Assembly: GCA_948144175.1 (NCBI GenBank)
Contig: CANXME010002522.1
Location: 62,001-126,000 of the forward strand
Origin: Closterium sp. NIES-65
Lineage: Eukaryota > Streptophyta > Zygnematophyceae > Desmidiales > Closteriaceae
Direction of reading: 5' to 3'
DNA length: 64,000 nucleotides
This document shows, one piece after another, positions 1 to 64,000 of the stretch. Under the pieces are notes generated by a model. It made no database searches. It saw nothing but the letters and a program-made list of their open reading frames with translations, and had not been told where the DNA came from. The position numbers were made by a program, and so were the translations under genes. Numbering within the stretch: position 1 is the stretch's first letter; each line of letters begins with the position of its first letter.

Positions 1-346
1 AGTAGGGCCGCGGGGCTGCAGGTGTAGGGCGGCGGGGCAGCAGCAGTAGGGCGGCGGGGCCGCAGGCGTAGGGCGGCGGGGCCGCTGAAGTAGGGCGGCG
101 GTGCCGGTAAAGCAGGGCGGCGGGGCCGCAAGAGTAGGGTGGCGGGGCCGCGAACGCGGGGCGGCGGGGCCGTGAAAACGGGTGGCGGGGCCGCACGAAC
201 AGGCGGCGGGGCCGCTAGGGGAGGGAGGGCCGCTAGGGCGGCTCGGTGAGGTAAGAGCCCGAGGCGCGACTCGGGATGAGCGCGCTTCGGGCAGGAAAAA
301 AAAATGTTTGAAGTGGTGGGCCCTAGGAACAGTTCCCACAGGGGAA
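1..346 (-). repeat. GC-rich minisatellite leader of a minus-strand copia element
   Basis: A unit of about 22 bp built around GGGCGGCGGGGCCG is repeated roughly ten times to about position 230, followed by a purine-rich stretch with an A run near 297-304. It lies directly inside a primer-binding site and short LTR that read on the minus strand, so I interpret it as the untranslated leader of a copia element whose body lies left of the window. The intact short-LTR element at 15968-29227 also has a GC-rich minisatellite leader, which supports this. No coding potential is supported. Confidence 0.55.
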
Positions 347-443
347 CCTGCTCGATACCATGTACTAACCCTAATTGGGTTGTACCCCTTATGGTCTACC
401 CCACTATAGCCTACACAATATGCAAAAGCTATATGTTCTGACA
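347..443 (-). mobile_element. 5' LTR (83 bp) and primer-binding site of a minus-strand copia element
   Basis: On the minus strand 443-361 reads TGTCAGAAC... to ...TTAGTACA, with TG/CA ends, and is followed at 360-347 by TGGTATCGAGCAGG, a primer site of the initiator-Met type. Its order of motifs (TGTAGGCTATAGTGGGG, AAGGGGTACA, TTAGGGTT) parallels the 110-bp LTR at 15968-16077, so the two belong to related short-LTR families. The element is truncated by the window start, so its second LTR and target duplication cannot be seen. Confidence 0.65.
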
Positions 444-1018
444 GCCTCGCCTACCTCGCCAACTCCCGCGACACCGCCCCGGAGTTCGGCGGTGGACCTG
501 AATCGTTAGAGATGATTGGCTACGTCGATGCCGACGACGCGGGCGACAAGCAGAACCGGACGAGCACGGGAGGTTACGTGTTCGTCTACGGAGGGGTCGC
601 CGTCTCCTCGTCGAGCTCACGCATCAAGTGCGCGACATTGTCATCAACCGAGTCGGAATACGTGGCGGCCACGAATGCCAGCAAGGAGGAGCGTGGACTT
701 CGCTTCCTCCTTGCAGAACTCAAGCTGCTCGACGCTGGGAAGCCGACCATCCTCCACGTCGACAACAAGTCGGCAATCACGGTCGCTGAGGGCTTGGGGC
801 TGACGGGCAACCTTAAGCACATGGAGCGACGCTACGCCTGGCTGCAGCACATGGTGAGGCACGGGAAATTCGTGCTGAAGTACATCCTGACCACCGAGCA
901 GCCTGCCGATTTCCTGACGAAGGCGCTGCGTTTTCTAGCCTTCAACCGGTGCTCTGTCGCCATCGGCCAAGTTCACCTGGCCAACGTTGACGACGGCGAC
1001 GACGAGGTGCAGCAGTAG
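444..1018 (+). pseudogene. Ty1/copia pol fragment: RNase H domain and C-terminus
   Basis: The open frame begins with residues of the type LAYLANSRDTA and continues into GYVDADDAGD..RTSTGGYVF, SSTESEYVA, VDNKSAI and PADFLTKAL, the ordered RNase H motifs of Ty1/copia polyproteins, ending in a stop at 1016-1018. Only the RNase H end is present. The upstream frame is cut at 443/444 by the minus-strand short-LTR element. The usual HIDIRYHF-type motif is changed to HMERRYAWLQ. Gag, protease, integrase and reverse transcriptase are absent here and may lie left of the window. Family assignment is secure; the copy is not functional as seen. Confidence 0.85.
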
Positions 1019-1135
1019 ATGCCGTGCCCTTCTGCACGGCTGGTGCGGTGACTGCGAGTTGTGTGTGGGGTGCACGCCGAGGACGAGTTTTCTCCGTGGA
1101 GTACTGCCGTGTGGGCTGGAGGCCCAAGCGTGAGT

Positions 1136-2415
1136 GCGGCAGGGGAGTGTTAACGGGAATGGAGTGTTGGCCCCACCCTCGCTTGGGCAACGCCGACGAA
1201 TTGGTCGGATGTACGGGAGTAGCAGCCGATCGTTCACAGTGGGAGAGATGCTTGACAGGCATCGTCGAGCTGCAGGGGACCGCTGTGGTGTTGCTGTCGA
1301 CCAGGGAGCTCGACAACTGCAACTCACTGGTCTGGGCGATAGGTGGGCCATCGTCCAGGAGGGGCAGTCCGACCGGGAGGCCTCCGTCGACCCGCACCTC
1401 GACCAGGGGGTCTCCGTCGACCTGCAGCTTGACCGAGAGCAGTCTGTCGACCTGCAGTTCGACCGGGAGGTCGACGGAGCAGTCCGTCGATCTGACAATT
1501 GAGCACCAGTCAACGAGGGGAGCTCGGCGACAACCGCTGACTGTTCTGGTCGACGGGAAGGGTCCGTCGACCAGGGGGTAGCTCGACGGGAGCTGTGGTC
1601 GGCCAGAGGCACCTAGTGGTCGACCAGAGGGACCCGGTGGTCGACCGGAAGCACCTGATGGTCGGGCGGGTCGACTGGGTAACCTGCTCGACGAGTTCTG
1701 CGGAGGCACGCGAACGTCTTCGAGGTTGCGATGGCGAAGGCGACTACGGGCTGGTATCCCGAAGTCGATGTGGCTCGTCAGGCGTAGACAACAGCCAACA
1801 GATGCCCAACGAGGCAAGTTGGGCCAATTGTCTGCGCGCACCTGCGAGCTTGCGTACTGCTGTGTTCTACGGGGCAACGCTAGACAGCCGCTCTATTGCA
1901 GCGTTGGCATGCCGTCGACCTACTGTGTTGGCAGGTCGCCTTTCCACAGTGCTGGCGCGGCTCCTCTACGCAACGCTGGCAAGCGGTCGACCAAGCTGTG
2001 CTGGCGGTCGACCAGGCTAGCTGCAGGGCTGCTAGGTGCTTGATGTAGTCATTGTTGCCATTGCTTGTTCAATCATTCTGTAATTTCGACTTTGCCTAGT
2101 GAAAACTCTTGCCGATTTCTCCCGTGAATGTGCAAGCACTAAGGAACTAAGCAAAGCTACGATCACTCCTAGTAGTTCGTGCCAACCCCCGTAGTCTAGC
2201 TCACTACCGTTGTAGAGTGTATCTCCGCAACCGCAATAGCAACAGCAAAACGATTATTAGTTGCATCTTCTCATATTCCTTGTACTCCTATAAAGCCTTG
2301 TATGTTCTTGCTTTAATCAATCTATCTTGCCCTCACATACTAGCGCAAGGTGGTTCAACCCTTGTCATTCAAACACTTCCGCAACTACAAATACTTCAAC
2401 TAAAAGTATAGCCTT
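1136..2415 (+). mobile_element. Polypurine tract and probable 3' LTR of the first copia element
   Basis: About 120 bp after the pol stop a purine tract (GCGGCAGGGGAG, 1136-1147) is followed by TGTTAACGGG at 1148, the expected start of an LTR. The following 1.2 kb is non-coding. It contains degenerate repeats rich in GTCGAC (about 1380-1690 and 1910-2020) and a TATAAA near 2289-2294. I could not fix the 3' end; it must precede the satellite, which starts near 2425. No second LTR copy is in the window to confirm the limits. Confidence 0.4.
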
Positions 2416-2424
2416 GTTTTCTCG

Positions 2425-4853
2425 GCCCAACACAGACAAGCAAACCAAGTGACCCAGCGGAAGACTCTTCCAACCCCAAAACGTTAGGATCTGCACATGT
2501 GCAGAAAGTGCAGCGAGCGCTCTTCATTCGTGAGCGCCGATGACCGATGATGCTTGAAACCCTCCCACGCCCTTGCTGGCGTGGTAATAGGCCCAGACTA
2601 GCACAGCCACGTGATCCAGCGGAAAACAAACGCTCGGAACGAGCACTTCCACCCCCAAAACAGGGAAGGATCCGCAAATGTGCAGTGTGAGAGTACGACG
2701 GCTTATGCCAACTATGCTTGCTTGCCTTTACTTTATCAGGCTATTTCTAACATAGGATAATTATATGCATGCATGAATTGCTTGATTTCCTAGGCTAGGT
2801 GCTTTCCTATATTCTATTATAGTTATAGCACCGATCTAGGTTGCGTGCATCGAATTCTTGTTTTTCGGTTGACACCGAATTGTCTTCTACCGAATTCGGG
2901 AAGGATCTGTTTGGGACGCTTCGCGAACCTCTGAACCTTCGCGTAACACCAGGTTACTTGGCCTTGTGTCGAGCCTATATATAGCCTCGTGTTGTACCGA
3001 AGTGATCATTCAATTCAATTCAAACTCTCTTTTTGAGCTCGATCCTAGATCCTCACATGCAGGAAGTGCGGCGTGTGCTGTTCATTCATGAGCGCCAATG
3101 ACCGATGTTGCTCGCAACCCTCCCACGCCCTTGCTGGCTTGGTAATAAGGCCAGACAATCGCAGCCACGTGACTCGGCGGAAGAAAAACGCTCGGAACGA
3201 ACGCCTCCACCCCCAAAATAAGGAAGGATCCGCACATGTGCAGGAAGTGCAGCAGACGCTCTTCATTAGTGAGCGCCGATGGACGATGATGCTCGCAACC
3301 CTCTAACGCCCTTGCTGGCTTGGTAATAGGCCCAAACAAATGCAACCACGTGACCTGACGGAAGAAAAACTCTTGGAACGAGTGCTTCCACCCCCAAAAT
3401 GCGGAAGGATCCGCAAATGTGCAGGAAGTGCAGCGGGCGCTCTTCATTCGCGAGCGCCGATGACCAATGATGCTCAAAACCCTCCCATGCCGTTGCTGGC
3501 TTGGTGATAGGCCCAGACTAGAACAGCCACGTGACCCGGCGGAAGAAAAATGCTCGGAACAAGCGCTTCCACCCCGAAAACGCGGAAGGATCCGCACATG
3601 TGCATGAAGTGCAGCGGGCGCTCTTCATTCGCGAGCGCCGATGACCAATGATGCTCACAACCCTCCCACGCCCTTGATGGCTTGGTAATAGGCCTAGACA
3701 GCGCAACCGCGTGACCCGGCGGAAGAAAAACGCTATGAACGAGCTCTTCCACCCCCAAAATGCGGAAGGATCCACACACGTGCAGGAAGTGCAATGGGCG
3801 CTCTTCATTCGCGAGCGCAGATGACCGATGATGCTCGCAACCCTCCCACGCCCTTGCTGGCTTGGTAATAGGCACAGAGAAGCACAGCCACGTGACGCGC
3901 GGGAAGAATAACGCTCGGAACGAGCGCTTCCAGCCCAAAAAGCGGAAGGATCCGCACACGTGTAGGAAGTGCAGAGGGCGCTCTTCATTCGTGAGCGCCG
4001 ATGACCGATGATGCTCGCAACCCATTCACGCCCTTTCTGACTTGGTAGCAGGACTAGACAAGTGCAGCCACCTAACCCGGTGGAAGAAAAACGCTAGGAA
4101 ATAGCGCTTCCGCCCCCAAAACGTGGAAGGATCCGCACATGTGCAGGAAATGCAGCGGTCGCTATTTATTCGCGAGTGCTGATGACCGATGATACCCACA
4201 ACCCTCCCACGCCCTTGCTGGCTTGGTAATAGGCTCAGACAAGCGCAACCACATGATCCGGCGCAAGAAAAACGCTCAAAACGAGTGTTTCTAACCCGAA
4301 AACGCGGAAGGATCCGCACATGTCCAGGAAGTGCAGCGGGCGCTCTTCATTCGCGAGCGCCGATGACCGATGATGCTCGCAACTCTCCCACGCCCTTGCT
4401 AGCTTGGTAATAGGCCTAGACAAGCGCTGCCACGTGACCCTTTGGAAGAAAAATGCTTTGAAAGAGCGCTTCCACCACCAAAACGCGGAAGGATCCGCAC
4501 ATGTGTAGGAAATGCAGCGGTCGCTATTCATTCGCGAATGCCGATGACCGATGATGCTCGCAACCCTCCCAAGCCCTTGCTGGCTTCCTAATAGGCCTAG
4601 AAAAGCGTAGCCACGTGACACGGCAGAAGAAAAACGCTCGGAACGAGCTCTTCCAACCCCAAAACGCGGAAGGATCTGCAAATGTGCAAGAAGCGCAGCG
4701 GGCGCTCTTCATTCGCGAGCGCCGATGACCGATGATGCTCGCAACCCTCCCACGCCCTTGCTGGCTTAGTAATAGGCCCAGACAAGCACAGCCGCGTGAC
4801 CTGGCGGAAGAAAAACGCTCAAAACGATCGCTTCCAGCCCCAAAATGCGGAAG
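2425..4853 (+). repeat. Tandem satellite, monomer about 181 bp, about 11 copies
   Basis: GGAAGGATCC-type blocks recur at 3222, 3403, 3584, 3764, 3944, 4125, 4306, 4487, 4668 and 4849, giving a spacing of 180-181 bp. Two more monomers lie before the solo LTR at 2686-3057. Each monomer carries a GGATCC (BamHI) site, usually a CACGTGA motif, and a short inverted repeat CGCTC..GAGCG. Divergence between monomers is modest. Open frames across it on the minus strand are by-products of the repeat. The monomer length is in the nucleosome/centromeric satellite range, but centromere function is only a guess. Confidence 0.93.
2686..3057 (+). mobile_element. Solo LTR (372 bp) inserted in a satellite monomer
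   Basis: The element begins TGTGAGAG and ends CTCACA, giving inverted termini TGTGAG/CTCACA. It is flanked on both sides by TGCAG (2681-2685 and 3058-3062), a 5-bp target-site duplication. Removing the element and one TGCAG restores a normal satellite monomer. It contains a TATATATA box at 2976-2983. There is no primer site, tract or coding sequence, so it is a solo LTR left after recombination. It is unrelated to the other LTRs in the window as far as I can see. Confidence 0.92.
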
Positions 4854-4903
4854 CGTTTTATTTCCGTCGGGTCATATGGCTACGCTTATCTGGGCCTATT
4901 ATC
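4851..4903 (-). repeat. Inverted partial satellite monomer at the array end
   Basis: Read on the minus strand this stretch gives ATAATAGGCCCAGATAAGCG, then TAGCCATATGACCCGACGGAA and ACGCTT, matching the segment of the 181-bp monomer that runs from the TAATAGGCCCAGACAAG block to the AACGCTCGG block. The array therefore ends in a head-to-head inversion. Identity is lower than between neighbouring direct monomers. Confidence 0.75.
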
Positions 4904-6292
4904 AGCACAGCACCACTACTACTGGTATATCAGCACCACCTACTAGTATTCCAATCAGCCTCATTGCATATGCTTGATACGCTCAGCGGGCATTGAGGTT
5001 TCTGCAGACCATATCCTTCAACTATTTGCGTATTGATTGTGTAGAATACATTTGTCTACACTTTCATTCTTGCATATGTACTACTCGTGATGCGTTTGTG
5101 TATCTCGAGCCAATCGACGGTAGTGTTCGCATGTCAAATCTTGATTGGATGGTCTGAACTTTCTTTGCGACGGGTGAGGGCGCGTAACCATTTTGCACCC
5201 GACGGTTCGAGCTGTGGACGGTCTGTCGTCGCGAAATGTAATAAATTCAAACAATCAATACGCAAATGGCGACGTCGCCAACTTAACGGACTGTCGTGAC
5301 ACTTTTCCACATTTCCAAAACTCCGCTTTGTGAACCGGGACTGTCCGAAACCCAAACGGACGGTCCACCATTTCTGGCTAGGTATTTGTGGACGAATTTT
5401 AATGTACAGTAAATCATACCGATTCGCCAACGAAGATAATGCCGAAAATGTCGGGAGGTACGGTAAGTTAAGAAGATTCAAGGCCTCTAACGAGGTTACT
5501 GTAGTCGCAAAAATCAACAACCCCAAAAAAGTGTCACATTAGCCTTTGGACAGTCCGAAGTTGCAAATTTTTGATTCGGACGGTCTCGCTCTCGAGAACA
5601 GAACCGTCCGCTTCGTTCTAAGCGGACTGTCCGTCGAAAACGTAAAATGCAAAATGGTTACGCGCCCTTACGCTGCGAAAAGGCTTGGTTTCGGGGAGTT
5701 CAGATTGGCCACGAAACTGAGCTCGCGCATTCGTGGATTCGCCAAGTCGCCAACCCGCCTCTTCGCCCTCTCGCCTCTTCGCCTACTCGCCCAATCGACC
5801 AGTCAATCAACCAGTCACCCCTTCGACAGCAAGCATTTTACACATGCAGAGCAAACCAGTTGACAAAGTCACCATTCTGCATGCACAAATCGCAACTGCT
5901 CGTAGAATAACTTTCGCATCCTGGCGTTAGTGACGAGGTAGGACGGACAGCTGTTACAACTCGAGCGGCTCGGATTTCCCGCCTTGATTTAGAAGAATGT
6001 CGAAGAATGTCCTCTCCGCCGTAGATCGTTGCGGTCTGGCGTGTAGAGGAACGAACCAAACGGCATCTCCCGCGCCTGGTTCCTGCAGATCTTATCGGAA
6101 AAATCTCCCGACCACGGTCTCTCTCACCCAGAAAATGCGAGGTGGGGCTCCACTTAAGACGTGACGTCGCATATTGCCAGGGCCTAGTCCTTCCTGATCG
6201 ATTCCTATCGCTCATTTTCGTTGTACTTGGCGTCAAACGTGAGATTGGAAAAAGTTGTCAGTCATATTACAAGGTAATACCTTCTTAGAATC
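4904..6292. other. No gene recognised; cluster of GGACNGTCC motifs
   Basis: This stretch is more AT-rich than its surroundings. Between about 5145 and 5640 short motifs of the type GGACGGTCC, GGACTGTCC and CCGTCC recur in both orientations (near 5215, 5288, 5338, 5360, 5555, 5577, 5604 and 5625). An 11-bp inverted pair GTGACACTTTT lies at 5296-5306 and 5527-5537. This resembles subterminal repeats of a DNA transposon. The rest up to the next gene holds nothing I can identify. Confidence 0.35.
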
Positions 6293-7706
6293 ATGTTTTC
6301 TAAGCTCCTACAAGATCTCGCTTCAGCGATTAACGTGTCGCCGCCTCAAGGTCTCTCCCTGGGATCAAGAGGATCCCCTCATTTGTTGACTTGGGACTTC
6401 CAAGTCACTTTCGGATCTAAAACTTTCCGCGGGTTGCCGGAAAGCTGGCAGCAGATCTCGAGGGAAGAATCGGCCAGTAGGCCGACTTCCGTCCTTGGTC
6501 TACGAAAAAAAGACGCCGAACTCTTAGCATATCGCGCTGCCTTCAGGAATGCGATTTCAGGAAACCTATCCTGTCCGGACGCGCAGCCACCAGCAGACGC
6601 CGCCCACGTCGCAGCTGTGGCGAAAGAGATTGCGAAAGTACATGCGAAGTTGCTGCTGCAGGTGGATTGCAGCCGCATGTTAGGGTGCATGCCGTCCTAC
6701 TCCACAGGTGTGCATGGGCCGTCTCACTGCCCGATTTTCACAAGCACGGTTGAGCTGCCCGGTTGGGGCAGCTTCACGGGCAGTAGCTGCATGACGAAAA
6801 CACAGGCGGAGACGAGTGCGGCGTTCGAGGCGTGGTTTGGGTTTTTCGTGGCAGGGTCATTCATTCGTGGAGGGGAGAGCGGTGTACCCGCGGGAGGGCC
6901 AATGGCAGAGGAACAGCCGGAAGGTGTGGCAGCTGATGCTGAAGGGGGAGTGGTGGGAACAGCACCAGAGGAGGCCGCAGCAGTAGCAGCAAAGGTGGAA
7001 TCAGAAATGGCTTCAGCAGCAGGACGAGAGGAGGTGGGTGTAGGAAGTTGTGGGGTGCTGAAGGTTGCTGGAGCAGTTGAGGCAGCAGCAGCAGATGTAG
7101 CAAGCACAAGTGCAGGAGGAGCGGGAGCAGCGGCAGCAGTGGAAGTAAAAGAAGAACTCATAGCGGGAGCGGAGTGTGTTGGGGGGGAGGTCGCACCTGC
7201 AGCAGTAGCAGAGGGTGCTGGGGGGGAGGTAGCACCTGCAACAACAGATGGTGCTGGGGGGGAGGTAGCACCTACAAAAACGGAGGGCGCTGGGGGGGAG
7301 GCAGCACCTGCAGCAACGGAGGATATTGGGGGGGAGGTAGCACCTGCAGAAACGGAGGGTGCTGGGGGGGGAGGCAGTACCTGCAGCAGTAGCAGAGGGT
7401 GCAGGAGGGGAGGTAGCACCTGCAGTAGTAGCAGAGAGTGCTGCGGGGGAGGTAGCCCCTGCAGCACAACCAGAGGGTGCAGGAGGGGACGTAGCTGCTG
7501 CTGGTGATGCTGCAGCTGGTGCTGCCACTGGTGCTCCTATCCCCTCTACAGAGTCTTCTGGTGATGTTGTAGAGGTGGGAGCTGTTAAGAAGGTGCGAAA
7601 GCGCGTCGTCACGAAGAAGTCGGCGGGTCAAGGGCAGAAGAAACTGAAGAAATGTTTGAAACGTGGCAAGCAGAAGAGCGAAGAGCAGCTAGCGAAAGAG
7701 ATGTGA
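6293..7706 (+). CDS. Protein with two double-stranded-RNA-binding motifs (frameshifted)
   Basis: Residues about 3-86 (LLQDLASAI... DFQVTF..KTFRG ... KKDAELLAYRAAF) and about 115-184 (KLLLQVDCSRMLGCMPSY ... GPSHCPIFTSTV ... KTQAETSAAFEAW) each show the dsRBM pattern: N-terminal helix, GPxHxPxF strand, and KKxAExxAA helix. Such tandem-dsRBM proteins bind structured or small-RNA precursors (the DRB/HYL1 type in plants); the exact role is not known. After residue 195 come Ala/Gly/Glu-rich repeats (GGEVAPA) and, at the end, a Lys/Arg-rich tail (KKVRKRVVTKK, KKLKK), probably nuclear. The frame from 6293 stops at 7507. The repeated G7 tract is G8 at 7364-7371, and the +1 base explains why the frame continues separately from 7359 to 7706. 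The start is the first ATG of the frame. No intron is evident. The family call rests on motif spacing read by eye. Confidence 0.65.
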
Positions 7707-7924
7707 CCTGGAGCCATCAGTACCAAGGAAGGGCTGTTGAGAGTAGGCGAAAATGGTATGGATAATGGGGGACGATGTGTATATAGCAAATGCTGGTGTG
7801 TCATGTCGAGCTGTACAGTAAGATGCAACGATTTACTTGTACCTTGTGATATTAATCGATGTGTACATACCTGTGAAGTTACCGCAGCACTGTGGTGTCA
7901 GGAGTCTTGGTTATTTATAATTTT

Positions 7925-8030
7925 GGCAGAAAATAGTGCAGCTGTTGAGGCGTGGTACGGTTTCTTTGTGACGGGACCGTTTGTCCGCGGAGGGGATCCC
8001 GGAGGGCCTCTGGGCAGTCCACTTGTAGTA
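7925..8030 (+). pseudogene. Fragment of a paralogous dsRBM
   Basis: The frame reads LAENSAAVEAWYGFF then VTGPFVRGGD, closely matching QAETSAAFEAWFGFF and VAGSFIRGGE at the end of the second dsRBM of the gene upstream. Codons are changed at many silent and some replacement sites, so this is an old duplicate rather than a recent tandem copy. It is preceded by TTTTGGCAG, which could be a splice acceptor. No other part of a paralogue is visible on either side. Confidence 0.6.
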
Positions 8031-9223
8031 GATCCAATAACTGAGGCTTTAAAGCCCGAGTACAGCATGGTAACTTTCAAGTTCAAGATTCTTGAACTTG
8101 AAGTCGCCAATAACAGGGTTACCCTACTTGTTTGAGAAAATTCTCGCGACCCCAGCAATCGTCCTGCGACAACGGAACCCGAGTGCCCAAATCCAGAACT
8201 GACGCGATGATCGCCAACCATTTGTACTATTCACCACTCACATAACTTGCTTACCAAGTAGTACTCATAGGCTAGGAGGCTCCAAGGCAAAAACTAGCTC
8301 TAGTTGGCAAAAGCGAGTCGTTGATAGGTGTTTTTTTTTTGTGCGGACGGAAATATAAGTCCACCTCAACCATCTTAGTCAGTGCACGCTCTAATCTCTC
8401 CCTCACGTCACCGGTCTCGTGTTACAACCCATACACCCACGGCACTTACGTTAGTAAACGAGATTCGCGTTACTCGAGTCTTGGATTCAAGCTCGCGTCG
8501 CACACGCAGGATCTTGTCACACTTGCTGCCATTCAGCCTCGTGTCACGATCGTACCGTTTTAGGCACGGGTCGCTCACGGCGAATGCCGTACTGGTTCGC
8601 GTAACGCACTCAGCCGTTAGTCGCACATGTTCCTCCTCGTCGACCGCTCTTGCCCACGTCAGACCGCTTTCCTCGTCGCCCGCGCTTTCCCTCATTACCC
8701 TCCCCGACCCTCTGGTCGCATATGTTCCCGTAGTTGCCCACGCTCTCCCACGTTAACCACACATCCCCTCGTCGCAAGTGCTAGTAGTAAACATACCGCG
8801 CTTCAGATCGTCACCCGCGCTCCCCTCATCACCCTCGTCGACCCACACCGATCCTCGCCGCCCTCACCTCCCTTGGTCACCGACATTCCCTCTCGTCGCT
8901 CGCGCTTCCCCTCATCACCCGTGCCGACCCTCGCCGCCCTCGCCTCCCCTCGTCGCCCGCGCGTCCCGTCGTCGGGCTTGCCTCCCAGTCACTCGCGCTT
9001 CCCCTCGTCATCCGCGTTTCCATCCGCTCTTCCCCTCTCCCCATCTCACCATCTCCAGCCCATCCTTCCTCCCTCATTCCTTCCGAAGGGGTGGGACAGA
9101 TGGGGAGGAACAGATGGGGAGAAACAGAGGTGGTCGCTTCCACCACCACAATCGAACAGCGTTTTGATTCCCTCTCTGCTCCCCACCATCCTCCCCCCAG
9201 CTCTCTCCCCAGCATCTGCCCCC
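8031..9223. other. No gene; degenerate pyrimidine-rich repeats
   Basis: 8031-8620 shows no gene I can support. From about 8640 to 9060 short degenerate repeats of CTCGTCGCCCGCGCTTCCC and CTCATCACCC type appear, leading towards the large minisatellite. The very long plus-strand open frames that begin here run through the repeat and are not credible genes. Confidence 0.5.
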
Positions 9224-12200
9224 GTTCCCCCCATCCTCTTCCCTGTTTCCCCGTATCCCCTGCCGTGCTTCCCCCCATCCTATCCCCTCTTACCCCGTAT
9301 CCCCTGCCCTGCTTCCCCCCATCCCCTTCCCTGCTTCCCCCCATCCCCTTCCCTACTTCCCCCCATCCCCTTCCCTGCTTCCCCCCATCCCCTTCCCTAC
9401 TTCCCCCCATCCCCTTCCCTGCTTCCCCTTATCCCCTTCCCTGCTTCCCCTCGTCCCCTCCCCTGCTTTCCCCCATCCCCTTCCCTGCTTCCCTCCATCC
9501 CCTTCCCTGCTTTCCCCTATCCCCTGCCCTGCTTCCCCCCATCCCCCTTCCCTGCTTCCCCCCATCCCCTCCCCTGCTTCCCCCCATTCCCTCCCCTGCT
9601 TCCCCCCATCCCCCTCCCTGTTTCCCCCCATCCCCTTCCCTGCTTCCCCCCATCCCCTCCCCTGCTTCCCCCCATTCCCTCCCCTGCTTCCCCCCATCCC
9701 CCTCCCTGTTTCCCCCCATCCCCTCCCCTGCTTCCCCCCATCCCCTTCCCTTCTTCCCCCCATCCCCTCCCCTGCTTCCTCCTATCCCCTTCCCTGCTTC
9801 CCCCCATCCCCTTCCCTACTTCCCCCCATCCCCTTCCCTGCTTCCCCTCATCCCCTTCCCTGCTTCCCCTCATCCCCTCCCCTGCTTTCCCCCATCCCCT
9901 TCCCTGCTTCCCCCCATCCCCTTCACTGCTTCCCCCCATCCCCTGCCCTACTTTCCCCCATCCCCTGCCCTGCTTCCCCCCATCCCCCTCCCTGCTTCAC
10001 CCCATCCCCTTCCCTGCTTCCCCCCATCCCCTTCCCTGCTTCCCCCCATCCCCTTCCCTGCTTCCCCCCATCCCTTTCCCTGCTTCCCCTCATCCCCTCC
10101 CCTGCTTTCCCCCATCCCCTTCCCTGCTTCCCCCCATCCCCTGCCCTGCTTCCCCCCATCCCCCTCCCTGCTTCCCCCCATCCCCTGCGCTGCTTCCCCC
10201 CATCCCCCTCCCTGCTTCCCCCCATCCCCTTCCCTGCTTCCCCCCTTCCCTTTCCCTGCTTCCCCCCATCCCGTCCCGTGCTTCCCCCAATCCCCTTCCC
10301 TGCTTCCCCCCATCCGCTTCCCTGCTTCCCCCCATCCCCTCCCCTGCTTCCCCCCATCCCCCTCCCTGTTTCCCCCCATCCCCTTCCCTTCTTCCCCCCA
10401 TCCCCTCCCCTGCTTCCCCCCATTCCCTCCCCTGCTTCCCCCCATCCCCCTCCCTGTTTCCCCCCATCCCCTCCCCTGCTTCCCCCCATCCCCTCCCCTG
10501 CTTCCTCCTATCCCCTTCCCTGCTTCACCCCATCCCCTTCCCTGCTTCCCCCCATCCCCTTCCCTGCTTCCCCCCATCCCTTTCCCTGCTTCCCCTCATC
10601 CCCTCCCCTGCTTTCCCCCATCCCCTTCCCTGCTTCCCCCCATCCCCTGCCCTGCTTCCCCCCATCCCCCTCCCTGCTTCCCCCCATCCCCTGCCCTGCT
10701 TCCCCCCATCCCCCTCCCTGCTTCCCCCCATCCCCTTCCCTGCTTCCCCCCTTCCCTTTCCCTGCTTCCCCCCATCCCGTCCCGTGCTTCCCCCCATCCC
10801 CTTCCCTGCTTCCCCCCATCCCCTTCCCTGCTTCCCCCCATCCCCTCCCCTGCTTTCCCCCATCCCCTTCCCTGCTTCCCCTCATCCCCTTCCCTGCTTC
10901 CCCTCATCCCCTCCCCTGCTTTCCCCCATCCCCTTCCCTGCTTCCCCCCATCCCCTGCCCTGCTTCCCCCCATCCCCCTCCCTGCTTCACCCCATCCCCT
11001 TCCCTGCTTCCCCCCATCCCCTTCCCTGCTTCCCCCCATCCCCTTCCCTGCTTCCCCCCATCCCTTTCCCTGCTTCCCCTCATCCCCTCCCCTGCTTTCC
11101 CCCATCCCCTTCCCTGCTTCCCCCCATCCCCTTCCCTGCTTCCCCCCTTCCCTTTCCCTGCTTCCCCCCATCCCGTCCCGTGCTTCCCCCCATCCCCTTC
11201 CCTGATTCACCCCATCCCCTTCCCTGCTTCCCCCATCCCCTTCCCTGCTTCCCCCCATCCCCTTCCCTGCTTCCCCTCATCCCCTCCCCTGCTTTCCCCC
11301 ATCCCCTTCCCTGCTTCCCCCCATCCCCTGCCCTGCTTCCCCCCATCCCCCTCCCTGCTTCACCCCATCCCCTTCCCTGCTTCCCCCCATCCCCTTCCCT
11401 GCTTCCCCCCATCCCCTTCCCTGCTTCCCCCCATCCCTTTCCCTGCTTCCCCCCATCCCCTTCCCTGCTTCCCCCCATCCCCTTCCCTGCTTCCCCCCAT
11501 CCCTTTCCCTGCTTCCCCTCATCCCCTCCCCTGCTTTCCCCCATCCCCTTCCCTGCTTCCCCCCATCCCCTTCCCTGCTTCCCTCCATCCCCTTCCCTGC
11601 TTTCCCCTATCCCCTGCCCTGCTTCCCCCCATCCCCCTTCCCTGCTTCCCCCCATCCCCTCCCCTGCTTCCCCCCATTCCCTCCCCTGCTTCCCCCCATC
11701 CCCCTCCCTGTTTCCCCCCATCCCCTTTCCTGCTTCCCCCCATCCCCTCCCCTGCTTCCCCCCATCCCCTGCCTTGCTTCACCCCATCCCCCTCCCTGCT
11801 TCCCCCCATCCCCTTCCCTACTTTCCCCCATCCCATGCCCTGCTTCCCCCCATCCCCCTCCCTGCTTCACCCCATCCCCTTCCCTGCTTCCCCCCATCCC
11901 CTTCCCTGCTTCCCCCCATCCCCTTCCCTGCTTCCCCCCATCCCTTTCCCTGCTTCCCCTCATCCCCTCCCCTGCTTTCCCCCATCCCCTTCCCTGCTTC
12001 CCCCCATCCCCTGCCCTGCTTCCCCCCATCCCCCTCCCTGCTTCCCCCCATCCCCTGCGCTGCTTCCCCCCATCCCCCTCCCTGCTTCCCCCCATCCCAT
12101 TCCCTGCTTCCCCCCTTCCCTTTCCCTGCTTCCCCCCATCCCGTCCCGTGCTTCCCCCAATCCCCTTCCCTGCTTCCCCCCATCCGCTTCCCTGCTTCCC

Positions 12201-13140
12201 CCCATCCCCTTCCTTGCTTCACCCCATCCCCTTCCCTGATTCCCCCCCATCCCCTCCCCTGCTTCCCCCCATCCCCCTCCCTGTTTCCCCCCATCCCCTT
12301 CCCTTCTTCCCCCCATCCCCTCCCCTGCTTCCCCCCATTCCCTCCCCTGCTTCCCCCCATCCCCCTCCCTGTTTCCCCCCATCCCCTCCCCTGCTTCCCC
12401 CCATCCCCTCCCCTGCTTCCTCCTATCCCCTTCCCTGCTTCACCCCATCCCCTTCCCTGCTTCCCCCCATCCCCTTCCCTGCTTCCCCCCATCCCTTTCC
12501 CTGCTTCCCCTCATCCCCTCCCCTGCTTTTCCCCATCCCCTTCCCTGCTTCCCCCCATCCCCTGCCCTGCTTCCCCCCATCCCCCTCCCTGCTTCCCCCC
12601 ATCCCCTGCCCTGCTTCCCCCCATCCCCCTCCCTGCTTCCCCCCATCCCCTTCCCTGCTTCCCCCCTTCCCTTTCCCTGCTTCCCCCCATCCCGTCCCGT
12701 GCTTCCCCCCATCCCCTTCCCTGATTCACCCCATCCCCTTCCCTGCTTCCCCCCATCCCCTTCCCAGCTTCCCCCCATCCCCTTCCCTACTTCCCCCCAT
12801 CCCCTTCCCTGCTTCCCCTCATCCCCTTCCCTGCTTCCCCTCATCCCCTCCCCTGCTTTCCCCCATCCCCTTCCCTGCTTCCCCCCATCCCCTGCCTTGC
12901 TTCACCCCATCCCCCTCCCTGCTTCCCCCCATCCCCTTCCCTACTTTCCCCCATCCCCTGCCCTGCTTCCCCCCATCCCCCTCCCTGCTTCCCCCCCATC
13001 CCCTTCCCTGCTTCCCCCCATCCCCTTCCCTGCTTCCCCCCATCCCCTTCCCTGCTTCCCCTCATCCCCTTCCCTGCTTCCCCTCATCCCTTCCCCTGCT
13101 TCCCCCCATCCCCTTCCCTGCTTCCCCCCATCCCCCCCCC
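9224..13140 (+). repeat. 22-bp pyrimidine-rich minisatellite, about 175 units
   Basis: The unit is CTTCCCTGCTTCCCCCCAT followed by CCC, 22 bp, with recurring variants (CATCCCCT[G/C/T]CC, TTCACCCC, TTCCCCTC). Higher-order duplication is visible: the block around 10230-10325 recurs around 12100-12195, an offset of 1870 bp or 85 units. Related CTTCCCTTTCCCTGC blocks are at 10750, 11150 and 12670. Because 22 is not a multiple of 3 and the unit contains no stop in any plus-strand phase, all three plus frames stay open and give a 22-residue repeat. This explains open frames of over 1300 codons. The minus strand is G-rich with many G4 runs. Confidence 0.95.
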
Positions 13141-14074
13141 CCCTGCTGCCTCCCATTACTCTCATTCTCCTTCCTCCTGCACTCACACCTCTCAGTCCTC
13201 TCGCACTCTCTCTCTCCGTCCTCTCGCACTCGCACTCTACTCCCCACCACCCTCAGCCCTCCTTCCCCTCGCACCCACCCATGTTCCCACCTGCCCTCCC
13301 CATCCCTGCCTTTCCCTCCCTGCCCTGCCCTTCCCTTCTCCATCCCTTCTCAAACCTCCCCTTTCATGTCATGCCCTCACCTTCCCCCTCATCTTCCGCC
13401 CTCCAGTTACCATGCATGTGCACCCATCATTGTCTCCCCATACCGGTACATGCTTTCATCATGTGCGCTTGCTTGTGTTCCCCTGCAGTTTTTCCCTTGG
13501 CACCTCACACCACTTCCCCCATGTTCCATCACACAATTCTTTCTGCCTACTCCACTCTCCAAATTTTCAGTGGTGAAGCAGAGGAGCAAGCTGAGGCGCA
13601 GCTAGAGCTAGTCCATGCTTTACGCCGTACCACCACCTGTTTCTTGTGTGTTGTATGCAAGCATGATACTGTATTTCTGTTGGAGATATCCATTTCAAAA
13701 GCGCAATATGTTTCTGCAGTGCAATGTATTCTTCCAAGATGCATGGGCAAGAGTGTCAGAAGGGTAGATAGAGGCATGATTCTACTTTTGATTGTACCCT
13801 TCTCAAGGACTTGAAAAAAACATGAGGGATGGGATGATGGTCTTCGGCGAGTTGCAGTGCCAGAAAATCTTCATTGGTGCCACTTCACTACCCAGGGAGA
13901 GGGAGGGAATACGAGGGATGGGGAGGGGGAACAAGACTAAAGTCAAACAAGGGAGATAGGGAAGAGGGGGGAGAGGAAAGCAGGGCTGAGAGGGAAAGAC
14001 ATAAGTACCATAAAAAGAGGGAGGATAGGGAAGAGGGGAGATAGGAAGAGGGGGAGAGGGAAAGTGTGAGATAG
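13141..14074. other. Spacer between the two 22-bp arrays; no gene recognised
   Basis: 13141-13560 is CT-rich with short CTCTCGCACTC repeats. At 13566-13570 TTTTCAG precedes a stretch (TGGTGAAGCAGAGGAGCAAG) that could be an exon start, but no protein family is recognisable. 13830-14070 is AG-rich. I see no supported gene. Confidence 0.4.
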
Positions 14075-14430
14075 GAAGATGAAGCGAGGTGAAGAAGAGG
14101 GGGAAACGAGGGGAAGCAGGGGGGGAAATGAGGTGAAGCTGTGAGGGAAATGAGGTGAAGCAGGGAGGGAAATGAGGTGAAGCAGGGAGGGAAATGAGGT
14201 GAAGCAGTGAGGGAAATGAGGTGAAGCAGGGAGGGAAATGAGGTGAAGCAGTGAGGGAAATGAGGTGAAGCAGGGAGGGAAATGAGGTGAAGCAGGGAGG
14301 GAAATGAGGTGAAGCAGGGAGGGAAATGAGGTGAAGCAGTGAGGGAAATGAGGTGAAGCAGGGAGGGAAATGAGGTGAAGCAGTGAGGGAAATGAGGTGA
14401 AGCAGGGAGGGAAATGTGGTGAAGCAGGGA
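14075..14430 (-). repeat. Diverged 22-bp minisatellite in inverted orientation, about 16 units
   Basis: The plus-strand unit GGGAAATGAGGTGAAGCAGG plus GA is 22 bp. Its reverse complement, CCTGCTTCACCTCATTTCCC, aligns unit for unit with CCTGCTTCACCCCATCCCCT variants of the 9.2-13.1 kb array. The two arrays are therefore the same family in opposite orientation, about 0.95 kb apart. Units here are very homogeneous, alternating between CAGGGAG and CAGTGAG forms. Confidence 0.88.
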
Positions 14431-14451
14431 TGAGGGGGAGAAAGGGTGGGC

Positions 14452-14790
14452 CATGGGCGTAGAGCATAGGGCGCAGAGCATGGGGCGTAGAGCATAGGGC
14501 GCAGAGCATGGGGAACAGAGCATAGGGCGCAGAGCATGGAGCGCAGAGCATAGGGCGCAGAGCATGGGGCGCAGAGCATAGAGCGCAGAGCATGGGGCGC
14601 AGAGCATAGGGCGCAGAGCATGGGGCGCAGAGCATGGGGCGCAGAGCATGGGGCGCAGAGCATAGGGCGCGGAGCATTGGGCGCAAAGCATGGGGCGCAG
14701 AGCATGGGGCGCAGTGCATAGGGCGCCGAGCATAGGGCGCTGTGCATAGGGCGCAGAGAATAGGGCGCAGAGCGCAGGGCTCATAGAGCA
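14452..14790 (+). repeat. 14-bp minisatellite, about 23 units
   Basis: The unit GGGCGCAGAGCATA (with ATGG/ATAG alternation) repeats every 14 bp. It follows the 22-bp array after about 25 bp and fades into GGGGGCAGAGCGCAG repeats up to about 14840. Translation gives a meaningless 14-residue repeat. Confidence 0.9.
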
Positions 14791-14840
14791 GAGCGCAGGG
14801 GGCAGAACGCAGGGGGCGGAGGGGGCAGAGCGCAGAGTGC

Positions 14841-15779
14841 AGGGGCGCGGAGTACGTGTACCTGTCCTGGTGTGGTGGTGCCTCGTTCTAGCGTCCTCTC
14901 CACGCTGCTATTCGAATAGAATAGTGCGCACGCTGGACGTTTGTGAGTTGATGCGCTGCTAGACGACCAGTGGCGCGAGCTGCGCGTAAAGCGGTGAGGG
15001 GGATGGTCGCCTCTGTATTTCGCATGCTGCTACCCGCCTGTGGGCGCCCGATGGCTGACAGAGTAGAATTGCATAACCCTAAGGGCATGCGTATTGTGGA
15101 CGCCCCCAGCGTGGCATTGCCCTAAGTAATAGGCACTTTCGAGCCCAATGTACGTTCGCAATGCCCCGAAACCGTCGACCTACGTGCTGCCAGAGGCAAT
15201 TGATGTGCCAGAGGCCATATCGCGCTGTGTCGCGCTCTTCTCAACGCTCCTTCCTGCGACTCAGCATGTACGTTTTCTGGCATGTCACCTTCGTTTGCAC
15301 GTTTCCTTGTTGTTAGCTCCTGCGGTTATTTCACACGAAGTAGTTAGCTTGATTGATCGTGGTGTTCTTTCTCCTCACTCGTGTTGGTGCTTCCTGTTTT
15401 CGTTTTTGCTCGTGGTAGTCGCATTGTGCGTGGACCTTCTCCACTACTTGAACCTGATTGGCTGAAGAACAATCCTTGCGACACTCCTTCTAGTCGCTCC
15501 ACAGTGCTTGCAAATCCGTCAAAGGTGCACAGTATCGTTTACCATCGCTTCACGTTTGGCGAGACCCCTTTCCCCCTCGTCAATCGATATTTGTCTCGCT
15601 ACACTGACTTTGCCGAAATTCTTGTTTTCAAGGTTTCGCCAACACTATTTCAAACCCACATAACTTGATAAATTACCATGCTGACTCCGGGCTTTAAGTG
15701 AGGCGAGGCGTGCAGCAGCAGAGGAAGCAGCAGCAGCATCAGCAAGGGCAGAGCTATTAGGAGTAAGGTCAAATATGCT
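14841..15779. other. No gene recognised
   Basis: No family is identifiable on either strand. At about 15690-15745 a stretch resembles 30417-30480: both read GTGCAGC.GCAGAGGAAGC and so on, encoding ADAAAASSAAARL.SLK on the minus strand. It is therefore part of a dispersed repeat. Confidence 0.4.
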
Positions 15780-15890
15780 AACGTTATCAGGAGACTCTGC
15801 AGCGGGGACAGTAACTCCCTGTAAGGTCAAATATGCTAACACATATGCTACTGTCCCCGCTGCAGAGTCTCCTGATAACGTTACAGGGAG
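15764..15890. repeat. Foldback: 34-bp perfect inverted repeat
   Basis: 15780-15813 is perfectly complementary to 15849-15882 (34 bp each), with a 35-bp loop. A second pair, CTCCCTGTAA at 15815-15824 and TTACAGGGAG at 15881-15890, overlaps the right arm's end. GTAAGGTCAAATATGCTAAC is present as a direct repeat starting at 15764 (18 bp) and 15821 (20 bp). The structure would form a strong hairpin in DNA or RNA. Confidence 0.9.
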
Positions 15891-15967
15891 GCGACGAAAG
15901 CATTCCTTTTTGGAGGAGTCAGAAAGTCAACGCCAAAAGAACCAGAGAGAGTGTTCTTGAATGTGCG

Positions 15968-16077
15968 TGTCAAATGTTGTAGCCTGTAGTGAGGTTTGTC
16001 TTAGGGGGTACAGAAGTTAGGGTTTGTTATATGTACCCCAACCAACATCAATGGCATCATCATTCCTCATTTTGACA
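15968..16077 (+). repeat. 5' LTR of the outer copia (110 bp)
   Basis: Begins TGTCAAATG and ends ATTTTGACA, identical to 29118-29227. It is unusually short for a coding-competent copia family. It contains TTATATGTACC as the only TATA-like signal. Confidence 0.95.
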
Positions 16078-16091
16078 TGGTATCAGCTAGG
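16078..16091 (+). promoter_or_regulatory. Primer-binding site of the outer copia
   Basis: TGGTATCAGCTAGG immediately follows the 5' LTR. It matches the start of the usual initiator-Met tRNA primer site TGGTATCAGAGC for its first nine bases. Confidence 0.85.
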
Positions 16092-16169
16092 TTAGGATCC
16101 TGTGGGATCCCGTTCCTCCGTTCTCCGTTCGTCCCTCCCGAGCCTGATCCTACCTCTCGTTCGTACCGG

Positions 16170-16700
16170 TTCCGTTGTTACCGCGCCTAGTACCGAGCCT
16201 AGCGCCCTCTCCCCCGTCACTTAGCGCCCTTTCTCCCCGTCGCCTAGCGCCCTTTCCCCCCCCCCCGTCGCGTCGCGCCCTTTCCCCCCGTCGCCTAGCG
16301 CTCTTTCCCCCCGTCGCGTCGCGCCCGTTCCCCCCGTCACGTCGTGCCCGCCCTTTCCCCCCCGTCCCGTCGCCCTGTCCCGTCGCGTCGCCCTGCCCCG
16401 TCCCGTCGCCCTGCCCCGTCGCGTCGCCCTGCCCCGTCCCGTCACCCTGCCCCGTCGCGTCGCCCTGCCCCGTCGCGTCGCCCTGCCCCGTCCCGTCACC
16501 CTGCCCCATCGCGCCGCCCTGCCCCATCGCGTCGCCCTGTCCCGTCCCTACGCCCTGGCCCGTCGCCCCACCCTACGCCCTGGCCCGTCGCCCTACCCTA
16601 CGCCCTGGCCCGTCGCCCTACCCTACGCCCTGGCCCGTCGCCCTACCCTACGCCCTAGCCCGTCGCCCTACCCTACGCCCTGGCCCGTCGCCCTAGCCCG
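16170..16700 (+). repeat. Minisatellites in the outer copia leader
   Basis: Three successive short tandem repeats fill the untranslated leader: CGTCGCCTAGCGCCCTTTCCC-type units (about 16200-16350), CGTCGCCCTGCCCCGTCC-type units (about 16375-16550), and a unit of about 25 bp with CCTACGCCCTGGCCCGTCG (about 16540-16695). The leader is about 720 bp, from primer site to gag ATG. Confidence 0.85.
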
Positions 16701-16796
16701 CTCTTCCGCTGCGACTGAGTCCCCTTCCCACCTGAACCCTAATTTGCCTCTTCTCCCCGGTTGTTACTCGCCTGTTCGTTCGCGTTAGTTCTCACT

Positions 16797-17987
16797 ATGG
16801 CGACTCCGCGAGTTCTTCGTTTCGACGCTGACGGTAGACCACTTGACTTTTCCGTCTGGCTTCTTTGCGCTCGCCGTCTGTTAGAGAGTCAGGTCCAGGG
16901 GGGCGAGACCCTCTGGTCGCACGCTACTGGTGACCTCCCCGAGCCCCCCGAGCCTACAGCTTTAGGCTCTGCCCCTGACGACGCTGCTACGGCTCGCTTT
17001 GCCCGTCAGCGCGCTGACCGGACGGCTTGGACGTCGCGTGATGCTGCGGCCTGCATCGCACTCAGCAGCCTCCTCCCTGAGTCAGAGGAGGTCCACTTTA
17101 CTCAGGTTCGCACCGCTGCTGCGTACCTCACTACGATTAAGGCCCACTACTCTACTCCCGCTACTGTCTCTCTTGGCCATCTTTTCCTCCCGTTCTTGTT
17201 TCCTGATCTCGCCTCGTTTGAGCGCTCTGCTGACTTGATCGCTCACCTCCGCTCGCTCGACGCTAGTTACCGCGCTGCTTGCACTGAGGCACAGCTTGCA
17301 CTGCTTCCTCCCCCCATGGCGATTACTGTCTATTTCATCGCCACTAGCCTCCCTGACCGCCTAGCCTCCGTTCGTGATGCGCTTCTGCTGAAGCACCCTA
17401 GTGAGCTGACTATCGAGGTCCTTGAGTCTGCACTCAAGGACGTCGAGAGCAACCTTCGCTCGGTAGCTGCCGCCTCTGGTACTGTGTCCCCCCCACTCTT
17501 CCACGGGTGCACAGTCCCGCAGTTACCCACCTTCACTGCCTCTCTCGCCACTGCTGCTACTGACGCGACTGCGGCTGCTGTTACGACTGCGTCGCGGTCC
17601 CGCGGCAAGGGGGGCAAGAAAGGTAGTTCTGGTGGAGGTGGAGGTGGAGGTAGCGGAGGTAGTGGGGGTGCTGTTGCGACTGGCGGTGGTGGGAGTGCAG
17701 CGTCTGGAGAGACCCCTCGTGCAGCGGCTGGTGACTCCACTGCGCCTGCTGGTGGCGGCGACCCCCGAGCTCGTCAGTCGCCTCCTGTACTGCCGACCCC
17801 GCTAGGTGGAGCAGCGGCGTGGTACCAGGCTCAGCGTCAGCAGCACCTTCAGCAGCAGCAGCAACCCCTTTCCTCCCGCCAGCCTCAGCAGCAGCAGCGT
17901 CAGCAGCAGCAGCGTCAGCAGCTGGCTCCGGGGTCGGGGCTGCGTCAGCCCCAGCGCGGTGCTTCTTACCCTCCCTGCACCTATTAG
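16797..17987 (+). pseudogene. gag of the outer copia, ending at a premature TAG
   Basis: The ATG at 16797 starts MATPRVLRFDADGRPLDFS. I prefer it to the upstream CTG-type in-frame extension because it opens the region resembling a copia Gag N-terminus (LDFSVWLLCARRLLESQ). Helical Gag core follows to about residue 235, then a Gly/Ser-rich and Gln-rich linker. The frame stops at TAG 17985-17987, just after CTY. Past the stop the same frame reads GHPCGRFHPPGQC, a Cys/His cluster (CX3HX4C preceded by the C before the stop) that looks like the nucleic-acid-binding knuckle. The stop thus falls inside the knuckle. A T4 run at 18048-18051 then shifts the frame into pol. Confidence 0.85.
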
Positions 17988-18018
17988 GTTCTGACAGGTC
18001 CTCGTCGGGGCCACCCTT

Positions 18019-19871
18019 GTGGCCGCTTTCACCCCCCTGGTCAGTGCTTTTGCTCAGCTCACTGACACGGTCCGGTTGGCCTACGGGGTTGGCGGTCCTG
18101 CTCTTGACTGGCTTCCTCTGGTTCAGCGCTACGGCTCCGCTCTGTGGGGCATGTCTGCTGAGCAGTTAGTTGATCTGATTGGTGCTCCTCATGCTATGTA
18201 TGCTGTTGTTGACTCTAGTGTTTCTGACTCTGTTTACTCTGGTGTTGTTAGCTTAGGTGCTAGTCTTGCTCAGTTGCCTGTTGCTAGTGTAGGTTCTTGT
18301 GTAGACTCTAGACCAGCGACTACCTCAGAGGACGCTTCGCTGTCGTTCACGCTGGACTCTGGAGCCTCACACTGCTTCTTCCGGGACAGCACGACACTTA
18401 CACCACTTCCTGCGCCTGTTTCTGTGGCTTTGGCTGATCCCACTACGGGACCAGTCACTGCACGTCACACTACCACTTTACCGTGTCCTGCTGCTCCCTC
18501 CGGGTCTCTCACTGGGTTTCACGTCCCCTCGTTCTCCCGGAACTTGGTGGGCGTGCGACCCCTCGTGAGTCAGCACGTGGGTGTGTGGTTTGAGCCTTCT
18601 GGAGAGACTGCGGTGTGTGTTGACGGAGACTCTTACCAGCCTCTTGCTACCTTTACTGCTGAGCCGGGCTCAGGTCTCTACACTCTTCACACTGGCCCGC
18701 GTGCGCAGCAGCAGCAGCCGCAGCAGCAGCAGCAGCCGCAGCCACAGCAGCAGCAGCAGCAGCAGCTGCACCAGCGGTCGCACCAGCAGCCGCCCCTACT
18801 GCCACTGCCCCCGGTTCCCCCCCCCGTTCGGGTCCCCGCGTCTCACCAGGTTGCTTCGTCCCCCCAGGTGTCTGTGTCGTGTCAGGTTCCTACGTCTGCT
18901 CCAGTCGCTGCGTCGTGCTCCTGCCGGTCGCTTGCCCACCCCACCGTTCTGTGGCACCACCGGATGGGGCACCCGTCCCTTCCTCGTCTGCGCGCTATGT
19001 CTAGTCAGCGTCTTGTCCTAGGCCTCCCACGTGTCTTGCCGTCGCTGCCGCCTTCGCTTGCGCCGCCGTGTGGTCCGTGCGTCGAGGGTCGGCTGCGCGC
19101 CGCCCCTCACTCCTCCTCCCTTCGTCCGGCCACCGAGCCTTTTGAGACGCTTCACTTGGACGTCTGGGGCCCCGCCCCTCGTCTAGGCCCTGAGCGTGAG
19201 CGCTACTTTCTGGTGGTCGTTGACGACTTCTCCCGCTACACCACAGTGTTCCCTCTGGCGAAGAAGTCTGAGGTGACTTCTACGCTGATCAGGTGGTTGC
19301 TCACCATCGAGGACAGACGTGGTCGTCGTGTCAGCTGCCTCCACTCCGACCGTGGGGGTGAGTTTCGCTCCGGCATTCTCGCTGGATTCTGTCGCGAGCA
19401 GGGCATTCGTCAGTCCTGGACGCTTCCAGAGTCCCCACAGCAGAATGGGGTTGCTGAGCGCCGCATAGGCCTGGTCATGGAGATCGCCCGCACCTCCCTG
19501 ACTCACGCCTGTGCCCCCCATTTTCTGTGGCCCTACGCGGTCAGGTACGCCGCGCACCAGCTGAACCTCTGGCCACGTGTCTCTCGACCAGAGGTTTCAC
19601 CGACCAGTCTTTGGACAGGGTCCCCTGGTGTTGCGTCGCGGTTTCGTGTCTGGGGGTGCTTGGCTCTTGTCCGCGACACCTCCGCGGACAAGCTCTCGCC
19701 TCGTGCCGTCCCCTGTGTCTTCCTTGGTTTCCCTGAGGACTCCTCTGACTTCACCTTTTACCACCCTCCCTCTCACCGGTTCTTTGACTCCCGTGACGTC
19801 CGTTTCGAGGAGTCCACTCCGTACTACGTCAGGTACCCCAGTCGAGGTCTCCAGGTTCCTCCTCCCCCCCC
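18019..19871 (+). pseudogene. Protease and integrase part of the outer copia pol
   Basis: The frame is +1 relative to gag. The protease motif LDSGASH (D at about residue 113) processes the polyprotein. Integrase shows the HHCC-type region WHHRMGHPS..CGPC and the catalytic triad D (codon 19159), D (19348) and E (19456), with the last two 35 residues apart. A Gln-rich linker separates protease and integrase. The copia-typical FLGFPEDSSDFTFYHP motif follows the core. The frame is lost at a C8 run (19864-19871), after which pol continues in the next frame. Confidence 0.9.
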
Positions 19872-22758
19872 TCTTCCTGACTGCCGCTCCCCCTCCTGTT
19901 CCCCCGGTACAGCCTCCCCCCCCTGGTCCAGCCCCATCGGGTGTGTCCCAGGCTACCCCTCCTCCTTCGGTAGCCTCTCCGGTACAGCCTCCCTCCCCAC
20001 AGTCCTCCTCGCAGCGTGCCGCAGGTGCTAGCTCTCGAGAGGTTGGTGCTGCGCCTGTTCCTGTACCGGTTTCTGGTTCTGGGGGTGGTGGAGTTGGAGC
20101 TGGAGTTGGAGCTGGAGTTGGAGCTGGAGTTGGCACTGGAGTTTCTGGTTCTGGGGGTGCTGGGGTTGGAGCTGGAGTTGGAGCTGGAGTTTCTGGTTCT
20201 GGAGTTGGAGCTGACCCGGTGGGTGCAGAGGACTCTTGTCGTCCGGGAGCTGGTGCTGGTCGCGCGGACACTGGGGGTGAGAGTGCGCCTCCTTCGGGTT
20301 CTGGTGAGCCTGGGTCTGGAGCTGGTGTTAGTGCTGCCTCTGGGGGTGGTGCGCCTGGTTCTTCGGGGGTGGACTCTGGAGCTACCGCTGCTTCGGACAC
20401 TACTCCGCCCCCCCACCCCTACCCGACTAGGCACCAGGCTCGTGTTCGCCGTGCCCGTGACGAGCAGCTGGCGTTGGAGAGAGAGGAGAGGGAGTTACAG
20501 CGGTTGGAGGAGCAGCAGCAGCAGCTGGAGCCGCAGGAGCAGCAGCAGCAGCAGCAGCAGCAGCTGGACCCGCAGGAGCAGCAGTCCCAGCAGCAGCCGC
20601 TTCCGCAGCAGCAGCAGTCGCAGCAGCAGCAGCAGCAGCCACTTCCTCCTCCTGTCTCGGGTCTTCGGACCCTTGGTCTCCCCTCCCCTTCTCCTCCCTC
20701 CTCCGCCTCTCCTCCTGTCTACGGTCCCACGTTTCCTCCTCCTGACTCCTCCCCCGCTGTTTTCCCCAGTTCTCCGCCTTTGTCCTCTCCTCCTCCGTCT
20801 CGTTCTTGGGCTACTCGTCGCTCCCCTCGTGCTCGTCCCTCGTCTCCTGTTCCCTTCACTGACCTTCGTACTGCCTTCCTTCTTTCTAGTCCACCTCGTC
20901 CGTCTCAGTCTGTGCTTCCGTCTCCTCCTGAGTCGGCCCTCACTGTGTCGCTCCCTACTCCTGTCACTGACTACTACCGCACGTACCGTCCTGTTCTCGC
21001 CTCTCTTGTTACTCACCCTCGTGCCTCCGTGTCCTCTGTGTCCGCTCTTACTGCCGCAGTTACTGACTTTGCCTCTACCCGCCGCCTTGACTACGCCACC
21101 ACGCTTGTGGCTGCTCCTCCTACCAGTCCTCTGGCCGTCGGGGGTGTGTCTGCCCTTGGCTGTGACGCCCTAGAGGACAGGCAGTTTGAGCTAGAGTTCC
21201 TGGCGGCCGCTTCCCCTCATCTCTGTGCCATGCTCCTCGCCCCTGAGGGTGACCCCGACGCCCTTGACATTCCGACTCCTCGCACTTACGCTGAGGCAGT
21301 GTCAGGGCCTTGGGCCTCTCAGTGGAGAGCTGCCATGGACGCAGAGATGGCCTCCTACACATCCACAGGCACCTACGTCGATGAGGTTCCCCCCCCTGGG
21401 GCGAACGTAGTCGACGGCATGTGGATCTACAGGGTGAAGCGGCCACCGGGATCTCCCCCGGTCTTCAAGGCGCGCTACGTGGCTAGAGGTTTCAGTCAGC
21501 GCGAGGGAGTTGACTTCTTTCAGACCTTCGCACCTACCCCGAAGATGACCACTCTTCGGGTGTTACTACACGTAGCAGCACAGAGAGACTACGAGTTACA
21601 CTCTCTTGACTTCTCCACTGCTTTCCTTCAGGGCAGCCTACACGAGGAGGTCTGGTTGCGTCGTCCCTCGGCCTTCACTGGCACCTTCCCTCCTGGGACC
21701 CAGTGGAGGCTGAGGCGACCTGTTTACGGTCTTCGCCAGGCCCCTCGTGAGTGGCACGACACTCTGCGCTCTACCATCTCTGACCTTGGGTTCCAGCCGT
21801 CTTCTGCCGACCCGTCGCTGTTCGTTCGTCGTGGCTCCACACCGTTCTTTGTTCTGGTTTACGTCGACGACCTCGTTTTCGCCACTCCGAACAGGGTTGC
21901 TTTGGCAGACGTGAAGTCCGAACTGCAGAAGAGACACACGTGCACTGATCTTGGTGAGCTGCGCCACTACCTTGGCCTGCAGATCACCAGGGACAGAGCC
22001 GCTCGCACCATTACACTCTCACAGTCACACATGGTGCAGCAGGTCCTTCAGCGGTTCGGGCTTCAGCACTCCACCGTACAGCGCACACCTCTCGCTGTTG
22101 ACCACAGACTCACTGGTCCCTTTCCTGACGAGCCGTTTGAGCCTAGTGGTCCCTACGCAGAGCTTGTGGGTTGCCTCATGTACCTGATGACTTGTACTCG
22201 CCCGGACCTCGCCTTCCCTCTCAGCATCCTTGCGCGCTTTGTTGCGCCAGGGAGACACCGTCCTGTTCACTGGACGGCAGCTGTGAGGGTGGCGAAGTAC
22301 CTAGCGACTACATCAGGCGTGGGGCTAGTTCTTGGAGGGCAGCAGTCTGTCGTACTCACTGGTCACTGTGACTCCTCTTACGCTGACGACGCTGAGACTC
22401 ACAGGTCTACTCAGGGGTACTGTTTCAGTCTAGGTTCTGGAGCTGTTTCCTGGCGTTCCACGCGCTCCTCTTCTGTCTCGACCTCTACAGCTGAGGCTGA
22501 GATTTACGCTGGTGCCATGGCGGCACAGGAGTTGCGTTGGTTGACCTTCTTGCTCGCCGACCTTGGTGAGCGGCCGAGCTCTGCACCGACCTTGTTCACT
22601 GACAACAAGGCGTCGATCCTCCTCTGTCGTGAGCCGCGACTGGAGAGCAGAGTGAAGCACATTCACGTCAGGTACTTTCTTCTGCGAGAGTTGCAGAGAC
22701 GTGGACAGGCTCGCTTCGAGTTTGTGGAGTCCGAGGCCAACACTGCAGACATCTTCAC
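19872..22758 (+). pseudogene. Reverse transcriptase and RNase H part of the outer copia pol (interrupted)
   Basis: After a Pro-, Gly/Val- and Gln-rich linker (GVGAGVGAG repeats near 20090-20210, CAG tracts near 20510-20640) come reverse-transcriptase motifs: MDAEM..Y, GMWIYRVKR, FKARYVARGFSQ, DFSTAFLQG, YGLRQAPREW and YVDD (21860-21871). RNase H motifs follow: CDSSYADD, STAEAEIYA and TDNKASI. The frame is interrupted within the terminal ADIFT motif by the nested element at 22759; the last codons resume after it at 28836. The open frame runs 49 bp into the nested LTR before stopping, which creates a false C-terminus. Confidence 0.92.
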
Positions 22759-23158
22759 TGTTGGGCTGAGAATTTCAGCCTTAGGATCTTTGCAGAGAAT
22801 AGGCTAGTAAGTGCTAGAGTAGCACAGCGGAAGTCTTGAGTGAATGTACTTGTGCTGGTATGTGAGAACAAGTAATTGATTAAAGTAAAGGGCATACAGG
22901 AATATATAGAAAAGATAGATTACAAGGAACGGTTATGTTTATCGAGACGCGTAGCGCTTTGACTATCGAGGTGGTTACTGTTCACTGAAGCGTCGCTTGC
23001 TGTTACGTAACCTCCAGGCGGTTACAGCTCGCAACCTCTAGTTGCGGTTTGATGTGGTACGCGCCTTTTCGACTTCGTACTCCTTTTGTTGTGCTTCAGT
23101 ATCGGGTGAGGTTCGATACTACAGAAACGCACTAAGTCATGCGTTTATTTTCCCAACA
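22759..23158 (-). repeat. 3' LTR of the nested copia (400 bp)
   Basis: Identical to 28431-28830 by eye. Lies at the 3' end of the element because coding is on the minus strand. The last codons and stop of the polyprotein fall just inside it. Confidence 0.96.
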
Positions 23159-26100
23159 CTCCCCTTCGTTTCTGGAGTGTCGACGTGGTCAGCTTCGGTG
23201 ACGTGGTCCAATCCGGTGAGCAGCATGCAGTACTCGAATTTCCCCTTTGGTAGCTTCTTGGTGAGATAATCTGCTGCCATCTCGGTGGTCGGGCAGTAAT
23301 CCAGCTGGAGTTTTCCTTTCTCGATTTCGTCTTTCACGAAGAAGTATCGCAGTGCGATATGCTTGGTTCTGTTGGCGAAGCCATTCTTGTTCGCGATCCG
23401 TATCGCGGACTGGTTGTCGCTGAAAAGCGAGAAGCTGGGTACTTTCGCAATTTTCGCTTCTTCCAGCAGTTCGCGCAGGTACAGGCCCTCCTTGGTAGCA
23501 GTGCAGAGAGCAATATACTCTGCTTCAGCAGATGATAGTGCGACGAGTTCCTGCTTACTTGATTGCCAGGAGATAGTTCCGACGGGCTCAAGACGGTAGA
23601 TGTAGCCGGTGCGAGAGCGACGATCGACACGATCAGCAGCATGATCAGCGTCGACGTAGCCGAGTAGTTTTAGGTCGGTCGTCGTGTTCTTGTGATATGT
23701 TAAGCCAACTGTTGGCGTCGAGATGAAGTAGAGAAGGGCACGGTTGAGTTCCTTGAGGTGACGTTGTTCTGGGCGCTTGAGGTAGGTCGCTAGTTGACTG
23801 GCGCTGTAGGATAAGTCCGGTCGGCACGTAACGGCGGCAAAGAGTAGGCAGCCCAGTTTCTGTTGATATTCCTGGATTTCAGTAGGCGACAGTGGGTTGG
23901 TTTCTTCGGTTGGATCGAGCGATAGGTGACTGTAGGGTGTTGCGATGTGCGTCGGTGTGATGCAGAAGCGTTCGGCGATAGTGCTTGCGTATTTTGAGGC
24001 GCTGAGACGAATAGTGTTGTCTTCATCGAGGATATTGAGCCCTAGATACTGCGTGACGTTGGGTGAGACTGTGAGGGAGAGATCTGTCTGAAGCTCCTTT
24101 TCGAACCAGGTGACGATGGTGGTAGTTGACCCGATGTAAAGCAAATCGTCGACGTAGACGATTAGCAGAACGTAGTCGTTGTCGCGAGTGAGACGATACA
24201 TGCCCTGGTCATGGGGCAGTTGGTTGAATCCGATGCGTTTGAGTCGTGCGTGCAGGTACTGCTGCCAGAGTCGCGGTGCTTGCTTAATTCCGTATAGTGA
24301 TTTTAGTAGTTGGCAGACGAGGGAAGGGTCGTCGACGAACCCGTGGGGCTGTTCGACGAAGATTTCAGCGTCGACTGGGGCGTATAGAAAGGCGTTGGCG
24401 ACATCGATTTGTCGGAGTGGGCGGCGGCGTGAGGCGGCGATGGCGAGAAGTATGCGCAGGGAAGTATGTCGACTGACTGGTGCGAAGGTTTCAGTGAAAT
24501 CGCGACCATACTCTTGGTCGAATCCGCGGACGACCCATCGAGCTTTAAACCGTTCGATGGTTCCGTCGGAGTTGGTTTTGATCCGGAATACCCATTTTCC
24601 GGAGAGAATGGGTTTGTCTTGTGCGAGTGATGCAGGGACGATCTTCCAGGTGTTGCGGTCTGAGAGCGCTTTTAACTCCTTTTCCATGGCTTCGCGCCAT
24701 TTTTCTTTGTGTTCCCCCCCCAGAGCCTGCTTGACAGAGCGAGGCTCTTCAGGTGGCGACGAAGTCCCGTGCACTGCGGCGACGAGTCCCAGGACTTGGA
24801 GTCCGCTGGGGGTGTGACGATTCAGCAAAGGGTCCTCGGGATAGACTGCTTCGTCTCCCGCTTCAGGATCAGGTGCGAATCCGGGGCCGTATCTCTCAGA
24901 GATGTCGGTGTTGACGGGTTGGGGTGTTACGTAACCATTGTCGGCGAAATGGTAGTAGGCGTCGGCATTGTTACTGTCGCGAGGGTTTTCCTCGTCCATG
25001 GGGATTGGGACGGAGCAGTAAGGAAGGGGTCCAGCAGCTTCAGAAGCGCCATCGACGTTCTCTTCTTCCCAGTCAGCAGCATCAGAGGGTGAAGCAAAGG
25101 CTCGGGAACCAGAAAATCCGCCGGTGGGGTCGACGTGGCGTGCGATGTTGTCCAGGTAATGGTTGAGGGTGAGTCGCTCGTAGAAGATAACGTCACGTGC
25201 TGCTACTGTTTCCTTTGTGTGGACGTCGAAGATTCGCCATGCTTCGTAATATTTTGCCAGCCCGAGGTGTAGACCCCACTGTGCACGTTGCGAGAATCTC
25301 CCTGCGCGTGCAGTGTGTGGGCGGTACTGTACCATACACCCAAAAACTCGTAACATTTTTGTGTTGCCCAGCTTCCCAGTCCACAACAGGTGCGGAGATG
25401 CGTTGTTGGGCAGTGATGACGAGGACAGCAAGTTGTGCAGGAGGACAGCGTGGTCCATCGCTGCTGGCCATTCTGAGTTGGGCAGTCGAGTTCCACGTAG
25501 CAGCTTTCGCATGGTTGTCTGCAGGGTCCTGTTCATCCTTTCTGCCACACCCTGCTGTTGGTGAGCGTAAGGAAGAGAGATGAGGCGTTTGATGCCTCTT
25601 TCTGCCAAGAACTGTGTGAAGCTGTTTGACTGGTACTCCTTTGCGCCATCTGACTGAAAACTCTTCAGTTTCGCTCCTGACTCTCTTTCAGCAACAGGTA
25701 GCCAGGCTGTGAAGGCTTCTAGAGCCATGTCTCGTGACGGTAAGTTGACGTGCCAGACATATCGCGTTGCGGCGTCGATGAAGGTGATGACGTAGTTCAG
25801 ATCTTCACGTCCTTCCGTTCGAGGTATGTATAGTATGTCGCTGTAGACTTTCTCGAGTGGTTGATAAGCGGGGGCGCTCGGATTGTGGTGTGACGGGAAC
25901 GGTTGGTGAGGCAGATCTGCTTCCGGGCAGATGAAGCAGGTGCCGCGTGGTCGTTCGAGTTCTCGTCCGTTGGGAAGAAGTAGGGCGTTCTTATCTAACA
26001 CTCCGGCTCGTATTGTATTGTAGAGTGTTGTGTTTCCAGGATGTCCAAGACGTTGATGCCATATGTCTTCGGAGGCGCTGTGACCTACGGAGCGTCGATA

Positions 26101-28323
26101 GAAGTCTGCGTTAGCGAAGAAGGCGGCGTGAGTTGCTGCACTTCGATGGACGGCGCGTGGTGCTGGCGTTAACTGTTGGGCGGCTGTCGGTGGCGTGTCG
26201 ATGATGAGAGGTGGAGGTGCGACGGAGGGACCGAGCTGTAGAGTTTCGGAAGGTTGTTCCGCGACGACGGTTGGTTCTTCAATTGCAGGTTCGGAGGTTG
26301 TTGGTGTTGTGACGGGTGCAGTTGTTGTTTCGATGACGGGTGCTGACTCAGGTGTTGTGGCTTGTGTTTGCAGGACGGCAAGCGCGTTGGTGCGTTCAGC
26401 TTCGGGAATGGTACGAGAGTACCAGAAGCCTTCAGGACTGAAGTTCGGGTCGAGGTCTGGCGGATGCGTCCAAGGTGCGAGAGCGACTATACCGTCGCTG
26501 TCTGCGGTGCCTTTGTCGGGGACGAAGTCGAGGACGAACACGTCATCTTGTTGGATTGCACGGCCGATGAAGACCCCCCCTTTTCCGTGGTAAAGACGGA
26601 TTTCCAGGGCGTCGGAGTCGCACTCCAGGTGAACGCCTTTCGACATGAGTTGGCTGACGCTCAGTAAGTTAAAGCCGAGGTTGTCGACGACGAGTACTTT
26701 GTTTAATTGAAGAATAACGTTTGTTTCGTTTGACTGAAGCTCCACGACTCCTTGTTTGTTGGTGCGCAGGTTTTCGTTGTTGGCGATGGTGATGATGACG
26801 TCTCGCGGAAGACGTCGTTCGCGCTGAAGAAATCGTGATGAAGAGCACATGTGATGACCGCAACAACTGTCGAGGAACCATGTGTCTGGTCCGGTGGGTG
26901 CACGGTTCGCGATGGCGGCGTACGTTGGATTCACGTTAAGGGACGACGGTGGTGGTGATGGTTGCTCATCAGGACTGTAAGTTGGTGGAGAGCCGGTAAT
27001 GCACGAGTCGATGTTTGACTCTGTTGTTCGTGCCATGGCGACGATTCTTGGTGTCTGTGCAGGTCCCGAAGTGGAGGTTGACGGTCGTGTTGAAGTAGTC
27101 GTTGAGGCGGTAGCGGGTCGCTGTTGAGTTGACGCGATGTGGGGAGGCACTGGTCGCAGAGGACGAGAGAATGGTGCTGGTTGTCGTTGTTGCTGAGGGC
27201 AGTTGAAGCGTGTGTGTCCTGAAGTCCGACAAAGATGACAATAGGGAGGTACGTGTCCTCGATTTTGGTAGCGTGGCTGTCGTCGATTGGTGTAAAGAAC
27301 GATTGGTTGATGATGCCTTTTGTTGTTGCGTTCTTCGAACAGGTCCATTTCCTGCTGCTCGGCGTGAAGTTCGGCGCAGAGATGCATTTCGGAGAGTCGA
27401 CCGTGAGCGCGAAGAAGTGAGCGGGTGGTGCGCCACTGAGGTCCAAGGCCGGCAAGAACGACGGTTACGAAAGCTTCTTCAGATAAGTTTCCTCCGCAGC
27501 GAATGAGTCTGTCGCGTAGTCCTTGACAGCGACTGATGTAAGGCATGGCCTTTTCTCCAGGTTGCATTTGAACTGTTGTTAGTTGTGCCATGAGTCGGCT
27601 TTGCGTAACGCTGTCGGATGCTTGATGAATACTTCGCAGATGTTGATAAGCGAGTTCCGCGGAGTTTGCGTAGTTCCGGTAGGCGCGGATGCTTTGTTGT
27701 TCATTCGGCGACAGGTTTCGGAGAAGAACGGTGTAAGCCATGAGGGAGTGATACGTATAATTTTCTTTGTCCTTGTCTTCGCCGTTGTGTGGATATGGCC
27801 AGGTACCGTTGAAGAAGCCAAGAAGATTCGCGCCTTCCATCAGGAGTTCAAATTCGAAGCTCCAAGAGTAGAAGTCCTTCCCGTTGAATGGTGTGGATGT
27901 GTGCAATCGTAGGATGTTGTTGAACTGTGCTTGTACTTGCAGGACTTCTTCGGTGTCTCGTTTGATGGCGGGAAGAGGAGTCGCTGGATGGCGGGGCGGC
28001 ATGAACGTGAAGGAACCAGGTGAGACCGAATTTGGTGTTTGTTGATTGTGTCGTCCGAACGATGAGTTGTCAATACTCATTGGTGCCGCTCCGTTGTTTA
28101 CGCTGTTGCTGTTTGCAGGTTGTGAGGACTGCTGCTGCGACATGAAGTTGAAGAACTCCTCCATTAGGCTTGGGTTGAAGATTGGCGGCGCCACTGGTGC
28201 TTGAGTGGAGCGTTCCGTCGCTTCCGGTGTTAATCCGGGCGTTGTTCCTCCTTCGGTCTGCAACTCGGAGACCGGGGGTAGAGTAGATCCCGTAGATGAT
28301 CTTCTTTCTTTGCCACTTGCCAT
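23137..28323 (-). CDS. Gag-Pol polyprotein of the nested copia, 1728 residues
   Basis: A single frame encodes Gag (about 1-350; core near 130-330) and a CCHC knuckle CX2CX4HX4C at 362-375. The protease region follows with LDSCCGHHM at 484-491, where the usual DSG is DSC. Integrase has the WHQRLGHPG..CFIC zinc region and catalytic D829, D892 and E928. The reverse transcriptase has KARWVVRGF, DVANAFLYA, YGIKQAPRLW and YVDD (residues 1390-1393). RNase H has GYVDADHA, SSAEAEYIA, SDNQSAI and ADYLTKKLP. It would copy its RNA through cDNA in cytoplasmic particles and integrate it. No stop or shift interrupts it. The ATG at 28323 follows the primer site by about 95 bp. It reads against the host element's pol. 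Only the DSC protease motif casts doubt on activity. Confidence 0.95.
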   Translation of the reverse strand: MASGKERRSSTGSTLPPVSELQTEGGTTPGLTPEATERSTQAPVAPPIFNPSLMEEFFNFMSQQQSSQPANSNSVNNGAAPMSIDNSSFGRHNQQTPNSVSPGSFTFMPPRHPATPLPAIKRDTEEVLQVQAQFNNILRLHTSTPFNGKDFYSWSFEFELLMEGANLLGFFNGTWPYPHNGEDKDKENYTYHSLMAYTVLLRNLSPNEQQSIRAYRNYANSAELAYQHLRSIHQASDSVTQSRLMAQLTTVQMQPGEKAMPYISRCQGLRDRLIRCGGNLSEEAFVTVVLAGLGPQWRTTRSLLRAHGRLSEMHLCAELHAEQQEMDLFEERNNKRHHQPIVLYTNRRQPRYQNRGHVPPYCHLCRTSGHTRFNCPQQQRQPAPFSRPLRPVPPHIASTQQRPATASTTTSTRPSTSTSGPAQTPRIVAMARTTESNIDSCITGSPPTYSPDEQPSPPPSSLNVNPTYAAIANRAPTGPDTWFLDSCCGHHMCSSSRFLQRERRLPRDVIITIANNENLRTNKQGVVELQSNETNVILQLNKVLVVDNLGFNLLSVSQLMSKGVHLECDSDALEIRLYHGKGGVFIGRAIQQDDVFVLDFVPDKGTADSDGIVALAPWTHPPDLDPNFSPEGFWYSRTIPEAERTNALAVLQTQATTPESAPVIETTTAPVTTPTTSEPAIEEPTVVAEQPSETLQLGPSVAPPPLIIDTPPTAAQQLTPAPRAVHRSAATHAAFFANADFYRRSVGHSASEDIWHQRLGHPGNTTLYNTIRAGVLDKNALLLPNGRELERPRGTCFICPEADLPHQPFPSHHNPSAPAYQPLEKVYSDILYIPRTEGREDLNYVITFIDAATRYVWHVNLPSRDMALEAFTAWLPVAERESGAKLKSFQSDGAKEYQSNSFTQFLAERGIKRLISLPYAHQQQGVAERMNRTLQTTMRKLLRGTRLPNSEWPAAMDHAVLLHNLLSSSSLPNNASPHLLWTGKLGNTKMLRVFGCMVQYRPHTARAGRFSQRAQWGLHLGLAKYYEAWRIFDVHTKETVAARDVIFYERLTLNHYLDNIARHVDPTGGFSGSRAFASPSDAADWEEENVDGASEAAGPLPYCSVPIPMDEENPRDSNNADAYYHFADNGYVTPQPVNTDISERYGPGFAPDPEAGDEAVYPEDPLLNRHTPSGLQVLGLVAAVHGTSSPPEEPRSVKQALGGEHKEKWREAMEKELKALSDRNTWKIVPASLAQDKPILSGKWVFRIKTNSDGTIERFKARWVVRGFDQEYGRDFTETFAPVSRHTSLRILLAIAASRRRPLRQIDVANAFLYAPVDAEIFVEQPHGFVDDPSLVCQLLKSLYGIKQAPRLWQQYLHARLKRIGFNQLPHDQGMYRLTRDNDYVLLIVYVDDLLYIGSTTTIVTWFEKELQTDLSLTVSPNVTQYLGLNILDEDNTIRLSASKYASTIAERFCITPTHIATPYSHLSLDPTEETNPLSPTEIQEYQQKLGCLLFAAVTCRPDLSYSASQLATYLKRPEQRHLKELNRALLYFISTPTVGLTYHKNTTTDLKLLGYVDADHAADRVDRRSRTGYIYRLEPVGTISWQSSKQELVALSSAEAEYIALCTATKEGLYLRELLEEAKIAKVPSFSLFSDNQSAIRIANKNGFANRTKHIALRYFFVKDEIEKGKLQLDYCPTTEMAADYLTKKLPKGKFEYCMLLTGLDHVTEADHVDTPETKGSVGKINA
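23159..23171 (-). promoter_or_regulatory. Polypurine tract of the nested copia
   Basis: On the minus strand GAAGGGGAGTG lies directly before the 3' LTR, where the plus-strand DNA primer is expected. Confidence 0.75.
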
Positions 28324-28418
28324 GTCTTGCCTTTCTTGAGTGAAGGTTGAACTTCTTGGTCGTTTGCAGATTGGTAGCCTGAAAGAGGCTTAATGACGAG
28401 AGCCTTTGTTCTCTGACT

Positions 28419-28430
28419 GCTCTCATACCA
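28419..28430 (-). promoter_or_regulatory. Primer-binding site of the nested copia
   Basis: On the minus strand TGGTATGAGAGC follows the 5' LTR end directly and matches the initiator-Met primer sequence TGGTATCAGAGC at 11 of 12 bases. Confidence 0.88.
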
Positions 28431-28830
28431 TGTTGGGCTGAGAATTTCAGCCTTAGGATCTTTGCAGAGAATAGGCTAGTAAGTGCTAGAGTAGCACAGC
28501 GGAAGTCTTGAGTGAATGTACTTGTGCTGGTATGTGAGAACAAGTAATTGATTAAAGTAAAGGGCATACAGGAATATATAGAAAAGATAGATTACAAGGA
28601 ACGGTTATGTTTATCGAGACGCGTAGCGCTTTGACTATCGAGGTGGTTACTGTTCACTGAAGCGTCGCTTGCTGTTACGTAACCTCCAGGCGGTTACAGC
28701 TCGCAACCTCTAGTTGCGGTTTGATGTGGTACGCGCCTTTTCGACTTCGTACTCCTTTTGTTGTGCTTCAGTATCGGGTGAGGTTCGATACTACAGAAAC
28801 GCACTAAGTCATGCGTTTATTTTCCCAACA
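28431..28830 (-). repeat. 5' LTR of the nested copia (400 bp)
   Basis: Identical to 22759-23158. An AT-rich segment with ATATATAG (minus-strand CTATATAT) near 28573-28580 is the best TATA candidate. Confidence 0.96.
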
Positions 28831-29117
28831 TTCACCAAGGCGCTTCCGCCTCGTGACCACCAGAGGTGTTGTGTGCAGTTAGGCCTTGTTGACACGGGTT
28901 CTAGTCATGTGTAGGCTTGAGTTTATTGCCTGCGTCGTCTGTACTCTTGCTATATATACTTGTGATCTCTTGGACTGGCCTTGTGGCCACTGTTGCTTGT
29001 GCTCAGAGAGTGTGGTGACGTTGTGATCCACCCTGAGCTTTGTTTTCTTTTGGACTGGTCTTGTGACCGTACTCTTTTTTATTTTGCTAGACACCCCTCA
29101 CTTAGGCTATGGGGGTG
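28831..29117 (+). pseudogene. Displaced C-terminus of outer pol and its 3' end
   Basis: The frame from 28836 reads KALPPRDHQRCC and stops at 28912-28914, completing the copia-type end motif that began at ADIFT before 22759. The remaining 200 bp are untranslated. They end in a short purine-rich tract (ATGGGGGTG, 29109-29117) next to the 3' LTR. Confidence 0.88.
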
Positions 29118-29227
29118 TGTCAAATGTTGTAGCCTGTAGTGAGGTTTGTCTTAGGGGGTACAGAAGTTAGGGTTTGTTATATGTACCCCAACCAACATCA
29201 ATGGCATCATCATTCCTCATTTTGACA
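29118..29227 (+). repeat. 3' LTR of the outer copia (110 bp)
   Basis: Identical to 15968-16077. Followed by the GTGCG target duplication. Confidence 0.95.
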
Positions 29228-29239
29228 GTGCGGTACCAA

Positions 29240-30530
29240 GCGGTGACGTTTGGTGGAGTGTGGTGTAGCATGGCTGGAGTGAATAAAACAAGCCGTGGTA
29301 TTGCTGACATGGAAGAAGGGGAAAGTACTATGCAAACTTGGTCTGGGAGGGGCTGTGTGGCAAGGGCGCATTCCTACAGCCTCTTGTCGGCTGATCCTCG
29401 TATCAGACTCGCGACGCACTGCACTTGAGTGCGCATAATCGCATCAAATGCCACTGAGATGCATTGATGCATGCAAGTTTGAAGGTGTGACTGGTATTGG
29501 TAAGAGGCTTGCGAGTATTTAACACACGCTGCTATGTATAGCCGTGCAGCGCAAAAATATGTTTGTACCCTGAAATATGAGCTACTGGTTTGCTGTGGAG
29601 AAATATAATCATGGACCTATAGATTGGTACCGTCATTGCCCCTCGACGAAAGAGCAAACTAGTTGAATCTGAAAGAACATAGAATCACATTGTCATGGCG
29701 TCATGTTGGAATGGTGTAGCTATAAACAAACACTGCGCTGTGCGCCCACCTTATGAAGGGGAAGCACCACCTAGTTGATGGCTCTCCAAGCGAGGGAACG
29801 AGAGGCGGGACGTGAGGGAAGCACGGGGGAATGCTTGGGAGACGGAGAGTGCAAGTGGAGACAAGAGGGCGAGCTGAGGGAGAGAGCCACGGAGACGGGG
29901 ATAGGCGAGTGGAGGGTTGTTGGGAGGGCGAGGGGAAGTGGAGGGAAGGGAGGGAGAAGGCGGGCCTAGGAGAGGGAGAGTGGGACTTGAGCTGGGCCAT
30001 GGTGTGAAGGAGAGAGTGCTTGAGTGATGCTATGCGGTTGGCCCTTTGAGCAAGCTGCGAGCTGGGAACAAGACGGAGCATGGGAAGGATAGGCACAGAA
30101 CGAGGGCAGGGGTTAGGAGAGGGAGAGTGGGACTTGAGCTGGGCCATGGTGTGAAGGAGAGAGTGCTTGAGTGCTGCAATGCGGTTGGCCCTTTGAGCAA
30201 GCTGCGAGCAGGGAGGAAGACGGAGCATGGGAAGGATAGGCACAGAACGAGGGCAGGGGTTAGGAGAGGGAGAGCGGGACTTAGCTGAGCCATGGTTTGA
30301 AGGAGAGAGTGCTTTAGTGTTGCAATGCGGTTGGGCCTTTGAGCAAGCAAGCTGCAAGGGGAGGAGACAGGCAGGCAAGGAAGGAGAGAAAGGGTAAGGC
30401 GAGTAGTTGAGGATTTAAGTGAGTTGAGCCGTGCAGCTGCAGAGGAAGCCGCAGCAGCATCAGCATCGGAAGCAGAGCACAGCACAACAGGTACGGTAGA
30501 AGGAAAATCACAACACAGCACCTAGTGAAT
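29240..30530 (+). repeat. Dispersed repeat, copy A
   Basis: Matches 38700-40560 in the same orientation. Shared blocks include GCTGATCCT.GTA.CAGA, GGAGTGCGC/GAGTGCGCATAAT, AGCTATAAACAA.CACTGC and TATGAAGGGGA. The distal half is a tandem repeat of about 147 bp with GGACTTGAGCTG.GCCATGG and TGCGGTTGGCCCTTTGAGC blocks (three units from about 29970). On the minus strand each unit encodes RANRIA.LKHSLLHTMAQLK, and near 30440 it encodes ADAAAASSAAARLNSLK. Whether that peptide is translated is unknown. Confidence 0.7.
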
Positions 30531-30599
30531 TGTTATCCGGATTATTTTGAGATGGAACATAAATACATGGGCTAGCAGGCAGCAGTCACACAATACAGG

Positions 30600-31700
30600 A
30601 AGGGCTCTACTGACTTGTCCAACAAATCAACCAACTAAAACGCATGAGTCGCTGCGCCGCCTCTGTTGCCAAGGCAAAGCCACGAAGACAATTCACCAAG
30701 GCAAGTGACAGAGTCATATACCGTAGGTAGGGTAGGATGAACCCGGGCAAAGGTAGATGAGGGGGGTTGAGGGAAGGCAATGAGGGAGGGGGATGAGGGA
30801 TGGGAAAACGAGGAGTGAAGCGGGCTGGAGATGACAGGTAGGGCAGCAGGAGCCTGGGTGTGGACGATAGTTAAGGGAGGTGGAGGGAAGATAGAGGCAA
30901 TGAAAGGCGGAGGGAAATCGAGAGATTTTTGAATTGGGAGAGAGATGACAGGGGAACAGGAAAGTGTGAGAGAGAGGAGAGGTAAGTTGGGAAAAGGAGG
31001 GGAGGGGAAAGAGGAAGGGGGGAGCGGCGGGGAAGGGGGGGCTGTGAGGCGAGTGGGAAGGGGAGGGGATGAGGGGTTGTATAATGAGGGGTATGTACGG
31101 CTGGACATGATCGGATGGGGAATGGAGATGAAATGGGGAAAGAGGACGAGGGGTGAGAGAGAGGGTGATGAGGGGTGGGCGGGAGAGGAGAAAAGGGGAG
31201 CGGAGGTGACATAAGTGGAGAGCAGAGGAGGGCGAGAGGAGATCGGGAGAAAATGAAGGGGAGCGGGAAGATGAGTCGAGAGCGGGTGGACACGAGCGAA
31301 GAGCAGAGACCCAAAATCATGTGCATTCGCTTAATCGCCGCCGCCTTGGCTTGTTAACAGACGAACCGGCCGCACTGCCGACGCTAATCGCGCGTCTCCG
31401 AACCGAGGCTAATAATGCGTCCGCATGGTATGTGCTCATGGATATATGTAGTTAATGTGGTGCAAATCGATGCTAGTATTGTGTCCGCGAATGGTACTGT
31501 AGTCCCCGCGAATCGACGTTCCGCAATGCATCGATTTAAAAAACGCGTGCTATTGGCTACTGTGCGCAACTGGCGGTATTTGGTTCACTAACTGAAGCGG
31601 CGAAAATCAATATACGGCTGATAACAGCGACTACCGCCATCTGCGGTGCTAAGCAGTAACTTGCGCTCAGATACGTGAAGCCGCGAGGGAGGAAAAACAA
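30600..31700 (-). repeat. Left arm of a diverged large inverted repeat
   Basis: Read on the minus strand it parallels 37560-38485 on the plus strand: an AT-richer part with ATTAGC.TCGGTTCG and GATTAGCGTCG blocks, then a CT-rich stretch (CCCCTCATCACCCTCTCTCTC). Identity looks moderate, and the CT-rich part could match by composition alone. No gene is recognised inside it. Confidence 0.45.
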
Positions 31701-31997
31701 GAACTGACGGTAAAGCGCTTAGATCTCAAATCTACCGTAACAGAGACTGAAGAGATGGATTAGAGAAAATAACTATGACAAAGAAGCATCTCGCATCAAT
31801 CGTTCGAACTAACTTGGAGAACAAATTCGCATCCTTGATTCCAGGGTGGTAACTATTATATAAATTTACATATCATACAAGTCACGAAGCATCGCTAAGC
31901 TCCTACAGTAAAACTCTTCAACCAACTTCCTCGGCAGAACGCCAACCGTTCGGCTTAGCTCCAAGCGTTGAACTGCTCTGTCCGTACAGTACGGCCA

Positions 31998-32150
31998 AGT
32001 GATGAGTCGCTTCACGAGTTGAGCTGCTTCAAAGAGTTGAGCTGCTTGAAGTGTTAAAACCGCTGGAAGAGTTGAACCGCTTGAAGAGTTGAGCCGCTTG
32101 AAGTGTTGAACGGCTTGAAGAGTTGAGCCGCTTGAAGTGTTGAACCGCCC
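31998..32150 (+). repeat. 20-bp minisatellite, about 7 units
   Basis: The unit GAGTTGAGCCGCTTGAAGTG, with GTTGAACCGCTTGAAGAGTT alternation, repeats every 20 bp. No gene lies in the 31700-32260 stretch around it. Confidence 0.85.
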
Positions 32151-32265
32151 GAACTTTGTCTTGAATTTGACCCCTCTTGGCCGCTAGAGGCAAAAGCCTC
32201 TAGCGTTACACCCGCACACCGCGTTGAGGTGGAGGTCATTCGTGCGGGACCCTGTTTGGGAGGGT

Positions 32266-32290
32266 GGGGGGGGGGGGGGGGGGGGGGGGG
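32266..32290 (+). repeat. Poly-G run of 25
   Basis: An uninterrupted G25 follows GGGACCCTGTTTGGGAGGGT. It could form a quadruplex, and its length is likely to be uncertain in the assembly. Downstream, 32350-32430 holds imperfect CCAAACACACCT repeats. Confidence 0.9.
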
Positions 32291-32776
32291 CAGTTTTCTT
32301 GGAAAAAGAGGAGAGGGAAGGTTAGTTTACTGCCCGCGGGCAGGATTAGATCAAGGGAATCCAAACACATCGGGACCAGATCCGCTCCCAAACACACCTG
32401 ATCGCGCCCAAACACACCTTACCGCGCCCAACCTTCTCTCTGATCTACAGTAACGCTCCTACTCGCCTACACGTGCCTGGCTAGCCCACCTGTACCTCCC
32501 CAACCTACAAACCATTCACCGCTGGTGCTCCCGCCATCCCCTTGAAAAGGGGAACGGGGAAGGGGGAAAAGGGGAGTCAAACTCCAGCGCCTCGCACCGC
32601 CGCTCCTCCGCGCTGCCGCTCTTCCGTCCGCCGTTTTCCCGCTCCGCCGCTCGTCCGTCAATCAACCCGCCGCTCGTCCATCGCTCCGCCGACTTCGATT
32701 CGTCACGCCTCCGCGTCTCCCTCCTCTCAAGTTCTAATTTCCTACAGCAGAGCCAAAGACACCAAAGAGGGACGCT

Positions 32777-33110
32777 AGGACGCGTCAAGTGAAACATCGA
32801 TCCTGCACAAGATCGGTGTTTCGCATTCACGACGTCGTTAAGTGCTGGTTACCTTGTTTCGTCATCCATCGCCATTGTACAGTTGTCCCCTCGGAGTCGG
32901 GCGATCGATGTGCCCTTGTCACACATCGATCGTGCAATTTCGTCCACATCGGGCAATTTTGCCCCATGATTTTCCGATCGTGTCACTTGGGACTTGCGGT
33001 GGGTCCGCGATTGCAAAAATTCAGTCGTGGCACACCGATGTGGCGATCGATTTTGCAGGGTCGGTGAAAATCCCCGATCCTTCCTCGGTTTTTCAAATGT
33101 GACGCGTCCT
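32777..33110. mobile_element. MITE-like element with 11-bp terminal inverted repeats
   Basis: AGGACGCGTCA at 32777-32787 is inverted at 33100-33110, enclosing about 334 bp with no coding potential. The interior is packed with CGATCGATG, ACATCGATC, ACATCGGG and TTCCGATCG motifs in both orientations, as in subterminal regions of cut-and-paste transposons. A clear target duplication is not visible (CTA on one side, TAG/TTA on the other). Confidence 0.5.
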
Positions 33111-33199
33111 TAGTGAATTCCAAACCACACACAAAAGCTGAATGGACGATATCACCTGACAGAAGCTCCCGCTCGTGCTCCCGCCGCTCCCGATTCCGC

Positions 33200-34125
33200 T
33201 CCAGCTCCCACCAACTCCAGCTTCACAAACCAAGGAAAAACAAGAGGAAGTTAGTAAATGTGAAGGAAAAAAATATGTTAACTGGAACGACGAGCATACC
33301 AGGGAAGGGTGTTATTCCTCCTCCGCGCTACCGCTCCCTCGAGGATCCGCGCGGATCCGCGCTCCTGCCACATCACAAACAAAGGAAAAAAAAAGAGAAA
33401 GTAGTAAGTAAACGTGAAGGAACAAGAAGCTAAACTGGAACGACGAGCTTACCACGGAATGTTGTTCTTCCTCCGTGCTCCCGCTCCCTCCACGCTCCTG
33501 CCGCTTCACAATCAAAGGAGAAACAAGAGAAAGTTAGTAAACGTGAAGGAACAATAGAAGCTAAACTGGAACGACGAGCTTACCACGGAATGTTGTTCTT
33601 CCTCCGCGCTCCCGTTCCCTCCGCGCTCCTGCCACTTCACAAACCAAGGAAAAAAAGAGAAAGTAAGTAAACGTGAAGGAAAAAAAAAGAAGTTAACTGG
33701 AACGACGAGCTTACCACGGAAGGTGTTGTTCCTCCTCCGCGCTCCCGTTCCCTCCGCGCTCCAGCCACTTCACCAACCAAGGAAAAAAAAGAGAAAGTAA
33801 GTAAACGTGAAGGAATAAAAGGAGTTAACTGGAACGACGAGCTTACCACGGAAGGTGTTGTTCTTTCTCCCGCTCCAGCTCCCTCCGCGCTCCTGTCCCT
33901 TCACAAACCAGGGGAAAAAGAGAAAGTTGGTAAACGTGAAGGAAAAAATATGTTAAACAGGATCGACGAGCTTACCACGGAATGATGGTTTTCCTCCCGC
34001 TCCCGCTCCCTCCGCCGCTCCTGCCACTTCACAAACCTAGGAAAAAAAGAGAAATTTAGTAAATTGAAGGAAAAGGAAAAGGAAAATTGAAAGGACGAGC
34101 TCACCAGGGAAGTTGTCGTTCACAT
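33200..34125 (-). repeat. About 130-bp tandem repeat of exon-like modules, about 7 copies
   Basis: GAGCTTACC blocks recur at 33445, 33576, 33707, 33839, 33968 and 34097 (129-132 bp apart). On the minus strand each unit has a donor-like CCGTG|GTAAGC, a pyrimidine-rich stretch of about 60 bp, then GTGGCAG|GAGCGCGG, and a purine-rich block of about 50 bp (WQERGG.GS.EEEQH.SVV in one frame). It looks like a mini exon and intron repeated in tandem. No known protein matches. Confidence 0.6.
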
Positions 34126-34127
34126 AG

Positions 34128-34660
34128 GCTTGGTCGTCGTAGGCTTGGTCGTATTCTTGGACGTTGACGTTGACGAAGTCTTGGTCGAAGTCTTGGTCGA
34201 AGTCTTGGTCGTAGTCTTGGTCGTCTTGGTCGTAGGCTTGGTCGTCTTGGTCGTAGGCTTGGTCGTCTTGGTCGGTCTTGGTCGTCTTGGTCGTCTTGGT
34301 CGGTCTTGGTCGTCTTGGTCGTAGGCTTGGTCGTCTTGGTCGTCTTGGTCGTATGCTTGGTCGTCTTGGTCGTCTTGGTCGTAGGCTTGGTCGTCTTGGT
34401 CGGTCTTGGTCGTCTTGGTCGTCTTAGTCGTCTTGGTCGTCTTGGTCGTCTTGGTCGGTCTTGGTCGTAGGCTTGGTCGTCTTGGTCGTCTTGGTCGTCT
34501 TGGTCGGTCTTGGTCGTCTTGGTCGTCTTGGTCGTAGACTTGATCGTAGACTTGGTCGTCTTGGTCATAATCTTGGTCGTAGACTTGGACGATGACGTTG
34601 ACGAAGTCTTGGAGGTAGACTTGGTTGTGGCCTTGGTCTTGACGTTGACGTTGGTTGTTC
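34128..34660 (+). repeat. 9-bp minisatellite (CTTGGTCGT)
   Basis: CTTGGTCGT and its variants (GTAGG, GACGTTGACG insertions) repeat through about 530 bp. The minus strand encodes TTK/DQD/RPR-type repeats in three frames. It lies between the 130-bp array and the larger exon-like modules and may belong to the same transcription unit. Confidence 0.9.
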
Positions 34661-34719
34661 TTGGTCGTAGCCTTCTTCTAACTCTTCATTCCTGGAGGCT
34701 GCACATTGACCATGCCACG

Positions 34720-36450
34720 TCATACCATGAGTGAGAAAGGCCGAAGAAAGAAAACGAGACGAAAGATGACAAACGGAAGATGACAAAACGAAAAACGACG
34801 ACGAATCTGAGAGGCGTCGCCAGCGCGGTGCGAAGCGCCGCGCGACGGGTGAAGAGTCGCCATGCTCCCGCCGAAGCGACGCTGTGCGACGGGATACTCG
34901 TCGCCATGCCCCGGACGAAGCGACGCCGCGCGACCGGAGAAGCGCCATCGACGGGTCTCCTCACCATCTACAGGGAACAAGGAAAGCCGTTAGCTGAACC
35001 GTTGAAAGAAGGACGAATAACAGTAAAAAAACGCATCGAAAGTGCTGATGGTGTTATCGCGTTCTTACCATCTGGTAACCAAAGCGCCACTAGCGACGGT
35101 AAAACCGTCGTCAGCGGAACGCACCGTCGCCTAACGCCATGCGACAATGGAAGCGACCCTCGCGACGATGGAAACACCATGCCTTGAAATCCCCTCGCGA
35201 CGATGGAAGCGCCGCTTGCGAAGACTCGAGTCAAGCGTCGCCAAAGGGAACGCGAAGTTCCGCGCGGGAGAGTCGCCATGCGACGGAAATCGCTGCCGAC
35301 GTCGTTCAGAGAGGGCTCATCGCAGACGGTCGTTGGGCTCTCAAGATGGTCGCCTGCAGGGGTCAACGAAAAACGCGTTAGTATAATTCTCATCAGAAAA
35401 TATTGAAAGCTTAGAAACAGAGAAAGTAAAAAAAAGCGAAACTCTTCACGCGTAAAAAACGAAAGGGCTCTAAAACGGAGCCGCACTTACCTTCATTGTG
35501 GTGAGGCTTGAAAAAGAACCTCACTGAAGTTCCGCGGGACAGGATAGTCGTCATGCGAATCGCCGCGGTCGTCGTTGAGTGAGAGCTTGGACCGTCGTCG
35601 TTGAGAGAGAGCTCGTGCGATTGAAGGTTCGTCGGTTTTGACATTCAAGGTGGTCATCGCAGATGGTCGCTGGGCTCTCAAGATGGTCGCCTGCAGGGTC
35701 AACAAAATTCGCATTAATATAATTCCCCTCAGAAGATATTAGAAGCTTAGAAAGCGGCAATGTTTAAGAAAAGCGCGAAAGTAGAAAAGAGTTCAAAGAG
35801 ACTGCACTTACGCCAAGCGTCTTCATCTCTTCGTGAAGACGTGAAGACTTGACGCGCAACAGCGGCGAGGACGGGGAGAAACGCCATCAAAGGCTCCATC
35901 GGTCTTGTCTTTGGCTCTCAAGTCTTGACTTGGACTTGGAAGCGTCGAGACGGTCGGCTCTCGGGTCGTTGGCCTCTCAGAACGGAAAGGTTGTCGCCTG
36001 CAGGGAAAGCGAAAAAAAAGGCTTTAACAAAACTCTTTCCAGAAGAATATCAAAGCTTCGAAGCAGAAGAAGTGTAATGCAAAGCTTATTTAGAGGATAA
36101 CCAAGTATGTAAGAAGACTGTACTTACGTCAAAGCGTCTTCATTTTGGCGTGAAGCCGTGAAGAGCTGACGCGCCGCAACGGCGAGGACGGGGAGAAACG
36201 CCGTCGAAGACAACATCGGTCTTGACGTGGTTGAATGGCGCTCTGGTCGTTGGGCTCTGATCCAGCTTTGGCTGCTCCCCGTGAAGAATTCTCCGTGCAT
36301 TCTCGTCGCGTACTGAAGATCTCGCCGCGTACTGAAGATCTTGCCGCGTACTGAGAATATTGCTGTGACGAGTTCACGAGAAGGCTATCGCGGTGAAGGT
36401 GTTGCCGCGACAACCAACCAACCCAGGGCGTCGTACAAGGTTCCGACCAA
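34720..36450 (-). other. Tandem exon-like modules with consensus splice sites (unnamed locus)
   Basis: Four minus-strand donors lie at regular intervals: GTAAGTACAG (from 36127), GTAAGTGCAG (35811), GTAAGTGCGG (35490) and GTAAGAACGC (35068). They alternate with acceptors CTGCAG|GCGAC (exon starts 35997, 35690, 35353) and CTGTAG|ATGG (34967). Introns would be about 130, 121, 137 and 101 bp, and exons 186, 200 and 285 bp. The introns are AT-richer; one carries TACTAAC about 25 bp before its acceptor. The first three downstream exons share a start (GCGAC followed, in two of them, by CATCTTGAGAGCCCA). One frame is continuous across the 35068/34967 junction down to 34720, but the others stop within exons. 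This is either an unrecognised gene, a decayed one, or a non-coding transcript. Confidence 0.4.
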
Positions 36451-37559
36451 GGCACGCAAGCAGCTCGCTAGACTCTCTAAACTACCCAACCCACCCCACC
36501 CACGACTTCTAAACTACTCTACGCTACCTCAGCGCTGCTGCATGCCTGGTGTTTCCCCTTGTACTAGCCGGGTGGCTTCATGTAGAACGGACTGCTCCGT
36601 GGAGCAAGTAGCTTGAAGTCCGTATTAGAGAGCTCGTAAGGAAAGAGCTTCTCTGAACATTCCTTCGATGAGATCGTGAAGGAAAAATAATGCGAAAATG
36701 GACTCAGCCGTGGGACTATACCAGGTTTCGGTGGAAAGAATGAGCTGAGAGCAGAGCAGGAAAGATGCGTCTGCCGGAGAAAGGAGTAGCCGCCTTGATT
36801 TGCGCTTTGTGTTTGGTGCTTGCCGCCTCCCGCAGCGCGTTTTCAAATGAAATGTGATGGGTTGCTGGGTACAGAGGGATGCGACACGGCGCGGCTGCTT
36901 TTGTGCCCTGTGAAGTGCGGGAAAATTGTATCAGGTGGGTTGCAGGACACAATTTGAATGGATGATGGTGATGAAGACCGTAGCCGCCGCCAACGGCGGG
37001 GATTCGTTCGAGCTGTGCAATTGGTAAAATGAATTCGCGGTTTGGAAGTGTGAAAAGCGGCCGAGATGTGTACAGTAACAAGCAAACTGTCTTGCATAAC
37101 ATCTAAAAAGTCTCAAATTCAAATTCGGAATGTATAGAGTCTGGTTATTCGGTTGGGTTTGGTTGTGCTGAGGCAAACGAATCATCTCAGGGCGCGTACT
37201 GTTTGTGGAAAGGTCTGGTTGTGCTTAGAGCTGGGGCAGGAAGATACATTTTTTAGGAGGAGACTGACGTGGCACTTACTGTTGAATCGAGAAGTTGAGT
37301 TATATAGTGAGGCTAGCGTGAGGTGCGGGATGGTGTTGAAATGGGCTAAATGATTTATCCGGCTGAAGTCTCGCGAGGTTTAGCTGCTCTCGCAACTCCC
37401 TTTGCTGACTGCGAACCAAATTGGGGCAGCTGAAATAGCGAGGGGTGGTTGAGGGAAAATCACGCGAGCGAATAGGAATCGAGGGAGGCACAACCACCAC
37501 GCCACATCAACCACCCTTCTTTAGCTCCTCCATATTCTCCCGTCATCATCCTTTCTTGG
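36451..37559. other. No gene recognised
   Basis: AT-richer spacer with no recognisable protein, RNA or repeat on either strand. Confidence 0.4.
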
Positions 37560-38485
37560 TTTCCAGTCTGTTAGAGGCGTTACCGCCGCCTCTTGGTTTA
37601 TCATCCCGCACAGTTTACTATTAGTCGTGTTTACTATTAGTTATTTGACGTAGTGAGGTAAGAACCGCCAGTGATTAATGCTAGCATCGGCTTCAAGTAG
37701 TTACCGCCAATTGCGGACATCAGATCTTTGTTAGTCGCCAGTAGTCGGTACAAAATTTAATTTCTTATATATTACCGCAGTTGTACCGTTAATTTGCGGA
37801 CGAATAATTATTGTTAATCTGCGCATGTTGATTCGCGAGCACGCTCCCATGCAGACACATCAGAGGCTTCGGTTCGTGCCCATTAGCGTCGCCGATACCG
37901 CCTACCTGATTTCGTTAAGCAGGTGATTAAGCGGAGGCGTAAATGACGGCGTTGCCACCCCGAAACGGTAGAAGAAATGGAAGGAGAAAGGTAAGAGACG
38001 TGGGTGTGTTGCGAGGTACGGAATGCGGGAAAGTGGGGGGAGGAGAGAGGAGGACGGGGGGTGGGGGGAGGAGAGGAGTGGGGAGGGGGGGGATCGAAGG
38101 ACATCCCTCATCTTGTCCCGCTCTCGCCTTATTTTCTCCCGCTCTCGCCTCATCCCTTTCCCCTCCGCTCTCTGCTCATTCCCCCCGCTCTCCCCTCGTT
38201 CCCTTCTCGCTCTCATCTCATTTCCCCCCTTCTCTTCCCTCAACTTCCCCTCCTCTTTCCCCATATAACCTACTCCCGGATCTCCTTTCTCCTTCTCCTG
38301 CTCACCCCTCATCACCCTCTCTCTCGCCCCTCATCTCCCCCGCTCTCCCCTCTTCTCCTTTCTCGCCCATCTCTCATTCCACCTCCACTCCCCCCCACCT
38401 CCCCCCACTTACCCCGCGTTTCTCCCCCGATCCGCTCACCTTCTTGCCACTCACACCCCTCATCTTCTCCCCTCGTGGCATAGCA
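37560..38485 (+). repeat. Right arm of the diverged inverted repeat
   Basis: Counterpart of 30600-31700 in inverted orientation (shared CAGAGGC.TCGGTTCG and ATTAGCGTCG blocks, then a CT-rich stretch 38100-38480). It ends at the ApaG-like exon. Confidence 0.45.
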
Positions 38486-38489
38486 ACAG

Positions 38490-38585
38490 GGGGATGGAGT
38501 GGTGGAACAGCCGCCAGTGCTGCGACCAGGGGTATCATTTGAGTACACGTATGTCTGCCCTCTAGACACTCGCAAGGTAGCCATG
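38490..38585 (+). pseudogene. ApaG-domain exon fragment
   Basis: Between an acceptor-like AGCAACAG (ending 38489) and a donor ATG|GTAAGTGC (38586) the frame reads GDGVVEQPPVLRPGVSFEY then TYVCPLDTRKVAM. This matches the ApaG domain strand pattern (GVVGEQPVLRPGE.FEYTSGCPL.TP.G.M), found in plants fused to F-box proteins. The Gly-Glu of GVVGE and the TP.G turn are altered. No second ApaG exon was recognised downstream: the next stretch (38700-38790) has exon-like composition but no clear match. It may be a captured or decayed gene piece. Confidence 0.55.
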
Positions 38586-38699
38586 GTAAGTGCTACCACC
38601 ACTGCCACCACTCACTGCTGCCTCTGCTTGCCCTGCCAATGCTCCTCTCTGCTTGCCCAGTTTCCATTTTTTGCTTCACCATTTTATCAAAAGTCAGTG

Positions 38700-40560
38700 C
38701 AGCGGCGGGAGCAGCATTGTCTATCGAGGCTGCTACAAACAAGAACGAGATGGAGAAGTGGCGAGAAGTGCAAGTTTGGGATTCGTAAGCCCGTTGCGAT
38801 CAAAATACACGCTGATCCTTGTAACAGAGGCGTGTTGCACCGCACCGCACCGCACCGCACTGGAGTGCGCGTAATTGCATCTGCACTGAAGGTGTGACTG
38901 ATAAGAGATGTGGGAGCACGCCCTTACACATGCTGCTTTGTTGTTTTAAGATGTGCAATCCACCAATCTGTTTGTATCCTGAAGTATAAAGTGAGCTACT
39001 GATTTGCTGCATAAAATTAAGTTCTATGAGCATTTCTACGAGACAATAGCAACCAAGTTGAATCTCGATAAAACTTAGAATCACATAGTCATGGGGTCTT
39101 GTTGGTTCCTGTAGTGTAGCTATAAACAATCACTGCACTGTGCACCGACCGTATGAAGGGGAGAGATACGTGAATGAGAGGCCGGGCGGAATGGAAGCAC
39201 GGGGGAATGCCTGGGAGACGGAGAATGCAGGCGAAGAGCAGAGGGGAGACGAGAGGGCGAGTGGAGGGATGGGAGCTGAGGAGATGGGGATGGGCGAGAG
39301 GAGGGTTGTTGGGAGGGCAAGGGGAGGGAGGGGAAGTGGAGGGAAGCGAGGGAAAAGGCAGGTCCAGGGGAAGGAGAGCGGGACTTGAGCTGCGCCATGG
39401 TGTGAAGGAGAGAGTGCTTGAGTGCTGCTATGCGGTTGGCCCTTTGAGCAAGCTGCATGGAGGGAACAAACAAGTAAAGGGACGAAAGGGAGGGGAAAAA
39501 TAGGAACAGAGGGAGAGCAGGGGTTAGGAGGGAGAGGGAGAGCGGGACTTGAGCTGAGCCATCATCTGGAGCTCCATCAAAGGGACTGCTGGACTGATGT
39601 TTGAGACGTCTCAAAAGAGGGAGAGGGAGAGCGGAACTTGAGCTGAGCCATCATATGGAGCTCCATCAAAGGGACTGCTGGAGTGATGCGACGTGGCCAG
39701 CCCTTCGAGCAAGCTGCATGCAGGGAACGGGGAGGGGAAAATGAGACACGCAAGGCACGGAGAGGGAGAGCGGGACTTGAGCTGAGCCATGGTGTGAAGG
39801 AGCGACTGCTTGGGTGATGCTATGCGGTTGGCCCTTTGAACAAGCTGCATGGAGGGAACGAGGAGAGGGGAAGGATAGGCACAGAAAGAGATCTGGGGTT
39901 AGGAGGGAGAGCTGGAGGGAGAGCGGGAGGGAGAGCAAGAGGGAGAACAGGAGGGAGAGCGGGAGGGAGAGCAGGAGGGAGAGCGGGAGGGAGAGTGGGA
40001 CTTGAGCTGAGCCATGGTGTGAAGGAGCAACTGCTTGAGTGATGCTATGTGGTTGGCCCTTTGAGCAAGCTGCGTAAAGGGAACGGGGAGGGGCAAATGA
40101 GACACACAAGGCAAGGAGAGAGGGAGAGCGGGACTTGAGCTGAGCACGACTGTTTGAGTGATGCAATGCGGTTTGCCCTTTGAGCAAGCTGCATGGAGGG
40201 GACGGGGAGAGGGAAGGACAGGCACAGAAAGAGATCCGGGGTTAGGGCGGAGAGCAGGAGAGGGAGAGCAGGAAGGGGAGGGAGAGCGAGAGTTGAGCTG
40301 CGCCATGGTGTGGAGCAGTGACTGTTTGAGTGGTGCGATGCGGTTGGCCCTTTGAGCAAGCTGCAGGGAGAGTGAAGTATAGGTACATAACGAAAGCTGG
40401 GGTTAGGGCGGAGAGGAGGGGGAGGGAGAGGGAGAGTTGAGCTGCGCCATGGTGTGGAGCAGTGACTGTTTGAGTGGTGCAATGCGGTTGGCCCTTTGAG
40501 CAAGCAAGCTGCATGCAGGGAGTCAAAGGGCCAACTGCGTCGCACCATTCAAACAGTCAC
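38700..40560 (+). repeat. Dispersed repeat, copy B, with internal tandem units
   Basis: Homologous to 29240-30530. The tandem block (GGGACTTGAGCTG.GCCATGG ... TGCGGTTGGCCCTTTGAGCAAGCTGCAT) appears about eight times from about 39370 to 40500 with variable spacing (about 90-230 bp). A run of GAGGGAGAGC repeats lies at about 39905-39990. Minus-strand translation again gives RANRIASLK.SLLHTMAQLKS. No conventional gene is seen. Confidence 0.7.
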
Positions 40561-40630
40561 AGGGAGTAGAAGGGAGTCAACAGGTGAACAGACACAGAAG
40601 GCCTCCTTTTTCTCCAAACAAATGAAATAC

Positions 40631-43600
40631 TCAACCCACCTGATCCTTCAGACTTGTAATATCTCCTCGCAGCTCCCCCGACTGCTGCATCAACTCGTCA
40701 TCCCAATCCAGGTCCCTCCATTCCCGTGCCCCCTCTCTCTCGCCTCCTCCACTATCCCGTACTTCCTTCTCTCTTTCACCACCCGCCTCCTCTGCCCCTT
40801 CTTCCCCTTCTGCCCCATCTGCTTCCTCGGACCTGCTTTCTCCAAGCTTTGTTTCCTCTAGATCTGCCTCCTGAGTCTCTTTCAAACCTCCCAATCCTTG
40901 CTCCCCCTGCCTCCCCAAATGCTGACGCTCCTGCTGCTGCAGCCTCAGAGCAGCAGCCAGTGCGTGGCACGACTCCATCTGTTGCCCCAGCAGCCGCCGC
41001 AGCTCCTCGATCTGCCCCTGCTGCCGAGCCACCAGCTCCTGAGAGTGAACGGACAGGAATTCAAAGGGAACAACACAAGTCAGCACGGGTAAGACAAGAG
41101 CAGCAGCCAGTGCGTGGCACGCCTCCATTTGCTGCCCTAACAGCCACCGAAGCTCCTCGATCTGCCCCTGCTGCCGCGACACGAGCTCCTGAAAGGGGTG
41201 GGAAGGAAGGGGAAGTTGTAAGGGAACAACACAAGGCAGCAGTGCAGCACGGGTCGAGCAGCCAGTGCATGCCATGGCTCCATCTGTGTTGCTGACCAGG
41301 TGGCAGCATAAAAAATCACCCAAGGCCCACTCACACAGGCATCAAGTGAGTGTTCTAAAAACGCTGGGAAAATAAACAATCTACTCACTAATGTCTCAAA
41401 GCAGGCTTTAGCCTGAAGGCAGGGTGGGAACCTACCCGGAGATCACTGCTTGATGCTGCGCTGCCAGCATGAGCATGCAGACATGAGTCTTCACACACTC
41501 ACCACCAAGGTCCCAATGCAATGACATGGTGTTACGGCCTTTTGCCTCAAGGCAGGAGGTAACCTACCCGGAGGTCGCTGCTTGATGCTGGGCTGCCAGC
41601 AAGAGCATGCTGACACGTGGCATGAGGCCAGGCCAGTGCTGCGCCACGTGGAGAGGCCGACGCTGTGCCACGTGGACGTGCTGAGTCTGTGCCACGTGGA
41701 GAGGCCAACAGTGCGCCACGTGGCATGCATCCATCCTCCTCGGACTCGTTCATGTCGATGCACGATGATCCCATAAAGTCAATCGTGTGTTGGTGTTGAG
41801 ACTCCTTAGAGCATCCCGCCACGCCCACACTCAGTCTCAGCCAATCAATCGACCCCTCATCTCTTCCCCTTTCTCCCTCCTCACTTCCCTTCATCCCATC
41901 CTCTCCCTCTTCCTCCCCCTCATCTCCCTCCTTCACTATCCCCGTCCTCCTCCTCGCTGCCTCCTGTCCCCCCGGTTCTCTCTCCAACCCCTCTTTTATA
42001 TCACCACCTAGCGCTCCTTTGCCCTCTCTCCATCCTCCTCCCTGTCCTCCTCCACGCCCTAGTGACAAAACAGTGAGATCTGAGTCCTCACGCTCAGCAG
42101 AATAAGGCTTTAACGATTTTCCACTCTCGGACTCCCCACAACGTGCATCCATGTCCAAGGGACCTTCTCTGCTGCTTCCATCACCACCTCCCTCATCAAA
42201 ACCCCTCGCACTGCCCTCCCCTCTCCTGCTTCTCACACTGCTACTCCTGCTGCCGCTGCTGCTGCTGCTGCTGCTGTTGCTGCTACCCTCCCTGCTGCTG
42301 CGCCCTCTGTCACTCTCGCTGCTACTGCACCCTCTGCTGCTGCCCGCGCCACTGCTGCACCTCCCCCCCTTTATCAGACCCATCCTCCCCTCCCTACTGC
42401 TCTCCCCCACACTCTCCCTCATACTCTCCCTCACACTCTCCCCCTCGTTCCACCCACTCCACCTGCTTCCCACGCTCTCCCATGCTCCTGCTCCTGCTCC
42501 TGCTCTCGCCGCCCTGGCCCAGGGGAGACTGTGTGTCTCGTGCCCAGACACCCAAGTCTCAATCTGCTGCTGCTGTGGCTGAAACTGCTGCTGCTGCTGC
42601 TGCTGATGGTGCTGCTGATGGTGCTGCTGTGGCTGAAACTGCTGCTGCTGCTGCTGATGGTGCTGCTGATGGTGCTGCTGATGGTGCTGCTGTGGCTGAA
42701 ACTGCTGCTGCTGCTGCTGATGGTGCTGCTGTGACTGAAACTGATGCGGCTGCTGCTCCGAAGGGTGCAATCTGGGGCTCCAGGCTTGGGGCATGAGTGA
42801 GATAGGCGAGAACCGATGCTGCTGCTGCTGCTGATGGTGCTGGTGGCGCTGCTGCTGCTGCTCCTGCTGTTGTTGCTGCTGCTGTCCCGTTTCCAGTCTC
42901 TCCTGCTGCTGCTCCTGCTGCTCCTGTCCCCGCTGCTCCTGCTGCTGCCCTTCATTCCCAGTCAACCCAGTGGTCTTCTCTTCAGTCAGACTCACGCTGC
43001 TACCCCTAATCCCTGCTTCGCTAACAACCTCCTCGAAAACGTCACAATCTGTCCCCTTTCCTTCCCACGTCAGAGCTGATTCGAAAACCGTCAAGGAACC
43101 AGACCTTGCTTCGCTAGCAGCATCCTCAAATACCGCACACTCTAACCCCTCCCTTTCCCACCCTCCACCTTCTCCTCCCTCTCTCTCCTTCTCCACTCTC
43201 CCCTCTTCACCCCTCCCTCCCTCACCCCTCCTTTCCTCAACCCTCCCCTCCTTCCCAGACCTCCTCTCCTCTTCTACCTTCCCTTCTCCTTCAACAGCAT
43301 TTTCTCCCACCTCCCCCTCTGCACCTCCTTCCCTCCCTTCTCCTCCCTCATCCTCCCTCCCACCCAGCCCCCCTTCACTCCACTTCCTTCCGCCCTCCTC
43401 TCCTCCCTCCCTCTCTCCCTCCCCTGTCACCTCCCCCGCACCACCAGTCCTGCCAGAACTCATCTCCGCTTCAAAGGACCCCAGGAACCCCACCAGTGAA
43501 ACAGAAACCCCTTCTGCTACCACTCTTGTACCTACCACTGCACCCCCTTGCGCCATACCACCCTCTCCCGCTGCCGACTCGTTAGTGGACGACTCAATAT

Positions 43601-46600
43601 CAGTGAGATCCGGCATACCAAAGCCCGAATTTTCCACACGTCTCCCCCCTTGAAACCAATTTGCGGACACTCCCCACGGCCCTGATCCATAGATACACGG
43701 AGCATCAACGTTCCCAGCTGGACCAAACTCTCCCTGTGTCTCCCCAGTCATCTCAGAACCTTCCTCTAGGATGCTGGGGAGGGCGGCAGACAAGCGCCGA
43801 TCTCCCCGCACCCTCTGAATCACATCAAGCTCTTCATGTGAATCACCATAGAGAGACCTATTCTCACCCTCCCTACGGCAACTCTGCGTTCCCTCCACAA
43901 ACTCTTTCTCAGGCGTCTCGAAACTCTGACTCCCCTCCTGAAACCGATTCTGACACGTCTCAAAACTCAGGCTACCCTCCAAAAACTCCTCTCCGCACTC
44001 CCCAGCCATCCACTTGCCACTGCTTTCTCTCGTCTCAATCATCCAACCACCAGTGTGGTCCCCACCGTCACCCACCCACCTGCGTGTGCTCTCCCCTGGT
44101 CGCATGTCCCAACCGCCTGTGCTTCCCTCCCCGTCACCCACCCACCTGCGTGTGCTCTCCCCACTGTCACCCACCCACCTGCGTGTGCTCTCCCCCGGGC
44201 CAAACACCCAATCCAGCACCAGTCGGTCCATCCCAGCCCTCGCTGCACACCTCTCCAGCTCCACCGCTGCTGCTGCCGCCGCCGCCGCTGCTGCTGCTGC
44301 TCCTGCAGCGGCTGCTGCCTCGTCCTTTTCAGCTGACGCTCGTGCCACGCTTACTATCCCTCCTGTTGCTTCTGCTGTCTCTGATGCTGCAGCTGCCTCT
44401 GCTTCTCCTGCCTCTGCTGCTGCCGCCCATTGCATGTTAAGGCGGTTCGCTGCTGGCCCATGCATGCCACGCTGCTGCCTTCGCCTCACACGTTCCCCAT
44501 GCACCCCATGCTGCATCCCATGCACCCCATGCTGCATCCCATGCACCCCATGCTGCATCCCATGCACCCCATGCTGCATCCCATGCACCCCATGCTGCAT
44601 CCCATGCACCCCATGCTGCATCCCATGCACCCCATGCTGCATCCCATGCACCCCATGCTGCATCCCATGCACCCCATGCTGCATCCCATGCTCCCCATGC
44701 ATCAAACCCACTCCACGCCTCCCATGCACCCCATGCATGTCATGCATTCCATGCTCCCCATGCACCCCATGCATGTCGTGCATCCCATGCTCCCCATGCA
44801 TGTCGTGCATCCCATGCTCCCCATGCACCCCATGCATGTCGTGCATCCCATGCTCCCCATGCATGTCGTGCATCCCATGCTCCCCATGCACCCCATGCAT
44901 GTCGTGCATCCCATGCTCCCCATGCACCCCATACATCCCATGCTCCCCATGCCTCCTCTCTCCTCTTACCCCACCCATCACTCTCCCCCTCTTCTCACAG
45001 CAGCACACACACGGACTACTACCCGAGTGGTCCCTTAACCATGCCTCAGATTCGCCAAGTCCCTTAAGCCCTTTCCTGCGGCTCTCTCGAGTTCTCTCAC
45101 AGCCTCCACGTGGCAGGCCACGATTGGCAGCTTCTGCATGCGAGCACTCGCCAGCCCCTGCCTCCCCGTCCTTGTAGCGAAACCACGCGCCTTGCACCCC
45201 CTCGTGCTCCTTATAACGAGTCAATCTCTGCTGCTCTTCCCCGAGGTCCTTAAATCGAGTCATTGCGTGCCCCTCTTCCTCTCGGTCCTTATAACGAGTC
45301 ACTGCGTGCTTCTCTCCCTCACGATCCTTGTAATGAGTCAGGGCGCCTTCCATGAGATGCAGAGATGCCACCCACGCCACTGCCTTGGCCGCCACGATGC
45401 ATGCATAGGCGCGCTGGGAGGGGAGAGCGCAGAGGAATAGGGGGATGGGAGGCGGTAAGATAACACCCTCGCCACCGCCTTGGCAGCAACGATACACGCA
45501 TAGGCGCGCTGGGAGGGGAGAGCGCAGGGGACACGGATGGGAGGGAGTTGAGAAGACAAGGTGAGAAAATTCGGGCATTGGGAATGGGAGGGCGAGGGGG
45601 GAGCAGAGGGACGCGGAGAGAGACAGAGAGTTGGAGAGAGAGAGAGAGTTGGAGAGAAACAGAGAGTTGGAGAGAGAGAGAGTTGGAGAGAGACAGAGAG
45701 TTGGAGAGAGACAGAGAGTTGGAGAGAGACAGAGAGTTGGAGAGAGACAGAGAGGTGGAGAGAGAGAGAGAGTTGGAGAGAGACAGAGAGTTGGAGAGAG
45801 ACAGAGAGTTGGAGAGAGACAGAGAGTTGGAGAGAGACAGAGAGTTGGAGAGAGACAGAGAGTTGGAGAGAGACAGAGAGTTGGAGAGAGACAGAGAGTT
45901 GGAGAGAGACAGAGAGTTGGAGAGAGACAGAGAGTTGGAGAGAGACAGAGAGTTGGAGAGAGACAGAGAGTTGGAGAGAGACAGAGAGCTGGAGAGAGAC
46001 AGAGAGTTGGAGAGAGACAGAGAGTTGGAGAGAGACAGAGAGTTGGAGAGAGACAGAGAGTTGGAGAGAGACAGAGAGTTGGAGAGAGAGAGAGAGAGTT
46101 GGAGAGAGACAGAGAGTTGGAGAGAGAAAGAGAGTTGGAGAGAGACAGAGAGTTGGAGAGAGACAGAGAGTTGGAGAGAGAGAGTTGGAGAGAGACAGAG
46201 AGTTGGAGAGAGAGAGAGAGTTGGAGAGAGACAGAGAGGTGGAGAGAGACAGAGAGTTGGAGAGAGACAGAGAGTTGGAGAGAGACAGAGAGTTGGAGAG
46301 AGACAGAGAGTTGGAGAGAGACAGAGAGGTGGAGAGAGAGAGAGAGTAGGAGAGAGACAGAGAGTTGGAGAGAGACAGAGAGTTGGAGAGAGAGAGAGAG
46401 TTGGAGAGAGAGAGAGAGAGTTGGAGAGAGAGAGAGAGTTGGAGAGAGACAGAGAGTTGGAGAGAGACAGAGAGGTGGAGAGAGACAGAGAGTTGGAGAG
46501 AGACAGAGAGTTGGAGAGAGACAGAGAGTTGGAGAGAGACAGAGAGTTGGAGAGAGAGAGAGAGAGTTGGAGAGAGACAGAGAGTTGGAGAGAGACAGAG

Positions 46601-49022
46601 AGTTGGAGAGAGACAGAGAGTTGGAGAGAGACAGAGAGTTGGAGAGAGAGAGAGAGTTGGAGAGAGACAGAGAGTTGGAGAGAGACAGAGAGTTGGAGAG
46701 AGAGAGAGAGTTGGAGAGAGACAGAGAGTTGGAGAGAGACAGAGAGTTGGAGAGAGAGAGAGAGTTGGAGAGAGACAGAGAGTTGGAGAGAGAGAGAGAG
46801 TTGGAGAGAGACAGAGAGTTGGAGAGAGACAGAGAGTTGGAGAGAGACAGAGAGTTGGAGAGAGACAGAGAGTTGGAGAGAGACAGAGAGTTGGAGAGAG
46901 ACAGAGAGTTGGAGAGAGAGAGAGAGAGTTGGAGAGAGAGAGAGAGTTGGAGAGAGACAGAGAGTTGGAGAGAGACAGAGAGTTGGAGAGAGAGAGAGAG
47001 TTGGAGAGAGACAGAGAGTTGGAGAGAGAGAGAGAGTTGGAGAGAGAGAGAGAGTTGGAGAGAGACAGAGAGTTGGAGAGAGAGAGAGAGAGTTGGAGAG
47101 AGAGAGAGAGTTGGAGAGAGAGAGAGAGTTGGAGAGAGAGAGAGAGTTGGAGAGAGACAGAGAGTTGGAGAGAGACAGAGAGTTGGAGAGAGACAGAGAG
47201 TTGGAGAGAGACAGAGAGTTGGAGAGAGACAGAAAGGTGGAGAGAGCGATATAGATTGGGGGGAGGAGGGAGCAAAAGAGGGAGGAAGGAAGGACGAGAA
47301 GCACGGAGTGAAGGAGGAGGGACACAGAGGGAGTAAGGAGAGAAAGATTGAGGAAGAGAGATGCGGGTATGGAGGGGAAAAGAGAGCTAAACCAAGAAAG
47401 ATAAGGGGGAAAGGTGCGGAGGGGGCGGAGTTGAAGGGAGTTCTCACCACACACACGCGAGCCTCAGCACTTACGCAGAGGGCGGATGCCACGTGGCAGG
47501 GAGAGCGCCATATCATGCTTAAAACGAACGATCTGGACCTATCTGCCGCTCCCGTTAAGCTCTCCCCCGTTATAAGAGACTCCAAAAAAGCCCTCTCCAT
47601 TCTACCCCCATCGCTCCACCATTTGTTAGAGTCACCAAAGCCACAGCCACCAACGTCATCACTGACGTTACCATCCACGTCATCACCAACGCCATAACAC
47701 AAGCTCCCACCATCTCCACCCTCCCATCCTGCGCCTCTCACTCCCTCCAAGTCCCACAAATCCCCTCCTCTCCCCACACCCCATGCCTCCAACCCGGCAG
47801 GTACGGCAAGATCCATGCCTGCCACCAGCCTCGGCATTCCCAAGGCACTGATGCTTTGGCTGCTGTTGCCGCTGATACCAGTGATGCCAGTACCAGCGCC
47901 CCTGATACCACTGATATCACTCATTCGCCTGCGAAAGTAACCATACTCGTGTCTCTTCGCCCGGTCCGCTAGTTCCGCCTCGCCCGGATTCCCTGCCGTA
48001 TCCGCGTATTCGTTGTGACTCGTCCCCGTCGCTGTAAGCGAAACGGAGCGCACGATACCGCGTCCAGGAGGCCGGCTCCTGGCCGTATCTGCACCTTCCG
48101 CAGGACCCCAACTTCCCAAGTCCGCATTCTCGCTATTCGCTCCTAGCGCGTCCGCATTCCCGCTATTCGCACCTAGCGCTGACGCTGCTGACGCTGCTGT
48201 GCTGCCTCTCTCCACGCATCCTTTCTGCTCCGCAACTGGGTTTGAGATCCCGGAATTTACGGGTTCGCTGCGCTTACCCACCAATCCACGCACAGGGAAG
48301 AAATGCTTCAGCTTGCTAAAGAACCCGCGACCTGAGGGCCGGACTTTCCACTCCGTTTGAGTGCCGTTGCTTGTTCCTGTAGCGAGAGAAGTATTAGCGA
48401 GAGGCGAAGGAATTTCTGTCGGCTTTCCTTGTTCGTGCTGATGTGGACGCTGATGCTGCTGACGTGGATGCTGGTGATGCTGTTGGTTCTGGGGATTACG
48501 GTGCGCCTGAGCGATCTTCGCTGACCGCGGTTCGCTCCCTAGTTTACCCGCGGGTTGCGTTGTCAGGTTCGTTCGGTCAGCCAGCGGGTTTGGTTTCCGC
48601 GATCCGTCTGCTGTGGAGCTCTGAGGATTGCTGTTGCTGGAAAGACCATGATTCGAGTGACTGTGACCGGAGTGATTATGATGAGAGCTGTGGGCAGGGT
48701 GACAGCAACCGGTGCTCTTACCGGAAGCTCCAGGCCCAAAAAAGCCGGGAACCATACCAGGAATTTGGCCGTAAAGCGCGCTGCTACTGTAGCAACTATT
48801 GGACGGACAGTCTTCCCGCACGCGGCAAAAGGGGAACGACGCGCCGTCGATACTCTCGAGGCGGCTCGGAGAGGGGAATTCCCGAGGCGGGAATTCTTGA
48901 TGAGGGTCCAGGACCGCGCTGCTCTTGCGACGCTCTCTTGTAACGAATCGAGCGCTACATGTGACTGTAACGGGATCGAGCACCGTGAGGCGGTGCTCTT
49001 GGCCTGAGTCAAGGGTCGCCAT
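40631..49022 (-). CDS. Large low-complexity protein with C-terminal coiled coil, multi-exon, family unknown
   Basis: Proposed exons on the minus strand: 49022-47475 (516 codons), 45413-41568 (1282 codons) and 41038-40631 (ending at TGA 40633-40631), all joined in phase 0. Splice sites are TGC|GTAAGTG at 47474, CCTCCCAG| before 45413, CGG|GTAGGT at 41567 and CTCTCAG| before 41038. The first exon starts [10 protein letters not shown] and is His/Gln-rich near residues 105-200. The second has [26 protein letters not shown] repeats, long HGMHDMHG and HGMQHGV repeats, an Ala run, STRRWVGD repeats, Glu/Gly-rich and Gln-rich ([10 protein letters not shown]) tracts, and Ser-rich tracts. The third is a coiled coil ([20 protein letters not shown]). 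Intron 1 consists mostly of an 18-bp repeat without stops, so one uninterrupted frame of about 2490 codons appears across it. That is not the protein. I do not recognise the family. It may be cytoskeletal or scaffold-like, but that is a guess. Confidence 0.55.
41096..41188 (-). other. Second copy of the coiled-coil exon start inside the intron
   Basis: After the acceptor CCCTTTCAG the frame gives [20 protein letters not shown] then [11 protein letters not shown], nearly identical to the exon start at 41038 ([31 protein letters not shown]), 150 bp away. A third partial copy (end only) lies near 41261-41298. No good donor follows, so it is either skipped, or retained as an alternative exon start: the frame stays open into the next copy. 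Confidence 0.7.
41436..41475 (-). other. Second copy of an exon end plus donor
   Basis: The sequence encoding [11 protein letters not shown] followed by GTAGGTTCCC repeats the end of the long exon ([21 protein letters not shown] at 41568) 132 bp further into the intron. Both carry the same donor. Confidence 0.75.
44480..44960 (-). repeat. Coding 21-bp and related repeats ([15 protein letters not shown])
   Basis: About nine units of a 21-bp repeat (plus strand CCCATGCACCCCATGCTGCAT) at 44500-44700 encode MQHGVHG. Mixed units with CATGCATGTCGTGCATC at 44720-44960 encode [12 protein letters not shown]. Both unit lengths are multiples of three and keep the frame, as expected of translated repeats. 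Confidence 0.85.
45465..45508 (-). other. Second copy of an acceptor plus exon start
   Basis: CCTCCCAG|CGCGCCTATGCGTG, encoding [13 protein letters not shown], repeats the start of the long exon at 45413, 95 bp upstream in the intron and in the same phase. After the shared 40 bp it diverges and lacks the rest of the exon. Confidence 0.78.
45622..47240 (+). repeat. 18-bp minisatellite filling an intron, about 90 units
   Basis: GGAGAGAGACAGAGAGTT repeats with few variants (GAGAGAGAG insertions). 18 bp is six codons, so several frames on both strands stay open for 500-700 codons. It lies within intron 1 (47474-45414) of the minus-strand gene and should not be annotated as coding. Confidence 0.93.
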
Positions 49023-50507
49023 AACAAGCAACGAAGAAGCAGCTGACGGGAAATATGATGTTCAGTTGCTGCTTCACCAACCTTAACCTTAGCCGCAGTC
49101 TAAGGAGGCCTAGAAAGAATACTGTCAGAAAAAGGAATCCGTTAACGCCGGGGAACACTAGTGTGGGCGCGCTAAAGCCATGGCGCCACGGCTGCAGCTG
49201 AGGAACACTACTATTTCTCAACGTTGAAGCTTCACACCTCTCGAGTCTTCTTGATCAAACTAGTGCGCAGGGGTGACTGGAGGAAGTGATACTGTTGAGC
49301 TCGACGGTTGCGTACGATGCTGTGCATTGTAAAACGGTTCCCAACATATTTTCACCGCTACTCACCTTTCTGAACATTGAAACGGAATTCGTGAAGGAAC
49401 CTTTTTACCTGGGATGGGAAGGAGCGCTTTCTGCCAATCACGAAAGCGATGCGGGACGAATTTTCAAGGTGTCTGCAGCAGCCATGTTTCTGATTGGCTT
49501 GGCTGGCGGATGTTGCGAGGTTGAATTGTTGCAGACTGAACTAAACGGAACGACAGGAGGCAATTTCAACGGTGGCGGGAAACTGACTGTCAGACAGTGC
49601 AGGGCTGGCATTGCGCGCCAGAAGTGTACAGAACCAGAACCACGAAAATAGCAGGACCACGTAACCACAATCGTAACTGTTTCGTGGCCATGCGAGTGTC
49701 GCGAAAGCACATCCACAACAGCGAAGGACTGGGCCTAAGAGCAATCAGCCCAAGTCCAACCCGCTTTAGCACGGACAAACACACAACACCACTGACAGCT
49801 ACCAGCATGTTTTCATATGGATTCTTGGTGCATTTCTGTGTTTAAGTAACATCCACTGCCATTGTTGTTGCCATGCTAGCTCATTGCATATAACCGAATG
49901 GGCCACCACAAATCATACCACCACACATCACTACGAACTGACGAACAACTTCCTTCTACACACTACTTAACAATGCGACCAGCTTTCGAAGCTAGCAAAC
50001 CAGCCGGAGAGGTGCGGACAAGTTTGGAAGTGTGAAGGTGGAGGAGCGATCTGATGGTGGTGGAGCGAGCCAGAGGTTGATCATGGTGATGACAGGTATG
50101 TGCATGGATTGCAGTTTGGATGTGCTATGTCATGGTGCTGTTGGGGAAACGGGAGGAGGGCACAGGCAGTGAAAAGAACAAGTTGAACAGTGAGAAAGAG
50201 CGAGAGGCCAAGCGAAGAGAAGGTTGGATGGGGCCTGAAAATCAATGGGGCCTGAAAATCAATGGTGACTGTGCGATTGATGGCAGGAAAAGAGCAGGAG
50301 GGGTGGAGAGCGAGGAGCAAGAGCCGTTGCATCACAAGGGGACAGCAGTACAGATTTACAGAACAGAAAAAAGGGAGGGAGAAGGTGGAGCGCGGAGGGA
50401 GTGGGGGAGGGGGGTATTGGGTGGTTCATAAGGACAAAATTGTCATAAGCAAAGATGCAATTCAGACCGTCATACCTAGGGTGCAGAAGCACACAGCGTC
50501 GCAGCAT
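49023..50507. other. Intergenic; no gene recognised
   Basis: Divides the 5' end of the minus-strand coiled-coil gene from the 3' end of eS30, which is also on the minus strand. It presumably holds the former's promoter and the latter's terminator. No protein or RNA family is evident. Confidence 0.4.
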
Positions 50508-51622
50508 TTACTTCTCAGACGAGTTAGGGCCGCGCTTCTTGCCGAATCCCACCACTGCACGGCGGAGGGAGGGGAAGATGGCAGGGGGGAGACGGAGAAA
50601 CGAGACGGAAAGAGGTAGGAGATTGTCAAGGCACACAAGCAGCACTCAGCGTTGTTTCTTGTGATTGTAGACCCACGCTGATTTGCCAAATTCCAACCAG
50701 TGTAAGACAGAAAGAGGCGATAGGGAGAGGGAGAGGAGGGTGAGCTGGCGGGCGTGAGAAGGCAGAACGAGCAGTAGAGGTAGTTCGCCGCCCACGATCC
50801 TGGTTACATAGGCTCACGCCTTACGCTCGTAACACAGGCTCGCTTTTGACAAAGGTCATGCCTCACGCCCAAACCACACGCTCGTAATATAGGATTGTAA
50901 CGAGGAGTTTCAGTACCGCACCCCCAATCTCTCCCAATAATAGGCTAGCCCTACTTGACGTCGCCAGAAATGCGAAATTGCTGTGACCCTGCGCGACGCT
51001 GCTGCGACTCCTGAGCGAAAACGCTCCTAAATGGATCGCTGCCCTGTCGCCAAGTACGACGAAACACAATTCAAACCCTCGTTGGAGGGTAAAAATAACT
51101 AATTTGACTCCCTCAGCTTGCGCCTGCGCGATCTGACGTTATTGAAGGCCGCATCTGTCGTTTCAGCAAAGCCGACATCTGACCTAATCAGGCCGTTGCT
51201 GCTGCTAGAAGGAGCAGCAAGCGCTCCCCTCTGACCGCAGCGCTCCCTCAAACGAAAGTTAAGCAGTGGCACCCCAAGCGAAGGTGACTACAACGGGTGT
51301 GCGCATACCGGCGGTGACGAGCGGTTGTACTGCATGCGCTTGTGCGCTTGCCTGTAGGGACGACAACAGGTGCGCGCTAGCCTGCAGTGACTATAAAGGG
51401 TGCGCGCGTACCGGCGGTGACGAAGCGGCGGCGCTAGCCTGCAGTGTAGTCAACGTCTGCCTTGAGTCGACTCAAAACACGTACCAGCGGTGACGAAGCG
51501 ACGGTTGTACTGCATGCGCTTGTGCGCGCGGCCCTTGGGCTGCTTCTTCTTGTCCTGCTTCTCCACCTTGGGCGTCTGCCCGCGCACCTTACCGGCACGC
51601 GCCAACGATCCGTGCACCTTAC
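50508..51622 (-). CDS. RPS30: Ribosomal protein eS30 (small subunit), 5' exon not resolved
   Basis: Exon 51622-51485 encodes [18 protein letters not shown], then [17 protein letters not shown] and [10 protein letters not shown]. Exon 50554-50508 encodes [15 protein letters not shown] and a TAA. They join in phase (GCT G|TG GTG) through GTACGT and CGTGCAG. This is nearly the whole 62-residue eS30, a basic protein of the 40S subunit near the decoding site; the GPNSSEK end is plant-like and there is no ubiquitin-like fusion. The acceptor before 51622 has a C-rich tract. The start Met-Gly must come from an upstream exon. One candidate is ATGA|GTGAGT at 52644-52635 (second residue Ser), but I could not settle it. 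A telo-box lies at 52151-52162. Partial copies of both exon edges surround the real exon. Confidence 0.88.
51299..51428 (-). other. Two copies of the eS30 exon end plus donor
   Basis: On the minus strand CGCTTCGTCACCGCCG|GTACGC (near 51428-51405) and CGCTCGTCACCGCCG|GTATGC (near 51322-51299) repeat the real RRFVTA exon end and donor at 51500-51479. The sequence GTTGTACTGCATGCGCTTGTG at 51328-51348 also repeats 51507-51527. Confidence 0.8.
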
Positions 51623-51704
51623 CTGCGCGCAAGTGCGGGGGGGGGGAGGGAAATGGGAGCACAGGTAGTGGGGATTAGAGGGGAACAGGATCAGAACTGC
51701 TACT

Positions 51705-51960
51705 CCACCTTACCGGCCCGCGCCAACGATCCGTGCACCTTACCTGCGCGCAAACGCGGCGGAGAAGGCGAAGGGGATCAGGGGTGGCGGGGGGGGGGAA
51801 GAAGGGGGAGAAATGAACACGAGCCCGAAGCAGGGGAACGGGAGATGGGAACACAGGTATTTGGGATGGGGGGGGAACAAGAGAACAATTGTCCTGCGCG
51901 TCGGGCGTGTGTCCGCGCAACTTGCCGGCGCGGGCCAATAATCCGTGCACGTTACCACTG
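51705..51960 (-). other. Two copies of the eS30 acceptor plus exon start
   Basis: On the minus strand 51748-51708 repeats GCGCGCAG|GTAAGGTGCACGG and LARAGKV before a stop. 51957-51890 encodes NVHGLLARAGKLRGHTPD behind CCCTTCAG. Both resemble the real exon start at 51622 and lie upstream of it. The distal copy is more diverged. Confidence 0.78.
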
Positions 51961-52150
51961 AAGGGAGTACGGGGAAGGACGGAGAGGTTGAAGGGGAGGG
52001 GGGGGCGAAGGAAAGCGTTGAGTGGGTATGGGAAACGAAATGGAGGGGAGTTGTGAGAGATGTTGGCCCTAAAACACCAGGGGGTGGAGGGAAGTAGGGG
52101 AAAGATGCGAGTGTTTAAGTTTAATGGGCGTCTTCCCTTGGCAACGCGCT

Positions 52151-52162
52151 TTTAGGGTTAGG
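52151..52162 (-). promoter_or_regulatory. Telo-box-like motif upstream of eS30
   Basis: CCTAACCCTAAA on the minus strand resembles the plant telo-box AAACCCTAA common in ribosomal-protein promoters and 5' leaders. It lies about 530 bp upstream of the recognised exon. Confidence 0.45.
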
Positions 52163-53615
52163 AAAAAACAAAGCCGTGGACCGACTCCCAAGTTGTCTCT
52201 CTAAGGCGAGGGAGTCGGTCCACCGGGGAGAGGACGACGACGGCGACTACAGGAAGACGGTCGACACAGGAAGACCACGAAACGACAGAAAGAATTCGGA
52301 GTGGATTGACATGACAGATCGCACGAGAGAACGCCGCTGAACGACTGGACACGATCGCCAGGGATAGCTCTAGAAGGATAACAGCTCTGATACGGACCGA
52401 ATGAGATCCATTCTTAATGCTGCGGTAAGCTTGGTGGAAAGAGGTCAATATATGGCAAGAGGTGAATGTAGACACGAGCATCAACTTCGGCGACACAGAA
52501 ACGAGTGAACTACCCAATCAGCCAGCGATTCCGACATCAGGCACATACTAGGTCAGGGTTTCTGGTTTAATAACACGATTCACCTCTCAACCAATTTGCT
52601 ACAAGACAAATACTGACTGCCTCTAAAAGGGATTTAACTCACTCATGGTGAGAAGTAGAGTCGCGACGTCGCAAGCAACGAAGGGAGCGGCGGCACGGGA
52701 GTGCAACGAGCTTAGGGGAGGAGACTAAAGCCGCGAAAAGAGATCTTGGAAAAGAGGAGTGGGTGGAAAATAAGACGAGGTGAGAAAGCCAGAGTAGGGG
52801 CGCGTGCGGAGGTTGAGAACGCACTGGCGCGCGGAAAAGCGCAGACAAGCGCGGAGGTGGTGGAACGGGGGAGGGAGTTGTTGCGGAAAATACCTAGGAT
52901 CTGGGCGGAAAAGTAACACGGGGTGTGAAAGGGGGAAATTGTACATAGACATCTAGGGGTTTGGGGGAGGGTGTTCGAGGTTGATAGCGGGTGGCGGAAG
53001 CAATGTTTATACTCGTTACAGATGGATGCTTTTGCAAGTAGTATCAGAGTGTAGTGTAATCTTAGCATGTATGCAAAAAGTTGCTTTCGATGTTATTGAT
53101 GTGTACTGATGTCTGCCAAGATTATCCATCAGCGAAGGTACCAATATCTGCTCGAGAATCGGATAGTCACCGCTCTGCACCGTATGGTAGCCCACTGTGA
53201 CACAAAATACCACGTACAACGCCTTTTAAAGTACAGACTTTGGACTCGTCGGGGCTGGACGTACCACCACAACCCTCGTGTTTGTACGTTTCCCTGATGC
53301 TGCGCAACCATGCCTTGGTCGCCTTGCGTTGCGGTTTCTTTTGCACACATATCAGTTCTGAAATCGTACCATTTCGGTGACTCGGTGACTCGATGCGCTG
53401 TGCTCGGGGAAACCAAGGTTCGGCTGACGAGGAAAATTAGGCAAGACTTTTTGCCAAGACTCTTCGAATTATCGGTGTCTCTAGTAATTTTTGCTGATTG
53501 GAATCTGTTTTTGGTTTAACCAGGACGCGACTCGGTAACGCCTAGAGCAGCTTGACTAGCGAGGACGGGGGCGGTTATAAGGCAGAATTGGTACACTCTA
53601 TCGAAAGCACCGTAC
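52163..53615. other. No gene recognised
   Basis: Short open frames on both strands have no recognisable family. 52163-52560 and 53020-53520 are unique-looking sequence; nothing else is supported. Confidence 0.4.
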
Positions 53616-53711
53616 GACGTCTTGAACGCCAGCAGTCGCAAACGCGCGACGCCTTGAACGCCTGCAGTCGCAAACGCGGGACGCCTTGAACGCCAGTAGT
53701 CGCTAACGCGC
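53616..53711 (+). repeat. 32-bp tandem repeat, three copies
   Basis: GACGCCTTGAACGCC followed by [A/T]GCAGTCGCAAACGCG starts at 53616, 53648 and 53680. It lies upstream of the thioredoxin-like gene. Confidence 0.9.
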
Positions 53712-54057
53712 GGTGGGAAGCGGATGGGTTCCCGCGACGACGGCGGGGATCCGCAGAGCACAGGCGGAGGCGCAACGCTGTGGGGAAAGCTGGAGGAGAC
53801 ATGCAGGTGTGTGGTGGGGGGGAGGAGAGTGGGTTAGGGGAATGGTGGGGAAGATGGGTTGGGGGAAAGGGGAGGGGGAGGTTGCGCGGCGACACTTTCC
53901 TGGAACTACATTCACCCTCTCCTCCCCCCTCACGCGCTCCCCCCCCCGCTCCTTGGCTTGAGAAGCCCCCTGGCAAGCCCAGGCCTCACGTGGTGCAATT
54001 CCATCTGAAAAAGGCGATCCGTACCTGTGCCGAACCACCTCAATTGTCCCCTCTCAG

Positions 54058-57035
54058 GTATTACACGGGCCTTCCCAAGCCTCGCGTGGAGGCTCGGGTG
54101 GTGGAGTTCCGATCCGAGAGGCAGTTTGTGTCGCTGCTGCAGCAGGGGAAGCCGGTCGCCGTGGCCTTCACCTTTTCGTGAGTCTGGCGTATTAGGGGAG
54201 TTTGGCGCGAGTTTGGCACGAGTTTGGCACGAGTTTGGCACGAGTTTGGCACGAGTTTGGCATGAGTTTGGCACGAGTTTGGCACGAGTTTGGCACGAGT
54301 TTGGCACGAGTTTGGCACGAGTTTGGCACGAGTTTGGCACGAGTTTGGCACGAGTTTGGCACGAGGTCCCAATACTGCAGCAGGCCAGACAGTTGTGGGT
54401 GGGCAGGGCAGTTGGTGTCGCTGCTGCAGCAGGGGACGACAGTGGCCGTGGCCTTCACCTTTTCGTGAGTGCCCTTGAGTTTCTCACGTGCCTTATTCGC
54501 ACCTTCACCTTTGTGTGGTGCCACTGGCTTGGTGCCGCTGAAACGCACCAGAAACGTAGGTGATGCCACTGCTGTGGGTGGCCAGTTCGTGTCGGCGCTG
54601 CAGCAAGGGAAGCTAGTGGCCGTGGCTTGCACCTTTTCGTGAGTCTGGCGTATCAGGCGAGTCTGATTGCAGAGGGATTTCTTCTGTTTCATCAGGCAGG
54701 CAGGTGTGGGTGGGCAGTTTGTGTCGCTGCTGCAGCAGGGGAAGCCGTTCGCCGTGGCATTCACCTTCAGACAGGCGTGTGCTGATTCTGACAGGCGTGT
54801 GCTGATTCCGACAGGCGTGTGCTGATTCCGACAGGCGTGTGCTGATTCCGACAGGCGTGTGCTGATTCTGACAGGCGTGTGCTGATTCAGACAGGCGTGT
54901 GCTGAGCATGCACTGGCTGGCTCTACCACCCTTCCCCCTGTATCCTCAGCAGCGTTTCCTCGTTCGTCCCGGAGGTAACGGATCGGATTGAGTCAACTTA
55001 AAGCGCTTTTGACATTTTTGGGGACTCAGAGATTCTCACTTCTCAACGCAAGCGCTTCGGTGTTCACGTCTGATATATTTCTGGAACTCTTCTCGCATTC
55101 GCTTATAAGCCCTCTTCGTGTTCCTGTGCTTTCCTCCTCTTCCCGCCCTTGTCTCTGTGGCACACATGCAAGAATTTCGAAAAGTCATATTTGCATCTTC
55201 CTCCTCTGCCCTCTCCTTTCCGCCCGGCAGCTGTGCACACACTCGTCACTTTGACGAGATGTTTCGACAAGCGTCGGCTGACCTCCACCCGCATGTCAAC
55301 TTTATCCGAGTAATTATGCTGCTCACCCCATGTCGCTTATGCTGCTCCACCCATGCTGCACCGCATGCCGCTCAACCATGCTGCTCCTCCCATACTGCTC
55401 CCACCAAGCTGCATCCCCCATGCTGCTTCCCCCATGCTGCTCCCCCCATGCTGCTCCCCCCATGCTGCTCCCACCAAGCTGCATCCCCCATGCTGCTCCC
55501 CCCATGCTGCTGCTTCCTCCAATGCCACTCCCCCCATGCTGCTTCCCCCATGCTGCTCCCCCTTGCTGCTCCTCCCATGCTGCTTCCCCCATGCTCTCCC
55601 CATGCTGCTCCCCCCATCGTGCTGCTCCCCCCATCATGCTGCTCCCCATGCAACCTGCTCTGTGCGCTGATGATCATGGCATGGCAGTCACGCACAGTCG
55701 TGCCTGCAGTCACTGCCCGTCCTTTTAAAACATCTACTCTCTCTCGTGGCTCCTTGGCGTGACGATCGCACGATGAGGCACATGGAGCCTCGCATTCTCC
55801 TCTATGTTGGTGACTTTTGAGTCGATCAAAAGTCACCTCCTTGGCGCGACGATCGCACGATGAGGCACATGGAGCCTCGCATTCTCCTCTATGTTGGTGA
55901 CTTTTGAGTCGATCAAAAGTCACCTCCTTGGCGCGACGATCGCATGATGAGGCACATGGAGCCTCGCATTCTCCTCTATGTTGGTGACTTTTGAGTCGAT
56001 CAAAAGTCACCTCCTTGGCGCGACGATCGCACGATGAGGCACATGGAGCCTCGCATTCTCCTGTGTGTTGGTTTTTGCAGCTCAAGAACATGGCTTTCTG
56101 GCATGGCTGCTGGCATGGCTGCTGGCAGGTGGATTGCCCCAGGCACCTTGGCTTCTGCATTGCCCGGCAGCGCAAGGACTACCCCTTGTGTGTTTTGAGT
56201 CGACTCAAATCACTACACTCTCTGCTGGCATGGCTGCTGGGATGTTTGATGGCATGGCTGGTGGCATTGCTGCCGGCATGGCTGCTGGCATGTGTGTGGC
56301 ATGACTGGTGGCATTACCGGCAGGTGGATTGCCCCAAGCACCTTGGCTTCTGCATCGCTTGACAGCGCAAGGACTACCCCTTGTGTGTTTTGAGTCGACT
56401 CAAATCACAACTCTCTCTGATGGCATGGCTTCTGACATGGCTGCTGGCATGTATGTGTCATGTCTCGTGACATTACCGGCAGGTGGATTGCCCCAAGCAC
56501 CTTGGCTTCTGCATCGCTCGACAGCGCAAGGACTACCCCTTTATAGAGGTCTTCTATAACTCGAAAGAGGCGCAGCCGCAGCGGGACCCGACTCCCCCTG
56601 CGGGCGGAGCTACAGGAGCAGCAGGAGTGGTTCGCTACAGTGTCATGGTTCTGCCCGTAAGTCATATGAAGTATGGTCTGTATCTGGTAACCTATGCTGG
56701 TCCAATGTATGATTTTCTTCTAGTAGCGACCTAGTTGTTTTCCTGCTTCTTGTATGGTAAGTGTTTGTAACATAGCTGTCCATATTCGTCTCGTTTGTTG
56801 AAAGGACTGGTTTTGCCGCTGTGTCGCGGGCCTTTATTACGTCCTTTGCATCTCTGTGGTTACTATCATTTGCCTTATTTCCATTTTCCCCTTTTCCCCT
56901 TTTCGTGGATTTTGACAAATGCAGTACAACTATGACGTTAGCACTTATGGTTTTAGAGAATTCTTCAAGAAGCATCAGTTAATTTCTCCTATTTTCTTGA
57001 AACATAATAAAGGTATTCATAATTTCAGTCAGTGA
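54058..57035 (+). CDS. Thioredoxin-fold-like protein, 5' end not resolved
   Basis: Exons 54058-54177, 55231-55309, 56483-56656 and 56925-57035 join in phase through GTGAGT/GCAG, GTAATT/GCAG and GTAAGT/GCAG sites. They read VVEFRSERQFVSLLQQG..VAVAFTF, then SCAHTRHFDEMFRQASADLH and PHVNFIR, then VDCPKHLGFCIARQRKDYPF and IEVFYNSKEA, ending YNYDVSTYGFREFFKKHQ. The strand-helix order (EFxS..F..LL, VAVAFTF.C..T, VNFIRVDCP, YPFIEVF) is that of a thioredoxin fold. The usual CxxC is reduced to a single Cys (SCAHT), so a redox role is uncertain. The family looks like a conserved plant thioredoxin-superfamily protein; I cannot name it. An acceptor CCTCTCAG precedes 54058, so at least one upstream exon is expected. 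The frame also stays open upstream to 53780. Introns 1 and 2 hold copied exon edges and four minisatellites. Confidence 0.72.
54204..54366 (+). repeat. 11-bp minisatellite in intron 1, about 15 units
   Basis: CGAGTTTGGCA repeats with very little variation right after the first exon's donor. 11 bp is not a multiple of three and contains no stop, hence spurious open frames on both strands. Confidence 0.93.
54408..54775 (+). other. Three copies of the first exon's end inside intron 1
   Basis: GTGTCGCTGCTGCAGCAGGG ... GTGGCCTTCACCTTTTC|GTGAGT of the real exon (54128-54183) recurs at about 54414-54472 and 54594-54646, both with the GTGAGT donor, and at 54719-54770 without it. Each copy extends upstream for a few codons (GGGCAG/GGCCAG) and then diverges. 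Confidence 0.88.
54770..54905 (+). repeat. 20-bp minisatellite in intron 1, about 7 units
   Basis: GACAGGCGTGTGCTGATTCC repeats directly after the last exon-edge copy. Confidence 0.93.
55370..55650 (+). repeat. 15-bp minisatellite in intron 2
   Basis: CATGCTGCTCCCCCC and variants (CATGCTGCTTCCCCC, CACCAAGCTGCATCC) repeat about 18 times shortly after the second exon's donor. Confidence 0.9.
55751..56070 (+). repeat. 87-bp tandem repeat with an imperfect palindrome, 3.7 copies
   Basis: TCCTTGGCG blocks at 55751, 55838, 55925 and 56012 define an 87-bp period. Each complete unit contains GGTGACTTTTGA GTCGA TCAAAAGTCACC, a 12-bp inverted repeat around GTCGA, related to the TTGAGTCGACTCAA palindrome found elsewhere. 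87 bp is 29 codons, so the minus strand is open. Confidence 0.93.
56129..56404 (+). other. Two copies of the third exon's start, each followed by a palindrome
   Basis: GTGGATTGCCCCA.GCACCTTGG and on to GCAAGGACTACCCC of the real exon (56483-56545) recurs at 56129-56186 and 56324-56381, each behind a GGCAG acceptor. Both copies leave the exon sequence at the same base, after GACTACCCC. They continue TTGTGTGTTTTGAGTCGACTC, placing the palindrome at 56194-56209 and 56389-56404. Confidence 0.9.
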
Positions 57036-58421
57036 CAACTGTAAATTGCTCATTGAGTCAGCCTTGCATTTGTATACCACCACTAGTGCTGATTGATTTA
57101 TGTTTCGGTATGGCAATCTCTGGGAGTAATAGGAATTAGTTTATTCCCTCCACTAAATCTCAATCGAGGTGCTTATTATAAAGACAGCTGCAAAACACTT
57201 GCAGCGCACGTCATGCTGACAGTCAGTGCGACATCAATCACTCGCGTAATTGGTCACCAAAGAGAGCAGTGCGTGCTTCTAGGTGGAACTTGGCTGTGCG
57301 ATATTTTCAGGCTCATCGTACGGCGCGATGCGATGGCAACAGATGTGGTTTGCCCATCGCTTGTGAAGCATCCTCCCGTTGCTTCATTGGTTGTTGACCC
57401 CCCACCTCGACGTGACCGGCACATCAGTGACCATGCGACACATCGGCGTCGCCACTACCATACGTGCGACCCATGCCCCACGGCGTCGTCTTGTGGGCAT
57501 GTCTCTCGTGGTCACCTCTAGTGCGACTCGCTTCGGCTGCTGCAAGAGTGCTGCACGGAGGGGCATTTGTTCTCTCGGTCTGCCCTGCGAATGGGCGGGC
57601 AGCGCTGCGGCTGCGCCTCGTTCTGTCGCGGCGGCACCTGCTTGATGCACGCTGGCGCAAGCTGATTCGTCCGCGCAAGCCAGCACGTTCCGCCCGCAAT
57701 ATCTTGAAACCCTCATCTGCGGAACCTGTCGCAATGGCTGCACGGAACTTTGAATCCTTTCCGCATGTGGCTTACCCCAAACCGGGCAGCCTAGCGCAGC
57801 AAGAAATTATGAACTTGCCCGAAACGAAACAAAGAAGCTTCTGAGTGGAGCGGAGTTTTTCTGAGCGCCTGACCTTTCAAACTCCCACACCTGCTTTCTG
57901 ATCAACCCGTGACATTTCCACCCGAATTTGAATATTGGTTAGCTCGGAATTTGTTCCGATCCGCCCCACATTTGTTGAAAGAGATAGGTAACGTCGCTGG
58001 TGAGCAGAGGTCACTGCGGACGGAACGTGCGCGGAGTGCGTGCGACAAGTCAACCCAGCGATGCACACTGAACAGGCGAGACGACCAGAGCAGACGACCA
58101 GAGCGTAGAACAGGAGAGAGAAGCAGCAGCCGCGAGGAAACGAAGCGGAAGGCCCAAAAGGCCCCAGAAAGCGTCCAACTGCGTGAACGACTTCGTCCCA
58201 CGGCCAAGGATTAGAGGTCTAATAGAACTGCCTACCTCCCACCGCTGCTGCTGCTGTTGCTAGGGTTTCGTTAGCTCGTGAGGCCAGCCGTTTCGCGTTA
58301 CAAGATTTAGTGCGTTAATACCTAGATTTTTTCTTGTCAGCCTCTGCAAATGCAATGGCGACATGTTGACCAGAACCGATTGCACCAGGTTTCCCGCGTG
58401 CTAACACGCATGGGCCTTTAG
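57036..58421. other. Intergenic and 5' leader of the CCCH gene; no other gene recognised
   Basis: GC-rich after about 57400 with short open frames on both strands and no recognisable family. 58250-58421 probably includes the leader of the gene starting at 58422. It contains upstream ATGs (58350, 58355). Confidence 0.4.
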
Positions 58422-63892
<5,471 letters not shown>

Positions 63893-63905
<13 letters not shown>

Positions 63906-64000
63906 CTGGTGAGTAGAGCCGCCTGCTCTGGTGAGTAGAGCCGCCTGCTCTGGTGAGTAGAGCCGCCTGCTCTGGTGAGTAGAGCCGCCTGCTCTGGTGA
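63893..64000 (+). repeat. 22-bp tandem repeat of an exon end plus splice donor
   Basis: CTGCTCTG|GTGAGTAGAGCCGC repeats every 22 bp, with five donors (GTGAGT or its start at 63908, 63930, 63952, 63974 and 63996), and continues off the window. The first copy abuts the open exon of the CCCH gene. Confidence 0.9.

What the first reader, a model, noticed from the sequence alone, without database searches (positions are those of the whole stretch)
40631..64000. Introns repeatedly contain tandem copies of the adjacent exon edge with its splice site
In all four recognisable genes, the intron next to an exon holds one to four extra copies of that exon's edge. Copies of an exon start, with acceptor, lie upstream of the real exon: 45508 vs 45413; 41188 vs 41038; 51748 and 51957 vs 51622; 56129 and 56324 vs 56483; 62656 vs 62790; 62942 vs 63114. 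Copies of an exon end, with donor, lie downstream: 41436 vs 41568; 51405 and 51299 vs 51485; 54472 and 54646 vs 54177; 63930 onwards vs 63908. The arrangement is directional and recurrent, so it is unlikely to be chance. It suggests a genome-wide process that grows introns by duplicating splice junctions, with effects on splice choice. I know of no described system with this exact pattern.
Basis: partly seen in the sequence, partly recalled or inferred. Interest (0 to 1): 0.87.

Follow-up and report, generated by a model that had tools for sequence, protein, structure and literature searches.

The report
Palindrome inserts flanked by duplicated DNA
The exon-edge copies in these algal introns are real but are ordinary local duplications that happen to cross exon borders; behind some of them lies something stranger, a family of tiny palindromes scattered through this alga's genome and often wedged between two copies of the DNA they interrupt.

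Summary
The window is Closterium, probably strain NIES-65. The listed copies are real with a few corrections. But splice junctions are not clearly richer in copies than other sequence: 6 of 24 junctions against about 26% of 1698 windows, or 4 of 24 against 14% of points in the same genes after masking minisatellites. The "directional" arrangement follows automatically when a tandem duplication spans a boundary.

What is new lies at some of the seams: a palindrome family, TTTTGAG-NNNN-CTCAAAA, with 30,327 exact places in the 874-Mb genome against 4 for the reversed pattern. Of 66 distinct clusters held, 43 sit between direct copies of their target (14-108 bp, median 32), against 204 of 3211 control points. 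The centre is fixed, the outer ends vary, and where arms can be traced both copy the same end of a ~43-bp unit. Best model: both 3' ends of a staggered break are extended on one short template and joined through the self-complementary tetramer. The scar X-palindrome-X lengthens introns and sometimes copies exon edges. Structure is shown; mechanism and enzyme are inferred.

The parts
39528..39688 (.). X-palindrome-X: two 72-bp direct copies (95.8%) around TTTGAGACGTCTCAAAA at 39600-39616
51460..51477 (.). palindrome TTGAGTCGACTCAA (14 bp perfect at 51462) in the S30 intron, just past the donor, between two copies of the exon end
51485..51622 (-). S30 (eS30) coding exon whose edges are copied in both flanking introns
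   Evidence: phmmer to an eS30 chain, E 1.4e-23
51387..51423 (-). copy of S30 exon end with donor
51306..51347 (-). second copy of S30 exon end with donor
   Evidence: 87%
51706..51753 (-). copy of S30 exon start with acceptor
   Evidence: 98%
51894..51956 (-). older copy of S30 exon start; CAG displaced by 2 nt
   Evidence: 79%; direct reading
54058..54177 (+). exon of thioredoxin-like gene C, copied three times downstream
   Evidence: NIES-68 P0026, 92%
54407..54470 (+). copy 1 of gene C exon end with donor
   Evidence: 92%; shared with NIES-53
54583..54657 (+). copy 2 of gene C exon end with donor
   Evidence: 87%
   Evidence: 96%
55750..56072 (.). intronic array of 87-bp units with near-palindrome GTGACTTTTGAGTCGATCAAAAGTCAC (centre 2 nt short) between copies: X-P-X-P-X-P-X
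56128..56187 (+). copy of gene C exon start (56483) with acceptor; palindrome follows at 56193-56210
56315..56382 (+). second copy of gene C exon start with acceptor; palindrome follows at 56388-56405
56483..56656 (+). real gene C exon
62385..62502 (.). intron 5 of gene D: X-P-X-P-X, three copies of 28 bp, palindromes at 62413-62430 and 62458-62475
62644..62718 (+). copy of gene D exon 6 (62790-62850) with acceptor; the deposited NIES-65 model ends in it
62927..62974 (+). copy of gene D exon 7 start region
   Evidence: 81%
63900..64000 (+). 22-bp tandem array containing gene D exon 7 end and donor; runs off the window
41406..41483 (-). copy of putative gene A exon end
   Evidence: 87%
41097..41286 (-). 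copy of putative gene A exon start
   Evidence: 79%
45458..45559 (-). copy of putative gene A exon start
   Evidence: 79%

Best explanation
The exon-edge copies are local tandem duplications that cross exon borders by position, not by targeting. One recognisable class is made by a genome-wide insertion process. SHOWN: a short palindrome centred on TTTTGAG-NNNN-CTCAAAA often lies between two direct copies of the target sequence; its centre is fixed, its outer ends vary and are often unequal, and traceable arms are copies of one end of the same ~43-bp unit. INFERRED: a break with long staggered ends occurs; filling the overhangs duplicates the target X; both 3' ends are extended on the same short template, starting at varying positions and stopping at the same 4-nt end (mostly TCGA, ACGT, GCGC or AATT); the two identical, self-complementary termini anneal and are joined, giving X-palindrome-X. 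MOST SPECULATIVE: the template is a short RNA copied by a telomerase-like or retroelement reverse transcriptase, as an iterated 17-nt addition in one insert suggests.
For: TTTTGAGNNNNCTCAAAA: 30,327 places against 4 reversed. TCGA centre: 13,080 against 0. In the prokaryote collection (257 Gb) 4 places, about chance; 0 in viral contigs. X-insert-X by an anchored test: 43 of 66 distinct clusters (one search listed 44 of 67 with one site fetched twice) against 204 of 3211 control points (controls exclude minisatellite surroundings, clusters were not filtered). By origin: 31 of 44 in the 20 regions chosen around TCGA hits, of which 9 of 16 for members with other centres, not used for the choice; 3 of 4 in the window; 9 of 18 elsewhere. 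Stricter flush test: 26 of 44 against 77 of 1691, with 6 of 16 among members not used for the choice. Target copies outnumber palindromes by one in the singles and the window arrays, so the palindrome went between copies. Arms: of 41 TCGA-centre members in regions chosen on the core only (array members counted singly), 18 have both arms and 8 one arm matching the GTCACC end by >=3 nt; of 13 in loci fetched for one-sided or long arms, 6 and 5; in neither set does an arm match the other end of the unit by more than 1 nt. GTGAC/GTCAC on both sides: 1,013 places; GTGACTTTTGAGTCGA not followed by C: 273. Unequal arms, e.g. L041 with 3 against 24 nt. L059 holds GGTGACTTTTGAGTCGA in tandem, then an inverted join, between target copies. 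Of the 50 sites listed (three contigs, hand count) 46 have a self-complementary centre, four tetramers only. Duplication from staggered breaks is shown in mouse and human cells (PMC8355091, passages); telomerase-RNA insertion at breaks is inferred in mammals (PMC2246262, passages).
Against: 23 of 66 clusters show no duplication by the anchored test, and 14 of the 43 that do have inserts longer than 40 bp, i.e. more than the palindrome. 15 of 41 TCGA members have no arm matching the template by 3 nt, and some carry other palindromic arms (GC, CGGT), so more than one template, or other processes, are needed. Most junction copies in the window have no palindrome. Of 80 short-gap duplications in the held regions, 51 have gaps without TTTGAG or CTCAAA. 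The ~43-bp unit also occurs as a tandem satellite with 7-bp inverted ends (L045; 47-bp spacing in C718), which fits a micro-transposon too. Nine unselected 4-kb stretches held no member (about one expected). Enzyme, template molecule and strand polarity are unknown, and the telomere-repeat search did not complete.
Confidence: 0.55

Rival explanations
1. A micro-transposon: the ~43-bp unit CTCAAAA...TTTTGAG is a mobile element with 7-bp inverted ends, cut and joined by an integrase with widely spaced nicks; palindromes are inverted joins of its ends and the duplications are very long target-site duplications.
For: Unit with inverted ends and a constant tetramer, also in tandem; flush duplications.
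Against: The outer ends of inserts are not fixed and the centre is, the opposite of a terminal-inverted-repeat element; duplication length varies from 14 to 108 bp; no arm in the 54 members checked matches the other unit end by more than 1 nt.
Confidence: 0.22
2. Ordinary break-repair duplications only: the palindromes are an old dispersed satellite whose hairpins cause breaks, and duplications form next to them.
For: Many duplications in this genome have no palindrome; 23 of 66 palindrome clusters lack a duplication by the anchored test.
Against: One more target copy than palindrome in the clean cases; there the palindrome fills the gap between copies. A pre-existing palindrome inside a duplicated segment would give equal numbers.
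Confidence: 0.18
3. One reading: a process that duplicates splice junctions and so grows introns.
For: Several junctions per gene are copied; 7 of 24 if weak cases are added by hand.
Against: Rate at junctions about equals background; direction is automatic.
Confidence: 0.03
4. Assembly or library artefact.
For: Long-read assembly; tandem copies are error-prone.
Against: Copies diverged by up to about 10%; one copy is present in NIES-53, sequenced on another platform; the paper says NIES-65 was corrected with linked short reads.
Confidence: 0.02

Closest known systems
Interstitial telomeric sequences and telomerase-RNA insertions at double-strand breaks in mammals (PMC2246262; passages seen)
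   Same: Short sequence added at break ends, RNA-templated, sometimes with target duplication and microhomology.
   Different: There 130 rodent and 25 primate loci of telomeric repeats; here >30,000 palindromes of a motif not known to be telomeric, both ends extended alike and joined head to head, duplication frequent.
Small tandem duplications from breaks with 3' overhangs, CST-Pol alpha fill-in (PMC8355091; passages seen)
   Same: Duplication of the stretch between staggered ends, tens of bp.
   Different: No palindrome between copies is mentioned (the word stem palindrom occurs 0 times in the main text).
Intron gain by tandem duplication (PMC2891723, abstract; PMC4974935, search listing)
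   Same: Tandem duplication around splice sites changes gene structure.
   Different: Here existing introns are lengthened, and splice sites are not clearly preferred.
Introners (PMC9860276; one passage)
   Same: Insertions that add intron sequence across a genome.
   Different: Introners make new introns and, where visible, have 3-9 bp target duplications; these inserts are 16-83 bp, lie in existing introns or outside genes in the window, and have long duplications.
REP palindromes moved by RAYT transposases in bacteria (recalled)
   Same: 20-40 bp palindromes in very high copy number.
   Different: Eukaryote; perfect palindrome with variable ends; long target duplications.
Twin-primed LINE insertion (recalled; mentioned in PMC2246262)
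   Same: Both break ends prime on one RNA, giving inverted copies and target duplication.
   Different: Here both ends copy the same few nucleotides and stop at the same end.

Membership tests
Terminal-inverted-repeat transposon / MITE | fixed outer ends | tested here: not met
   Insert ends vary, centre fixed
Terminal-inverted-repeat transposon / MITE | target duplication of fixed short length | tested here: not met
   14-108 bp, median 32, in 43 of 66 clusters
LINE/SINE retrotransposon | 3' tail such as poly-A on the insert | tested here: not met
   Inserts listed are palindrome-centred, no tail seen by eye
LINE/SINE retrotransposon | variable-length target duplication | tested here: met
Introner | insert itself becomes an intron in an exon | tested here: not met
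   The palindromes in genes C, D and S30 lie inside introns; none in the exons checked
Templated break-repair insertion (telomerase/ITS type) | insert copied from a defined template | tested here: met
   Arms match one end of a ~43-bp unit: 3-11 nt in core-selected members, 24-35 nt in loci fetched because they had a long arm
Templated break-repair insertion (telomerase/ITS type) | insert equals the telomere repeat | not tested
   Telomere-repeat search was sent but not answered
Templated break-repair insertion (telomerase/ITS type) | reverse transcriptase involved | not testable with these tools
   needs biochemistry or mutants
   24 junctions only, so a modest excess is not excluded
Known structured RNA | match to an Rfam family | tested here: not met
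   7 loci, no match at gathering score; best mir-722, 28.3 bits against 81, E 0.0089

The most novel reading that the evidence does not exclude
Closterium has a dedicated break-end extension system: a reverse transcriptase with short guide-like RNAs (families ending TCGA, ACGT, GCGC, AATT) adds the same sticky tail to both sides of a staggered break, so that the two ends can re-pair by their self-complementary tetramer. The more than 30,000 palindromes, many with a duplicated flank, record a telomerase-like repair mode that lengthens introns and seeds tandem arrays.
Probability: 0.25. Interest if true: 0.93.

Novelty: categorically new. Interest (0 to 1): 0.8.

Why it matters
If right, it is an insertion type with fixed centre, variable ends and long variable target duplication, which fits no mobile-element class tested here. 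It would give a readable record of staggered breaks in a close algal relative of land plants, a concrete route by which introns lengthen and tandem arrays start, and a testable case of templated tailing of both break ends. It also warns gene annotators: a copied exon edge entered a deposited gene model (P0043).

Tried and rejected
Junction-targeted duplication: not supported on background rates. A virus or prokaryote source for the palindrome: none in viral contigs (records near this genome may be left out there), 4 chance-level hits in prokaryote genomes. Known RNA family: none at gathering score in 7 loci. A longer ordinary transposon ending in GTGACTTTTGAGTCGA: the one-sided form is rare (273). 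Earlier duplication tests: best local alignments gave 15 of 43 against 120 of 1232 (too loose); a seed test gave 52 of 69 cores against 195 of 1077 with minisatellites left in the controls; replaced. The 47-nt unit folds as RNA no better than shuffles (z -0.77), the 42-nt ACGT unit better (z -2.92); both were read off few loci, so little weight. No Pfam scan was completed (searches failed on stop codons and were not repeated); domain names come from the precomputed columns. Literature: the palindrome letters occur in no held paper; searches on palindromes with filler DNA (6 of 6 listed), target duplications (14 of 14 listed) and satellites (12 of 63 listed) showed nothing like it by title; the stem palindrom occurs 0 times in the main text of the Closterium genome paper (PMC10407611, passages). 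Only that open library was searched. Not obtained: genome-wide counts per centre other than TCGA (not sent), the telomere repeat, the 17-mer dimer, the satellite-type arm pair.


Full report
WHAT THE WINDOW IS. The Ty1/copia-type frame at 23137-28389 matches proteins of Closterium sp. NIES-53 and NIES-54 at up to 77% identity. The stitched product of gene D matches a NIES-65 protein at 99% over 47% of the query (P0043). The held genome has 874,075,685 bases in 2400 contigs, and the window is C2224:62001-126000. The genome paper shows an 876-Mb column in a table whose strain heading was not in the passage I saw (PMC10407611). That the window is NIES-65 is therefore inferred. Genes: an S30 exon (51485-51622, minus strand), thioredoxin-like gene C (about 53.7 kb on; P0026 of NIES-68 92%) and CCCH zinc-finger/RRM-type gene D (58422 on; exon joins agree with NIES-67 P0044). 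Gene A at 40.6-49 kb is low-complexity and could not be checked.

THE OBSERVATION. Whether they favour splice junctions is another matter. With 60-bp windows and 500-bp flanks, 6 of 24 junctions have a copy on the intron side, against about 26% of 1698 windows across the 64 kb. With minisatellites masked, 4 of 24 junctions lie inside a duplicated segment, against 14.0% of points in the same gene spans (8.9% in exons, 20.7% in introns). Three weaker cases would make 7 of 24, but I added them by hand and did not relax the background likewise. The exon side has 1 of 24. Direction carries no information: a tandem duplication spanning an acceptor necessarily leaves the extra copy upstream, and one spanning a donor leaves it downstream.

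A SIGNATURE AT THE SEAMS. Several seams carry the same palindrome, TTTTGAGTCGACTCAAAA or a near form: 51460, 55815/55902/55989, 56193, 56388, 62413, 62458, and with another centre 39600. In the window TTTGAGNNNNCTCAAA occurs 5 times against 0.01 expected. Genome-wide the 18-mer occurs 13,080 times and TTTTGAGNNNNCTCAAAA 30,327 times, against 0 and 4 for the reversed patterns. Among the 50 sites listed (three contigs, my hand count) the centre is TCGA 22, ACGT 12, GCGC 10, AATT 2 and other 4, each of these four one change from one of the main tetramers. In 262 kb (20 regions chosen around hits, plus the window) 65 of 72 perfect palindromes of 16 bp or more contain TTTGAG, while three single-base shuffles of the same DNA gave 14 palindromes of that size in all. 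The regions were chosen on the family, so the share is biased upward. Of 80 short-gap local duplications found there and in nine further stretches, 29 have TTTGAG or CTCAAA in the gap (same bias).

ANATOMY. In the clean cases the palindrome makes up the insert between two direct copies of the target. By an anchored test 43 of 66 distinct clusters show target copies on both sides: 14-108 bp (median 32), insert 16-83 bp (median 31; 29 of 43 at most 40 bp), copies 89-100% identical, nine pairs identical (one search listed 44 of 67, with one site fetched twice as L013 and L034). Control points: 204 of 3211; controls exclude minisatellite surroundings, clusters do not. The 66 include loci fetched for long arms or one-sided forms. 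Split by origin: 31 of 44 in the 20 regions, and within these 9 of 16 for centres other than the TCGA used to choose them; 3 of 4 in the window; 9 of 18 elsewhere, where many stretches are only ~340 bases long. A stricter flush test gave 26 of 44 against 77 of 1691, and 6 of 16 for members not used in the choice. In the clean singles and the window arrays, target copies exceed palindromes by one, so the palindrome went in between copies; duplicating a segment that already held a palindrome would give equal numbers.

THE ARMS. Outward from CTCAAAA the arms follow GTCACCTCGTTACAATGGCACACGACACATTTTGAG for varying lengths. Of 41 TCGA-centre members in regions chosen on the core only (array members counted singly), 18 have both arms and 8 have one arm matching by at least 3 nt, and 15 have neither; of 13 in loci fetched for one-sided or long arms the figures are 6, 5 and 2. 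In both sets no arm matches the opposite end of the unit by more than 1 nt. Both arms of at least 5 nt occur 1,013 times genome-wide. GTGACTTTTGAGTCGA followed by anything but C occurs 273 times, so copying nearly always stops at TCGA. GTCACCTCGTTACAATGGCACAC occurs 77 times (44 + 33), some with 47-bp spacing, which shows a satellite form of the unit. Arm lengths are often unequal, e.g. 3 and 24 nt in L041. In L059 a 17-nt piece, GGTGACTTTTGAGTCGA, is repeated head to tail and then joined to an inverted arm, all between copies of the target.

MECHANISM. Fixed centre, variable ends, same template end on both sides, self-complementary tetramer at the join and duplicated target are explained together if both 3' ends of a staggered break are tailed from one short template and then anneal by their tips. 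Duplication of the stretch between staggered ends is known from mouse and human cells (PMC8355091, passages). Copying of telomerase RNA into breaks has been inferred for mammals (PMC2246262, passages), where telomeric inserts sometimes come with target duplication. A reverse transcriptase is my inference; a DNA template with a fixed 5' end would do as well. Against it: a third of clusters show no duplication by the test, some arms follow other palindromic sequences, and the satellite form with inverted ends leaves a micro-transposon possible.

BACK TO THE INTRONS. In the gene C intron 55310-56482 (1173 bp) the palindrome array and the palindrome-linked exon-start copies span 55750-56072 and 56128-56482 by coordinate, somewhat over half of the intron. 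In gene D intron 5 an array of three X and two palindromes lies near a palindrome-free copy of exon 6. So introns do grow by duplication, but along a general route. The copies matter for annotation: the NIES-65 model P0043 ends in the copy of exon 6 (26 of 26 residues). At least one is no assembly error: NIES-53 shows the gene C exon-end copy (18 of 23 residues).

NOVELTY. The duplication part is known. The palindrome family matched no class I tested (see membership rows), and the searches named in Tried and rejected found no description of it in the held open library. Subscription literature was not searched.

Noticed in passing
window 23137-28389: Ty1/copia-type retrotransposon frame of 1750 aa, open throughout, up to 77% identical to Closterium NIES-53/54 proteins.
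   Followed up: partly
window 9225-13135: 22-bp minisatellite of about 178 copies.
   Followed up: no
window 45615-47246: 18-bp minisatellite of about 90 copies, GGAGAGAGACAGAGAGTT, in a putative intron.
   Followed up: no
window 3058-4853: 181-bp unit repeated about ten times.
   Followed up: no
window 63550-63703: Reading frame of gene D exon 7 changes across a CAG array: the frame with P0044-like sequence after it differs from the one before it. Sequencing error or real is not known.
   Followed up: no
P0045 (Closterium sp. Yama58-4): The deposited model fuses the neighbouring genes C and D into one protein.
   Followed up: no
L020:2114: A 28-bp perfect palindrome of another kind, GGCGAACACGAACATGTTCGTGTTCGCC.
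   Followed up: no
G000 C985:235393-235860, C852:1159818-1160029: Regular arrays holding GTGACTTTTGAGTCGAG at 41- and 65-bp spacing.
   Followed up: no
L016:6135-6321: 42-bp spaced array of ACGT-centre palindromes whose unit CTCAAAACATTGCCATGTGTATGAAGAAGTGTTTTGAG resembles the TCGA unit in layout.
   Followed up: partly
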